DNA from: Jaminaea rosea
Taxonomy: Eukaryota > Basidiomycota > Exobasidiomycetes > Microstromatales
Reading direction: 5' to 3'
NCBI RefSeq assembly: GCF_003144245.1
Contig: NW_020289984.1
Span: forward strand, 372,001-436,000
DNA length: 64,000 bases
Part shown: piece after piece, positions 1 to 64,000 of the stretch
Layout: the number at the start of each line of letters is the position of its first letter
Position numbering within the stretch: position 1 is the first letter of the stretch
Translations under genes and position numbers: made by a program
Notes under the pieces: generated by a model
Seen by the model: the letters and a program-made list of their open reading frames with translations, nothing else
What the model was told of the DNA's origin: nothing
The model's database searches: none

Positions 1-73
1 GTGAGCATGCGAATGGGAGCAGCAACGCCAAGGCTCTTCCTGTGACATTGACACTTGAACCCTGCGTCCGCAG

Positions 74-1152
74 CCCTCATGTTCATCCACGGCCTCACCT
101 TCACCAGCGACTCTACCTGGGCTCACATCCTCTCCGACGTCAACTTCCACCGCTCACTACTCGTACCCGCTAGCAAAGACAGCACAGCGGCCGAAGCTCA
201 TTGGCTCGCACGCCCCCTCATCCGCTATGATCTCCGTCATCACGGCCGCTCTGTCGCCTCCGACACGCCCAGTACCACGGCTGCTGCATCGCACCCGATC
301 AGCTCGCCCAACCTGGTCTCCGACTTTGCAGCCGCCTGCACTCATTTCTGCATTCGTGGCGCCTACCTCGTGGCCTGGAGCATCGGTGGCACAGTGAGTA
401 CGGATATCGTCGCCGCCGCATTGGCTTCCCCGGATCAGGCTAGCGCAAAGAGTCTGCCTGTCATCCAGGGCCTCATCTGGCTCTGTCCCTTCCCTTGGGT
501 CGGCCTCACACCGCATATCATCAAGGAATGCATGTACGGCGTCACTGGACCGCTCTTCGAGAGTGGCAACAGACAGATGGCCGCTCTTGGGAGCGGAGCG
601 GCACCCAGCGAGCAAGATGACCCAGACGAGAACAGGGACGCGTCTATCGTGGCAGCCAAAGTAGGCTTCGTTGGCGAGGCTCTGCGCCTGGTTGGGGAAG
701 AAGCACCCATTACACCCACCGAAATGCTGGCTCAGCACCACGCTTCATCCCTGGCTCTACCGGTCCTCTCTTTCTTTCAGTATTGCACGCGTCAGGACAA
801 CGACCCTGCTCCACTCATTGCCGCCGTGCAGGAGGGCAAGCTGCCACTGCTGCACTTGCACGGCGAGAGGGACGCCAGTATCGGGTGCGAGCAGACCATC
901 AACGCGCTCAAAGAGGCATTTGGGGTCAACGCTGAAGAGAGTCAGGAGCAGAAGAGTCAGATTTCCTACGAAGTGGAGCTCATCAAGGACGCGAGCCATG
1001 CCTTGCCCGTCCAGCAGGCGGAGGAGTGTCTGAAGTGGATCGTGGACTGGCTAGGGAGGATGGAGGGCCAGACCGAGCAGGTTACGAAGGAGGGTACCCG
1101 TGACGTGAAAGCGTCGAGGGGCTCTGCCGACTCTGGGCCGCACATGTGCTAG
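74..1152 (+). CDS. alpha/beta-hydrolase fold protein, 5' end outside window
   Basis: The reading frame begins in the middle of the gene. The first 73 bases look like intron: GTGAGC at position 1, a TGACATTGAC branch-like stretch and a CCGCAG acceptor ending at 73. After it the frame reads LMFIHGLTFTSD, the HG oxyanion strand of alpha/beta hydrolases. A nucleophile elbow W-S-I-G-G follows near residue 105, then LHLHGERDAS with the likely acid and ASHALP with the likely catalytic histidine. All three triad positions are therefore present. The stop is TAG at 1150-1152. The C-terminal 30 residues are polar and probably disordered. The substrate cannot be told: esterases, lipases and peptidases share this fold. 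The upstream exon or exons with the true start lie outside the window. Confidence 0.8.
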
Positions 1153-1864
1153 AGGTCTTTGCGATTTCTCCTTCTTCTTCATTCTCTGTTTCAATCGCGC
1201 TACGCTTCTCTTGCGCGACTTTCATTACCAGCATCTACGATTCGTTGCGTCGTCATCTAGCCAGATAGTCATCCGTCCTTCTGCCCCTCTCTCCCTTGTC
1301 CTTCTACTTCCACCTCTACATCAACGCTTGCTCATTACGTCTCCTCGATGCGACGCATACACTCTTGCTCTCCATGTCAATGAATCCTGATCGCGCCACA
1401 GGTCGAGGATACGACAGCTCAGCCACTCAGCGAGCCGAAAAACGGTAAACCTCTGATCGATTTTTGACTCGAGCTTGCTCACGGACGGCGGGGGCGACGA
1501 CGACGACAGTGAAGAAAATACAGGGGACGAAGTAAGTAGCGATGGCCAAAATGGGGCGAGGGGGGCAGGGTTTGCAGGAACGGATGACATGACGTAACGA
1601 GGCGTGAAGTTGTGGGCAGATGGGACGTGTGAGGTGAGATGGGCCGGAATGGAGGCGTATGGGTAGGCGTGAGAGCATGCAGGCGTTGTCAGCAGGGCAT
1701 GAGGGCAGTGTCGTCGAAGATGATGTGGGGATGGAGCTGGAGCGCAGTAGTCAAGTAGAGCTAAAGGTATCCTTGCCTAGTCTCGCGAGCCTGACGAGCC
1801 CTTGCCATGACGTAGCGGCTGGTACTTCTCTTACGAGGACCCGCTGTCTGCACGCAGCTCAAGC
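1153..1864. other. intergenic, convergent gene ends
   Basis: About 700 bases between two genes that face each other. Several short open frames occur on both strands but none has recognisable domains, splice structure or a start context I would defend. It probably holds the two 3' untranslated regions and terminators. Confidence 0.5.
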
Positions 1865-4800
1865 TCAGCTCCCTCCAATCTCACTTCCCCACATAGCTGA
1901 AAAGGAGCTGGGATCCCAATCGAATCCGCCTCCTCCACTTGCTCCTCCTGTCGCTCCATTGCCGCTGCCATTGCCGCCGCTTCCGCTTCCGCTGCCACTG
2001 CCACTCGCTCCATTCCCCGTGGCAGTACTGGGCGCCGCTCCGACAGCATCGAAGTCGAAGAAGTCATTTGTGGAGAAGAAGGAAGAGAAGTCGTCCACCG
2101 GCGGTGGCGCAGACGCTGCGTTGCTTCCATTCGACGTGCCATTTGCTCCTGCTCCGCTGCCGCTTCCCGAGAAGCCGTTGGGCAACCCAACGCCAAGGGC
2201 GTCCACTGTCGAGGGGAACGAGTCGAGCGAGGAGAAGTTCATCGACGAGGAAGGCCCTGCGTCATTGCTGCTGCTGCTATTGGCGTTGTTGGCTGAGCCG
2301 CCTTCCTGCGGATTACGAGACTCGACGCCACTTGCCGGCCTCTTGTCCCCGGCACCAGGCGTAGGCGCGGATTCCATCCCCCCCGTAGGCGTTGGAGCAG
2401 ACGGGATAACGGGCGTGGTCTTGATCGCGTTCGAGGCTTTGGTGCTGTTCTTGCGAGCGCGCGAGTCGTTTGACCCGCCAGGCGTACCGCCGCCAGCTCC
2501 GACTGCTGCTCCGCCCTTCTTCTTCCCACCACCACTCGCGCCTTTGCCACCTGCTGCATTGGGTGCACCGGGAGGCTCTGCTGCTCCCTGCTTGGGTGTG
2601 TTGGGCGGCAGACTGTTCGCTGGTGAACCAGGTATGCCGCCCTGCTGACCCGGACCACCTGGACGCTGCTGCTGTTGCAATTGGTTGGCCTGGGTGCGAG
2701 GGCTCGGTGAGGAGCCGGGCAATTGTCCTCCGCCCCCAGACAGCATCGAGGAAGGGGTGCGCTGCATTCCTGGTCGACCGGATGGTCCTCCTCCTCCGCC
2801 TCCTGCGGCGAACGGGGAATGTTGCTGCGGAGGGTCCATGGGACCTGGTCCTCCTTGTCCAGGGTAGCCGTGCGGACCTGGTGGAGGGTGCGGCTGCATC
2901 TGCGGCGTGTGGAAACCTCCTTGTTGCCCTTGCTGTTGGCTCTGCTGCTGGCTTTGCTGCTGGCCCGCTTGACCCGGAGCAGAGAAGGGGGACATGAACT
3001 GTATCTGACCATTCCCGCCGCCACCATCTCCACCACCGCCTGCACCGCCTGGAGGCCCGCCCTGCCCTCCTTGCTGCTGCTGGAAGCGTTGCTGCTGTTG
3101 TTGCTGCTGTTGCTGAATTGCTGCGAGCTGAGCACGCTGCTGAGGGGTGAGCATGCCATTCTGCATCATACCGCCGCCGGGAGTCGTGGCAGGCGGATTC
3201 ATCTGGCCGTGTTGCTGCTGACCACCCTGCTGAGGACCTCCGTGCTGCCCTGGCTGAGGTCCGGGCCCACCACCGCCCTGCTGCTGCTGCTGCTGTCGCC
3301 CAGCAGCCATCTGCGCCGCCTGCTGAGCTGCGTGTTGCAGAGCCGGCTGAGCCTTCAGGATATCCTGGATGTGGTGCGCTTTCGCCTGGAGACTTTGTAC
3401 ATTCGCGTAGAATTGCGAAGCCATCGACTGATTAGGCGCAAATTGCGCTTTGGCACCCTCTTGCTTCATGTTCTCTTGAAGCTGCTGGTATTGCAAAACG
3501 AGAGCATTGTGCTGGGCTGGATTCAAGAGAGGGACGCCACGAAGAGCATCCGGAAGCATGGCTTGTGGAGGTAGTTCGGGACGATGTGCCCCTCCAGGAC
3601 CGCCGCCACCGTTGCCATTGTTCTGCTGGCCAGAATGGTCGGGCGTGGGTGGCTGACCGGGTCCTCCTTGCTGCTGTTGTTGCTGACCTTGAGGTGGGAA
3701 ACCGCCATGCTGTGGCGGCCCCTGAGGCTGTCCCCCAGGGCCTACGGATCGTCGCCCTGCATCTTGTGGGCCGAGACCAGGCGTACCCATCGGGCCAGGT
3801 GTGCCGGGATGCATACCGGCTGGCGACCCCACTGAGCCAGGAGGAAGCATGCTCGATCGCTGTTGCTGCTGCGGTGTTGGCGTCTGGCCAACTTGCTGCT
3901 GATTCTGTTGACCAGGAGGGCCTTGCGAAGGGGCGCGATTGCCCAGCTGACCTTGGAGAGCTCGCTGCTGCAGCAATCGGTTTTGAAGTGCCTGCTCGTA
4001 CTGAGGGTGACCTGGCCCTATGCGACCGAGGAAGGCAGGCGCGCCTCCCTGCTGCTGCTGCTGCTGTTGAGGTCCTTGCTGCTGCTGCTGCTGCTGTTGC
4101 TGCTGCTGTTGAGGCTGAACAGCCTGTTGATTCCCGACCATCGAGCTGATGAGGCGCTCTCGCATGGCTGGACTCATGGTGCGCAGCTCGTCGATGGTGA
4201 GGTTCTGCCTCTTTGCGGCGGCCATGAGGAGAGCGTGCTGCTGTTGCGGCGTCAGGGACTGATTCCACAACTGCTGACCCTGGGGCGGTGTAGCTATGCC
4301 ATTGACGCGCTGGCCAGGTCCGCCTTGCTGGTGTTGTTGCTGCTGCTGCTGCTGCTGAAGCTGGAGCTGGATTGCCTGTTGCTGCTGATTATGTTGCGGC
4401 TGCTGCTGCTGGGTCGGCAAGCCATCTTGCGGCGCAACTCCGTTGGTCATGACGATGGATGGGAAGCGTGCCGCGGCTGAAGCGTCATGCTGACCAGCGA
4501 TCGAGGGCGACGCCTCAATTCGACCGTGCCTTTGAAGTTGGCGCTGCTCCTCAAATTCGAAGTAGGTCCGCGCATCTGCACTCCCTCTCCCCGATCGTGC
4601 AGCAAAGACGTCCCAGAAGATGGCCCAGTACCTGTGCGAGAAGGAAGAGAATGTTGCGTGTCAGCTGGAGCTCGCGCGCAGATACGCGTCTTCGGCGGCA
4701 CTGACTCAAAAAGAAGTCCCTGCGGCGTCCTCAACGGCACGTCGGGAGGTTCTGGCATGTGAGCTTCCGAGACGAGCGTCTTGGCTGTGCCTGTGAAGCC

Positions 4801-5183
4801 GCGTCGTGTGAGGTAGTCCCACACGTAGACATCCAGCCTGCGAGCGGGAGAGGATTCGGCACATCAATGCTAGCTCTCACTTCTCGCTTGAAGCCCTCGT
4901 GTGCAACTCACTTGGAAGCCTCTTCTCCCCACAGGCGGTCAGTATTTCCAGACTTAGCTCCCGAGGGACTGCTCGTGCTGCCTCCATCAGCGCGCACACG
5001 CTTGTCCTTTGCATCTGTGTCGGGGCTACTTGTGTGGCCCCTCTTGCGCTGCTGTTGCTGTTGTTGCTGCTGTTGCTGAGATGGCCCTGATGTCGACGAT
5101 GATGACAAGGACGGTGCTGATGAGGGTCCGGCAGCAGAGCCCCCAGGACCTCCATCTGCGCCGGCGTTGGCCGGCGGGGACAT
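1865..5183 (-). CDS. LisH/LUFS-domain, glutamine-rich transcriptional regulator (Flo8/Som1-like)
   Basis: Three exons on the complement: 5183-4912, 4837-4706 and 4631-1865. Both introns are 74 nt, with GTGAGT and GTCAGT donors and CAG acceptors, and the total is 1,056 aa in phase. The N-terminus is Ser/Gln/basic. Residues about 91-150, assembled across the introns, read VYVWDYLTRRGFTGTAKTL, then a PLRTPQGLLFE stretch, then YWAIFWDVFAARSG. This is the LUFS module (LisH of LUG/LUH, Flo8 and SSDP), used for dimerisation and cofactor binding. The rest is very rich in Gln, Pro and Gly with many CAG-type runs, and ends in a Gly/Ser tail. In yeast and filamentous fungi such proteins act in the nucleus downstream of cAMP-PKA to control adhesion, filament growth and pathogenesis. 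The family call is strong; the exact orthologue is inference. It shares a promoter region with the AP-1 mu gene. Confidence 0.82.
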
Positions 5184-5521
5184 AGAGTGCTTAGCTTGGT
5201 GCGTGTATGCGGGGCAATTCAGATGCGCTGCGGATGATTGTAGTGGTAGTAGGTTGCAAAGCTAGGCAAGCATGTAGAAGGTCGGCGTGCGCGTGCGGGA
5301 TAGGAAGGAGCGAGGCGCGATAGATGGAGTGGGAGTCGAAGGAAGCGGCTGCGCTCTTAAGGGCGCGCCTAGGAGGTAATTGTGGTCCTGGTATAGCCTC
5401 CCTGTTGAAACGTCTCCCTAGCTGATCGCAATCGTGGATGATAGCTGGCAAGTGATGACGAGAACAGCTCGCGATGTCGTAGGATGGATGATGGTGAGGA
5501 TGAGCGAGGACCCGTCGAAGG

Positions 5522-5541
5522 AAGCAAGCAAGCAAGCAAGC
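5522..5541. repeat. (AAGC)5 microsatellite
   Basis: Five perfect AAGC units read directly from the sequence, in the divergent promoter region. Confidence 0.95.
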
Positions 5542-5692
5542 CGTCGAGATGGGATTGGACTCGCACCCGCGCTCGCGGGGCGGCAAGGCGGGCGCCTACT
5601 CTCTCTCTCTATAGACAGCTGCGACACCAAATGGGCGGGCGGCCCCTGCCCGGCCTGCCTGGCTCTCAGTTCTCTTCTGGGAGACGGCGCTG

Positions 5693-5708
5693 TCCGTCCG
5701 TCCGTCCG
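5693..5708. repeat. (TCCG)4 microsatellite
   Basis: Four perfect TCCG units, 150 bases downstream of the AAGC tract in the same promoter region. Confidence 0.95.
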
Positions 5709-6150
5709 TCGTGCAACTGCCGCCCGCGCCCGCTCGCAGCGGCACCCGCGACTCAGAGAGAGATCGCAGCGAGCAGCGACATCGGCGACCCAGGATTGTG
5801 AGTGTGATACTGTGAAGCAGCACAGAGTCAAACGTTGCGATCGTGTTGTCAGGACGGAAGAGCATGGTCATCGCTGCTGTAGCTTTGCTTCATCGATCCA
5901 AGCTTGTCGCTGTGAAAGCTCGAGGTGAGATGCGCAGGCGCGCGAGTGGGCGTCACGGCAGGCGTGTCGTTGAGAACCACGTGGCTATGTGGGGACGCGG
6001 CAGTGGAGAGCATCGAGTGAGTGAGGCTGGCTGGTGCGACGCAGCATCGCTCGACGTCGACCTCTAGCCATCACTTGGTGTTCCTTCCTGCCTAGCTGTG
6101 TTCCCTTTGCCCCTCCTCTACACCCTCACTCTGTCTCTCTCCTTGCCGCG

Positions 6151-7743
6151 ATGGCGTCCATCGTAGCCATCGTCGACATCAAGGGCAAGTCGCTCATTCA
6201 GCGCACCTTTCGTGATGACGTGCCCGTAGCCGCTGTCGAGCGCTTCCTTCCTCAACTTCTCGACATGGAGGAAGAGGCCGGTGGCAGCGCAGTAGCACCT
6301 TGCTTCACATCAGAAGGCGTCAACTACATGTTCATTCGACACAACAATCTCTACCTCGTCGCGTTGTCACGTCGCAACTCGAATGCAGCAGAGCTTCTCC
6401 TGTTCCTTCACAAGCTGGCGTCAGTTCTCGAGGAGTATTTCAAGGAGTTGGAGGAGGAGTCGATCCGAGACAACTTTGTCATCATCTATGAGCTACTCGA
6501 TGAGATGATGGTGAGTGCGGGTGCTCATATAGGTGTGATTCAGGCAGCATATACTGACCCTCATGCCCCATCCCCAACGCCATCAGGACTTTGGCTACCC
6601 CCAAACGACCGAGTCCAAGATCTTGCAAGAGTACATCACTCAAGAGTCGCACAAGCTCGAAGTTCAAGCACGCCCGCCGATGGCAGTAACAAATGCAGTC
6701 TCGTGGCGTAGCGAGGGCATCCGCTACCGCAAGAACGAGGTCTTCCTTGACGTTGTCGAGTCGGTCAACTTGCTCGTCAATGCGAACGGCAACGTGGTGC
6801 GCAGCGAGATTTTGGGGGCTATCAAGATGAAATGTTACTTGAGCGGCATGCCTGAGCTGAGGTTGGGTCTGAACGATAAGGTCATGTTCGAGAATACGGG
6901 GAGGGCCGCGAGAGGCAAGGCGATCGAGATGGTGCGTGATAAAGGCGGGCAGGCCACATTGTCAGACGTTGGGGACGAGCTGACGCACCACCGCTGCCCC
7001 TTCGCACTTGCAGGAAGACGTCAAGTTCCATCAATGCGTCCGTCTCTCTCGATTCGAGAACGACCGTACCATCTCTTTCATCCCTCCGGACGGCGAGTTC
7101 GAGCTCATGTCGTATCGTCTCTCGACGCAGGTCAAGCCTCTCATCTGGGCAGAGGCCGTAGTAGAGCGCCATGAAGGCTCGCGTATCGAGTTCATGGTCA
7201 AGGTGAAAGCCCAATTCAAGCGCAGGTCAACGGCAAATAATGTAGAGGTTCATGTTCCGGTACCGGACGATGCGGATTCGCCCAAGTTCAGGGCGGCGGT
7301 GGGGAGCGTTCATTATGCGCCGGAGAGCTCGGCGATGGTGTGGAAGATTAAGCAACTGGGTGGTGGGAAGGAGTACCTCATGAGGGCGCATTTTGGTTTG
7401 CCGTCTGTCAGGAGCACGGACGATGCTATCGGGGGCATGGGTGGCGCGGAGAGGAGGAAGCCCATCTCTATCAGGTTCGAGATCCCGTACTTTACCGTAA
7501 GCGGGATCGCTGTTCGTGAGTATCGCGGCGAACGCAGCTGGCGGCTACAGCGCAGAGCTCACTGACAGAATTTGGCCCCCCGTCGCGCCGCCAGGCTACC
7601 TCAAGATCACAGAGAAGAGCGGATACGCAGCTCTGCCGTGGGTCCGGTACATCACGCAGCAGTCGGGCACGTCAGGGTACGATCTGAGAACCATCAGCGA
7701 CAAGAGTCAGGCGGCCCCACTGGCACCTTTCAGTGCCGGATGA
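6151..7743 (+). CDS. apm1: AP-1 adaptor complex mu subunit (mu1)
   Basis: Four exons: 6151-6510, 6587-6931, 7014-7515 and 7595-7743, all with GTGAGT/GTGCGT donors and CAG acceptors. They join in phase to 451 aa, close to the usual 420-450. Residues 1-140 are the longin-like domain (MASIVAIVDIKGK start, IRHNNLYLVA, then YFKELEEESIRDNFVIIYEL). The rest is the mu homology domain, with TNAVSWRSEGIRYRKNEVFL, LSRFENDRTISFIPPDGEFE, QFKRRSTANNVE and the closing VRYLKITEKSGYAALPWVRY. These blocks are nearly universal in mu1. The protein is the cargo-binding medium chain of the clathrin adaptor that sorts Yxx-phi cargo between trans-Golgi and endosomes. The start has an ATGGCG context preceded by a CT-rich leader. 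A Gly-rich insert near residue 370 (IGGMGGAERRK) is slightly longer than in animals. Confidence 0.96.
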
Positions 7744-7886
7744 GTGGACAGAGCTCAGACAAGGCGGTCATCATGTCACGCTCACTCGTAATGACATCCC
7801 GTGAAAAGCATGGTTTGCATTGGCTTTGTGGATCGCAACGGATCTTTTTGTGTGACAAGGGTGGTGGGGGGAGAACAACGAACAAG

Positions 7887-7963
7887 GGATATTGAGAGGG
7901 GAAGAGACTCAGGGATATTGGGAGGGGAAGGGAAGCAAGGATATTGAGAGAGGATGAGGCGGC
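7887..7963. repeat. 26-bp tandem repeat, about 3 copies
   Basis: The word GGATATTG recurs at 7887, 7913 and 7939, exactly 26 bases apart, each followed by a purine-rich GAGAGGGGAAG-like tail. It lies just past the AP-1 mu stop, probably in its 3' untranslated region or the spacer before the convergent transporter gene. Confidence 0.85.
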
Positions 7964-8037
7964 GAGCAGAGCGTGCTCATGACTGACGTCGCTCGGCCCG
8001 CCTCAAGAACAGTGACACATCTACCAACATACGCCCC

Positions 8038-10214
8038 TCAGAGGACATCCCTACGGTACATGTCCCTCAGCTTGATCAACCACGACTTCTTCTCGCCCGT
8101 CTCCTCAACAACGCGCCTCTCGTTCTCGGGAACCTCAACGCGCGACCCATCGAGGCCAGTCTGGGTGATGGTGTTGTGCTGCTTTCCGAGGTAGTAGTCG
8201 GGCATCCAGAAGGTAGCAATGATGGGGATGGCGGCGAGAACGCAGGCGGTGATGGCAATCCAGCCGTTGACCTGCGAGTAGGCGCGAATGACACCCTGAC
8301 GGATGGGGTCGTCGAGAGAGGGGTAGCGGCTACGCAGCTTGGCAATGCTACCATAGACGGTCTTGAGAGTGGCTTCGGGCACGTCGGGGAGCTCCTTGCG
8401 CATCTGGTCGAGCATGGTGTTCGTCCAGATAGCAGAGGCGATGGCGCCACCGACCGATGAGCCGAGAGTAGACCAAAGGCTGAGCAGGTAGATGACCGTG
8501 GACAGGTCCTCGTGAGGAACCGAGGCCTGCGAACCGACACGGGCACCGACGACGGAGAAGGAGGCAAGGCAGAGAAGGAGCTGCGCGGCCAAGAGGCGAC
8601 CGGTGCCCGTCGACATGGCGTTGGATCCGGGCTCAATGAGGACACCATAGCCGATGAACTTGCCCACACCACCGATGATCATCATCGTCTTGTACCTGTG
8701 CGTAATGCGCTGCACGATACCGGCGATGGGGCCGACCAGGGAGAGACCAATGGTGGTAATGCCCAGGAAGATGATGAGGACGTAGTTGCTCCATGGCTTG
8801 ACGGCATAGACGTACGAGAAGAAGTAGGTGTTGCGAACGGCGGACGAGCACTGTGCGAAGACGTCGATGACGACCGCGGCAATGAAGGCGCGGTTGCGGA
8901 GGATGCGGTGGCTCATCAAAGGCTTGGGCGAGACGTACATCTCGAAGAGGACGAAGGCGCCGAGGATGACGAAGCCCACGACGAGCATGGCGATCATCGA
9001 GGGGTTAGACCATCCTCCAGCGGCGGACTTGGCGAGGGTGAAGGGAAGGAGGATCAAGGCGAAGGCGAAACCGAGGAGGATGAGAGCGAAGAAGTCGATC
9101 TCGATTAGAGCATCGATGACGGCGCGCTTCCAGTTGATAGCAATAGGGGCACCCTCCTTGCGCTCCTTCTTGGAGCTGGCCATGGTGACCATGCCGAGCT
9201 TCTGGCCGCGGTGTTGCATGGTGTAGAGAGTCCAGATGGCAGGGGCGAGAAGTACAGGAACCATGATGCCTGGCAGCAGCGAAGGCGCGGGAGGGCGCGG
9301 GAGGAGGGCGGCGGAACGCGGTTAGAGCGCGGAAGGGGGCAAGTGTGCGCAAACGCGTTAGAGCGCATGAGCGCGGAAGCACGTGTGAGGGAGGGCCAAG
9401 GGAGATACGGGGGACCCATAGGGATGGTAACATGGAAAACGTCAGCTGGTGGTCTTCATCTACGCTTTCAACGCCTTTACGAACAGAACATGCCTAGTCC
9501 CCATCTCCAGTGATCGTCTCCAAGGCCATCAGCAATGAATCCGTTGACTGGGACGGTGATAACGAAGGGGATCGACAGCAGGGAGCCGAAGAATCCACGC
9601 CACTCAAGGGGCGTCAAGTCGCCAACGATGATGTCTCCAAGCAAGTCCAGACCGGACTTGCCAATGGCAGTGAAGGAAATGCCAATTGCGTAGGCCGCGA
9701 ATGTGTGTGAAGAGGCAGCAACGACGAAACCGATGACGTAGAAGACGAGGACGACGACGTAGGTGGTAGGACGCGACGACAGGTCGGCGAGCTTTCCGAT
9801 GAAGGGCTTGCTGATAGCGCGGATAATTTGGCTTGCTACGGAGACGGCAGCGAGGCCAGCGTGGTTGCCGAAGGTCGAAGTAGCCATGGCAGTGAAGAAA
9901 GTAGTGGTGATACCCTGGTCCATGGCATAGACGAACATGGTGAGACCGATGGAGACGGCGAGGAGCCAGAGAAGGATCTTGCCCTTAGCGCCAGAGTGGT
10001 ACAGGACCTTGTTGAAGGCCTCGACCTTGGAGACACCGGCGGGAGCCTCCTCTGCCATAGTAGTGCCCTCAGCAGGGACACCAGTGGGCTGGCCAGCGTT
10101 CTCGCTGAGGCCCATGTCGTAGGCGCGCTCCATGTGGGGAGAGTCGCCGCCCTTGCTCTCATTGCCGCCCTTCATTGAGTCGGATGAGGATCGTTGCGTA
10201 CGTCCGTCGCTCAT
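8038..10214 (-). CDS. MFS siderophore-iron transporter
   Basis: Two exons on the complement, 10214-9485 and 9269-8038, give 653 aa in phase. The join reads GLGMFC then IMVPVLLAPAIWTLY, as in fungal siderophore-iron:H+ symporters. A polar N-terminus of about 75 residues precedes many hydrophobic segments, consistent with the 14-TM SIT family. Recognisable pieces include YAMDQGITTTFF, ASQIIRAISKPFIGKLADL, LDLLGDIIVGDLTPLEWRG and the late conserved SVGGAIASAIWTNTML. The C-terminus ends in a cytosolic tail with a WLIKLRDMYRRDVL-like close, typical of SIT proteins. Its role is probably uptake of ferric hydroxamate siderophores across the plasma or vesicle membrane, fitting its place beside the NRPS. 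The intron (215 nt) is much longer than its neighbours and needs a GTTCGT donor, the only choice I found that keeps frame, so this junction is the weakest part of the model. Confidence 0.88.
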
Positions 10215-10318
10215 CGTTGCGTGTGCGATGGATGAGTGGTACGGGGTTGAATGACGGAGGAAGAAAGGGATGAGGGGATGAGGGAATCAAGAACTTTGGA
10301 GACGAGCAAAGCCTTGTC

Positions 10319-10324
10319 TGATAA
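10319..10324 (+). promoter_or_regulatory. possible GATA-factor site (TGATAA)
   Basis: TGATAA lies about 105 bases upstream of the MFS siderophore transporter start. In Ustilago and other fungi, iron-repressing GATA factors (Urbs1/SREA type) bind this core. One hexamer in a 1.6-kb spacer is expected by chance about as often as not, and I found no copy in the NRPS/ABC promoter, so support is weak. Confidence 0.3.
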
Positions 10325-10563
10325 AAGGATTTTCAAGCTCACGACTTCGCTTCGTCTGGTGGAAAAAATTCTCTCTTCTGCCTCCTACCTCCTCCGTAGA
10401 TTATTGCCACTGCAATCGTTGTCGTTCCCACCTTGCCTTGGCGGGACCGTCGGCAGCAAGGCACTGCACCGGCACTCTACGCCGGCGACTCGCAGAATGT
10501 ATGTAGGACAGTTGAGAGGCACACCCAGGGGCAGCTTCTGGAGCCCGGGGCCTCGAACAGCAA

Positions 10564-10590
10564 CAGCAGCAGCAGCAGCAGCAGCAGCAA
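10564..10590. repeat. (CAG)9 trinucleotide repeat
   Basis: Nine uninterrupted CAG units in the spacer upstream of the MFS transporter gene, in no supported coding frame. Confidence 0.9.
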
Positions 10591-11872
10591 GTTGAACCGG
10601 CTAAAGATGGATCGGGCTTACCGGACTAGCGGGGCCTTGTGACTTTGTCGACGTCGTGTGCACTAGCGTACTAGACTGGCTCTGACTAGCAAGGTCCAAG
10701 GAAGAGGTCGGGGAACGCCGGGGGACGACGAAGAAGTGAGCTGGCTGCGAGTAGATGGAAAGCGTTCAAGGGCTGCGAAGAATGCTTGCTGGCACTTCTT
10801 GCCCCTCCGGTGTCTCACGCTCGTTGCTCCCGAGCCTCCGACTCCCACTTCTCCTGCCCGTCCACTCCACTCTCCCCTCTTCTCGCTGCTCTCGACCTTA
10901 CATCCTGCGTCGCATCTTCGTTCGCTGCAGCGAGCGGAGTCTCGGTCGTCGTCGTCGCTATCTGTCTGTCGCTGAATGCGATGCCGCATCTCGCGCGGGT
11001 GTGCATTTTAAGGTCTTGGCGTGCAGCATCGTCGCTTCTTCCTCCTTGTCCAGCGTTTGCGCTATCTAGAGCGCTGGACGGCGTATCTGATCCGAGGTTG
11101 AGAAAAAACGAAGGGGCGGAGCGCGCGCGCGCACAGAGAGTGGGTGAAAATGGCCAGTGCCCGCTGCCCTGCTGCCTGCCTCTCCGCAGAGACCCACATC
11201 GCCCTTGCATCGTTGGACCTCTCGCAGCGCCGCGGCCGGGAGAGTGAAAAGGCAAGCTTGTTGAGAGAAAAGAAGTAGCGAGCTGCACTGATGCTTGAGC
11301 CTCACGACAGCCTTGCGAAGGCCTCGCAACGACGCCTAGACCAAGTCAATGGGTCGAACCGACGACGAGCAAGCTAATCAGGCAGGCACGATCAGACATC
11401 GTACAGCTTACGCACAAATCGCGAGGTCACTCCCGTCCGTCGATCTCATCGGGTGCCGACTTTGCCCGGCTGCAACGCAATGCAACGCCTCACAAGGCAA
11501 AGGTAGCGTTGAGGATGAACACCGAATAGCCTTCACGCCACACCATGCCATGCCCATGTCGTACGTCCGCCCGCACGACGTCCACGAAGCCACGCCTCGC
11601 CACACCTTGTGGCATCGCTTCTCTCGCCGTCGACAAACGCGCTAAAGCTGCCAATCCTTGCTCTAATGTGTGTATGCCTGGCTATTCATCCAGGTGGTTT
11701 CCGCAAACGATCAATGCCCGTAAAGGATCCAGATCACAAGTCTATTGCTACTCCGTTCTGCCACTCCATTCTATGTACATTGGCATGACATGGCATGATC
11801 GGGCCCTATGTTCCAACAGTTCGTCGCGTCCGACGGCGGCTTGGCTTGGCTTGACTTTGGGCTCTTCCCGCC

Positions 11873-14800
11873 TCACACATCGTAGCCGCGGCGCAACCTC
11901 TTCCCTTCCTCTCTCATTCGTCTGAACTCCTCCTCACCAATGTCAGCGCTCTGGCATAGAAGGCGGAACAAGCCATCTTCTTGGCTCCAGAGCTCCTCTG
12001 GGCTAGCGTACTCTGCTACACTTCCTTGGTCCATCACGCAGATCAGGTCCGAAGGCCCGACGATCGTGTCGAGGCGATGCGCCACCGTGATGAATGTGCA
12101 GTCCCGTAGAGACGTTTGAAGCATGGTCTGGATGTGCGCGTCCGTCTTCACATCTACGGAGGCAGTGGCCTCGTCGAGCACAAGAATGCGGGACTTCTTG
12201 ACGAGGGCGCGAGCGATCGAGACGAGCGCGCGTTGTCCTTGAGACAGATTGGACCCATCCGTCGCGATCTCCATGTCCAGGTGTAGGCGGCGAGGCTGAT
12301 TGGCATCTTCCGTCGGCGTAGCATCACCGGAGGGAGGAGAGGACTCGCTGTCTTCCTCCTCGATGAGCTTGGCCTGACGCATCGCAGCCCAGAGCTCAGC
12401 GTCCTGATGCTCCTCAAATGGGTCCAGATTGTACCTCAGCGAGCCCGCAAACAGCACAGCATCCTGGGATATGACCGAGATGCTGCGACGAAGCAGCGAC
12501 AGGCCGACCTCAGAGATGTCGACGTCATCGATGAGGATGCGGCCGGCGCTGGGCTCCATGACACGTAGCAGGGAGGAGAGCAGCGTCGACTTGCCAGCAC
12601 CTGTACGGCCGACGACACCAATACGCTGTCCTGCCTTGACTTCTAGCGAGACGTCCCGCAGCGCCGGCGCCAGACCCGGGCGATGAGACGCGGTAATCGA
12701 TTCGAATCGCACCTTGCCATTTTGCGGCCATCCTTTCTTCTCCAGCTGCACGTCCGCTTTCTTCTCCGCATCTGCCTCTTGGTCAATCTTCCCCGCGTAG
12801 TGCAGGAGCCTCTCAATCGAGTTCATGTTGTTCTCAATTTCTGCCGACTGTCGAATCATCTGACCGAAGACCGACTGCACCGTCACCATGTACGAGAGGA
12901 CAACGCCTCCGGCCGAGGCGTCGATGCTGCCACGCAGCCCGACGACGAGGAGCGCAGAGCCCAGAACGAGGCATGCGCCGAGGAAATCGAGGCGGAGGGA
13001 GAGCCAACGTTGACAAGCGATGGACAACCAGTAGGCTCTGTTCTCCGAATCGATGCGTTTAGCATTGTCCACCCTGAAGCCGGCTACGACGCCGTACGTT
13101 CGTAGGCTGGTGATGCCTGTGAGGGACTCGGAGAAGTGTTCATAGATGCGAGAGCGAAGGATGTTGTTGAGGCGGCGCAGTTCGCGACTTGCTGGGCGGT
13201 AGAAAATGCCTACCCAGACGTAAAGGACGACGATTACGGCTGCGACGGCCAGGAACTCGGGCAAGATGATCGCGACCAGAATGATGGAGCCCAGCGCCTG
13301 CACTGTGGTGCTGATGAAGATGCGCAACGTTTCGCCGACAACGTTGTCCACAGCGTCTATGTCTTTCGAAAAGCGATGGGTGATACGACCCTGCGGTGTG
13401 GTATCAAAGAAGGCGAGCGGTGCATGCATCACACGCTTTGCTGCTCGGGCGTGGAGGTGTGAGGAGGTGTAGTACGCAAAGAGGGCGAAGGAGGCGCTCA
13501 TGCAGAAGAGGCCAAGGGCTTGTCCCATACCCAGAGCGGCGTATACGCCCATGTAGGTGCCCTCCGACACGTACGACCAGCGTCGTTGCTCCCACCAGCG
13601 AAGCCAAAGAGGCGAGACGATGGTACTTCCCTGGTAGAAGAGGATAGAGATGATGAAGACGGGGGCGGTGAGGGGCGCACGACCGAGGAGGATGTAGTCG
13701 AGGTAAGTTCGAGGTGTGACTGAGCCGACAAGGCGCTCCTCCTGTTGCATCACCGCTTTGCCTTCCTTCTTGTCCGAGTCGAACTTGTTGTCACCCTCGT
13801 CTGCATAAGGAGATGAAGGTCCAGAAGAAGATCCCTCCCTCTCACTGTCCTCCTGGGTTTGGCGCTCCTTTGCCTCCTCGCCGATAAGGTCCGCAAACTT
13901 GCCCTTCTGCTCCATCAAGGCGCGATAGCTGCCCTGCTCGACGATTCGGCCAGCGTCCAAGTAGACGACGTGGTCCGCGTACGGCACAATGGCCAGCGAG
14001 TGGGTGACGAGGACATGTGTGATGTCCTTGGCTGAGCTTTTGGAGGCGACGATGACGTTTTGAAAGACTTCGTTGCCGACCTGAGCATCCAGCGCCGAGA
14101 AGCAGTCGTCGAGGAGGCGAAGGGGGCGCTCCTCCCCACTGTAGACTGCTCGCGCGAGGGAAATGCGCTGCTTTTGACCTCCAGATAGCGAGACACCCTT
14201 CTCACCGACGACGGTAAGGTCGCCATCAGAGAGTGCTGCAAAGTCTGGCTCGAGGCAGCATCGACGAACTGTGTCGCGATAACGTGCCTCGTCAAAAAAG
14301 CGACCAAAAACAATATTCTCCCGCACCGTAGCGCTCAACAACCAGGCGCTCTGTGGGCAATACGCCGTATGGCCGCCAAGGACGCACTCGGAGGAGCTCA
14401 CCTCCCGCAAATCGCCGATGAGAGCACGTAGGAGGGATGATTTGCCTGAGCCAACGGGGCCGACAATCGCCACGAAGGAGCCGCGGGGTACGACGAGCGA
14501 GTCAATATGCAAGCCGGTCTGGCTAGGTTTCTCTGAATCCTTTTCACTATCGTGATGCTCGAAAGTAGCGTTGCGAACGCGAATCATATCCTTGAGATCG
14601 GGGTCGATGGGCCGGTCAGGTTGACGAAGGGGCGCCTCCATGAAGAGGTTGAGGCGCTCCAATGCGGCCTTGGCGTCAGCGATAGCGCTGAGAGCAATGG
14701 GCAGAATTTGGAGCGGCGTGCGCAAGAGCAGGAAGAAGGAGAGAGCAGAGAAGATGGTGGCTGAATCCAGTTCGTGACCTGTGCCTGCGTAGGTAACCAG

Positions 14801-16030
14801 GCTCACTACGGCAGCGAGGGTCGGGATGGAGAAAGAGACGGACGTGTTGATGCTTCGCCAGATGAGGCGAGTACGTAGGAGGGCCATCTCGGAGCTTCGG
14901 AATCCAGCAATCTTCTTGAGGAGGGGCTGCTCCCACGCGTACGTCTTGATGAGTCTAATGCTGGAGACCGCTTCGACGACAGCTTTGATGCGCGCATCGG
15001 TGTACGGCATCGAGGCGCGACGCAGAGCGAAGAGCTTTCGAACCATGAAGTTCTGCGTCGGATACAAGATGGCGATAAGGGCAAAGCCAGGTAGAGCGCT
15101 TACTCCGTCCAAAGAGTAGATGACGAGGGCAAGGCAGACGAGAACCTGCACGACGGATGTCCAACCCATGTGGAAGTAGGTGCAGACAAAGTCGATGCGG
15201 CTGACATCAGCCGATACCAGACTGGTGAGTTTGCCCACTCCATAGCCTCCGCGCGTGCGAGCCTCTTCCGAGAGCTCAGTGCCTCGATTGTAGATGACGT
15301 GGATGAGGGCGCCACGCAGCGCGATGCCCGTCGAGACGGAGCGGTAGAAGCCGTGGACGTTGCAGAAGACGGCGACTAGTAGCAGCAGGAAGAGACCCAC
15401 GGACAAGCCGTAGCCGCGCTTCTCTTGGTAGCTCGACGTCGTGTCGTTCAGCGTCTCGATGATGGCTCGAACCAGGAGCGGCGATGTGATGGTGGCTAAG
15501 TCGGAGAAGAGCTTGATGATGCCGCCAATCCAGAACCAGTCGAGAACAATCTCATTCAATGACCAGACCAAGCTTGGCCGCGGCTCTTTGACAGGACGCC
15601 CCATTAGACGACGTATCGAATTGGAGATAACGTCGGCCTTGCTGATCTGCCCCTTTGCAGCCTCGTTGCATCGACGTTGCCACGCTGCTTCGAGTCGCTC
15701 GCCGTAGACTGCGGCTCGCCGATGCTCTGGCATCGAGTAGAGCTCATCGCCGACCAGTGGGCGAGAGTATCCGATGCGAAGGATGCGGTGCAGCCAATGG
15801 AAGGTGAGGATAGACAACCAGCCGGCGCTCATCTCCGGGAAGACGGGATTCTCTGGCGAAGACGACGTCGAGGCGCCCTTCTCAGCATCATCCGGAGAAG
15901 CATCCTGCTTCTCGCTAGGTTGAGTGACCGGATCGTCGATGGGCTTGATGCCGACGAAGGGGACGCGGCGGTACCACTTGCGAGGAGGGTAGCGCAGCGC
16001 GCCCTCGTCTTGGCCGGTCAAGACTGCCAT
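11873..16030 (-). CDS. ABCC-type (MRP/Yor1-like) full ABC transporter
   Basis: A single intronless frame of 1,385 aa with the order TMD1-NBD1-TMD2-NBD2. The N-terminus shows the ABCC landmark SILTFHWLHRILRIGYSRPL. NBD1 has Walker A GPVGSGKSS (about residue 523), signature LSGGQKQRISLARAVY and a Walker B RLLDDCFSALD with the doubled Asp of ABCC proteins. NBD2 has GRTGAGKST (about 1138), signature LSQGQRALVSIARAL and ILVLDEATASVD. All key residues of both sites are present; the second signature is SQGQ rather than SGGQ, common in this subfamily. There is no extra TMD0, so it resembles yeast Yor1. It is divergent from the ferrichrome-type NRPS across an 850-base promoter and next to an SIT transporter. 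In Ustilago maydis the ferrichrome A cluster also includes an ABC transporter gene (fer6). A role in siderophore or precursor export is inference; general drug or conjugate export is the alternative. Confidence 0.9.
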   Translation of the reverse strand: MAVLTGQDEGALRYPPRKWYRRVPFVGIKPIDDPVTQPSEKQDASPDDAEKGASTSSSPENPVFPEMSAGWLSILTFHWLHRILRIGYSRPLVGDELYSMPEHRRAAVYGERLEAAWQRRCNEAAKGQISKADVISNSIRRLMGRPVKEPRPSLVWSLNEIVLDWFWIGGIIKLFSDLATITSPLLVRAIIETLNDTTSSYQEKRGYGLSVGLFLLLLVAVFCNVHGFYRSVSTGIALRGALIHVIYNRGTELSEEARTRGGYGVGKLTSLVSADVSRIDFVCTYFHMGWTSVVQVLVCLALVIYSLDGVSALPGFALIAILYPTQNFMVRKLFALRRASMPYTDARIKAVVEAVSSIRLIKTYAWEQPLLKKIAGFRSSEMALLRTRLIWRSINTSVSFSIPTLAAVVSLVTYAGTGHELDSATIFSALSFFLLLRTPLQILPIALSAIADAKAALERLNLFMEAPLRQPDRPIDPDLKDMIRVRNATFEHHDSEKDSEKPSQTGLHIDSLVVPRGSFVAIVGPVGSGKSSLLRALIGDLREVSSSECVLGGHTAYCPQSAWLLSATVRENIVFGRFFDEARYRDTVRRCCLEPDFAALSDGDLTVVGEKGVSLSGGQKQRISLARAVYSGEERPLRLLDDCFSALDAQVGNEVFQNVIVASKSSAKDITHVLVTHSLAIVPYADHVVYLDAGRIVEQGSYRALMEQKGKFADLIGEEAKERQTQEDSEREGSSSGPSSPYADEGDNKFDSDKKEGKAVMQQEERLVGSVTPRTYLDYILLGRAPLTAPVFIISILFYQGSTIVSPLWLRWWEQRRWSYVSEGTYMGVYAALGMGQALGLFCMSASFALFAYYTSSHLHARAAKRVMHAPLAFFDTTPQGRITHRFSKDIDAVDNVVGETLRIFISTTVQALGSIILVAIILPEFLAVAAVIVVLYVWVGIFYRPASRELRRLNNILRSRIYEHFSESLTGITSLRTYGVVAGFRVDNAKRIDSENRAYWLSIACQRWLSLRLDFLGACLVLGSALLVVGLRGSIDASAGGVVLSYMVTVQSVFGQMIRQSAEIENNMNSIERLLHYAGKIDQEADAEKKADVQLEKKGWPQNGKVRFESITASHRPGLAPALRDVSLEVKAGQRIGVVGRTGAGKSTLLSSLLRVMEPSAGRILIDDVDISEVGLSLLRRSISVISQDAVLFAGSLRYNLDPFEEHQDAELWAAMRQAKLIEEEDSESSPPSGDATPTEDANQPRRLHLDMEIATDGSNLSQGQRALVSIARALVKKSRILVLDEATASVDVKTDAHIQTMLQTSLRDCTFITVAHRLDTIVGPSDLICVMDQGSVAEYASPEELWSQEDGLFRLLCQSADIGEEEFRRMREEGKRLRRGYDV

Positions 16031-16881
16031 GCCAAGCGCAGGTGGCGGGTATGAAGATCAGAGCAAAGGATGAGGATGAGGATGAAGACGAGGCCGATGG
16101 ATGAGAGTTGACGAAGGTAGAAGCCGGAATCAAGCGGAACGTGGCATCAAATCTCGTTTACCATCGGCATCGCACACGACTGACTGACTTGAGAGGACGG
16201 GGCTTCTCTTGCTGCTGCTGCCTCCGGTCGTAGCGGCCGTCGTTCGTCGCTGCCGTCCTGATCGTCTTGCCAAGGTGGGTGGAAGTGTGAGAGAAGAATG
16301 GGACGGCACGCTTGTAGCTGCAACAAAGTGCATGACGTTGGCGGTTAGGGTGAGCAACGGTTGGATCTGGCAGTCAAGAGTCGGGGCTGCAAAAAGCTGC
16401 CAATGCTGCGACGAAGCTGCGAAGCGGCGAAGCTGCAAACAAGGCTGCGATGCTGCACGTCCGAGGCGGGAGGGAGGTGTCCAAATTTGAATTTGCTTCG
16501 CTTGGCTGCGCCTGCCCGCCTTTTCCTCGGCATGGAAATGTGAATTCGACTCAGTCGCGGGAGTGCGGCATTGTCCAGAAAAGTCAAGGGTGCAGCAGAG
16601 GAGGGCAACCACGACCGAGGGCCAAGCGGATCAGATTATGTAGCCCACCGTCACCCACAGCAGCGCCGACGGGGAGGGCGGCAATGCAGACGTTGACATG
16701 GAGCGACCGGCCGGAGTCGCCGGGACGATGAAAAGGAACGCACGACCTCTACCGTCCGCACACACACGCAGCTACGTATGGAATCCTTTTCAGAAGACAT
16801 CAAGGCTTGATGATCTGCTTCGCCCCTTCTTCATATCGTCTCTTCACCATCACCATTGCCTTGTAACTCTGCGCCGCCGCA
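16031..16881. promoter_or_regulatory. divergent promoter between ABC transporter and NRPS
   Basis: About 850 bases that must hold both promoters. A TCTTCACCATCACCATTGCC-type pyrimidine-rich leader precedes the NRPS start. I searched both strands by eye for TGATAA/TTATCA and found none, only TGATC and GATATG near-misses, so canonical iron-GATA control is not evident here. Short frames inside are not protein-like. Confidence 0.5.
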
Positions 16882-19800
16882 ATGACGCCCTCCACTACGG
16901 AATCGTCTCAGCCGCCGCCGCCGCCGCCACTTCCGCCTTCATCTCCGTCCACCTCTTTGCCTGACTCATTGCCGCCATCACGAGTTCCGCGCCTCGACGT
17001 CTTCCACTCGTCATCGTCGCACGCATCAGCTCCAACAACATCGGCTCGAGCAAACGTTGGCAATGGCATCGATTCGTCTCAGCTTGTCGTCGGCTTCGCT
17101 CGCTGGCTGCTGCGCCTCCTCAACGCTGAAGAGGCATGCTTCCTCTACCTCTGCAGCCAGGGTAGATCCCTGATTCTGGCAGCAGGAAGCGCTGATCTCT
17201 CGAAATGCGACATTGTCCAACATGCCTGGACAGAGGAGGCTCCTACCGACTTTCTCGTCGTTGGTCCAGGCGGGAATGCGCCATCAGCTGCCGGCAGAGA
17301 ATGCGTGGTAGCATACAGGGACGACACAACCATCGAGTTGACAGCCCCTCACGCCGCCCTTTTGGCAAGTGGCCTGGTGTGGTCCTTGGCCTCACCTTCA
17401 TCAGCGACTGCCACGCCTCGACCATCCAGCCTCAACTACCCTCTCACATCATGGCATCAAAACGATGATGAGCTTCTTCACTCGGCTTTTGAGGACCAAG
17501 CAATGCGATGCCCCGACCAGACAGCCCTTGACTACCTCGCAGACGAGAAGGGCACACACATTCGCCTCACATACGCTGAGCTGGACAAGCGGGCCAACGT
17601 CCTTGCTGCGACTCTCTCTGAGCGCATCCATGCTCTCGAGCAACACCCAGAATGGCCGGGATCAATACCCCTCCTCCTCGGCCCCTCACCCGCTTTGTAC
17701 ATATCACAACTCGCAGCGCTCAAGGCTGGATTAGCATTCGCTCCCCTCCCAATAGACGCCCCATCTCAACGCCTGACCGCCATCATCCAGGATCAGCATG
17801 CACCAGTCGCCCTGTACTCATCTGACGCCACAGATCCGCCCGCTATCGAAGGAGTTCAATGGCTCGATGTCGCAGATTTGAACCGCCAGCAGACATCCGA
17901 CGAGACCATGTCGCCCGGTGTCAAACCCCTCAAGCCGCTTGCACCCGCCTCTCTCGCCTACCTTCTCTATACGTCGGGCTCTACCGGCCTTCCAAAGGGA
18001 GTCCAAATCACCCACTCATCCGCCGTAGCATCGATCAGCGCTCACCGACAGCAGGCGGGCATCGGCAACGCACCTTCCATGCGCTGGTTTCAATTCGCCG
18101 CCCCCACCTTCGACCCTTCAGTAATGGAAATCTTCGTCACCCTCAGCAGCGGTGCGACCCTCTGCACCGCCCTACGCTCTCTTACGCTCAACGATATCAA
18201 CGAGACGGTCGCAGCAACTGAGGCGAATATCATGATGGCGACGCCCAGCTTGGCCACCTTGCTCCGCCGTGACCGCCTGCCCAAGCTGCGCACCCTTTGG
18301 ACGATGGGTGAGGCCCTTAGTTCTACGGTCATCGACAACTTCGCAAAGGCGCAGCCGCCTGCTAGCCTTTGGAATGCGTACGGCCCGACAGAAGCGGCCA
18401 TCAACGTCACCCTCATGCAGATGCTGCCGAGCTATAGAGGAACGATCCTCGGTCCGCCCCTACCCTCCGCCTCCCTCTTCGTTGTCGACGCTCAAATGCG
18501 ACCTGTACCGCAAGGTCTGGCGGGCGAGCTCATACTCGGCGGCCCTCAAGTCAGCCAGCTGGGCTATCTCAATCGCCCAAAAGAGAATGCAGCCAGCTTC
18601 GTCGATGTGCCTGAGCTCGGCGGACGCGTCTACCGTACGGGCGATGCGGCGCGCGTTGTCTGGAACGCAGAAGGGCAGCCATGGATCGAGATTCTTGGGC
18701 GCATCGGACACGGACGAGGTCAAGTGAAAGTGCACGGCCAGAGATTGGAGCTCGCAGAAGTGGAGTCTGCGCTACATCTCAGCGATGAGGACGACGTAGC
18801 TACGGTGCATGTCATGCAGATCCAGTCAGGCTCATTAGCGGCGCTCGTTCAGACTCGCAGTGAGCTTGTTGAGGCACACAAAAGTCGTCTCGAAGATACA
18901 CTACGAGAGCAGGCCTCCCGGCGCCTCGCACCCTTTGCCCGACCGAGAGCGTACGTCTTTACCTCGCAGCGCTTCTCATCCATCAGCGGCAAACTCGACA
19001 GCAAAGCAGCGAAGCACTTCGTCCAGGAAAGCCTTTCTACACAAGCTGGCGGCAATGGCGAGGACGACAATGCGGGAATTGATCCAACTATCCGCCGACA
19101 GATCGACACCCTTGTCGAGACGATGCGCTCGATCACGGGCTCAGACTCAATCAGCGCCAAGACGAGCCTAGAGGCTACCGGACTGGACAGTCTTGGTGCG
19201 ATGAGGTTGCTCGAGACGCTGAGAGGATGCGACTCGACCCTCTCACGGCTGACGCTGCGTGACCTCGTCAGCCCTCAGTCGGCCCGTAAAACGATTGCCC
19301 GCTTTGTAGCTGATGCGCAGCGAGAGTCTAGCGACTCTTCTGCAGCTACACAGCAGATCGTTGCCTTTGATGAGCGACACCGTCAACACTGCTGCGCGCA
19401 GCTGGGGCTCGAGGACGCTACCATGGAGTCGGTCATCCCCGTCACAGCCACTCAAGCCGGTATGCTTGCCTCTTTCCTTCGTTCCCACTCCTACGTCCAC
19501 CATTTCTGCTACCACCTCGACAACGACGTGGACCTCGATCGCTTCGCGGCTGCAGCGGAAGAGGTCTTCTCAGGCGCCGCCGCCATGCGTTCTGTCTTTG
19601 TCTCCGTAGACGACGAGGTAGCGCCTTTCGCTCAGTGCGTCCTCAAGAGTGTGCGCCATCCAGTCTCACGCCACGCAAGTGGTGATGTCGAGAAGCATCT
19701 ATCCAAGGTAGAAGAAGCTCTCAGTCTGGAGTCACCGCCCTTCCACCACGCGCTCTTCCAGCCCGCTGGGACCTCAAAACCTGTCTACGCCATCTCGCTC

Positions 19801-22800
19801 TTCCACGGCATCTTCGACGGTGGCTCCCTCGAGCTACTTCTGAACGACGTACGAGCACGCTATGCCGGCCGCGATGTCATCCTGCGCACGGGACCCACGT
19901 ACGCGGCCAAGACATACCTGGAGGCCACAACGGGCACCGAGCTCGAACAAACACGCACGTACTGGTCCGACCTTCTGCAAGGCTTCGAAGCAGAAGTCTT
20001 CCCCTGCATCAACGGCTTGCGTCGCGGTCTGCCTGAGACACAAGGCTCAGCCGTGCTCGAGCACTGCCCCGACGATATCGACATCGCCGCTCTGACCGAC
20101 GCAGCACAGCGTCTGCTGGGCACAAGATCGCCACTTGCCCTCGTTCAGCTCGCATGGTGCCTCGTCCTGTCCGCCTACTCGGAGACTTCCAAGACGGACA
20201 TCGTCTTTGGTAGCGTCGTATCGAATCGTATCGACGAAGAAGCACGATCATGCGCGGCGCCCACCTTCACGACTCTCCCCGTTCGCATTGATGTCGAGGA
20301 GTCGCGCGACATCGTCACGATCTTCTCGGACCTAGCGAGACAATCTGTGCGCGCTTTGCCACACTCACAGCCAGCACTCGGCTCAATCACAGTCGACGGC
20401 GGCAAGCTTCCCTACGACACCCTAGTGGCGCTTCAGCTCTTTGAGGATGATGCGACGCAAGAGCCTGCACTCTGGCACGACGAGTGGTCTCCAGCTATGG
20501 TCAACGACTTTGCAGTCATGCTCGAGGTCTGGCCATCAGTGCAGACGGCGTCAGGCTTGAGACTGCGCGCCACATACGAGAAGTCACGCCTCGATGTCTC
20601 GTCGTGCAAGGTGATGCTGCAGCAATTCGCAGCCTTGCTGTCTGCGATGACCCAGTCGGACATGCGGGAGCGATCTCTCGGCGACTTGCTTACCAGCGTG
20701 ACGAGCCAGCAAGCCGCTTTGGGCGCCAAAGTCGGCTCAGCTACGTACGAGAGCGACTTCCTCCATTCGCAGTTCGAGACCTTCGTACAGACCTCTCCCA
20801 ACCAAGTTGCTCTCGCCTTCTACGGGGAGAAGCAGCTTCATGAGCTCTCTTACCGCAAGCTCGATGCCCTTTCTTCCTCCCTCGCTTCGCGCATCGTCAC
20901 CGCAAATGGCGGTCGACCGCTCACGGATACGGCCGTGCCTCTCTACGCCAACAAGAGCGTCGAGATGTACATTGCCGTACTCGCTATTCTCAAGGCAGGC
21001 GGAGCATGGTGCCCTATCGAGCCCTCTATGCCCCGCGAGCGCAAGGCCAAGCTCATCAAGAGGGCAGGGGGTCAGATTGTGGTTGTTGCTTCGAAGGCCT
21101 GCCTGCACGAGGAGGACAAGTCTGGTGACGAGGCGAAGCAAGAGCTCGAGCGAGTTCTGCAGGATGCCGGTGTGCCAAACGAGCACGTCGTAGACGCCAG
21201 CGCCATGGAGGAGACTTTGCACTGCGAGCTACCAGCGCGCGCCTCCCCCTCAACTCTAGCCTACGTCATCTGGACCAGTGGCTCAACCGGCGAGCCCAAG
21301 GGTGTGCTGATCGAGCATCGCGCCGCGGCCCAAGCTATGCGCGCTCTCCAATCTGCCATTCCACACCAGGACGGCCTGCCTCCACGCACTATCTGCTTCT
21401 CCGCCTTCACCTTTGACGTCTTTGTCGAGGATATCTTTTACACTTGGGGCCTCGGAGGAACGGTCGTCAGCGCGCCACGTAACACGCTCATCGATCCCGA
21501 TGGCTTCGCACAGCTCGCTGCGGACAGCCAAGCCACCCACTCCCACCTTACGCCAGCATTCGGAGCGTGTATCGCCAGGGAGCGTTGCCCCTCTTTGCAG
21601 ACTATCACCATGATCGGTGAGAAGCTCGGCGAGGAGGTGGCAGCACAATGGGAGGGTGATGATTCGCATGGTACCACAGCCTGGAACACGTATGGACCTG
21701 CAGAGAATGCTGTTGTCTCGACGTATCGCTCCTTCCAGCATGGTCGTACCCATCAAGCGCCCAACGTTGGCTGGCCCCTCGACGGAACCACCTGCCTCGT
21801 CGTGCGTCCAAATCGCGCTGTCGCCATGCGTGGCGGTGTTGGAGAGCTCGGCCTCGGTGGCGGACAGGTAGCGCGTGGATATCTGGGTGATCCAGAGAAG
21901 ACGGCGGACCGATATCCCACCCTTCCAGAGCACGGCCGCGTCTACCTGACGGGCGATGTCGTTCGCATGCTGGCCGATGGCAGCCTCGACTTTGTAGGAC
22001 GCCGCGACGACCTGATCAAAGTAGGCGGGATCCGTGTCGAGTTGAGCGAGATCAGCCACGCTCTTGCGCGATGCCACGAGAGTGTGAGACATGTCGAGAC
22101 GCTTTACCTCAGCCTTGGCGGCGAGGGTGGTGGTAAGGCGATTGTGTCTTTCCTGCTTGCCGTTGAAGACGCCAATGGGGACAGGCCAGAAGACCGCGCC
22201 GTCAAGGCCGCCGCAAGAGCGCAAGCCCAAAAGGCATTGCCGGCTTACATGCATCCGGCACACTATGTCGTCGTCGACTCGATACCACGGTCCACTTCAG
22301 CCAAGACAGACACGCGAGCATTGGCTGCAACTTTCTTACGTCAAAGAGAGCAGCGTACCAACAACGCTGAGGAGGATCAGGACGGGAGCGAGGCTGGTGA
22401 CAACGACAGTGTGCCAGATCCGTCGTCTCCACAAGGCAAGCTAGCGCACATCGTACTGGAGCTCCTGGACGCATCCTCCTCGACACGCCTGACCCGCCGT
22501 ACCTCGTTGCGATCGCTCGGGCTAGACTCGATCCGCACCATCCGCCTCGCAACCAAGCTGCGCGCTGCCAACTTCCCTGCTGTTGCAGCTTTCCAGCTCA
22601 TGAAGTGCGAGACGTTTGGCCAGCTGTGCGACGTTGTTGCTCCTCCTAGCGACGCTGGCAACGGACACGCTGGAGGGATGAGCACGGACGAGCTTCAGGC
22701 GCAGGAGCAGGTGCGACAGCGACTCGAAGCTGTGAGGGAGCAGTGGATGCCCGCTCTCCAGAGCCATCCTACCGCACCGATGCTGGTCGATGTCCTCCCT

Positions 22801-25800
22801 ACAACAGCTCTGCAGGCTGCATTGCTGACGGAGACGGCCAAGTCCAGCGGGTCTTATTGGTCGACCAGCATCTTTGACCTCAAAGAGCACGTCGATGCAG
22901 ACGCTCTGCGCAGTGCGTGGGTCAAGGTGACGGAAGAGTTCGAGATCCTGCGTACTACCTTCATTGCTACCGCCCAGGGCTACCTGCAGGGTGTCCTGGA
23001 GCCAAGTGCAGCTAGCAAGGGCGTCGAATTGCAGGCTGTCGAGGGGTCAGCTGGCATCGATAAGCGAACAGTCACTGTCGCGCAGTCACGCGCCTCTTCT
23101 TCGCCTCCTTCGCCATTCTACTGGGCGCTAACGCTGGTGCAGCACCCTCGACAGCTAGCAGTACACATGCATCACGCCCTGTACGACGGTCCTGCCTTCG
23201 ATCAGATGATCTCGCGTGTCGAGGAGCATCTCAAGGGAAATGCCAAGCCTCTCAAAACAGCCGTCTCTCTTCGCGACACCCTCGTACTCCTCGGCCCATC
23301 TGCCATTTCGTGGCCCAACAAGTCGACAACCCACAACGCCAGCGCCTTCACCGAGCTTTTGAAGCCTCGAGCAGACCGATGCGGCCCGTGGATGCTGCCC
23401 AACCTCACCGGTGCCAAGGCTGTCAAGCGGCCACAAATGCAGGCTGCGACCATCGATATCTCAGCTGACGCCACAAAGCTCTCCGATCTCGCTCGTCAGT
23501 ACGACTTGCCCTCATCAGCGGCCATCGTACAAGCAGCCTTTGGCTGCCTCGTCGCCGACTACCTCGATCAAGGCGCTGTTCTGATCGGCGCTACCCTCTC
23601 AGAGCGCGGTCGTCAAGCACAGCTCGAATCGTCCGTCTTTCCCCTCGTAGTCACCGTCCCCTTCCTCATTGACGGTGGGCGCATGACAGAGGCTGAGCGC
23701 AAGCAGGCCACACCCGACGAGATTCGAGCGTTTCGCGGCATGAGCGTAGGCGAGCTGCTCAAGGAGCTCGCAGGTCAGTGGCGCAAGAGCTCGGGGGACG
23801 CGCGGTACGTTGCCGCGAGTGAGGTGCGGAAGGCGCTTGATTGGCCCCGTGACCAGGCTATCTATCCTGCACTCTTTGTGGTGCACGACAACGCAGGCGA
23901 TGACGAGGCAGCTTGCACGTCGGAACAGCAGATCCTGAGCCCAGTAAGGGATCCCGCCAAGCTGGCAGTCGAGCATGGTTTGGCGCTCAATGTCTACTCG
24001 GATGCCAAGGGTCACCCCAGTCGCCTCGTCGTCTCTGCGAGCGAGACGTTCTTGCCGCCGGCCCACATTGAGGTTCTTGCAAAGCAAATCGAGGCACAAA
24101 TTACTTCGCTGCTTGAAGCCAAGGCAGACACACCGCTGAGCCGACTTTCTAACCTCGAGGAGAACATCAGCAACGTGAGCCCGCTGTACTCAATCTCTTC
24201 TCCGGTCATCACCGACGAAAATACGGCTGCAGCGGCCTCGCGTCATCCTTGTTACTGGCTGCGTCACTGGGCTCAGAAGCACCCTGGTCGGACAGCTGCC
24301 ATGGAGATTGTTGGTGAGGCTGGTGGAGAAGTACGCGAGTGGTCTTTCCGAGACCTCGATCAGAAGAGCAACGCACTGGCGTGGCAAATTCGCAGCACAA
24401 TCGGCGAGAAACCTTGCGTAGTGGCGCTCTGCATGGGCCGAACGCTAGAAGCTTTCGCTGCGATCCTTGCCATCTTCAAGCTTGGGTGCACTTACCTTCC
24501 CATCGCTGAGGACTTGCCCGTGCAGAGGAAGCAGGACCTCGTCAAGGATGCTGGAGCCGCTGCCGTGCTCACCACTTTCGAGCTGCAGAAACCGTTCGAG
24601 GGTATGCTCGACCAGATTATCGTCCTCGACGAGATCAAACTCGACGCCTCGAAGATGCAAGAGCTCGAGCTTCCTCCCGCCCGCTCTTGTGGCTACCTTC
24701 TCTACACCTCCGGCTCCACGGGCAAGCCTAAGGGTGTATCCGTCTCCGGCGCCAATCTTTCAGGCTACATTGAAGGCTTTGCCGCCCTCGTGTACCGCAA
24801 CTCCGTCAAGTCTCACCATCTCACCGAAGCCGGAGGTGGTCGTTATCTCACGCTAGCAAGTCGAGCTTTTGACCCTCACCTCTCGCAGATGTTCCTTCCC
24901 TGGCGCATGGGCTACGCGGTCGTCACGGGCGAGCGCAATGCCATCCTTGAGGACCTGACAGAGACCGTTCGCCTCCTTTCGATCACACACATGGGCATCC
25001 TGCCATCCCTTCTCGAGCACTCGGGCATGACTCCGGATAAGGCGCCGTCCCTGGTCGGCATAGCGGTTGGCGGCGAGAAGATCACGCAATTCATCCTTGA
25101 TGAGTGGGCCCCAGCCACGCCTGGCCAGACGCCACTCGTCGTCAACGCGTACGGACCGACTGAAGTTACGATCGGCTGCACCATGGCCGTCGTGACCAAG
25201 CAAGCTACACCAGGTCACATCGGCTTGCCGGTAGGGGAGACAACAGCCCTCGTTCTCCTCCCCGGTACGCAGACGGTTGCCCGCCGTGGCCAATCTGGCG
25301 AGCTCTGCTTTGCTGGTGATCTTGTTGCGCACGGAGGTTACCTCGGCCGCGGCCCAGACGAGCAAGGGGGCTTCTCAACTTTTGGAGGCACTCGCATCTA
25401 CCGTACCGGTGATATGGCTCGCATGCTCCACGATGGCAGCATCTCATTCCTTGGACGAGCTGACGAGCAGGTCAAGATCCGTGGACAACGACTAGAGCTA
25501 GGAGAGGTCAACGCCACGGTTCGCGTCGCAGCCGCAGAGGTGCGCAAGCAGACCATCTCGAGCCAAAAGGCCGTGACTGTCTACGCGAAACACCCTTCTT
25601 TGGCTTCCTCTCGTCTTTTCACAGTCCTCAGCATGGATCGTGCGCATCAAGTCGCGGACGCCGAGTTCGTCGACTGCGAGCACGACGACGAGGCGCGCTC
25701 GCTCGTTGAGGCCGTGACGAAGATGTGCTCATCCAAGATGCCAGCCTTTATGGTCCCCACTATCGTCGTGGTACCTGCGCTGCCGCAGCTACCCTCTGGC

Positions 25801-28800
25801 AAATTTGACGTCAAGAAGACTATCGCAGCCTTGCAGCGAGCGCCTGTCGATCTCCTCCTCCGCACTTCAAAGGCGGCAGGAGGTGGCTCTGCAGGGCAAT
25901 CTCGCAATCTCAATGCGCTCGAGTCAGCCATCTTGGCGGCTGTGTGCGAGCTTACCGACTCTAATGTGGAGGATGTCACTCGCTGGGCACGCCCATCAAC
26001 CAGCATCTTTGAGCTCGGCGTGGACAGTCTTACAGCCGTCGGGCTCAGCGTGCGCCTACGCGAACAGCCTCTGCAGATCAGCATGTCAGTCGCAGATGTC
26101 CTTGCCAACGACACGCTCGAAAGTCTGGCAGCCTACGCAGAGCGCGCGGAGGACGCAGACGGTGGCAACGATGCGGAGTGGTACGATACCGAGCGCTTTG
26201 ACGCTGAAGCTCGACAGGAGCTGAAGGCAGCTGGCGCGCTCGAAGGCACCCAGCCGGAGTGGATTCGACCAACAATGCCGCTCCAAGAATCGCTGGTTAC
26301 TCTCACCAGATTGGCGTGCGAACAGAACGGTGATGGACCTCTTCCCTACATCCACTGCTTCAGGATCAAGAGCACGAGAACGAATGTTGCGGCTCTATGG
26401 CGCGAATCTATCAAGCGCGAGCCGATGCTCAGGACGGTCTTCAAGTCACGAGGCAACGGGCTTGTTCAGGCCGTACTACCCGCTGATGCTCCTGAGCTCC
26501 AGCAGCTCATCCTTGAAGGTGCTCCCTCCGTTGCTCTGCCCGCCCGAATGATCGATGCAGTTGGTCAAGTACCACCGCTTCGCGTATTCGCGGACGAGTC
26601 TACAGGTTTCGCCTCAGTCTGGTTGCATCATGCCATTTACGACGGCTCAACATTACCGACCCTCCTTCGCGACGTCTACGATGATGTAGCAGCGCCTGTA
26701 CGGCCCGCCAACAATCCCTCGGACAACGCGGTGCTCGCTCAAGCGGCTCGATCTCAGAGCGCCAAGGCACTGCGCTTCTGGCAGCGTCACCTCGAGAATG
26801 TCGCTACACCCCACAGGCCACTGGCCAAAGCAGCCGCCGAAGAGGCTGGCCGACCAGTGGCTCGCAAGCGTTTCACGATGGGCATCGACCTCACTTCCCG
26901 TCTCCGGGCAGCAGCTCAGTCGAGTCGAATTGGCACCACCTTGTCGACTTTGACTCAAAGCGCCTTCGCCCTGCTCCTTGCCCGCCTAACACAGTGTCCC
27001 GACGTCGTGCTCGGTAATGTCGTGAGCGGACGCAGCTCGGCGGGCGAGATGACCAGCATGCCGCTCGTTGCTACAGTTCCAGTGCGACATTCATTTGGCG
27101 CTGCAACTTTGGCCGACGCCCTCGTGGCCAGCAAGAAGAGCAACGCAGCCGTGAAGAGATGGGAACACACCTCGCTGAGGAACATCCAAAGCGCTGTTGG
27201 GCGGGGAGGGCTCTTTGACGTCCTCTTCAGCTACGATGGTGCCCGTGCGCAGGAGCACAAATCTAGTTCTTATGAGGTGCTCGAAGACGAAGGTGATAGC
27301 GCAGGCGGAGTCGACTATCCGCTCGTCCTCAACGTGACCGACAAAGGGCAAGAGCTTGGCGCTACTCTAGTCTACTCGACGACGGAGATCGATGAGGACG
27401 TAGCCAACGCTCTGGTCACGCAGCTGCAGCTGCTTCTCTCGACGATCGCCGAAGGCAGCAATCCGCAGCTGACCGAGCTGGGCCTCAGCTTTGATCACAC
27501 CGCCCTGAGCGCCCATGCCTCCGGCGCGTCGTCTCTGCAACGTCCTCTAAATCATCGCGAAGAGCAAGTGCGCGACGTGCTGCTTCAACTGGTATCCGAC
27601 GTCGACCGCAAAGACGTGCAGCCAGGTACGAGCTTCTACCGCATCGGTCTGGATTCACTCGTGGCACTCCGTTTCGCGCGGGAGCTCAAAAGGAGTGGCA
27701 TTGAGGGACTGGACCGGGTCAGCGCGGCCAAGATTGTGGCGAGCGGCAACTTAGCCAGGCTCTGTGCAGAGGGTGAGACGCAAGTCGACGACAAGACGAC
27801 AGCAGTGGGCGAGGAGGAGGTGAATGGAGATGAGGCATCCGCCTCTCGTGACATCGCCCGCCGTGTAGCTGGGTTCGAGGATCTCTTCGTCCGCCTCAAC
27901 TCAGGAGACGAATGCGAAGCGTCATACGTGTGCACGCCTTTGCAGGCAGGCATGCTCACGCTTTCGCGAGACTCGCCCCACTCTGCCTACCATCAAATCC
28001 ATCGTTTCCGCCTGCGAGGTGATGTCGATGTGCAACGACTTTGCAGAGCATGGGATCAAGTCGTTGAGCACAATGACGTGCTTCGCTCGACCTTCCATCT
28101 AGACGAGACGCATGCAAGATGGGTCGCGCAAGTCCATACCAAGGTTGGCAGCGACGCAAGTGGCGACTTCTCTGCGCAGCCACCAGCCTACCTGACTCTA
28201 TCAGACGACGACAAGGTCGCTTCCTTCCATATCCATCACGCCCTTTATGACGGCGCTTCACTGCCTGTCATCTTCGATCAAGTTCGCGCAGCTTACCACG
28301 GGCAAGAGTTGCCGCCTTACCGGCCCTTCTGGTCCGCGGCTCAGCGCTCCGCCCTCGATCGAGAACAGGCGACGGCAGCCTGGGCAAAGCTGCTCGAAGG
28401 ATACAAGTATGCGCCCATTACTGCGCAGATCATGGCGCGTCGTCATCGTTCCACTGCCCGCTTCGCTGCGCCTCCTTCCGCAGCGTATCGCTCCCTTGGC
28501 GTTACCCTGCATGCAGTTTGCGTCCTCAGCTACGCTCGGGCCCTCTCGCAAAACATTCTAGGCCTTCGCGACGTCTGCTTTGGTCATGTTCTCGATGGGC
28601 GCAGCGACGAGACGGACGCGGACGTGATTGGCCCTCTCTTCAATACCGTCGCCCGTCGCGTGACGCTTGGCGATCTTCTGGAGACGAACGCAGAGGGGCT
28701 TGTTCGCACGCAGCAGTCGCTCGACAACGGCGCCCAATGGCAGGCAGCCGCAGACTTGCGCGGCGTCACGGCAGCCTGGCGAGCCAAGCAGGGCGGTGGA

Positions 28801-30918
28801 AGCAGCAAGTCGAGGGTGTTCGACTGCCTCTTTGTCTATCACAAGGCGCAGCAGAAGGCGGGGACTTCCGCGGCCGCTGAGCCACTCTGGCACCGTGTTG
28901 ATGACGATGAGGAGGCAGAGGCAGAGGACGAATACGATGTCAACGTCAGCATCACCGAGCACGCCAGTGGGGAGCTCAGCATCTCGGCAAATTCGGTGGT
29001 CGGCGGTCAAGAAGGTCTCGATGCGCTTGTTCAAGAGATCGCGCGTCAAATAGGTGAGCTTGTCAATCAGCCACACTCGCCGATGCCAGCCGCTATGCGT
29101 GTCATGCCTCTGACTACGGCAGGCGAGTTGGATGGGGACCGCAGCGAAAGCGACGACGACAATTCGCCCCTTGACAGCGACGAAGAGGCTCTCTGCGACG
29201 CCCTCTCGACAATGATGCCGCACCTGTCGGATCGATCAAACTGGCGCAAGGCTTCGACGAACGTGCCCGAGCTCGGCATCGACTCGATTACGGCCATCAA
29301 GCTTGCGTCAATGTGCAGAAAGCGCGGCGGTGTCGTGGCCGCGATCACGGTGCCCATCATCCTGCGCGGGCAGACAGTGCGTGCTGTCGTCAAGGCAGCG
29401 CGTAGGAGCGTTAAAGCCAAGGGCAAGGCGGCAAATGGCGCAGCCAACGGAGCTGCTCGACACCAGACTGACGACTCCACGCGCACTGCAGCGGCGGATA
29501 TGCTCAGTGTCTCGCTCGGCGACATCGAAGACGTCTTCGCGGTTCTGCCAGGTCAAGAGCACCACCTCGACTCGTGGCACGCAACAGGCCGACGCTTCTA
29601 CGAAGCTCCATGGGCGCTTCGCATTCAAGGCGACGTGGATGGAAGAAAGATGATGGCAGCATGGACTCAGCTGTTGTCTCGCCATGCGGTTCTCAGAAGT
29701 ACCTTTGCGCAACTTCCTGGAAGCGAAAAGCCGGTGCAGGTCGTTATGCGTGCCAGTGAGAAGCAGCAGACACCGTTTGGCTGGTCGATTCACAAAGCTG
29801 AGTCCTCGTTGGAAATAGAGGCGCAGCGCGTCATCGAAGAGGGCAACTCCTCATCCAGCTCCCTCTACGAGATGCCAGCGCGGTTGGCCCTCGTGCAAGG
29901 CTCCGACACCTCGATTATTGTCATGCGCCTACATCACGCTCAATACGACGCTTGGAGCATCGCAATGATCCTCGACGAGCTGCAGGCCCTTTACGAAGGG
30001 CGCGAGCCCAGCACTGAGCCCTGCGACTTTGCGAACTTGGCGAGAAGTCTTATGTTGGAGCAAGACAAGGCTACACTCGCAAAGGAATGGTGGAAGCGGT
30101 ACCTCGGTGACGCCGAGCCGACTTGCCTGTCTCAGCAAGAGAAAGAGAAGGCCACCGCACAAGGTCCAGTCGTTCTTGTCCGCTCACCAGGCCTCGTCAC
30201 CGGGCTGGCCTCCCTCGAGGAGCAAGCCTCACGCGTTGCACCAGGGGTCAACCTCTCTCACGTCGTGATCCTCGCTCTGGCGCGAGTGCTCGTTCAGCGG
30301 TCTAACGCAACTCGTCGGCCAACTCTGGGCTTCTACACGGCTGGCAGAGCAGCTGTCGCCGAGACGGACCCTGAGGCTGCGGCGGCCGCTGTGCCCCTGC
30401 TCAACGTGTTGCCCCTTGCGGTCAGCGTAGGCAAGAACGAGGCGCGCAAACAGCTTGAGGCGGTGCGCGATGATCTGCTGGAACGAGTGCAATGGGAGCA
30501 GAGCCGGCTGCGCGATGTTGTCGGAGGCAACGACAAGATGTTCGACGTCTTCCTCAACCTCCTCTGGCATCGCGGAGGTCAGCAAGAGGATGCTCCGCTG
30601 GCCACGACGGGCGAAGAGCCGGTGCGCTCCGCAAAGTGGGAGCGCTGGACGCATCCGTCCTCATCCGCCTACTTTACCTCGACGCAGACGCACGACGTCA
30701 ACGAGACGACGCTACGTGATCTCTCGACGGAATACCTGCCGCGCCACAAGTGCTACATTGATGTGAGGAGGGACGTGAGCGGGGACTGCTTGTCATTTGG
30801 TCTCAAAGCCGATGTAGGGATGCTGGCGCAAGAGGAGGAAGCGACGAGGCAAGCGCTCCAGGCGTTGGCCGAACAAGTGGCGAAGGAGGTGGGCATGTTG
30901 ATGGAACAGTGTCGGTGA
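16882..30918 (+). CDS. ferrichrome-type siderophore nonribosomal peptide synthetase (SidC/Sid2/Fer3-like)
   Basis: One uninterrupted frame of 4,678 aa. Domain order from core motifs: A1 (LLYTSGSTGLPKG about residue 361, NAYGPTEAAIN, VYRTGD), T1 (LDSL, 768), C1 (FHGIFDGG, 974), A2 (WTSGSTGEPKG, 1463), T2 (LGLDSI, 1880), C2 (HHALYDG, 2096), A3 (YTSGSTGKPKG, 2607), T3 (LGVDSL, 3045), C3 (HHAIYDG, 3248), T4 (IGLDSL, 3588), C4 (HHALYDG, 3784), T5 (LGIDSI, 4131) and C5 (HHAQYDA, 4349). This A-T-C x3 plus T-C x2 plan is that of fungal ferrichrome synthetases, where the extra T-C units let one A domain load acylated N5-hydroxyornithine three times to make a cyclic hexapeptide. All three adenylation P-loops and all five carrier serines are present. 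C1 has Phe in place of the first His, and C5 has Ala for the last Gly; the catalytic second His is kept in both. Whether the product is ferrichrome, ferrichrome A or a relative cannot be read here, since ornithine oxygenase and acyltransferase genes are not in the window. Confidence 0.95.
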   Translation: MTPSTTESSQPPPPPPLPPSSPSTSLPDSLPPSRVPRLDVFHSSSSHASAPTTSARANVGNGIDSSQLVVGFARWLLRLLNAEEACFLYLCSQGRSLILAAGSADLSKCDIVQHAWTEEAPTDFLVVGPGGNAPSAAGRECVVAYRDDTTIELTAPHAALLASGLVWSLASPSSATATPRPSSLNYPLTSWHQNDDELLHSAFEDQAMRCPDQTALDYLADEKGTHIRLTYAELDKRANVLAATLSERIHALEQHPEWPGSIPLLLGPSPALYISQLAALKAGLAFAPLPIDAPSQRLTAIIQDQHAPVALYSSDATDPPAIEGVQWLDVADLNRQQTSDETMSPGVKPLKPLAPASLAYLLYTSGSTGLPKGVQITHSSAVASISAHRQQAGIGNAPSMRWFQFAAPTFDPSVMEIFVTLSSGATLCTALRSLTLNDINETVAATEANIMMATPSLATLLRRDRLPKLRTLWTMGEALSSTVIDNFAKAQPPASLWNAYGPTEAAINVTLMQMLPSYRGTILGPPLPSASLFVVDAQMRPVPQGLAGELILGGPQVSQLGYLNRPKENAASFVDVPELGGRVYRTGDAARVVWNAEGQPWIEILGRIGHGRGQVKVHGQRLELAEVESALHLSDEDDVATVHVMQIQSGSLAALVQTRSELVEAHKSRLEDTLREQASRRLAPFARPRAYVFTSQRFSSISGKLDSKAAKHFVQESLSTQAGGNGEDDNAGIDPTIRRQIDTLVETMRSITGSDSISAKTSLEATGLDSLGAMRLLETLRGCDSTLSRLTLRDLVSPQSARKTIARFVADAQRESSDSSAATQQIVAFDERHRQHCCAQLGLEDATMESVIPVTATQAGMLASFLRSHSYVHHFCYHLDNDVDLDRFAAAAEEVFSGAAAMRSVFVSVDDEVAPFAQCVLKSVRHPVSRHASGDVEKHLSKVEEALSLESPPFHHALFQPAGTSKPVYAISLFHGIFDGGSLELLLNDVRARYAGRDVILRTGPTYAAKTYLEATTGTELEQTRTYWSDLLQGFEAEVFPCINGLRRGLPETQGSAVLEHCPDDIDIAALTDAAQRLLGTRSPLALVQLAWCLVLSAYSETSKTDIVFGSVVSNRIDEEARSCAAPTFTTLPVRIDVEESRDIVTIFSDLARQSVRALPHSQPALGSITVDGGKLPYDTLVALQLFEDDATQEPALWHDEWSPAMVNDFAVMLEVWPSVQTASGLRLRATYEKSRLDVSSCKVMLQQFAALLSAMTQSDMRERSLGDLLTSVTSQQAALGAKVGSATYESDFLHSQFETFVQTSPNQVALAFYGEKQLHELSYRKLDALSSSLASRIVTANGGRPLTDTAVPLYANKSVEMYIAVLAILKAGGAWCPIEPSMPRERKAKLIKRAGGQIVVVASKACLHEEDKSGDEAKQELERVLQDAGVPNEHVVDASAMEETLHCELPARASPSTLAYVIWTSGSTGEPKGVLIEHRAAAQAMRALQSAIPHQDGLPPRTICFSAFTFDVFVEDIFYTWGLGGTVVSAPRNTLIDPDGFAQLAADSQATHSHLTPAFGACIARERCPSLQTITMIGEKLGEEVAAQWEGDDSHGTTAWNTYGPAENAVVSTYRSFQHGRTHQAPNVGWPLDGTTCLVVRPNRAVAMRGGVGELGLGGGQVARGYLGDPEKTADRYPTLPEHGRVYLTGDVVRMLADGSLDFVGRRDDLIKVGGIRVELSEISHALARCHESVRHVETLYLSLGGEGGGKAIVSFLLAVEDANGDRPEDRAVKAAARAQAQKALPAYMHPAHYVVVDSIPRSTSAKTDTRALAATFLRQREQRTNNAEEDQDGSEAGDNDSVPDPSSPQGKLAHIVLELLDASSSTRLTRRTSLRSLGLDSIRTIRLATKLRAANFPAVAAFQLMKCETFGQLCDVVAPPSDAGNGHAGGMSTDELQAQEQVRQRLEAVREQWMPALQSHPTAPMLVDVLPTTALQAALLTETAKSSGSYWSTSIFDLKEHVDADALRSAWVKVTEEFEILRTTFIATAQGYLQGVLEPSAASKGVELQAVEGSAGIDKRTVTVAQSRASSSPPSPFYWALTLVQHPRQLAVHMHHALYDGPAFDQMISRVEEHLKGNAKPLKTAVSLRDTLVLLGPSAISWPNKSTTHNASAFTELLKPRADRCGPWMLPNLTGAKAVKRPQMQAATIDISADATKLSDLARQYDLPSSAAIVQAAFGCLVADYLDQGAVLIGATLSERGRQAQLESSVFPLVVTVPFLIDGGRMTEAERKQATPDEIRAFRGMSVGELLKELAGQWRKSSGDARYVAASEVRKALDWPRDQAIYPALFVVHDNAGDDEAACTSEQQILSPVRDPAKLAVEHGLALNVYSDAKGHPSRLVVSASETFLPPAHIEVLAKQIEAQITSLLEAKADTPLSRLSNLEENISNVSPLYSISSPVITDENTAAAASRHPCYWLRHWAQKHPGRTAAMEIVGEAGGEVREWSFRDLDQKSNALAWQIRSTIGEKPCVVALCMGRTLEAFAAILAIFKLGCTYLPIAEDLPVQRKQDLVKDAGAAAVLTTFELQKPFEGMLDQIIVLDEIKLDASKMQELELPPARSCGYLLYTSGSTGKPKGVSVSGANLSGYIEGFAALVYRNSVKSHHLTEAGGGRYLTLASRAFDPHLSQMFLPWRMGYAVVTGERNAILEDLTETVRLLSITHMGILPSLLEHSGMTPDKAPSLVGIAVGGEKITQFILDEWAPATPGQTPLVVNAYGPTEVTIGCTMAVVTKQATPGHIGLPVGETTALVLLPGTQTVARRGQSGELCFAGDLVAHGGYLGRGPDEQGGFSTFGGTRIYRTGDMARMLHDGSISFLGRADEQVKIRGQRLELGEVNATVRVAAAEVRKQTISSQKAVTVYAKHPSLASSRLFTVLSMDRAHQVADAEFVDCEHDDEARSLVEAVTKMCSSKMPAFMVPTIVVVPALPQLPSGKFDVKKTIAALQRAPVDLLLRTSKAAGGGSAGQSRNLNALESAILAAVCELTDSNVEDVTRWARPSTSIFELGVDSLTAVGLSVRLREQPLQISMSVADVLANDTLESLAAYAERAEDADGGNDAEWYDTERFDAEARQELKAAGALEGTQPEWIRPTMPLQESLVTLTRLACEQNGDGPLPYIHCFRIKSTRTNVAALWRESIKREPMLRTVFKSRGNGLVQAVLPADAPELQQLILEGAPSVALPARMIDAVGQVPPLRVFADESTGFASVWLHHAIYDGSTLPTLLRDVYDDVAAPVRPANNPSDNAVLAQAARSQSAKALRFWQRHLENVATPHRPLAKAAAEEAGRPVARKRFTMGIDLTSRLRAAAQSSRIGTTLSTLTQSAFALLLARLTQCPDVVLGNVVSGRSSAGEMTSMPLVATVPVRHSFGAATLADALVASKKSNAAVKRWEHTSLRNIQSAVGRGGLFDVLFSYDGARAQEHKSSSYEVLEDEGDSAGGVDYPLVLNVTDKGQELGATLVYSTTEIDEDVANALVTQLQLLLSTIAEGSNPQLTELGLSFDHTALSAHASGASSLQRPLNHREEQVRDVLLQLVSDVDRKDVQPGTSFYRIGLDSLVALRFARELKRSGIEGLDRVSAAKIVASGNLARLCAEGETQVDDKTTAVGEEEVNGDEASASRDIARRVAGFEDLFVRLNSGDECEASYVCTPLQAGMLTLSRDSPHSAYHQIHRFRLRGDVDVQRLCRAWDQVVEHNDVLRSTFHLDETHARWVAQVHTKVGSDASGDFSAQPPAYLTLSDDDKVASFHIHHALYDGASLPVIFDQVRAAYHGQELPPYRPFWSAAQRSALDREQATAAWAKLLEGYKYAPITAQIMARRHRSTARFAAPPSAAYRSLGVTLHAVCVLSYARALSQNILGLRDVCFGHVLDGRSDETDADVIGPLFNTVARRVTLGDLLETNAEGLVRTQQSLDNGAQWQAAADLRGVTAAWRAKQGGGSSKSRVFDCLFVYHKAQQKAGTSAAAEPLWHRVDDDEEAEAEDEYDVNVSITEHASGELSISANSVVGGQEGLDALVQEIARQIGELVNQPHSPMPAAMRVMPLTTAGELDGDRSESDDDNSPLDSDEEALCDALSTMMPHLSDRSNWRKASTNVPELGIDSITAIKLASMCRKRGGVVAAITVPIILRGQTVRAVVKAARRSVKAKGKAANGAANGAARHQTDDSTRTAAADMLSVSLGDIEDVFAVLPGQEHHLDSWHATGRRFYEAPWALRIQGDVDGRKMMAAWTQLLSRHAVLRSTFAQLPGSEKPVQVVMRASEKQQTPFGWSIHKAESSLEIEAQRVIEEGNSSSSSLYEMPARLALVQGSDTSIIVMRLHHAQYDAWSIAMILDELQALYEGREPSTEPCDFANLARSLMLEQDKATLAKEWWKRYLGDAEPTCLSQQEKEKATAQGPVVLVRSPGLVTGLASLEEQASRVAPGVNLSHVVILALARVLVQRSNATRRPTLGFYTAGRAAVAETDPEAAAAAVPLLNVLPLAVSVGKNEARKQLEAVRDDLLERVQWEQSRLRDVVGGNDKMFDVFLNLLWHRGGQQEDAPLATTGEEPVRSAKWERWTHPSSSAYFTSTQTHDVNETTLRDLSTEYLPRHKCYIDVRRDVSGDCLSFGLKADVGMLAQEEEATRQALQALAEQVAKEVGMLMEQCR

Positions 30919-30995
30919 GCAGCCGGCGCTCTAGACAGAAGCGATTTGAAATGGTCCGGTAATATGATCTCGTTTCGACTCTATAACCCTCGCGC

Positions 30996-31726
30996 CTAGT
31001 CCGCTCTCCTTTCTCTACGGTCCTTTCCAATGACAGGCCTCGTCGGCGGCGCCTCAGCTTGCGGTTCAGCTTCAGCCGCTGTAGCCTCGACGTCCTTTTC
31101 CATCCCGGTCCCTCTGAGCAGAGCTGCTTCTAGCCTCTTCTGCTGTGCCTCCTTCTCCTCTGCCTCCTCCTTGCGCTTCGCTTCATTGAAACGCTCCTGC
31201 CACTCCTGCCTCGTCTTGATCTGTCTGCCCTCGTCCTTTGCGACTTGGAAATTCGTTGCTGGTCGCCCAGGGACCGTCGCGATGGAGGACGAAGAGCCTG
31301 AGGCTGAGGATGGAGATGAGGATGAAGGGTCGACGGGAGGAGCCGGAGCTGGCGATCCAAGGCCGTAGTACCAGGCGCCTCCCGCAGCTGCTACGACTGT
31401 GAGACCTTGGAAGTAGATACGCCAACGCAGAGAGCGGTTGAAGGCGTCGCGATTGCCCTTGCGCAGGTGGTTTGAAGCGACGATGAGAGCTCCGCAGGTG
31501 AGTAGACAGCCTGAGAGCGAGTCACGTGTGAGACATTGAGGGCGATTGAGGGTCAGCATGCTAGCACATCTAAGCTAACGAGAGCAAAGGGGAACGCACC
31601 GATGGGAACAAGTGGCTCCTTCTTGAGCTTACGCCATAGCTTGTCCTTTGGCGAGTCGAGCTCTGCCGGTGTGAACACGGGCACCTCTTCCTCTTCCTTC
31701 TTGGGAAATTGCACCTGCGACGCCAT
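30996..31726 (-). CDS. rcf1: respiratory supercomplex factor 1 (HIG1-domain protein)
   Basis: Two exons on the complement, 31726-31600 and 31510-30996, with an 89-nt intron (GTGCGT donor, TCAG acceptor). They join to 213 aa. The N-terminus MASQVQFPKKEEEEVP leads to the HIG1 domain: LWRKLKKEPLVPIG across the junction, then CLLTCGALIVAS, then RWRIYFQGLTVVAAAGGAWYYG. The two hydrophobic hairpin helices and the cytoplasm-to-matrix charges fit RCF1, which sits in the mitochondrial inner membrane and helps hold complexes III and IV together. The C-terminal half is a charged coiled-coil region (EWQERFNEAKRKEEAEEKE), also typical. The gene ends only 77 bases past the NRPS stop, tail to tail. It is housekeeping and not obviously part of the siderophore cluster. 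Confidence 0.93.
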
Positions 31727-32070
31727 CCTGACTGACTGGCTGGGCGGGTGTGATCAGAGGTGGAAAGGAAGGAAAGGAAGTGCAGGAGGTCGATGAGGCA
31801 ACGGCGGGTGGAGCGGGCGGACTGCAAGCCAAACCGGCATAAGACCGCGCTTCCGTGATGATGAGGTAAGCAGGCACGCTAGTCAAGCGAGATCGTCCTT
31901 CGAAGAGGCGCTCTTCTCTCCTTGCTCGTCTCCCGTTCACGCAGCGGTCACAACATCATATGGGGAGGAGGGCTCAATCTATTGCCCAGGAAGAACCGAC
32001 CTTCACACGCATTCCAAGCCCTGACTGGGTAACTACTTCCTTAGCCTTCATCCCCAATGGCGTTGCACGC
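31727..32070. other. intergenic, upstream of rcf1
   Basis: About 340 bases that hold the rcf1 promoter and the 3' flank of the first array gene. I see no further feature. Confidence 0.5.
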
Positions 32071-32669
32071 CTAGTAGCGATACTGGTACCAGACCTCAAC
32101 GTCGGCAGGAGCTTCTTCCTTTGTAAAGGTGACCGGCCAGCTACCTGTCAACGAGCATGGGTGATGAGGTATCGCATCAGTCGAAGCGGGGGTCGCGCCA
32201 CCGTATACGTACACTCATCGGTCGATCTGTGATAGTAGCAATCCCCGGCCGTGCTGTTGCCTAGACAAAACGCCCACGTCGGGCTATAGCATCGACCAAA
32301 GCGCGTGGATCCTACATGGGTACCAGAGAGCGATTTGGAAGGGCATTAGACTCGCAAGGCTGATGTCGTCTCCACAGCGACACCCGACTCACCCCAGCTG
32401 TCCCCAGCACACGGCGCCCCTACATCTAATCGCTCCTTCTTCCAATAGCCCCAGGCAGCAACTTGAACACCATATGCGCCGGTGCCATGGCCGTCGCATC
32501 TGTAGGTCGCATACCCCCCCTTCTGCTCCACCTTGACCGCCCTACAGAAGAGGGCAAAGTCGTAGGCAAAAGGGACTCGATTGCCAATCTTCCAGTTGCA
32601 AACGATATCTGGGCTCGCGAGGGATCGGGCGATGAGGTCAGAGAGGGAGAGAAGTAGCAAATAGAGCAT
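32071..32669 (-). CDS. small secreted cysteine-rich protein, array member 1
   Basis: Three exons on the complement: 32669-32393, 32311-32213 and 32144-32071, giving 149 aa in phase. A signal peptide (MLYLLLLSLSDLIARSLASP) precedes DIVCNWKIGN. Module 1 has C-x-W, FALFCRAV, and a YRCDGHGTG block ending WGYWKKERLDVG. Module 2 reads APCAGDSWG, CYSPTWAFCLGN, GDCYYHRSTDEC. Module 3 reads SWPVTFTKEEAP and VEVWYQYRY. There are eight cysteines in the mature part. The intron arrangement differs from all other members: the intron after module 1 is absent and a different one splits module 2 at SW-G. It is closest to member 2, also on the minus strand, and lacks the N-glycosylation sequon of module 3 found in members 2-8. 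Function is unknown; extracellular action is inferred from the signal peptide. Confidence 0.78.
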
Positions 32670-33139
32670 CCTGAGCAGCTGAGGGGAGGTCGCGATCGGA
32701 CGAGAAGCATCACATCGCAGGGATCCACGGGACCAGTTGCCCAGCGCTGGCATCGGGCTTGCGATCTGCGGCACATTCTCGTGGCCTTGTGGCCCAGCTC
32801 TTCCATCTTTGCTCTCCAGCAACTGAACACACGTTGTCGAGAAGCTCTCATGAGTCTTGTTGCAGCGATGTGCAAGCAATCCGGTAAGATTGAGCCGGCA
32901 CAGGAGGCGGGCAGTAAGCAAGGTGATGCCACACTTCGCATGCGCTTCTCGATTATTGTATCAGCATCGACGCTCCAGCACGTTCGCACAGCTCAACATA
33001 TCAAAATGAGGTAGGCTTTCATCATGTTTCGTCACATGCTTGTATCTGCGGCACCACGAGTGCACCGTATCCCAGGCCGCCCGCGCTGGGCTAATTTTCC
33101 TGCGCGCTCATCCTACCAAAGGCCACGCAGCCTACCGTA

Positions 33140-33766
33140 TCAGCGGTATGCATACCACACTTCCACATAACCCGGAGCCTGCTCTGTGGAAAAATTGGTC
33201 GGCCACTCGCCTGGCACGAGGAGGACCAGAGGGATTTCCTGTGTCAGTATCGGCTTCGATCGCCGCCGCTGCCCGCGCTCTCTACGCACAATCATCGATA
33301 GATGCATGGTAGAAACAATTGCCGTCCGTGCTGTTGCCCAAGCAAAGCGCCCAATATTTCGAGTAACACTTGTGGAACCTCGTTTCTCCCCAAGTCTGCC
33401 CAGTGCATGGCGCCTCTGAAGGAGTGACAGCAAGGCGAGAACGTCAGTAGCTCGTCGAGGCGGCACTCTCAGGCCCTCCTCAATCTACATCGCTGTCTAC
33501 GCACCGACGAGGAGTTTGTCCTTGTGCATGAAGCTCCAGGAGGCGACGCGAGTGTCATACTCGCCCGTACCGTGGCCGTCGCAGATGTAGGTGGCGAAGC
33601 CCCCCTTCTCGTCCTGTCGCACGGCCCTACAGAAGAGTGCGAAGTCGTAATTGAAGGGAGTTTTGTCGCCGATTTTCCACGTGCAGGTGAACTGTGCTTG
33701 TGCACTCGTCAGGAGGAGAGGGATGAAGGCAGTGAAGAGGGGGAAGATTGGCGTGAAGATGTGCAT
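33140..33766 (-). CDS. small secreted cysteine-rich protein, array member 2
   Basis: Three exons on the complement: 33766-33505, 33415-33290 and 33210-33140, giving 152 aa in phase. Signal peptide MHIFTPIFPLFTAFIPLLLTS, ending near AQAQ. Module 1: FTCTWKIGDKTPFNYDFALF, then C, and YICDGHGTGEYD, ending MHKDKLLV. Module 2: APCTGQTWGE, KCYSKYWALCLGNSTDGNC, then FYHASIDDC. Module 3: EWPTNFSTEQAPGYVEVWYA. Eight mature cysteines. The second intron is phase 1 and splits the last Cys codon of module 2 (T|GC), as in every member. An N-F-S sequon is present in module 3. It is divergent from member 3 across about 400 bases, so this pair is the head-to-head edge of the array. Product unknown. Confidence 0.82.
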
Positions 33767-34169
33767 GCCGGGCGATCAAAGTGGTGGTTGGATATGGAGG
33801 TCTAGAGCAGGTAAAGGGCTGCTATAAGTTCTTTTGACCGATTGATTATCGGATGCACTGTGTCATGTGCACAGCGTCAGCTTCAGACTGTCAGACTAGG
33901 GCGCCTTTACCACGCCTCGTGACCTGAGGAGCAGGCTCATACCCCTCTCCCTCTGTCGTCGCAAGAACTCCATGGCAAATCCAACCGCGCTGTGGCCGGC
34001 GGTGAGTCTGCTTGATGAGCAGGCAAAGTCGCGAGTGCCCTCAAAGAGATGTTGGGGGACAATGGTGCCGACCGGAACGCTGAGATGACAAGTCCGCCTG
34101 ACCTCGTTGACACGTCCTACATTCCATCTCTCGTGGTCAACCTCGCCTTTCCCTTTTGATCTGGTCACA

Positions 34170-34832
34170 ATGCTTGTAAGCCCAGTCCTTGCCGTACTTC
34201 TCAGACTCGCTTTCGTGGCCGGCGAACATGCGACCTGCTCGCCCCAGCCATCCAACAGGCCCCCGTGGTACAGCTCATACATCATCTGGTGCAACGCAGA
34301 CCGCGTCGGAGTTGGGAAAGATCAAGCAGAGTACCGCTGCAACGAGAACAAGGACACATTGATCGCTGATTTTGGCAAGCTGAGGCCAGGTGTCCTCGAG
34401 TGGGGTGCGACTTTGGCCGGATCGGCCAACCCTCTCCCACTGTCTGCCGCTGACGTGTCGCTACTTCACTCTCGTGCGTGCGCTGCGTGCGTTCACCAGG
34501 AACTCCTTGCGGCCAAGGCGGGTATGCTACAATTCAGGGGAAATGCCGGTCGCGCTCCTGGATTCTTTGCTTGGAAGACTCATGCGATATGGCTTGTCGC
34601 TATATGCGCTCAGACGATGACTGTTCGTCCTCGCCCGAGAAGAGCTTTTCGCTGTTCCAGATTGAAGTTTGACCCTTCTACTGCTTCTCGCCTAGGCGAA
34701 TGGCCCGAAAACTTCAACATGTCAAGCGTCCCCAATAGCGTTACACTTTGGATGCATAATTACTGGTACGATCGGCGCTTTGGGATGATGGGAGAGGACC
34801 CTGTGACGAAGAGCTCTGGAAGTTCTGATTAG
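34170..34832 (+). CDS. small secreted cysteine-rich protein, array member 3
   Basis: Exons 34170-34404, 34500-34622 and 34696-34832 join to 164 aa. Signal peptide MLVSPVLAVLLRLAFVAG. Module 1: HATCSPQPSNRPPWYSSY, IWCNADR, KDQAEYRCNE, then ADFGKLRPGVLEWG. Module 2: TPCGQGGYATIQGKC, SWILCLEDSCDMAC, MRSDDDC. Module 3: EWPENFNMSSVPNSVTLWMH. It carries nine cysteines and the N-M-S sequon. The C-terminus runs about 20 residues past the usual end (YDRRFGMMGEDPVTKSSGSS), longer than any sibling. The C-x-W motif has become C-x-P. Donors are GTGCGA and GTTCGT, weaker than those of the siblings, but both junctions keep phase and the conserved blocks. Confidence 0.78.
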   Translation: MLVSPVLAVLLRLAFVAGEHATCSPQPSNRPPWYSSYIIWCNADRVGVGKDQAEYRCNENKDTLIADFGKLRPGVLEWGATLAGSANPLPLSAADVSLLHSRACAACVHQELLAAKAGMLQFRGNAGRAPGFFAWKTHAIWLVAICAQTMTVRPRPRRAFRCSRLKFDPSTASRLGEWPENFNMSSVPNSVTLWMHNYWYDRRFGMMGEDPVTKSSGSSD

Positions 34833-35075
34833 CTTTGTGGGCTCGAGACTCGAATTTCGATTGCTCCCTGCCTGACAGTGGTCGTTCATCGCGGCAGAGT
34901 GATACCGCTGGGCATGACCCCTTTGACGCGATTGGAGGCAATAGCAATGTTACACGAAACTCTCCATTCGCCGTCCCTCCCATTGCTGCAGCTCTTCTCT
35001 TGCCAGCGCTCCAGCTGATCTTGCTTCCAGACCACCACAAGTCCACCTGCGCACAGCCCATTCATAAGGCACAGC

Positions 35076-35781
35076 ATGCTCACCTCTCTCTTGCCTTTTC
35101 TTCTCTACTGCCTGACTTTGGAAGGCGCTCGTGCCAACCACTCCACGTGCTCCAGGGGCCCTTTGGCCAGGGCTCCGTGGTACGATGACTATCGGCTCTG
35201 GTGTGAGGCAGGACGCGTCGACACTGCGGCGGACCAGGCAGAGTATCGATGCAACGACCAGAAAGACGTGGTGATTGCCGACTTTGGCAAACTGAGGCCA
35301 GGCGTTCTTGAGTGGGGTAAGTCTGCCGCAGTCTCGAGAGACAGCGACGCACAACGACTGTCACCACTGACGGGCCTTTCTTCCCCATATTTTCGGCCGC
35401 TTCAGGCACGCCTTGTGGGTAAGTACGGTACCCTGTAGTTTCAAGCGACAACCCACGCACGAAAGCGTGTGCCGCTGACGGATGCCCGCAACCCCGATCT
35501 CCTGGCTCAGGCGCAACGGTTATGGATTCGATTACAAAGGAGTTTGCTGGTCACGATCGTGGGTCTTGTGCCTGGGTGATACCTGTAACCTGGCCTGTTA
35601 CTACTTGGATCCTGAAGACGATTGTAGGTAGCAGGATGCTCCTTATCTGCTCTGTTCTGCGCTGATCCATCTGCCTTACCTTGATTGCTCAGGCGAGTGG
35701 CCAAAACATTTCAACTTGTCGACTGCTCCGAAGAGCGTTGAGCTTTGGTACTATCGCTGGCGTCGCAGCTGGGGACAGTGA
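35076..35781 (+). CDS. small secreted cysteine-rich protein, array member 4 (with 13-nt micro-exon)
   Basis: Four exons: 35076-35316, 35406-35418, 35511-35623 and 35693-35781, giving 151 aa. Signal peptide MLTSLLPFLLYCLTLEGARA. Module 1: NHSTCSRGPLARAPWYDDY, LWCEAGR, DQAEYRCND, ADFGKLRPGVLEWG. A 13-nt exon encodes only TPCG; its 13 nt plus the 113-nt next exon equals the 126-nt single exon of several siblings, which supports it. Module 2 continues RNGYGFDYKGVCWSRSWVLC, LGDTCNLAC, EDDC. Module 3: EWPKHFNLSTAPKSVELWYY. Nine cysteines and an N-L-S sequon. Donors are GTAAGT, GTAAGT and GTAGGT, all strong. Confidence 0.8.
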
Positions 35782-36020
35782 GGCTGTCGCGACGCCGTCG
35801 CCGTCCCTCCCAGCGGCATTTACACTCTTTCAGCTCTACGTCAATGTCCACTTTGGTTCAATGCTTGCCGTTGTGGTTCATCGCAGCAAAGCTTGTAACA
35901 GCACGTGCGCTGTCTTTGTGGCCTAGTCGTGATCCTTGTGGCAAAGGACGACCGTTGACGCAGTGGACCTCTGCCCGACCCTTCGTACCGTACCACTCGA
36001 TCCACACACACCTCTCATCG

Positions 36021-36612
36021 ATGCCCACGATCTTCGCCGTCGTCCTCTTGATCCTCCCTAGTCTTGTCCATGTCAGGGCACACCACGCTGTTTGCTCGTA
36101 CCGCCCCTTTACGAGACCCCCATTCTATCAGCATTTCTACCTCTGGTGTGTAGCAGACCGCCATGACATCGGTCACGATCAAGCAGAATATCACTGCAAC
36201 GACAAGAAGAAGAGTGATCTGCTCATTGCCGACTATGGCAAGCTAAGACCGGGGATTCTAGAATGGGGTTAGTCTTGCAGGACAGAAGCACACTCTCTGC
36301 GCTGACTGTTGCTTCCTGCTCCACCGTCGTCCGCAAGCCTCTCCCTGTGCAAAGGATGGCTGGGCTCGCTACTTTGGTGGCAAGTGTATGACAAACTGGT
36401 GGCAGCTATGTCTGGGAGACACGTGCAATGGCGCTTGCTTTACGATGAATGCCTACGACGACTGCTCGTGTCTCGATGGCTTTGATGTCCTCCGGACCGC
36501 GCGTTGACGATACCATTCTCTCTTTCTTCGATGCACAGGCGAATGGCCATCCCCCTTCAATAGCTCCACTGCTCCCCAGCGGGTCGAGCTCTGGTATTTT
36601 GGTCCGTCCTGA
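36021..36612 (+). CDS. small secreted cysteine-rich protein, array member 5 (apparent GC-AG intron)
   Basis: Exons 36021-36267, 36338-36463 and 36539-36612 join to 148 aa. Signal peptide MPTIFAVVLLILPSLVHVRA. Module 1: HHAVCSYRPFTRPPFYQHF, LWCVADR, DQAEYHCND, ADYGKLRPGILEWA. Module 2: SPCAKDGWARYFGGKC, WWQLCLGDTCNGAC, AYDDC. Module 3: EWPSPFNSSTAPQRVELWYF. Nine cysteines, with an N-S-S sequon. At the place where all siblings have T|GT, this copy reads GACT|GCTCGT, so the second intron would need a GC donor; no GT donor nearby keeps the frame and the EWP module. If that intron is not spliced the protein ends early, 14 residues after DDC. Confidence 0.74.
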
Positions 36613-36858
36613 AGACCTCTGCCGGCGCAATATTGGCGCCCGCGACCCTGCGGCCAGATGTACTCGCTCCGCCCACAAAGTCGGTCAGCCCCCATCTTGA
36701 GCATCGTCAGCTCTTTGCATACTGTATATCCGCGTGTGAGAACTTGTGAGCTGGCTGCCGATTGCACTTTTATCAAGACTCTCAGCGTGTGATTCGTCAA
36801 CTCCAAGCAAGCCTTCGTTTCCTCCACCCGCCACGCGCACTAATCACCACCCCTCGGC

Positions 36859-37456
36859 ATGCTCTTGTGCACGCTCCTCACCATCTTTTCCGCCATCTGC
36901 TCTGCCTATGCAAAGCATGTCACTTGCTCCTGGCGACCTTTCACGAAGCCTCCTTGGTACTCCTCTTTCTTCTTGTACTGCATCGCCGACCTACACGACA
37001 TTGGCTCAGGCCAGGCAGAGTACCACTGCAACGACGGCACTTATCTGAAGATCGCTGACTTTGGCAAGCTCAGGCCGGGCGTTCTTGAATGGGGTAGGTG
37101 TGGATCAGCAGCAGTGGCATAGAAGCATCCCGTACTAAATTCCCTTTCTCCACCGTGTCCTGTGCAGGAACGCCTTGCGGAGGTGGTGGCTGGGCATTTG
37201 GAGGCAAGGGAGGCGTGTGCATTGCTGACATATGGGGGCTCTGCCTAGGAGACACGTGTAATGGCTCGTGCTTCTACATGAAGTCCTTCGACGATTGTGA
37301 GGCTCTACGAACGACTTTGCCCTGTACGATCAGATGCTAACCTCTGTCCATCTTCACGGCGTTCACACTTCCACAGGCGAGTGGCCAGCTCTGTTCAACA
37401 TCTCAAGCGCCCCAAAGAGCGTAGAGCTCTGGTACTACAATGGCTGGGGCTTCTGA
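36859..37456 (+). CDS. small secreted cysteine-rich protein, array member 6
   Basis: Exons 36859-37093, 37168-37296 and 37377-37456 join to 147 aa. Signal peptide MLLCTLLTIFSAICSAYA. Module 1: KHVTCSWRPFTKPPWYSSFF, LYCIADL, GQAEYHCND, ADFGKLRPGVLEWG. Module 2: TPCGGGGWAFGGKGGVC, WGLCLGDTCNGSC, SFDDC. Module 3: EWPALFNISSAPKSVELWYY. Nine cysteines and an N-I-S sequon. Introns are 74 and 80 nt with GTAGGT and GTGAGG donors. This copy sits closest to the family consensus and is a good reference member. Confidence 0.85.
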
Positions 37457-37901
37457 CGACCTCAGCGGTCGAGGGGAGGGTCATGCCCTCGATCAGAGCA
37501 ATTGGCTGAAACACGTAGCCGTTGTCGGCTCTCGAATAAATATGCTCTTACCTCTTGACGCAACCTCGGCGCCTTTTCTCGCAATGCCGGCACGAGACTG
37601 CCCGCTTGAATTCCGCAGCTGGCCCGAAAGAGATCAGATACTCTACCGCGCTCTGCGCCAGTGCCGGCCTGACAGTTCCTTTGGCGAGTTTAGACGCCCC
37701 GAGGGTGAAGGGTTGATCCACCGCATTACCTCCGGTGCTGACCAAACGATGGTTGCTCTCTTTGCTTTGACCAAAGGAGGAGGGTCACGGCTACAGTGAT
37801 CTTGATCGGAGAGGTGTGCAATTCGCTTTCTGTCTTCTTGACGAAGATTGTCAACCTCACACCACGCACCTTTGCTCCACTGAGCGTCATTGCGCCTCAC
37901 C

Positions 37902-38562
37902 ATGCTCGCGTCGACCCTTTTCGTCCTCCTTACTGTGCCTTTTGTCGGCGCTACGCACCACTCTTGCAGCTGGAAACCATACACTCGCCCGCCTCCCTTC
38001 AACGGCTACATGCTGCGATGCGAGGCGCAGCGCTTGGACACCGCCGGCACAGAGCAAGCTCAGTATCATTGCCACAACGCCGGAGGCGTCATGATTGCCG
38101 ACTTCGGGAAGCTCAGGCCAGGAATTTTGGAGTGGGGTGCGTTCAGGAGGCGAACTCTGAATGCTAGCATCGAGCTGACAACCTTCTCCTGACCGCTTAT
38201 CACGGGGCCTCTTCTAGGGACACCCTGCGGGTGGGTGACTGAGACTCCACTAGCTTTGCCCTCATCGCGTTGCTGACCTGCGGTTTTGCTGACCCTACCG
38301 CAGGGGCGGGGGATATGGCAAAAACGTCAGGGGAGATTGCCTAGCTGATCTTTGGGCGCTTTGCCTTGAGGACACGTGCAGCAACAATTGTTACTACATG
38401 CATGATGAAGATGATTGTGCCTCATTGAGCTTTGGATTCATCACATGAGAAGGAAGCTGATCGACCCCTCCCCATTACGCCCGACGCGCAATAGGCGAGT
38501 GGCCAACCCCCTTCAATCTGTCCAACGCGCCCAAGAAGGTTGAGCTGTGGAGCAACTATTGA
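37902..38562 (+). CDS. small secreted cysteine-rich protein, array member 7 (with 13-nt micro-exon)
   Basis: Four exons: 37902-38136, 38218-38230, 38304-38416 and 38495-38562, giving 142 aa, the shortest member. Signal peptide MLASTLFVLLTVPFVGA. Module 1: THHSCSWKPYTRPPPFNGY, LRCEAQR, EQAQYHCHN, ADFGKLRPGILEWG. The micro-exon encodes TPCG. Module 2 then reads GGGYGKNVRGDC, LWALCLEDTCSNNC, DEDDC. Module 3: EWPTPFNLSNAPKKVELWSN. Nine cysteines and an N-L-S sequon. The start is the ATG at 37902; the frame is open a little further upstream without an ATG. Confidence 0.8.
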
Positions 38563-39006
38563 TTGTGCAAGGGCTTATGTGCTGCACAAGGGCACGCTGC
38601 TTGCCTTGGTCACGACCTCGCCAAGAGGTGTACTTCTCCTATCATACTCAAGTCAACAATCTCACCAATCGATCACGTGCGCGCCTGCGACCTCAACCAG
38701 TGTGCACGAGTGAGTCTGACCGCAAAAGCAGGCGATAAGAGGGAAGGTTAGGCCGACCAGATGATACGAGCGCCCACACGCGATTCGGATTGCCGTGACA
38801 GACAACGTGCTGGACCTTGCATTGTTGCGGCAGACAGGCTCCTCGCACCATCAGCTCCATTGCCAGCAAGAAGGAGTGTATGGCCGGCTTACGCTACCGA
38901 CAGCTGACGTCTGCCCTGCCTGACCTAGTGCAAGCCTTTAAGAAGCTTGCTGTCTGTCTCATTCCTCGCGTCCACTCACTTCTCTCGCTCGAGCTCAGCC
39001 AGCACC

Positions 39007-39662
39007 ATGCTTTCTCTGTTGCTTGCCCTTGTCATCCACTCGCTCACCCTACCGCACTCCGCTTCGGCTGCTCATTCCATATGCTCATGGCGTCCATACA
39101 CGCGATCCCCAGCCTACTCCTCGCTGTACCTGTGGTGCTCTGCTGAGCTCACGATTACGGAGGAAGGGCGAGGGGACTACAGATGCAAGGTGAACACCGG
39201 CATCAAGATTGCAGACTTTGGTGGTCTGAGGCAAGGGGTATTGGAATGGGGTGAGGAAAGGTCAATGTGGGGGACCGTAGTGCCGTGCCAGGAGCTGACC
39301 TTCTGCCGTCCTTCTGCTGGTCGCGCCGAGTAGGGACACCTTGTGGGTGAGTGCAGATCTGCGTGGCAAATTGCAGTGCAAGACGCTGACCTTCCCTCGT
39401 CGCGAAGTCACGGAGGCTACGGGCGCGACTATCACTCGATCTGTGTTTCGGAATGGTGGGCGCTCTGCCTGGGAGACTCTTGCAAAGGCGAATGCTTCTA
39501 CATGCACGATGATGACGATTGTAAGCATTGCTGGCGGCGCCGGAGCATGCGATTGAAGCTGACGCATCGGCCTCCTGTGCTGCGGCAGGCGAGTGGCCAA
39601 CGCTCTTCAACACGTCGAGTCTACCTCAGACCGTTGAGCTGTGGGCCTATTACGAGCATTGA
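39007..39662 (+). CDS. small secreted cysteine-rich protein, array member 8 (with 13-nt micro-exon)
   Basis: Four exons: 39007-39250, 39334-39346, 39408-39520 and 39589-39662, giving 147 aa. Signal peptide MLSLLLALVIHSLTLPHSAS. Module 1: AHSICSWRPYTRSPAYSSLY, LWCSAEL, RGDYRCKV, ADFGGLRQGVLEWG. The micro-exon encodes TPCG. Module 2 then reads HGGYGRDYHSIC, WWALCLGDSCKGEC, DDDDC. Module 3: EWPTLFNTSSLPQTVELWAY. Nine cysteines and an N-T-S sequon. The acceptor before module 2 is GCGAAG rather than CAG/TAG. I chose the ATG at 39007, which starts a clean signal peptide; an in-frame codon 60 bases upstream adds a polar stretch. Confidence 0.8.
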
Positions 39663-40959
39663 GGGAGGAAGGGCTGTGCATTGGGGTGGATCAAGTCGAT
39701 CGTCTTGTCGAATGTTATCTCCATCACTCAGTCTCCTGCGTTACTTCCCATGCGTGGCTTGAGCACAGGCAGCTGACTGGCGCTGATTCGTTTCACCGAA
39801 GATTCCTGACTCATGCGCTGGACCCCTCGGCGAGGGCGAGAGGGACTTAAGTCAGTCCAACACTTAAAACATCGCACCCATGATAGTAGGGGTTTTGATC
39901 TTTGCAGCACGGCAGTGCAGGCAGACCAACGCTCAAATTGAGTCGCGCTCTCGCATGTTGACCGCAAGCTAGAGAGACAAGATGCTCAAAGCAGGAGGAA
40001 ATTCCAGTACTCATAGAGTGAGACTCATTAGCTTAAGAGCAGTTGGTTGCAACACTCGCATTCGAGGATAATATCGACCCGCAGGGGACGTTGTTGGAGT
40101 GGTAGTAGTCGGCGTGAAGATCAGTCTGATCTCTTCTTCGCCTGCTTCGCCGTCGTACGAGTCCGAACCGCCCAGGCAGCGGCTGCACGTTCTGCCATGA
40201 TCGCCCGCAAGCTCTTGTTGGATTCGACAAGAAGCGAATCGTCTGCATGGTCACCGCAGAGCGCCGGGCCGAGCTCATCATCGCGCCCCCTTGCTTTGCG
40301 CAGGCGGCCAACAGCACCGGGGCGAACTCGTCATCACGCCACACTTCCTCAGTCCGGACCATGTCCCTTCTCGATCAGCTCGATCAGCTCGTTGACGCAC
40401 TCGTCGAAGAGACTGCCTCGCCCAAACACAACGTCCTGTCAACATCGTCGACGAGCACTCATGGGGCGACCAATATCAAGACCTCCACCCCCTTCGTCAT
40501 TTCCTTCTGTCTTCATCCGTAAGAGGCACGAGCTCGTAGCCGGCATACACGCCTCCTGACTCCCTCTCATCGTCATCTCGCCTATTTGTCGATGCTGGAG
40601 TCTTTGCGATATCATTGTCAGTGCTTGAGTTCTGCCTCTCCCATGTTGTCTCACCATCGACGTGGAGGCGCTCGATCGCTCAATCACGACTCCTCGCTCA
40701 TCACGCCTGTCCGCATCGAAGAGACAAAAAGAGCACACGCCACCAAAGACTGAAGGGTACTCGACCGAGGGAGAAGGGCTCCTTGATGGTCGACGAGTCG
40801 AGCCGGGATCAGCCGCAGGGGTGATGAAGGTGAAGCAATGAGTTATTGTATGTGGTAAGAAAGCAAGACATGAGAGACAACAGGTGAGGAGGCGTAAACA
40901 AGGGCAGGACGGAACGGATCTGGCCAGACACGACGTTGGGGGGCCGAGCCTGCCGAGTC
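39663..40959. other. 1.3-kb gap within the array
   Basis: No paralogue motif (EWP, ADFG, TPCG) found here on either strand. A 54-codon frame at 40361-40522 (MSLLDQLDQLVDALVEETAS...) is followed by a GTAAGA donor-like word at 40519, but I could not find a convincing next exon. Confidence 0.45.
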
Positions 40960-42480
40960 CTACATTGCACGGACTGCCGCACGCGCTGCCGTCGCCGCCC
41001 GTACACCTTCAATGTACTCGGCATTGACCGAGTCATCGGTGTAACGAGGTAGGCAGATGAGATCAAAAAGAGTATGAATCGCAAAGGAAAGAGGACTCTG
41101 ACTCCGAGACAACAGATGTGGACGACGCGGAGCGCGTGCCACGTGACAATCGGGGTAGCCATTGCGGAACCTATCTAGTGGGCCGAAGAGCAGATGCAGG
41201 TTGTTGGTATCATACCCCAGGCGCGGCTCGATGCGACTGACGTCCGCCAGACCGAGTGGCAGCACCAGCCCAGTCGAGTCCAGGTATTCGTCCCCGCCCT
41301 TGCATCGGCGCAGCAGCAGCTTGTAGAAGGCGATGGCCTTGGCACTGCCCCCGATCTGGCTGCGGCGAGGCGCTCCTGACGTTTGTAGCGCATGGGCCCC
41401 GCGATTGGTAAACAGAGGAAGGTACTGTACGAGGGCAAGCGGGTAAGGTGACGATTTTGCGTCAGCATATCAGTGGTAGAGTAGAGGGCTGGTAAGTGTG
41501 AGCTCACACTGGTTGGAAGTTCTCCTGCAGCGTCGGCGCGACGCGAGGAGAGACATCAGGAGTGCCCAGCAAGCCGCGGTGGTCCACCGTCGTTGTAGCC
41601 TCGCTGGCGATGCGCTCAATCATGGTGGGCATTTGAGCGTTGCCTACGGACCGCCTGAGTGCTGCGCACGTCTTGCAGGACTGGACCAAGTTGGCTCGAG
41701 TGTGCTCAAGATCCAAGTCGATCCGAGACAGCGACCAGTTGAATGGGAAGTTTCCCTTGCTCAGTCGTCCCTCCGCCTTGCGCTTCTGCCTGCCATGGTC
41801 GGTCAGGGCGATGAAGGTCAGGTCGTTGCCGCAGTCCTTGCAGGTGTGGGCCTCGTCGCGAAGCAGGTATTGGTGCTCCGCCCAGATCTCCGAAAGCCGG
41901 CGCTCGTACTGTGCGCTGTGAAGCGCGTGACCCTCGGTGCGGACAGCAGCCCCGCATCTGCCCTTGACGAAGCACTCCCTCGACAGAGTCTCGGACAAGG
42001 TGCCCCGCGTAAGCCCTTTGCAGTGCTGCGTTCGGCTGGACTCTCCGAGGCCTTGCGCGCTGTTGCCGAAGAGCTTTGCCGCCTTGATGACCTTGTCTTC
42101 TGGTGAGTTGGCCCACTTGGCGATCGCCTTGACGCGCACCTCCTGCTTTTGGTCGTGCAGCTGACTCCAAGTGGGGCGCTGCGCATCGCCCTCGAGGATC
42201 GCTTCGAGCAGGTGCGTCATGTGCGTCGAGACGTAGCTTGCCCTCATGGCTGCCTTGCCCCAACGGCGAATGCCCTGCCTGATCGCAGGCAGAAAAGATG
42301 CGGTCCGCTCGAATGCTGCGCTGTCCTTGGCCGATCGCCCGGGAGTGTACGCGAGTGGCGGGAGCAGCTCGTATGGCGACTCGAAGACGTAGCCTTGCTT
42401 GCGGCGAATGGCACGACCAACGTCCTCTGAGACGCCCAGACCGTGGGGTGCACGCCGTCCTTGCTGTGTACCTTGAGGAA
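40960..42480 (-). CDS. HNH/treble-clef-like protein, 3' part of a possibly decayed locus
   Basis: Two exons on the complement, 42480-41510 and 41424-40960, join in phase 0 across an 85-nt intron (ENFQP to YLPLFTNRG). The first exon has HTCKDCGNDLTFIA, about 40 residues later SLSRIDLDLEHTRANLVQSC, then KTC. This pattern (C-x2-C, R-I-D, H, N, C-x2-C) resembles HNH and other treble-clef nucleases. The second exon repeats the theme without the cysteines: YLDSTGLVLPLGLADVSRIE, then GYDTNNLHLLFGPLDRFRNG. The middle is basic and helical. Function and whether it still cuts DNA are unknown. The upstream limit is uncertain: an acceptor CAG at 42481 fits a preceding exon ending at 42551, but its frame disagrees with this one. 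It may be one gene with the Ser-rich frame upstream. Confidence 0.5.
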
Positions 42481-42730
42481 CTGCAAGGCGAGCACGGTGA
42501 GAAGACGAGTGGTCAGGAGAGATAAGCAAATCACGATCGCACCTACTCACGGCTTCCAGCACGACGGACGGCCTCCTCTACAGCGTGATCAGCTTCTGCA
42601 TCAGGAGATCCTCGTTGGTCTGCGGATCCTTGAGCCCGGCCATGTACGCCATGTTGCAGATCGCAGCACATGGTCGCCAAACGGTGTGGACCTTGCTAGC
42701 CCCGGTGTAGAAGCCCGTAAACCTCGATCT

Positions 42731-43864
42731 TCAGACCGGAGGGGGCTCGTTGGACGCAGCCATGATGAGCAGCTGTAGGAAGCCCATGACCTCGCAGTGA
42801 CTCTCGAAGTCGTCCCAGTCACGGCAGATGACGTTCTCCGCAGTCGACATGTAAAAGAGCAGCAGCTGCGGCTCGAAGGGCATGACGAGCAGAGGGATGT
42901 CTGCCAAGGGTTGCGCGCTACCAAGCTCGGGCCATGGGTATGCTAGCAGCTTGACCCAGGCGTCGGACGTCGCATGGGAGCCCGGCTCGATCCTGCCGCC
43001 TCCGCGGTTGACGGGCACAGAGGAGTGTGCGCGAGACGAGGACGAGGACGATGCTGCTGGGAGGCTGGCGGCGAGGTGGGCGCGGGACGAGGACGAGTAC
43101 GAGGCGGCGGTGGCGTCGAAGCGGGCGCGGGACGAGGACGAGGACGATGCGAACCCAGTAGCGTGGAGGCGGGCGTGCGAAGAAGAAGAAGAAGATCCAG
43201 ACCCGCTTGTGAGGTCGATGTGAATTCGAAGGCGAGATGAAGAGGCAGAGGATGCAGAGCCGCTGGCGAGGTTGGCGGGTAGACGGGCGCGACTTGTGGA
43301 TGAGGACGCCGCCATACCACCAGATAGACTGGCGGTGAGACGAGTGCGAGATGCATGGGACGATGGTGCGCTGGATGCTGGGCGTGATGCCGGAAGACGA
43401 GCCAGAGAGGTGGATGCGGCGGGCTGAATGGCGGCAAGACGGGCGCGAGCCGCAGATACCGAGGCGCCCAGAGTTGGGCCGCGAGCCTGCGTGGTGGACG
43501 GGGAGGCCAGAGGAGAGCTGATACTGTGGAGTCGATGGGCGGCGGGGATTGGTTTCAGCTGGCGCTCGACGTACAGCAGGGACGCTGTTCGGACGCTCAC
43601 CGTCCGGCCTCCTCAATGTCGCTGTCGGACGACACGCAGCTGGCGTCCGCAGCGGTGCGTCCTCGCTTTGCAAGTCTAATGGGCTGACCACGGCTGAAAA
43701 GGGTATGGACGATTCGAGGCGACGTGACGCGAGGAGGGAGGCAGGGTGATCAGAATGGTTGTGTTCGCGTGCCGACGTGCAGCATCAGGTTGCGTTGGGA
43801 GTTGCTGCCAACACGGATACTCACCCGACGCGGTTTTGTTGTTGAGGGAGGTGAGAGGCGGCAT
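42731..43864 (-). CDS. serine/arginine-rich repeat protein, 5' part of the same possibly decayed locus
   Basis: A likely first exon is 43864-43825 (MPPLTSLNNKTAS, GTGAGT donor), and a second begins at 43693 after TTTTCAG (VVSPLDLQSEDAPLRTP). The main frame, 43600-42731, carries about ten imperfect copies of an SSSSSRARLxA unit, then a more globular end: AWVKLLAYPWPELGSAQPLA, DIPLLVMPFEPQLLLFYMST, CRDWDDFESHCEVMGFLQLL. How the second exon joins the repeat frame is unclear; the only obvious intron would be about 16 or 41 nt, too short. After the TGA at 42733-42731 the same frame continues protein-like (FTGFYTGASKVHTVWRPC, MAYMAGLKDPQTNEDLLMQK) to a TAG and on to an exon end at 42551. This suggests either unrecognised introns or a gene losing its frame. 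No domain recognised. Confidence 0.4.
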
Positions 43865-45865
43865 TGTGGTAAGCGAAGTTGGTGTTGATCGGTGATGATG
43901 CAGGAACGAGGAGAAGCGCTGAGCAGTATCTTGGTGTGATAGAAGAGGTAAAGGAGGCGGCGACCTCGCGCTTGGTCCCCCACAACCGCGATAGAGACGC
44001 TCATCGACGGTGCGCTTGTTTTCTTGTCCTAGCGAATTGGGCACAACAGGAACAGTAGACTGATGGTGTTGAAGCTTCGCGAGGCCGACTTAACCGCCCA
44101 AACGTCCGTGCTCGATCATGCTCGGTCTTTTGAGCTTGTGTGTGTCTCCTTCGACTTCCTGTTGAGCTTTGGCTTGGCTAGACTTGCCTACGCTCAGACC
44201 CCTTCTTTGGGCCCATCTGGTTTCTTGAGCTCGAGCCTGTGTCTCCTTCAGCTTCCCCCTTTGGATCTATCGTTTTGAGTTGACGTGCTTCACATGATTC
44301 TTCTGTCCCTTGATCGACGGGCTTGAGTCGACGGGCTACGCACTGCTGGGAGGAGAGAAGAGAGAGGTGGTGATGGAGTGCGTGATCAGCAGGTACTCAT
44401 TGACGTGCGGCGAAGTTGTGTACATGGCTACTCACCTGTCACGCCCAGCGTCCCTGTCACGGCTTCAAGCGAAGACGGCGTTGCCCCGATGCTCGGTCGA
44501 AATCGACGAGTAGAGTGAGAGTGAGATGGAGGCTAGAGGGATTGAATTGGGTGAGAAGGAGGAGGAGGAGGGGCGTACTGTAGGATGCGAGGAAGAGGTG
44601 GAATGGAGAATCTCAAGGGAGAAGAGGAGTGAGTGGTGGAGAGGCAAGATTGTAAGTCGAAGTGTGGAGCGACTTGACTCGACGACGTGATTGGCCTCAC
44701 GCTGAGGCTGTGCCTGAGCATCGCACCAAAATGGCGCCTGACTTGTGCCTGAGAGCAATACTGGCAGGGCGGGTGCTCCGTGCCTCGGCTACGCTCGCGC
44801 TCACTGGTCTCCGCTGATCGAGGGCGCGGAGAAACGTCTGCCTGATCATCCAGCAGGGAGAGATGTCGGAATTGATCCCACGGAGGGACGCAATTGCCTC
44901 GCTCGTAACTCGGCAGGCTTTGAGCACCGGAGGAAAGCGGCGCGGGCCAGCAATCGCATCTGAGCGACACGCACGAGCAAGCCGCTCTCACGATCAGAAA
45001 TGTTCCCCTATGCTGGACAGGTGAAGCTGAATATGAGCTTTTGCTGCGGACGCTGATGACTCTGAGGGACAACACTGTGTGGCCGAGTACCTCTCGCTTC
45101 TGATACACTGTCCCGAGCACGCCACCCGCGTCTGATCGGCTCTGTAGCACTCCGGCATTTGCGGGCCGCCCTCTGGGCCCTTTGCGCCTGACAATGAGCG
45201 AGATCGCATAGGCGTGGCGGCCCGCTGAGATTGACGGCAGGATAAAGACAGCGCGTTGTTTAGCGGGAGCGTTGTGACTGAGTCTGTAACCCAAGCCTAC
45301 CGCGTTCCTGATGGCATGCTCTTTGCAGCCGAAAGTTGCTGCACCTCGTCCTTGAATTGTTCCTTAATGGCTAACAGGTGACTGAGTCCATCAATCTTGA
45401 GCAATCAGCCATACGAGAGATGGCGGCTCGAGCGTCACTGCTCCATGAAGCACCTTGCCGCCCTCGCGCTGGGTCACATTGACGAAAGCGAAGGCCGCTT
45501 GTTATGGCGGATGGTGATAGCGTTGCAACAAATCAAATGTCGCCTCAAAGCCCCGTACTGCTGGTCGGATGACAACACCCGTCATGATGGGTCATGCTGC
45601 AAAGGCTGCGACGAGCGGATCACCAGTTTGACGAAGCGTGACCATCATTTAGCCACCGCCTCAAGCCCACTCACGATCCGGACCCATCCGTGGGCGGTGC
45701 AAAGAGGACCTCCGACGTCGAGATGAAAGCCCGACGAGAAAGAATATAAAGGAGCCAACCATTGAGCCCCTCCGTCCCCCGGCAGACCTGCCACCTCACT
45801 TCGCCCCAAGATTTACCTCACCGGCATCCTCACCAACCTCAGCCTACAGCCTGCCGCCTGCCGCT
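43865..45865. other. 2-kb gap within the array, no supported gene
   Basis: The longest frame is 253 codons on the minus strand (45294-44533). It is rich in Ser, Arg and Pro, has no domain motif and does not start at ATG in a good context. I see no array-type motifs. The right end holds the promoter of array member 9. Confidence 0.45.
45745..45750 (+). promoter_or_regulatory. TATA box of array member 9
   Basis: TATAAA in the context GAATATAAAGGA lies 116 bases before the start codon of array member 9, followed by a C-rich leader. It is the clearest TATA box in the array. Other members lack an equally good one. Confidence 0.6.
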
Positions 45866-46455
45866 ATGCTATTCCTGACGCTATTCCTGCTTCCGGTGCT
45901 GCTTTTTCTGCACACGGTCTACGCCGATCACTCGACCTGCTCTTGGGTTCGCACGAAAAAGTCGCCCAGCACACTTGGCTACGTAATGTCGTGTTCAGCC
46001 AAGTACGTCTCTGATGGGCTCGAAAAGGGCCACTATGAGTGCGACACGAACACAACGAGGCAACCAGCTAATTGGGGTTTCCTGCGAAGGCACACGCTCG
46101 AGATGTGTGAGTCTTCATTCATGTCCCTCAGAGCTTCAGGTGGTGGTCTGACGTACCTACCTCGCGTTCGCAACGCCACAGCTACGCCCTGCGGCAAGCA
46201 CGGCTGGGCTTTCAGCAACTACGACGGGTCCTGCCCCGGCCGCACTTTTGCGATGTGCATCAATTCCAATGCCGGCACTTGCTTCTACATGCAATCTGGT
46301 GATGACTGTGAGCCTGCACAAATACTGCACGAGCGGGAGGGATGTTACTGACCGTGTGGAGTCGCGCCTTCTTTTCGCTGTCCACAGGCGAGTGGCCGGG
46401 CGAGTTTACTCCTACCACCAAGCCCGGAGCTCTCGAGTTTTGGGTCAATGCCTAA
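45866..46455 (+). CDS. small secreted cysteine-rich protein, array member 9
   Basis: Exons 45866-46106, 46182-46307 and 46388-46455 join to 144 aa. Signal peptide MLFLTLFLLPVLLFLHTVYA. Module 1: DHSTCSWVRTKKSPSTLGY, MSCSAKY, KGHYECDTNT, then WGFLRRHTLEM. Module 2: STPCGKHGWAFSNYDGSC, FAMCINSNAGTC, SGDDC. Module 3: EWPGEFTPTTKPGALEFWVN. Eight cysteines; the extra cysteine of members 3-8 is absent and so is the module-3 sequon. With member 10 it forms a subgroup sharing the RRH(T/I)LE end of module 1 and the WVNA terminus. Donors are GTGAGT and GTGAGC. Confidence 0.85.
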
Positions 46456-46967
46456 AGGCTTGCCTCAAGAAGGCTTCGAAAGTCCGAACCGTGGCAGGTC
46501 CGCGGTAGGCTCGATGACCTCGATATGCGCTCGAGCATACTGATCGCGACTCGTCGCGATCCTCAACGCTGTGACTCCTGTTTCGTGATTGCGACCCATC
46601 CGAAAGAATGCCACTCTTATTCTATCCTTGCCTTGCTGTTGCGACGCCTTTGCTGTGCCGTGATGGAAGGGCTCGCTAGACCTTCTGCCAAGCGCGTCCG
46701 CACTGCAGCGGTGGAACTCCCCGATGTGCAGAGATGGCGCCGGTCGTAATGTTAAGGCTGCTTTCATCGTCGCTGACCCCGAATCACAGAATGCTTAGAT
46801 AGCGGACCAATATCTCTCTGCGTCAGCGTTGAGGCGGCGAACGGTAAATCAACCGCAGTACGGTATGTCGCTGTCGTTCCGGCCTTTGCTGAGCGGTTCG
46901 CCCTTGTTGGTAGCGGGACGATCCAATGCTACGCTCAACCCCTTCTTTTCAACTGAAGTAGCCCCTC
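46456..46967. other. intergenic within the array
   Basis: About 510 bases between members 9 and 10. Presumably 3' flank and promoter; nothing else seen. Confidence 0.5.
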
Positions 46968-47578
46968 ATGCACTCATTCAGCCCCGTGACATGTCTTGCG
47001 CACCTCTGCGCTCTGCTGCTTTTCCGTGGCGCCCTGGCCGAGCACTGGATCTGCTACTGGCAGCCTATCTACGAGGAGTCACCCGCAACGCAAGGCTACT
47101 TAAAGTACTGTACGGCAGACAAGATCCTCGATCCGGGGTACGACCAAGCTCACTACGAGTGCCAGGGGAATACTAGCTTGCGACCCGCTGACTTTGGCTA
47201 CCTGAGGAGGCATATCCTTGAGCTGGGTGAGCCGAAGACGTCCCCTTGGCATCTGTGCTGCGGAGTGCTGACTGCCAACCCCCTCGTGCCGCTCTACACC
47301 GGACCAGCGACACCCTGTGGAGGTAACGGCTGGGCAATTGACTGGGAGGGGGATTGTCCTGGCCGTTCATGGGCTTATTGCAATGGCGCTTCCAGCGAGG
47401 GCGACTGTTACTACCTTCAGAGTAGAGATGACTGTGCGTGGACGCCCCGAGGGATGCAAGTGGGTCGTGCTAGGTCTGACAGACCTGCTCCTCTGCCGTT
47501 CCTGACGCAGGCGAGTGGCCCGGATACTTCACGCAAAAGTCGGCCCCCTCGACGCTCGAGATTTGGGTGAACGCCTAG
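46968..47578 (+). CDS. small secreted cysteine-rich protein, array member 10
   Basis: Exons 46968-47226, 47308-47433 and 47511-47578 join to 150 aa. Signal peptide MHSFSPVTCLAHLCALLLFR, ending near GALA. Module 1: EHWICYWQPIYEESPATQGY, KYCTADK, DQAHYECQGN, PADFGYLRRHILEL. Module 2: ATPCGGNGWAIDWEGDC, SWAYCNGASSEGDC, SRDDC. Module 3: EWPGYFTQKSAPSTLEIWVN. Eight mature cysteines, no module-3 sequon. It is intermediate: the DQA-Y-C and ADFG blocks of members 3-8 are combined with the RRHILE end and WVNA tail of member 9. Confidence 0.84.
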
Positions 47579-48407
47579 CGTTGCTGAGCCGGGGATGCTC
47601 CTCACAAGCGTGAGTTGTGGGTCAGTAGCGGAGACGAGATAGCCGCTCCGCCAACACTTGACCCCGGGGACGACACCGTACGTCATGGCTCATCATCGAG
47701 ACAATATTCCTTTCATTCTTCCTTTTGCTCGATCATGTGACTCTGACTTGCGTCGCCCGCCATCGCGTTGACATCTGATCTCGCTGCGTTATGACGGCTG
47801 ACGTTTGGCATAAGGGGCGCGCCGTCGCCTGACTTCCTGCGTCGATACCGTGACACCTGGCCGTAGTCGATGATTCTACCGATTTGGCTTCGCCACGTCC
47901 GGTGTCGTCAGCAATGCAGGTGAGGCTCGGGATTCTCTGCCGATACCCCGGCGAGACTGTAGCGGGCAGGACCTCCGCGCCCTCGGCCAAAAAGGGTGCG
48001 CGAATGGCACAGCTCAGCAGGGCAGTGCAGAGTAACGTGGTCACCGTCAAGTCACGCCGAGAAGGGTTGCACGTAAGCTCTTGCTGACACGCCGGCATCG
48101 ATGCCTAAAGTCTTTTTGCCCAGCTTGAGCGGGGCCCCGCTTGCTATGAGGATCGAGATCGAAAGGCAAAGGTGAGGCAAATCCGCCGAGGGGGCGGACG
48201 TGTCGGCGGGGTAAAGGGGAAACGCTTGACCTCGAGAGCCTTGGCGAAGGTGCAGTGAGGTGGACGAGAGGTGCGTCACTGTGATGATAGACTTGCCGCC
48301 TTGACCGTGGTGTCGTACGAGGATAAGAAGGGGCGATGAAGGGTCCCAACCAGATCGAAAGCGTAACCTTCCATCCACACTGGCACCTAGCCCCACCTGC
48401 CAACACA
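47579..48407. other. intergenic within the array
   Basis: About 830 bases between members 10 and 11. Minus-strand frames near 48047-48433 overlap the next gene's start and are not protein-like. No array motif seen. Confidence 0.5.
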
Positions 48408-49044
48408 ATGCTCGCCTTGCCCTGCCTCGTCACCTTCCTTCCCCTTCTCCTTCTTCCCCTCCTCAGCCTTGCCCTGCCCCTTCGAAGCGAGGTCGCCTCC
48501 CGCCATCACGTCCTCTGCTCCTGGACGCCCGGCCCCAAGCCCCCCAAGGCCTACGGCTTTGGCGAGCACTACGGCCAAGGCATATTGAAGAAGACCGAGA
48601 ACGACACTCGAGCCCAATACTGGAAGGGCAAGAGCATGATCGCCGACTGGAACTACCTGGGAAACAAGAAGCTGGAGATGGGTGAGTGGTGGGCAGCAGT
48701 GGGAACAGCGTTGGCGCTGACCACCAGACCATTTGCTCACCTCTTTGCTCGCAGCCAAGCCGTGTGACATAGGGGGATACGCATTTAATCGTATAGGTGG
48801 CTGTGACGCCTCCGCTTTCTCTCTCTGCTTGAATGATGCGGGGCCTTCCCAGCCTACCATTAATTGTCGCTACCTAGGGGAGGGCGATGATTGTACGTCT
48901 ACGCGCGCGTCACCGTCGATCAGCGTTGGGCTGACACACACCTCCGTGCTTTTCCCATCCGAGCTAGGCGAGTGGCCAGACAAGTTCGAGATGCACGAGC
49001 TGCCGACCATAATCGACATCTGGGCCAAGTCCAGGCATTGGTGA
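48408..49044 (+). CDS. small secreted cysteine-rich protein, array member 11 (divergent, six cysteines)
   Basis: Exons 48408-48681, 48755-48892 and 48968-49044 join to 162 aa. A long hydrophobic signal region (MLALPCLVTFLPLLLLPLLS) is followed by a linker, then module 1: HHVLCSWTPGPKPPKAYGF, RAQYWKGKSMIADWNYLGN, KKLEM. The second and third cysteines of module 1 are both missing. Module 2: AKPCDIGGYAFNRIGGC, AFSLCLNDAGPSQPTINC, EGDDC, with a longer loop. Module 3: EWPDKFEMHELPTIIDIWAK. Intron places and phases match the siblings exactly, so this is the same family despite low identity. It is the outermost member on the right. Confidence 0.8.
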
Positions 49045-49230
49045 ACGGCAGCCCGATTGGGGGCTGACTGGGATGCATATCACATTCGCAGCGAGGAAGA
49101 CAAGTGAGGCGGAAGTGAGAAGAGCCTGCCCGTTCGTCAGTCGCTGAAAGTAGTCGGAGTCAGAGTCTATGTTCCGTGACCTGGCGTAGTATTATGTGTC
49201 TGCAAGAGGGCGTGTAGCAAGACGGCGAGA

Positions 49231-50256
49231 CTATGATGACGAGGATGATTGGCCGTTTTGTCGATCTTGTCTCTGCCCATCCTCACGGTCATTCCCACCC
49301 TCACCCTCTCCTTCCTCCTCATCCCGATAACCATCCCCATTCTCTTGTTGCTCGCGCTGCTCCGCCTGTTGTTGCTGTTTGCGCTCCAGCTTCTTGGCCT
49401 CTGCCCTGCCAAATCTGGCTAGGAGGAGCAGTTGAGCTACTCCGACCATCGTGGCCGCAACGTTGGGTCCGGCAATGAACCAGTCATTGATGGCTGCACC
49501 GTACACGGACCAGATGGCGCCATTGACTGTGACCGACGTAACGAGGAGGGGCACGAGTGGCGAGGCGTCCTTGTTGACGATGATGGTGCGGAGCTGCGCA
49601 AGAGGGAAGAGGAAGAAGAGGTACTGGTAGACGTTGAATGTGACGCCTGGTGTCCAGAGAAGGTGGGGACCGAGAATGTGTCAGGGGTCGTGTGACACTG
49701 TCACGCTCAATGCTGCCGTCGCTTACTCACCTAACAGCTTGTATGACCAAGCCACCTGCACAATCTCCTTGAGCCCCAAGTTGATAATGACAATCGCGAT
49801 GCTTCCTAGCGCAACCGTGAGGATGGTAGCAATCTGCGCCGTAGGCAGATCCTTGGCGCGGAGGATGCACATGAACGAGAAGCCTACGGCGCATACAGCC
49901 GGTGCGTTGCTGGCGTACATGTAGGGATTGCGAATGGCGAGCGAATAGACGAACGTATGCATCGCAGAGCCAAACATGATGACGATGGGCATCGGGTCTG
50001 TGGGTCCTAGTGTGCCTGTGGAAAGGATGTTGACAAATGTGGGTACGGGCGAGAAGGCCATGACGTTGGCTAGCACGACTCCCACCAACGGAAAGGCTGT
50101 GGCTTGGATGAAGGGCCACCACGAGTCTGCTGGTGGAGACGTGGGAGGGTGCGGCGTCTCCATGGCTGACGGTGAAGAGATGAGGTCGAGGAGACCGGCG
50201 CCACTACTACCGCCTGCTGCAGGGAGCCAGGCGTTCTGATGGGCAAAGGCTGGCAT
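49231..50256 (-). CDS. SWEET-family sugar transporter
   Basis: Two exons on the complement, 50256-49731 and 49646-49231, with an 84-nt intron (GTGAGT donor), give 313 aa. Two MtN3/saliva repeats are visible. The first has VLANVMAFSPVPTFVNILST, DPMPIVIMFGSAMHTFVYSL and NPYMYASNAPA; the second has TFNVYQYLFFLFPLAQLR, DASPLVPLLVTSVTVNGAIW and SVYGAAINDWFIAGPN. The Pro residues of the first helices and the Asn in each third helix (VNGAIW) fit SWEETs. The product is a seven-helix uniporter for mono- or disaccharides, probably in the plasma or an internal membrane. The last 60 residues are a cytosolic Gln/Glu-rich tail ending in Ser. I chose the ATG at 50256 because the frame upstream is not conserved-looking. 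The gene is tail to tail with array member 11. Confidence 0.9.
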
Positions 50257-50720
50257 GATGAAAGCGCAGTCGGAAGAGGCAAGTGGTCTAGAGTAGGTGG
50301 GCCGGGCGGCGGTAGCTTTGATGAAGCGCGGTAGCCGTGGTGGCTTGACAAGGAGAATAGAAGGGGATGTTTGACAGCTTCGACTCTCGATGAAAGGGCC
50401 GAGACACGAAGGCGATGAGTTGCTCGATCCCCCTCGTCTCACTCGTCTCGTCTGGCTCTGGTTGGTCAGGAATCGAGGGCGGCGGCGGTCTGAGCTTGAA
50501 ATTGGGCGATGCCTCCACGCACGCGAGCGTCAAGGCTGCATTTGGATCGGCGGGCGGCGTTGGCGGAGTGCGGCACGCGGCAGCGGCTGGACGGATAGCC
50601 ATCGCCGGGGGGGGTCCAAAGGTCAAAGGTCGAGCTCAAAATGGCGGCACAGCCTTGACTTCTTCCTCATCTTTTTCCACCCAGTCCCACTCCACGACAC
50701 AGACAACGAGATCGGTGCTG
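50257..50720. promoter_or_regulatory. divergent promoter, SWEET and SYLF genes
   Basis: About 460 bases between two outward-facing genes. Contains AG-rich and GC-rich stretches; no TATA box seen. Confidence 0.5.
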
Positions 50721-52880
50721 ATGAGCGACGCTGCGTCGTCCTCTTCCTCCTCCGGCAAATGGGGGAAATGGGGCCGCTCCGCCTTCGACAAGTCGATCAA
50801 GCTCTCCGACTGGGCATCCGGATATGCCAATGCCGGCGCAGCAAAGATTGGTGCTGAGCGCTTCTGGCCAAGGTCAAATGATACCGAGGAGGAGATTGCA
50901 AAGTGTGAGCGTATTCTGAGGGCTTTCACGGTGGACGGCATCACAGCCAAGGATGAGAAGGAGGAGGAAGTCGCAGACGGCAAGGGTGAGTGAGGCAGCC
51001 AGCCAGCCAGCCAGCCAGCAGGCAAAGCTACGATGCTGCTGCTGACCACCTTCTGACTCAACACCACGCCAGGCAACATCATCAAGAAGAAGCGAAAAGT
51101 GCTCAAGAAGATCCCTCCCGCCGCGATTCGCAACGCCAAGGGGATCGTCATCTATACAGCGATGCGCAGCGGCATCGCTCCCTTCGGCGGGGCCGGCGGC
51201 ACGGGCTTGATGATGGCCCGCCTATCTGATGGCTCCTGGTCGGCGCCCAACAGCGTTTCTCCCAACAATCTGGCTGTCGGTCTACTGCTGGGCTTCGACG
51301 TATTCAATGTCATCCTGCTACTCAACACAGAAAAGGCAGTCAACAGCTTCAAGACGTTAGCCAAGGTCACCATGGGCGCCGAAATGGCCATCGCAGCTGG
51401 TCCAATGGGGGCGGGGACTAGCGCTGAGACTGGGATTGACCGTGCGCCCATCTACTCGTATGTGCAGAGCAGAGGGCTGTATGCTGGAGTGGAGGCAATG
51501 GCGCAAGCGTTCCTCTGTCGCTTCGATGAGAATGAGCGATTCTACTACTGGCCAGGGATCAAGGCGGTTGATATTCTGGAGGGTAAGGTACGCATTCCGC
51601 CTAGCGTATACCCGCTCCATAGAGCATTAAAGGACGCAGAGACAGGAGCGGCGCAAGGAGGAAAGCTGGAGAGGACTGTGTACGATGTGGTCAAGGTGCC
51701 GGAGAGTGAGGTCATTTCGCGCATCAATGGTTACAAGCCCTCCCCCAAGCCCAGCAGGAGGCCAAGCCATCACGGTGAGGGAACTGCAGATGGAGAGGCG
51801 CAAGTCCACGATGGCGACGCTGCTGCGGATGAAGGTCAAGAGCTTGAATTGCCCGACGAAGACGAGGACATGCTACACGACGGGGAGCGGCTTCGCCTCC
51901 CTCCGACCCCTGCAGAGCTCGAAGCCCTTGAAGCTGCCGGCATCCCCGATGAGGAAGACATCCGCCTCGAACAGCAAGAACGCGCCGCCGTCTACAGGCT
52001 GGAACCCCCTCCCATGCATCACAAAATCCGCACCCACTGGGATCAACACCCGACGAAGAGGCGTTTGAGGCCCACGCGGCAGTTGGTGCAAGGTGGGGTC
52101 TGGGGTGCGAGGGCGAGAGAAGACCCGGCGAATGTGCCCCTCCCTCCGAGCCCGTGGGAAGTGCCACTGCCGCCGAGTCCGGAGCTGAGGGTTGAAGAGC
52201 TTGACGAGGTGGATGGGAAAGAGAAGGCGGCGTTCCTGCCACCGCCGGTCAGAACGGTTGGAGGTGCAAGTCCGAGGCGGAGCGTGGCAGCTGACGCGGC
52301 CAGCGAGGCCAGCGGTAGCAGTCATACTCCGATCCTTCCACCGCCGCGACGACAAGATGGCAAAGGTGCAGGCGCACCCGCCACCACGACCCAGGATACC
52401 GCAGACAATCCAAATGAAGTAGCTCGTGGTGAGGCGGCAGAGCTTGATGGCAACGACAGCCCTGCGCCTATTGAGCACTCGGCCGAGTCTATGCCCGGGG
52501 CCGCACCATCACCGGGCGCCCGCGAGGAAGGCGAGGAGACTGAGGTCCCCGTCGCATCGAACGTGGAGAGTGAGTCCCAGGCGGATGCCGTGATGGAAGC
52601 GGCCGCAGCTGGCGAGGTCACTGAGGAATCACAGCCAGAGACGATTGCAGCCGTGGCGGCGGAAGGTGATGTCGAGCCTGAGCCGACCAGCGCAGAGAAG
52701 CAGCCACTGCAGCAAGAGGACAAGCCGACGCCTGAAGAGGATACCCCTGCGACACCTCAATCACCGATGCCAGCATCAACCGGCGTTTCGCGAGCCTCTT
52801 CCGTCAACAGTGGGATTCTTCCACCGCCGCCGAGGAGACCGCCCAGGTCGAGAGGTGGACCACCTACTTCGAAGGCCTGA
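50721..52880 (+). CDS. SYLF-domain (Ysc84/SH3YL1-like) protein without SH3 domain
   Basis: Exons 50721-50985 and 51073-52880 join to 690 aa. The SYLF domain spans about residues 60-300: CERILRAFTVDG, then IPPAAIRNAKGIVIYTAMRS, GGAGGTGLMMARL, GSWSAPNSVSP, LGFDVFNVILLLNTEKAVNS, MGAEMAIAAGPMGAG and YSYVQSRGLYAGVEA. In yeast Ysc84/Lsb3 and animal SH3YL1 this module binds phosphoinositides and actin at endocytic sites, with an SH3 domain following. Here no SH3 is seen; instead there is a 350-residue acidic, Pro-rich tail with polyproline runs (LPPPPRRPPRSRG at the end) that could itself bind SH3 proteins. Directly after the intron lies IIKKKRKVLKK, which matches the classic monopartite nuclear-import motif. 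The intron contains a (CAGC)6 repeat. Confidence 0.88.
50996..51019. repeat. (CAGC)6 microsatellite in an intron
   Basis: Six CAGC units within the single intron of the SYLF gene, 10 bases past its donor. Confidence 0.92.
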
Positions 52881-53074
52881 GCATGAGGGGAGTCATTCTG
52901 GACAATATGTAGACGGACAAGCAGAGCAGGCAATGCTGTGTATAAATGCAGGGATTCGACGGGGCCCCCCAAGCAGCCGCTTGTGCTATATCGTCGTCCA
53001 AGCATCATTTGCATTAATCTATTCCTGAGTCGAAGTTCATGCTCAACTGCGCTGCAGAGCGTGCGCATAGAGTC

Positions 53075-53744
53075 CTACTCTCTTCTCGCCGGCGCGTTTG
53101 CCGTAGGTAAAAGTCTTCTACTAGCCTCGTCGATCCAGACTCTCTGCCTTGCCAGCCAAAATGTTCCTCGCACCATCGGCGTCCCCCACACCATCCCCAG
53201 GAACAGCATTAGCGTTTCTCGTGCCCCATACCCCGCATCGAGGATCGCTGGATCGTGATCCCAGCTCAACCTACCGCCCGGCAAGAGGTTGGCCGGGGAT
53301 CGGGCCTGGTGCGCGGCGTGGTGGAGGCGGGAAAGGTGGAGAGTGAGGAGGACATGTGGTATTAAGGGTAGCCCGAGGCTGATCGATGGTGGAATGGGGA
53401 GAAGAGAGGATGAGGGCAGATGCGAGAGGACGAGGCAGGTCAGGGTCAAGATGAAGGGGAGAGATTCGGTGTAGGCGAGGAGAATGACCAGGAGGCAGGA
53501 GACCTGTGGGGCGAGGGATTAATCAGTCGAGCAGTCTTGCATGAGGTAGGCGAGTTCCACTCACTGCAGCGACTGCGAGTGTGTATCGCTTCTCCTGTTC
53601 TGACGGTCGTGTCGGTGTTGCTCCTTTGGCGCGACCGAGGTGGGAGAGCAAGGCGAGGTACGCGGTCGCGAACGCCAAGAAGGCCAGCAGTACTGCCAGA
53701 ATGGTACAGAGACCCGTGAGGGCAGAGAGGAAGGCCTTGACCAT
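53075..53744 (-). CDS. Svp26/TEX261-like membrane protein
   Basis: Two exons on the complement, 53744-53565 and 53503-53075, with a 61-nt intron (GTGAGT donor, CCACAG acceptor), give 202 aa in phase 0. Hydrophobic segments: LTGLCTILAVLLAFLAFATA at the N-terminus, VSCLLVILLAYTE just after the junction, then FILTLTCLVLSHLPSSSLLP and PLIPHVLLTLHLSRLHHAAH. About 200 residues with four helices, a PFILTL...SHL block and a histidine near a short post-helix loop all resemble Svp26/TEX261, which help load Golgi enzymes and other cargo into COPII vesicles. Similarity is by pattern only, so the name is tentative. The segment after residue 135 (WDHDPAILDAGYGARETL) is unlike yeast Svp26 as I remember it. 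Confidence 0.58.
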
Positions 53745-54156
53745 GATGATGGACCTCGACTTAAGCCACAGATCTATCGTTGACCCTGATCCTCCTTGGT
53801 GCTTGAGGGGCGTTGCAAGGCGCGTTGCGTTGGCTTGAGCAGGCGTGGGTCAAGCGAAATCGGCTGGCTGGGCGAGAGCGGGCTGAGCGGGCTGCCGGCT
53901 GACGAGTGGACGGAGGTGCAGGCAGCATCGAGGCAGACGAGGGTTCGGCGCGGAGGCGGAGGCCGCGGGCGAGGCCAGTCGCGAGACGAGGGTGCGAGTC
54001 GAGACAAAGGTGCGACGCTCGTCTGTGTGTGTGTTCCTTACCGTCTCACTCGTCTTCATCATCATCATCACCCAGGGCGCCACAATCAGCATAAACCCAT
54101 CACACACCAGCACCAGAGCATCTTGATTGCCTGAGAAGCATCGAGCGCTGGTCATC

Positions 54157-55970
54157 ATGCCAGGTGAGTGGGCGGAGACAAGGGTCCAAGGACGGCGCAT
54201 TGTTTTGTCTGACTCGCTCTCTTCTCCACTCGTACATGCCCTCGTCTCCTCCGCCAGGTCTACGTCCAGGCCTGTGAGTTGCGTGTCGCTCCAATGGTGT
54301 ACATGGTATCTCAGCTCACAGTCACGCCTCCCTTGCATTGCAACCACAGTGACACATCAGCAGGCAATGCCGAGTCAACAGCCGAATCGACGGCTGATGG
54401 GGCCAACACGCATGGGGTGTGTAGCATACAGGCAGCGCTTCCCACCCTCACTCATGTCAATCCAGCTCACATTCCTTTCCTCACATGCCCACAGGTCGTC
54501 AACTGCCATCCAGCAGCTAGCGCTGCCTCCGCCTCCTCATCATCGCAACAACAGGCCCCCTCCTCGTCGTCATCCTCCACAATATGGCCCTTCAAAGTAG
54601 GCATCGCAGAAGACCGGAACAAACGCTGGCGCCGAACAATGGAAGACTCTCATGCCTTCGTCTACTCTTTCGGTGGGGTCCACGGGCAAGGATACTTCTC
54701 CATCTTCGACGGCCACGCCGGTAAACATGCAGCAGAGTGGTGCGGTCAACATTTTCACGAGTACCTCACACAGGCCCTCATCTCCTCCAATGATGCGGGT
54801 GAAGCCGTGCCCGACGTCATGAACAGGACCTACCATGATGTCGATCGTGAGCTGGAGCAACTGGCGCAGGATCAGGGAAGCAGCAGTGGATGCACGGCGG
54901 TCACCTGCTTCTTGAGGTTGGAGGATGAGCAGGGTAGACCCATCGCGCATCCTAAGACGGGCGGGGTCAATCCGGCAAGTGCAAACAAGGGTCAGACCAA
55001 GATTGGAGGCTCAGCTGCAGACGGGGACGAGCAGGCAGCGTCCACTTCGTCGCCCCCGTCATCATCGCCGCCGCCCAGCTCATCAAGCAGCACGGGCGGC
55101 CTGCTGAGCTCCTTTGCGAAGCGACTACGACATGGCTCGTCCGGCGGTGCCACGAGCGAAGAACGCGCAGAGGCCAGTGCAGCAGTCAACTCTTCTTCAT
55201 CATCCTCTTCACCCGGACAGCAAGCAGCGGTCGAAAGTAGCAAGGCTGAGCCCAGCACTGCTGTGGATCCCTCCTCCTCCTCTTCGTCACCATCCGACGG
55301 GCTGACTCACCCTGCAACGACCAGCAAAACGCGCCGCGTCCTCTACACAGCCAACGTCGGCGACGCCCGAGCCGTCCTCTGCCGGCGAGGCCATGCCGTC
55401 CGCCTTACGTACGACCACAAAGCCAGCGACTCAGCCGAAGCGAAGCGCATAACGGACGCGGGCGGTTTCGTCATGAACAACCGAGTCAACGCCGTCCTAG
55501 CCGTCACTCGCTCTCTTGGCGACTCAGCAATGAAGGAATTCGTCGTAGGTGCCCCTTACACTACAGAGACGACCCTAGGGGAGGAAGACGAGTTCCTCAT
55601 CGTGGCCTGCGATGGGCTGTGGGACGTTACGGATGATCAGGATGCTATTGATCTGGTGAAAGGGGTGGTCGACCCGCAGGAGGCGGCGCAGCGTTTGTTG
55701 GGACATGCGTTGAGCAACTTTTCGACGGACAATACGAGCGTCATGGTGGTGAGGTTCAATGCTGATGGGAGTAATGGAGCTCAAACGCGCGTAGGGGCTG
55801 CTGAGGCTAGGGCAAAGGCGAAAGCGGCCGCAAAAGCTTCGAGGGGTGCTGCGGCAGGAGGGGAGAGCGATGAGCCTAGTAGTGCGGGGTCTAGCGAGGA
55901 TAGCTTGGGAGGAGGCGTTAATGCCCCACCGACGGATGAGGGGGAGGCAGTTCTGGAGGGGAGGGCGTGA
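54157..55970 (+). CDS. PP2C-type protein phosphatase (Ptc1-like) with low-complexity insert
   Basis: The catalytic part is one long exon. Motifs in order: VGIAEDRNKRWRRTMEDSHA (about residue 40), FSIFDGHAGKHAAEW, SGCTAVTCF, then after the insert YTANVGDARAVLCRRG (about 284), YDHKASDSAEAKRI, LAVTRSLGDSA, VACDGLWDVTDD and DNTSVMVVRF. The metal-binding Asp/Glu positions are all kept, so the enzyme should be an active Mg/Mn-dependent Ser/Thr phosphatase. Between SGCTA and ANVGD lies a Ser-rich insert of more than 100 residues. The best start I can build is ATG 54157 with exons 54157-54163, 54258-54273 (16 nt) and 54521-55970, giving 490 aa in phase; the two early donors are perfect GTGAGT, but the third acceptor (AGCTAG) is a guess. 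The C-terminal 70 residues are Ala/Ser-rich. Confidence 0.85.
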
Positions 55971-56446
55971 GGGGCAGCCATTGATGATACACGTGAAGGG
56001 AGGCATGGCTGATTGGTGGGGCGGATTCATTTTCATCTAACGATCGTTTCAATGCATGGATGTGTAGCTTCGTCGTCAGCGGATTGTCAGCGTGAGACCT
56101 CGAGCTGCGATATGACTGCATGGAGATGTGGAGACGATGCAGGACGATCATGCGATGTCATGGAAGCACGACTGCGAAGATGTAACTGTGGATGGTATTG
56201 ATTTGATGTGGAGTTGTCGGTCTCGAGAGACAGAGATCATAGGGAGAATCTGTAAGGTGACACAGGTATGGATTGATGGCGGAGCTAAGGTTGATAGTCG
56301 CTGGTAGTCGATGGTGTTAGATGGGTATGGTTTAATTTGCCGCGTGTCATGGCCTTGTCGTGTGCTCGAGAACTTGCCGCCCGGGCTAGTTGAGCCTCTT
56401 GGTCGTCACTGTCGTCGTCAAAGTGTCGAGGCTCTGCGTGGCCAGA
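55971..56446. other. intergenic, convergent
   Basis: About 475 bases between the PP2C gene (+) and the next gene (-). Rich in short GATG/TGGA motifs; no gene seen. Presumably two 3' ends. Confidence 0.45.
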
Positions 56447-57605
56447 CTAGGCGACCCCGCATCCACTCTGAGCACTAGCTGCCAGTTCACGAGCCTTGGC
56501 GTCAGACTCGTCTTCTTTGCTCTTGACCTCTGGATCGTCTTGCGTTGCCTTGCCATTGGCGCTGACAGCAATAGCGTCGTTTGCAGCAGAGATAGCGCCA
56601 TCATGGACGACAGCGGGGTCGACTGGCTTCTTGACGAGCACAGTAGGCGAGACGCAGGTGAGAGGCTCGGAGTTGGCTCGGTTGGTGAGGTTGGCTAGAG
56701 CCATGAGGGCTCTGACATTGCTGATGCTGTGAGCTGGCCCTGCAAATTCAGAAGTGGTGCTAGTGATGAGTGCGGCTTGAGTGATAGTCTTGGGTGCTTC
56801 AGTTTGGAGTGCTAGCCTAGGCTGAGGAAGCAGATCGGCAGCAGGGGCGGGCGGTGGAGGTAGGGGCAGAGAAGTAGCAGGACCTTGTTGAACGCCGTTG
56901 CTGCTGCTGGCTACGCCGCTGCCACTGCCGTTTGCGCTGCCATTGATGAGCGCTGGGTGGTCGATAGGAGAGTAAAAGGTAGGTGGTCCAGCGCCGCCAT
57001 GGACCTGTGAGCTCTCGGGGATCGAGATCTTCGCGCGCTTGCGGGACTTGGCCTCTTCGTTTGGGCTGGCGTTGGAGCTAGTGGTCGACTGAGTGGTAGG
57101 GCTGACGTCTTGAGCAGTCACAGATTTGACGAGTGTTATGGCCTGCTCCTTGAAGGTGTTCTGGAGGTGTGCGGTTGGATGCAGGTGGGCGTACGTATCA
57201 AAGGCCGTGTTGAGCCTGCTGAGTGCGAGCTCTGTGCCTAGGGGGCTAAACTCCTTTGCGTGCGAGCGAGCGAAGGGTCAAGGAGCATGTTGTCAGCATC
57301 ACAGCCTTGCCTATCATCTTCACGTGCTCACCGGCACTCACCCCAGTTGTGGGAAAATTCTGAACATTGTGAGGCGTGCGACGACGGCAGCAGGCGATTG
57401 CAATGAAGCGCCAAAAGTCAGCAGGGAAAAGATAGCCTTGATGAAGGGCAGCATTCCAGGTGGCCGGGATGTGAGGCAAAGGATGGTTGCTCTCCTTGTG
57501 CTGTTTGAGTAGCCAGGCATTGGCGCCGCGTATGAGCCACTCCTCGTCGTTGCGACGGCGATCGTCCGACTTGAGGGCACCTTGCTTGGGGAGCTGAGTC
57601 GACAT
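56447..57605 (-). CDS. hypothetical protein
   Basis: Two exons on the complement, 57605-57342 and 57253-56447, with an 88-nt intron (GTGAGT donor, GCAAAG acceptor), give 356 aa in phase 0. The N-terminal 140 residues look folded: DEEWLIRGANAWLLKQHKES, TWNAALHQGYLFPADFWRFI, then EFSPLGTELALSRLNTAFDT and YAHLHPTAHLQNTFKEQAIT. The remainder is polar and disordered, with a basic patch SRKRAKISIP that could be a nuclear signal, a Gly/Ser stretch and a Lys/Glu-rich close. I do not recognise the family. It is divergent from the VPS37 gene across about 330 bases. Confidence 0.65.
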
Positions 57606-57932
57606 CTTGGCTAGATGAGCGCTCCCTCAGCAGCTGTCCCTGCCCGCACGCAGGGACGACGCCTGTTGAAGGCGATGATGTTCAGAAGAAGGGTGGTAGG
57701 TGACGGCAGGACGATGACCGCCTGAGGTCAATCGTATTTCAGCTGTCACGAAGGGTGAGGAGCGAAGCCAAGAAGGCAGGGCCATCCATCTGCTTGCCAA
57801 AATCAAGGCTGCTTCTGCTCGACTCGCTCGCTGCCTCCACCGCGGGGGGTCGGAAAGAGCGACGCGACTGGCCTTGCTTGACCCTTGGCTTGCCTCTGCC
57901 CGCTTCAATCACATTACCCACCATCAGCAGCC

Positions 57933-58690
57933 ATGTCCTTCGACTCGCCCCTCTCGCGCGACTTCCCTTCTACCTCTTCACTCACACGAGAAGACCTCGA
58001 AGATCTTCTCGCCTCTGCCAATGGACAGGGAGGAGACGGCGGCGCCTACTTTGATGCCTTTGTCCATTCACTGCCGGAGGTGAAGGCGATGCGTGATGAG
58101 CATGTAGCACTGGTCAAGGGATGTGAGGAGAGGGCTGGTGAGTAGTAGCGAGATGATTGTGGGGGCGGCGACGATACCATGCATTGCTGACAATCGTGAT
58201 ACGCTCGCCAGCCCGCAATCTAGCAATGCAACCCCACCTCGAGTCGCTGCGAAGAGAGACACAAGAATACTACGATCGGGCAGTGGCTGCGCAGTCAGCT
58301 TGGCCGGGCGTCGAGGCTGAGATGAGGGAGCAACATCGGGTAAGCAGACAACAGTATGTCACTGACTGACCGACACCAGCTGATCTCAACCGCCCCGCAT
58401 CTCAGCGCTTCGCCCCCTCCTACCTGCATGCTCAAGTCGTTCAAAAGGCCTCCAAGCTCCATGAGGAGTCCGAATCGCTGGCAGCGGCTTTCGTCGAGGA
58501 AGGGGTTGTCCTGCCTTCCACGTCGACCTCATCCACACCGCCCGAGGGCGGTCAGCAACAGCAGCAAAGCGGCGCGAAGCAGGACGATGACGCCCTCTTT
58601 ATCAGGCGATACAGGGAGATGCGGACAGATTATCATCGCTTGAATATGGTGGCGGATCAGTGGGCGAAAGGGAGGGTGCAATGGGAGTAG
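57933..58690 (+). CDS. vps37: ESCRT-I subunit VPS37 (Mod(r) domain)
   Basis: Exons 57933-58137, 58212-58339 and 58406-58690 join to 205 aa. The N-terminus has SLTREDLEDLLAS and FDAFVHSLPEVKAMRDEH, the start of the Mod(r) helical domain. A coiled coil follows (PHLESLRRETQEYYDRAVAA, WPGVEAEMREQH). After the second junction comes RFAPSYLHAQVVQKASKLHE, then ESESLAAAFVEEG, and the late FIRRYREMRTDYHRLNMVAD. The PE/VK pairing and the SE-x-IA-like segment fit VPS37, which with VPS23, VPS28 and MVB12 sorts ubiquitinated cargo into multivesicular bodies. Size matches the yeast protein (about 213 aa). A Gln/Ser-rich insert (residues 160-180) is species-specific. Confidence 0.88.
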
Positions 58691-58864
58691 CGCGGTGCGA
58701 GATACGTTTGCATGCAATACCAGATTGACCAGGATAGAGGAGATACAGATACGAGTGGTAGTAGTGGTGGTAGTGTAGTGCAAGCGTCTCGCTGCTCCCC
58801 TCGCCTCTCCTCCCTTCTCACCCTGAGAGCCCATCCCATCTCTACGCTCCTTCCGTCACAGTGT

Positions 58865-60334
58865 CTACTTCTTGTCCCCTCCCGGTCCTCCCTGCTGAGC
58901 AGCTTGCGCCGCCTGGTCAAATTGCTTGCCCGACAAGAGGTCAAACACGCTAAACTTCATGTTGGCCATCTGCTTCTCCTGCTCCTCCTTCGCCGCCTTC
59001 CTCATCGCCTCGCCATTCTCCGCCCAGTACTTCTGCTCTTCGACATACTGCTGGCGGAACCTGTCTTGCTCCTGTTCAAACAGCGTCTTGGGCGGGCCAT
59101 GGGCGCCACCCTGTGCTGAGGGGCTGCTCGAGCCCTTGATTCCAGAAAAGAGACTACCCCAGCTACTGCTGCTGCCGCTGGGCTTGGAGCCAGAGGCCTG
59201 CCATTCGGCAAGACGACGCTGCTTGTCTTCTCGCTGTTTGCGGGCAAACTCTTCTGGGAGGTATTGGCCCTCGTAGTTCTTCAGCACCGGCCTGACATCA
59301 GCGATGTTGTAGATGGCAATTGCCTCGAGGAAGCTCAGCACGTCGAGTAACTCGGTGTCCTTCCTGTCCCCCTGCCACTTCTTGAGTTCGACTCCATTCT
59401 CCGGGTGCAGCGCGTATTTGCTCTTGTCGGTGTCCAGGACCAGTACCTTTGACAGGTCGCGATTCAATGCTGACAGATCCTTGACGATCTGGCCATTAGG
59501 AAGAGTGCGGCATGACTCGCGGAAGAGCATGTACGCAATGAATCGGCGATCAGGGTCCAGCTTCTCAATGATGGGGCCAACAGCGTAGAATGGCTGGCTG
59601 GTGTACAGGACAATCTCCCAGAACTGGCTGAGGTAGCCCAGGAAGTAGTCGAGCCCTGGACGTTTAGCTGTACGCCAGCCATGCTCTCTTGTCCAGTGGC
59701 TGTGCACGAGCAAGTCGTCCAAGTCGACCACCAAGGTGTAAGGGCGTTGATATGGGTCCGGCAAGGGGTCGGGAAGGAGCTTCTCCCACACAGGAGCGTT
59801 AAAGTCGTCATAAGCCGCTTTCAGCCTCAGCTTGATCCTGCCAAGGGCATTGGAGCTGGACGGGTCTGAGGCGAAACGTTCACGATCCTTGACTGTGTCC
59901 CAATCACGCCCAAGTAGGGCCAGCTGATAGCCCCCGAAACCCAGCATGCCAAGGAAGGCGAGGCGATACCAGTTTCTGCGGGACTTTTCGATGGAAGACT
60001 GAGGACGATCTGATCTCGCACGCGCGCCCGTGCGACCACCCTTTGAGCCACTGCCTTCGTCGGGGATGGTAGCTAGCGTTGTGTCGATATCGAAGGCAGA
60101 AAGGCCGCGAGGGCGCTGGGTTGCTGGCGTAGAGGTGGAAGCATCCTCCTTGGCCGCCGCCGGGTCGACCTTGTCGGCTGATTGCTCCTCGTCGCTGCGA
60201 GGAGGCGGCGGCGGCGGCTTGGGCGGAGGAGGCCCTTGTGAGGCAAAGGACCGTCTTGAAAGGATGGTGTATGCTGATGAAGAGGCAGGGCGAGCCATGC
60301 CCCTTGCTATCGCATGTGAGGCTGCGGGTAACAT
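58865..60334 (-). CDS. tim50: mitochondrial import translocase subunit TIM50
   Basis: Single exon, 489 aa from the chosen ATG at 60334. An N-terminal basic, Ser/Ala-rich presequence (SHAIARGMARPASSSAYTIL, then SRRSFAS) is followed by a Pro-rich stretch. One membrane helix (WYRLAFLGMLGFGGYQLALL) comes next. The FCP1/NIF-like domain follows: RPYTLVVDLDDLLVHSHWTR, GWRTAKRPGLDYFLGYLSQF, EIVLYTSQPFYAVGPIIEKL, RESCRTLPNGQIVKDLSALN and KVLVLDTDKSKYALHPENG. DLDDLL in place of the phosphatase DLDET is the TIM50 hallmark. It faces the intermembrane space and passes preproteins to TIM23. The C-terminal 130 residues are charged and Gln-rich. The frame is open for 50 more codons upstream with another ATG at 60484; the shorter start places the targeting signal at the N-terminus. 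Confidence 0.93.
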   Translation of the reverse strand: MLPAASHAIARGMARPASSSAYTILSRRSFASQGPPPPKPPPPPPRSDEEQSADKVDPAAAKEDASTSTPATQRPRGLSAFDIDTTLATIPDEGSGSKGGRTGARARSDRPQSSIEKSRRNWYRLAFLGMLGFGGYQLALLGRDWDTVKDRERFASDPSSSNALGRIKLRLKAAYDDFNAPVWEKLLPDPLPDPYQRPYTLVVDLDDLLVHSHWTREHGWRTAKRPGLDYFLGYLSQFWEIVLYTSQPFYAVGPIIEKLDPDRRFIAYMLFRESCRTLPNGQIVKDLSALNRDLSKVLVLDTDKSKYALHPENGVELKKWQGDRKDTELLDVLSFLEAIAIYNIADVRPVLKNYEGQYLPEEFARKQREDKQRRLAEWQASGSKPSGSSSSWGSLFSGIKGSSSPSAQGGAHGPPKTLFEQEQDRFRQQYVEEQKYWAENGEAMRKAAKEEQEKQMANMKFSVFDLLSGKQFDQAAQAAQQGGPGGDKK

Positions 60335-60566
60335 GGTGATGTGGGGTTCGACGAGGATGACGAAAGGAAGCTGCCGAGCAAGTCGACTTTTCGACGGACG
60401 GGCGGCACAAAGGCCGTCGGCGCGCGGACAAACAGTCGTGGCCGGACAGAGCTGAGCGAGGCGAGCCATTGAGCGTGGGCGCATGATTGCGAGTCGTTCG
60501 ACATTGCCGCCGCTTCCTCCCTTCCTATCACCACACGCCCCTCTAGTCTATCATCGCTGGTGAGCC
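60335..60566. promoter_or_regulatory. divergent promoter, TIM50 and zinc-finger gene
   Basis: About 230 bases between two outward-facing housekeeping genes, with repeated CG-rich GGCGG and GAGCG words. No TATA box seen. Confidence 0.5.
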
Positions 60567-60875
60567 ATGGTTCGCGGGCACGCAAAAGCACAAGCGCAAG
60601 CTGCTGCTCAGAAGAAGGCCGCAGGAGGTAAAGGAACAGGCAAGAGTCAGCTGGGAGAGGCCAGAGCGGCAGGGTTGAGGACGTTCATGTGTAAGAAGTG
60701 CTTGATTGGCATTCCAGTGGGTAGCGGCCCAGAGAGGCGGAGGGGCAGGGAACACATCATGCTGACAATGCCAATCGCTCACAAACAGTCATACAAGATC
60801 CTCGTCGTTCATTACGAATCCAAGCATCCAAAGGACCCAGTCCCCTCGGAGGAGAGTTTTGCTACAAAGGCCTAG
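60567..60875 (+). CDS. small zinc-finger protein (4F5/At2g23090-like)
   Basis: Two exons, 60567-60716 and 60789-60875, give 78 aa. The N-terminus MVRGHAKAQAQAAAQKKAAG is Lys/Ala/Gln-rich as in the 4F5 group. A C2H2 finger is assembled across the junction: TFMCKKCLIGIP, then SYKILVVHYESKHPKDP, that is C-x2-C, a spacer, H-x4-H. The 72-nt intron (GTGGGT donor, CTGAC branch, ACAG acceptor) is a multiple of three without a stop, so an unspliced message would read through to 102 aa. I prefer the spliced form because the extra 24 residues break the finger. The family is small and widespread, with nucleic-acid-related or unknown roles. Confidence 0.78.
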   Translation: MVRGHAKAQAQAAAQKKAAGGKGTGKSQLGEARAAGLRTFMCKKCLIGIPVGSGPERRRGREHIMLTMPIAHKQSYKILVVHYESKHPKDPVPSEESFATKA

Positions 60876-60928
60876 ACGAGAGCGCAACACAATACGATAC
60901 GATACCCCGTTACATCCTCTACCTACGC

Positions 60929-62676
60929 TCACGTCTGCATTGCCGCCGCCTTGAATGCCTCAATCGCCTGTCGGCAGCCATGCTCAAACTCCCACGCCTG
61001 CCCCCCATCCCCTCCTTCCCTCTTCCAAGCCTCAGCACGCTGCTTGGCCCATTGGCCTCTAAAACCAATCAGGCTCTCCGAGGCTTGCGCAAAGGCCACT
61101 GAGTCCTTCCAGCCTTGCTCGAAGCCCTGCGCAAAGGCGGCGTGGTCTCCCTTGGCACCTTTGCTATTCCAGTAGTTGGCATGACCTGAGAAAGCAGCAT
61201 CTTGCGCCTGCTTGCCCTTGCCTGGAACATCACTGCCCAGCAGCTTGGCGAGGGAAGGTCTGCCCATTCTAGCAGGCAGGACGCCTTGCTCGAGTGCAGT
61301 GTAGAGACACCAACCTGCATCAGGCTTCCCTTCCTTCTTCAGCGTCCAGTACATGCTGCCTCCGCATCCACTCTGCGTGTATGCAGCCATCTGTGCCTGA
61401 CCCCACTGTCGCTGCGCCTCTCCTTGGTCCTGCCCCTGCAGTGAACCAGGATTCAGAGCAGAGGACCATTCGCCTATGATGAGCGACCCACCGAGCTGGG
61501 AGGCGGCTCCGCTTAGCATGTTCCAGGTGGGACCACCTCCGCCTGGCTGACAGCGCTTGGCGTGCTCTGTGGCTGGAGTGGAGTGGTCTTGTGGGGTGAA
61601 GCAACGATACAGGTGGTGATCGACGACGATGAAGTTGCCTGCGTTGGATTGAGAGGCAGCCCAGCCAGAGTAGTGGGAGAGGTCCCTGCCAGCGTGGAGC
61701 GGTGAAGAGAGTCAGGTCTGCTTCGCTTCCCATTGCGGCCTGTGTCGCTGCGGCTACTCACCAAGAGTCGCTAACATAAAGCGGCATGTCACTGCCCTTC
61801 CCCCGAATCGCCTTGATAGCCTCCTCATAGAAGCCCTGCAAGCGTCCACTATTCTTGGGCTCATTGAGCAGCTCTACGCCCACCACGTTCTCAAATTGCT
61901 GCACCTCTCCCACGAGCGCCACAAGAATCTCAATTGTCTTCCTCTGCTTATCTTTGCTATCCCACAACCCCGCCTTTCCCCCTGACAGGCCTGAGTGACC
62001 CTCACCATTCTGCGCCCCTGGCGCGCCATGCAGGTCGATGAGGACGCCGATGTCATATTTGGCGGCCGTCTGAATAGCGGCAACGACGCGCTGCCAGGCT
62101 GCAGTGTAGGCAGGGGCGTACTTCTCGTACTCGGTGCGCGACATGAGGGAGGAGGAGGAGGGGGAGCCGGGAAGGAGGTGATAGTAGGCGAGTGGGAGAC
62201 GCACCGTATTGATGCCTTGAGCGGACATCCACTGCGAGCGGGAGCAGAATGTCAGCCCATCGTGATGCGGCTCTCATCCTTCTTCTCCCTCACGGCTCAC
62301 CTTCCAATCCCCTTCATTCACCCACCCATCCCAATGCTTCTCCAGTACCTCTCTCGCCTTCTCCGGTCCAAGCTTCTCGAGCAAATCCATCTCGCTTCCC
62401 TTTGGTGCCCCATTCTGGTCAAAGATGGATGGAGAGAGCCATCCTTCTAGACTGAACCATGATCCGAGGTTGACGCCTGCCTGCTCTCGGTAGCGATAGA
62501 GCTGGGTGCAGGAGGGTGGGGAGGAGAGGGAGGGAGGAGGAGCGCCGGAAGACGCTGAGGGAGAGGAGCTGGAGCTGTCCAGCTTGGACTCGAGTTTGCC
62601 TAGGAACTGCGGAAGGAAGGTGTGATCAGCTGACGCGGCGATAGGGATACAGCAGGCGTACTCTTACCTTCTTCAT
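60929..62676 (-). CDS. GH5-family beta-1,3-glucanase-like protein, intracellular type
   Basis: Four exons on the complement: 62676-62668 (9 nt, Met-Lys-Lys), 62606-62301, 62231-61762 and 61685-60929, giving 513 aa in phase. GH5 blocks: REQAGVNLGSWFSLEGWLSP, GINTVRLPLAYYHLLPG, DIGVLIDLHGAPGAQNG, GVELLNEPKN (acid/base Glu), FIVVDHHLYRCF and LIIGEWSSAL (nucleophile Glu). There is no signal peptide: the protein starts MKKFLGKLESKLDSSSSSP. In size, start and the C-terminal helices (GHANYWNSKGAKGDHAAFAQ, then FEQGWKDSVAFA) it resembles yeast YBR056W, a GH5 protein that is not secreted, rather than the secreted exo-glucanases. Substrate is unproven. The gene is tail to tail with the zinc-finger gene, only 53 bases apart. 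Confidence 0.86.
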
Positions 62677-62954
62677 GGTTGAGAGTTGTTCCAGGGAAGG
62701 ATACTGTACAATGAGGGCGAAGCGGTCACTTCTTCTATTCTTGTCCCGGCGTAGCCCCGCACCGCCATGTGGAGGCCGGGCAGGACCCTTGCCGCCGTTT
62801 CTCACGCACCGCCCTCGTAAATCCCAGGAGCTCAATGGTGAGCGATGACGATGAATAGCAAGACAAGTGAGGCTGAGAGGATGATACAATGTGCACGAGT
62901 ACAGAGAGTCAGTGTCTTCTTGCGTTGCGAGCTGCTGCCCGACTTCTTGCCCGC

Positions 62955-64000
62955 TCAGAGCTGAGCAGCAACCAAATCTCGATACCTTCCCCCGCGCTTA
63001 AGCAGCTCCTCATGCCCCCCACTTTCGACGATGTCCCCCTCCTCGACCACATGAATCACGTCCGCATTCCGAATCGTACTGAGGCGATGCGCAATAGTCA
63101 CCGTTGTTCTCCCCACGCTCGCCCTGTCCAATGCCCGTTGGACGCTCTTCTCGCTCGTGGCATCGAGCGCACTGGTAGCCTCGTCGAGCAACAGCAGCGG
63201 TGCATCGCGCAGGATAGCACGGGCGATGCACAGCCTCTGCTTCTGACCGCCACTCAATTGCGCCCCCTTCATGCCAATATCCGTCTCCAGGCCCTGCGGG
63301 AGAGTGCGGACAAAGTCCAGTATGCACGCCTGCTCCAAGGCGCTCTCAATGGCTTCATCGCTCACGCTCGTCGGGTCTTGCGCTCCCAGCGCAATATTCC
63401 ACCTCAGCGGGCCCTCGAACAAGACCGGGTCCTGCGAGACGTATGCGATGCCCGCTCGGAGGCTCTCGATGGACATGGAGCGCGAGTCCACCCCACCGAA
63501 GGTAATCGTTCCGCGCGTGGGATCGTAGAAGCGCTCGATGAGCGAGAGGATCGAGGACTTGCCGCTGCCTGATGTACCGCAGAATGCTACGTTGGTCCCG
63601 CTTTGGATAGTGAGGTCCAGAGAGCGGAGCGCTGCGTGCTGCGGACGTTGTGGGTAGCGCATCTCTACGCGAGAGAAGACGATGTCCCCGCGTGTGGCGG
63701 AAGTGGCCACATCGGATTCCGACTGCTTCTCTGTCGTGGTGCTCGTGACTGTGGTTGGCTCGATCATAGCCACCTTGGGCTTACGTACGAGCCAAGCCTG
63801 AATTTGTCCAAAGGATGAGTACGCTCTCGAATAATCGCCGATGTACGTGAAGAGCCTACCAGCACTGAAGGCTCCAATAATGACCGCCTCGAACACAGCG
63901 TAGAGCTGCGAGATGCCCAGCTCATCTTCGCTCAGCAGCTTGCCGCCCCAGTAGAAGACGAGCGCACTCAAGAAGAGCACCATCGCCTGCCCCGTCGCAA
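62955..64000 (-). CDS. ABCB-type ABC transporter, C-terminal part (runs off right edge)
   Basis: Only the last 348 residues are in the window, in one open frame to the edge. They begin in the final transmembrane part (MVLFLSALVFYWGGKLLSED), then a linker, and a complete nucleotide-binding domain. Walker A is GTSGSGKSS, the Q-loop YVSQDPVLFEG, the signature LSGGQKQRLCIARAIL, Walker B LLLLDEATSALD, and the switch TIAHRLSTI. This matches the second half of full ABCB proteins (P-glycoprotein/Ste6/MDR type). A half-transporter is possible, since the N-terminal part is not visible. Substrate unknown. Frame usage and stop (TAG-type at 62955) are clear. Confidence 0.9.
   Translation of the reverse strand, partial: ATGQAMVLFLSALVFYWGGKLLSEDELGISQLYAVFEAVIIGAFSAGRLFTYIGDYSRAYSSFGQIQAWLVRKPKVAMIEPTTVTSTTTEKQSESDVATSATRGDIVFSRVEMRYPQRPQHAALRSLDLTIQSGTNVAFCGTSGSGKSSILSLIERFYDPTRGTITFGGVDSRSMSIESLRAGIAYVSQDPVLFEGPLRWNIALGAQDPTSVSDEAIESALEQACILDFVRTLPQGLETDIGMKGAQLSGGQKQRLCIARAILRDAPLLLLDEATSALDATSEKSVQRALDRASVGRTTVTIAHRLSTIRNADVIHVVEEGDIVESGGHEELLKRGGRYRDLVAAQL

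Follow-up and report, generated by a model that had tools for sequence, protein, structure and literature searches.

Lineage-specific, expanded families of secreted cysteine-rich proteins are a known kind. In the Ustilaginomycotina, Ustilago maydis, a biotrophic pathogen, carries the smut effector clusters 19A, Mig2 and Pleiades, which are smaller than the family described here. In the plant pathogen Venturia inaequalis, effector-candidate families are expanded and share predicted structure (PMC9632046, in the portion consulted). Related comparisons are offered by the ToxA-like effectors, i.e. ToxA and Fusarium Avr2/SIX3, SIX7 and SIX8.

The Jaminaea rosea family belongs to this general kind, but is unnamed and unusually large. 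It resembles the smut clusters in that its genes, arranged in tandem, encode small secreted proteins, often rich in cysteine, and in its Ustilaginomycotina carrier, and the V. inaequalis families in being expanded, secreted and of shared predicted structure; in contrast to the latter, as the same portion of PMC9632046 presents them, its carrier is a leaf-surface yeast and it has no assigned fold class. It differs from the ToxA-like effectors, with which it shows no sequence match in a PDB search, in its four proposed disulfides and at least 87 paralogues.

The stretch analysed here, termed the window, is 64 kb long and corresponds to C10:372001-436000 in a genome of 16.6 Mb and 21 contigs. An earlier note, which pointed to the Ustilaginomycotina, had described in it a tandem array of eleven genes; J. 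rosea does belong there (Ustilaginomycotina, Exobasidiomycetes, Microstromatales).

Results

The eleven-gene array

The array is real, with spliced models for all eleven genes and outermost ends at 32071 and 49044, exactly as previously claimed. Nine genes are on the plus strand and two (g1 and g2) on the minus strand, and the products are 142-164 residues long, with GT-AG introns apart from a single GC-AG.

g1, 32071..32669, minus strand: 149 aa; exons 32393-32669, 32213-32311 and 32071-32144; family member with DEC and SWP replacing DDC and EWP
g2, 33140..33766, minus strand: 152 aa, 3 exons; 55% identity with g1
g3, 34170..34832, plus strand: 164 aa, 3 exons; family member
g4, 35076..35781, plus strand: 151 aa, 4 exons, with an additional 13-bp exon at 35406-35418
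g5, 36021..36612, plus strand: 148 aa, 3 exons; last intron GC-AG (starts GC, not GT)
g6, 36859..37456, plus strand: 147 aa, 3 exons; first genome-search query
g7, 37902..38562, plus strand: 142 aa, 4 exons; family member
g8, 39007..39662, plus strand: 147 aa, 4 exons; model picked from 4 alternatives
g9, 45866..46455, plus strand: 144 aa, 3 exons; family member
g10, 46968..47578, plus strand: 150 aa, 3 exons; family member
g11, 48408..49044, plus strand: 162 aa, 3 exons; divergent member lacking cysteines 2 and 3

The window was also scanned (i-E <= 0.01) with a profile, A2, built only from 32 intronless paralogues that all lie outside it. This gave 25 domain matches, two or three for every one of the eleven genes, and no match outside 32000-49100 within the 64 kb. 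Chance motif matches are ruled out as the source of the array, as the A2 matches score 13.8-47.5 bits and the best scores in ten first-order-Markov random windows are 4.5-11.1 bits.

Family size and layout in the genome

Eleven is not the size of the family, and the array is one of several clusters. Searching the genome with eight queries (six from J. rosea, two from elsewhere), followed by gene modelling, yielded 83 loci readable with an open frame: 36 uninterrupted ORFs and 47 intron-bearing genes, for which only open splice choices were kept, such that the open frame is partly built in. Contig C10 has 37 of these loci, C20 33, C4 five, C14 four, C2 three and C7 one, and the C10 clusters lie near 216, 353, 404 (the window array, 11 genes) and 570 kb. 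Exon-by-exon reading added four loci, of which two are at C1:270.5-272.5 kb, one is at C10:544.6 kb and one at C10:526.2 kb. The total is at least 87 loci, with at least four fragments besides. Roughly twelve of the automatic models are of doubtful quality, namely most of the 354-363 kb group, C10:571550, C10:575926, the C2 trio and C20:202960. The start codon is unassigned in three of the 83, whereas a fourth, g11, has one in its hand model. Broken or partial copies are seen at C20:171761-171950, C20:177502-177896, C20:211165-211257 and C1:269897-269950, which suggests gene death inside the clusters.

Other elements in and near the array

The earlier note saw no mobile element at the edges of the array. 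The 6.2-kb gap between g8 and g9, though, holds two elements of a possibly mobile type.

41504..42247, minus strand: ORF with two CxxC pairs and a treble-clef/HNH-like look (judged by eye; Pfam matches sub-threshold only)
44160..44295, no strand assigned: one copy of a ~135-bp dispersed repeat that has 25 further genome matches, 21 of them with E <1e-20

Relatives of the HNH-like ORF are present at C10:359888, inside the 353-kb family cluster, and at C9:284-286 kb, and it is possibly a mobile or homing-type gene tied to the family clusters. The repeat matches are 71-90% identical, and some lie near the ends of contigs C20, C2 and C18. Because ~2 kb separate the repeat copy at C9:282007 from the ORF's relatives on C9, a spacing like that in the window, the two may belong to one element.

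Three other ORFs were noted in the window.

11873-16030: ABC transporter ORF, beside the nonribosomal peptide synthetase
16882-30918, plus strand: nonribosomal peptide synthetase, uninterrupted, 4678 aa, with AMP-binding, condensation and carrier domains
49723-50256, minus strand: SWEET/MtN3-like sugar transporter ORF (Pfam 21.5 bits, cut-off 23.7), ~0.7 kb from g11

The synthetase and the ABC transporter could constitute a siderophore locus near the array.

Exons and introns

The proteins had been described as modular, with three modules each. These correspond to three exons of one domain, and three independent protein modules are ruled out, as in 36 of the 83 models this domain is encoded with no intron at all. 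One common intron follows an L-E-W/F motif in 35 genes and another lies within the codon of the last cysteine in 37, each in the same phase throughout; the usual first intron position is absent from g1, and a fourth short exon is present in g4, g7 and g8. In the tree, the C7 gene, which has no intron, is the sister (99/92) of the 353-kb group, whose genes have introns, so intron state has switched inside the family, by gain or loss.

Conserved motifs and cysteines

Alignment of the eleven genes (A1) shows C-x-W near the mature N-terminus, then C-x-A, Y-x-C, an A-D-W/F-G-like motif and P-C-G, and in the later part W-x-x-C, C-x-Y, D-D-C-x-W-P and a final V-x-I/L-W. Of the motifs quoted in the earlier note, DDC and EWP hold in ten of the eleven genes, g1 being the exception, but the rest mainly fit the g3-g8 clade; by-eye counts on the alignment find ADFGKLRPG exactly in four genes, TPCG in seven and LCLGD in four.

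In an 84-row family alignment, to which (as to the tree) the window genes contributed hand-checked models, eight cysteine columns are each occupied in 78-84 rows. All eight cysteines are kept by ten window genes, g11 lacking C2 and C3. C2 and C3 are lost jointly in all three rows without C2 (p 1e-4), and C4 and C5 in three of the six rows without C4 (p 8e-4; one is a truncated model), where both values treat rows as independent and some losses stem from doubtful automatic models or alignment shifts. These paired losses support disulfides, and up to four such bonds probably hold the domain.

Beyond the start Met, the residues conserved in at least 80% of rows are C, W, P, G, A, L, D and H, among which the alignment reveals no evident catalytic set. 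They include D-D, W and H, with DD directly adjoining cysteine 8.

Evolution of the copies

Pairwise identity among the 83 models has a median of 32% and a maximum of 68%. In the tree, whose bootstrap had not completely converged (33 of the 81 inner branches still open), g3-g8 form one clade (100/99), g1 groups with g2 and g9 with g10, g11 stands apart, and the 570-kb cluster is a single clade. Placing the location labels of all 14 groups on the tree needs 27 changes versus 60 with shuffled labels; duplicates remain local, in agreement with the lineage-local tandem duplication proposed earlier.

For the mature parts of the twelve closest pairs, dN is 0.18-0.35; nine pairs have a dS of 1.26-2.3, and in the other three it is saturated. 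In the nine with measurable dS, dN/dS is 0.09-0.24, rough values given that dS is near saturation, and compatible with positive selection at single sites. On average, close paralogues are under purifying selection. In a comparison with four environmental relatives, one matched the C20:169770 product exactly, and the counterparts of g1, g5 and the C7 gene showed 1-2 mature differences in the compared parts, with at least that many in the signal peptide. With low dN/dS, high dS and near-identical environmental relatives, the copies look functional, old and constrained on average, rather than a recent burst.

Secretion and predicted fold

An N-terminal hydrophobic core is present in all eleven window proteins by a simple hydropathy check, as expected of the signal peptides that had been assigned to them, and the same check finds signal-peptide-like starts in 83 of 84 proteins family-wide, the sole exception being a model lacking a start codon. 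The proposal that the proteins are secreted is supported by these starts. At least one potential N-glycosylation sequon is found in 74 of 83 models, and the mature proteins are mostly acidic (median pI 5.5; below 6 in 57 of 83 and above 8 in six).

Structure prediction gave an all-beta model with seven strands (model 1; pLDDT 92.3, pTM 0.86), and a second prediction, for a divergent member, has a similar order of elements (pLDDT 75.8). The single shared fold that the earlier note had named as support is thus found in the predictions for two paralogues, and each protein is probably a single compact domain of about 120-130 residues, a beta-sandwich. Structure comparison was a re-alignment of the top 1000 from Foldseek, in which the scores of Avr2 and ToxA tie with those of unrelated fibronectin-III, MATH/TRAF and other beta-sandwich domains. 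The top row for model 1 is an enzyme fold; a dismutase match is to an engineered, metal-free protein, extends over 86 residues with 5% identity and scores level with beta-sandwiches that are not enzymes. Alt a 1 does not appear among the Pfam or structure matches listed, absence from the structure listing excluding nothing.

Relatives and known families

That the family carries no recognised name has held up: searches of Pfam, NCBIfam and PDB sequences yielded no match that is convincing. The Pfam search covered the 11 window members and 32 paralogues, and its best matches involve one member only: EipA (E 2.2e-4, window members) and IL6Ra-bind (E 0.005, paralogues), with Glyco_hydro_67C a further weak one-member match (E 0.14). 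The best NCBIfam match, for the 11 window members only, has E 0.13. Among the publications searched, none that names Jaminaea or Jaminaea rosea is about such a family by its title and the start of its abstract; a 2018 comparative genomics paper might mention one.

The protein database search recovered ten relatives, seven of them nameless, the named ones being two from J. rosea, identical to two predicted products of the family, and one from Parajaminaea phylloscopi. The search is of limited sensitivity (one query run scored only the best 8000 candidates, and queries had at most 100 words), and only two of the 32 genes in the A2 query were returned under the J. rosea name, such that close copies were missed by method or annotation. 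A restriction to Ustilaginomycotina, which the earlier note would count as support, is consistent with all three named relatives being from Jaminaea or Parajaminaea and may hold, in a search that recovers few distant relatives; that none of the ten is a named relative from outside these genera is a weak negative. No smut effector appears by name among these largely nameless matches from searches of limited sensitivity, and the likeness to smut clusters is one of description.

The P. phylloscopi protein, an 'unnamed protein product' (P0008), has the same cysteine frame and clusters with the C14 pair in the tree (98/96), and this grouping probably puts the origin of the family before Jaminaea and Parajaminaea diverged. 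A single copy was recovered from P. phylloscopi, versus at least 87 in J. rosea. A partial relative from another organism (P0003, 222 aa) has a long, charged C-terminal extension, which suggests members with added tails there.

Discussion

We consider it about an even chance (roughly 0.5) that these genes constitute one very large family whose disulfide-held, all-beta secreted domain binds, outside the cell, a ligand of leaf neighbours. Each protein would enter the secretory pathway, become oxidised and often N-glycosylated, and be released to the cell surface or the surroundings. It would there act by binding and not by catalysis, presenting a variable surface and loops on a fixed scaffold, and the ligand, a protein or glycan, would be recognised on neighbouring leaf-surface organisms. 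The repertoire of at least 87 members would have built up as genes duplicated in tandem and spread to several loci, and as their sequences drifted while the cysteine frame stayed constant.

To our knowledge, J. rosea is a yeast not known as a pathogen. It is a phylloplane fungus (PMC7766764), members of Jaminaea are widespread and plant-associated (PMC8880017), and the portions of these two ecological accounts that were consulted describe no host disease of J. rosea.

The proteins could instead be effectors aimed at the plant, released within the leaf apoplast or on the leaf surface and dampening or evading plant perception as in smuts, with the yeast a hidden plant associate. This reading is tenable but doubtful, given that the ecological literature, in the parts seen, has no host disease of J. 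rosea, that Avr2 and ToxA score no better than unrelated fibronectin-III and MATH domains, and that the nearest paralogues show no accelerated protein change on average. 'Effector' is here a hypothesis about the family's role.

It is unlikely that the proteins are antagonists which bind and inhibit bacteria, fungi and rival yeasts competing on the leaf. A leaf-surface life (PMC7766764, as above) and a large, diverse set would suit many rivals, and a review that covers saprotrophism holds fungal effector proteins acting on microbiota to be fundamental to fungal biology (PMC9438471, in the portion consulted). However, mature proteins with pI <6 in 57 of 83 cases are unlike cationic lytic peptides, and no immunity partner genes were noticed in passing between copies.

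Less likely again are lectins for adhesion or uptake, binding the yeast's own wall or plant sugars, as adhesion does not usually need 87 or more copies this divergent (the 83 models have a median identity of 32%) and no Pfam carbohydrate-binding match is convincing, the weak ones including Glyco_hydro_67C (E 0.14). An unrecognised type of secreted enzyme, in which the conserved DD and His would form the active or metal site, is kept in view because D-D, W and H are conserved and an enzyme fold heads the structure matches of model 1, but is very improbable, as DD beside cysteine 8 may be structural, the engineered, metal-free dismutase match (86 residues, 5% identity) ties with non-enzyme beta-sandwiches, and no enzyme family matches convincingly in Pfam, NCBIfam or PDB sequences.

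Extracellular binding by a disulfide-held domain is thus the reading we prefer. A more specific proposal, improbable as it stands, is that the domain is a ToxA/Avr2-like (TRAF/MATH-like) beta-sandwich and that a yeast with no known host disease deploys at least 87 such secreted binders against neighbouring microbes or plants. If true, an 'effector' repertoire would be built on this fold in an organism not recognised as a pathogen, which would suggest that such repertoires need no pathogenic life to arise.

Its varied intron states (36 of 83 intronless) and clustering make the family well suited to research on how gene families are born and how introns are gained or lost. At least 87 genes of one unnamed secreted family in a 16.6-Mb genome represent a substantial commitment by a yeast with no known hosts, and the family could be used to ask whether the purpose of effector-like repertoires is pathogenicity, competition with microbes or general surface life.
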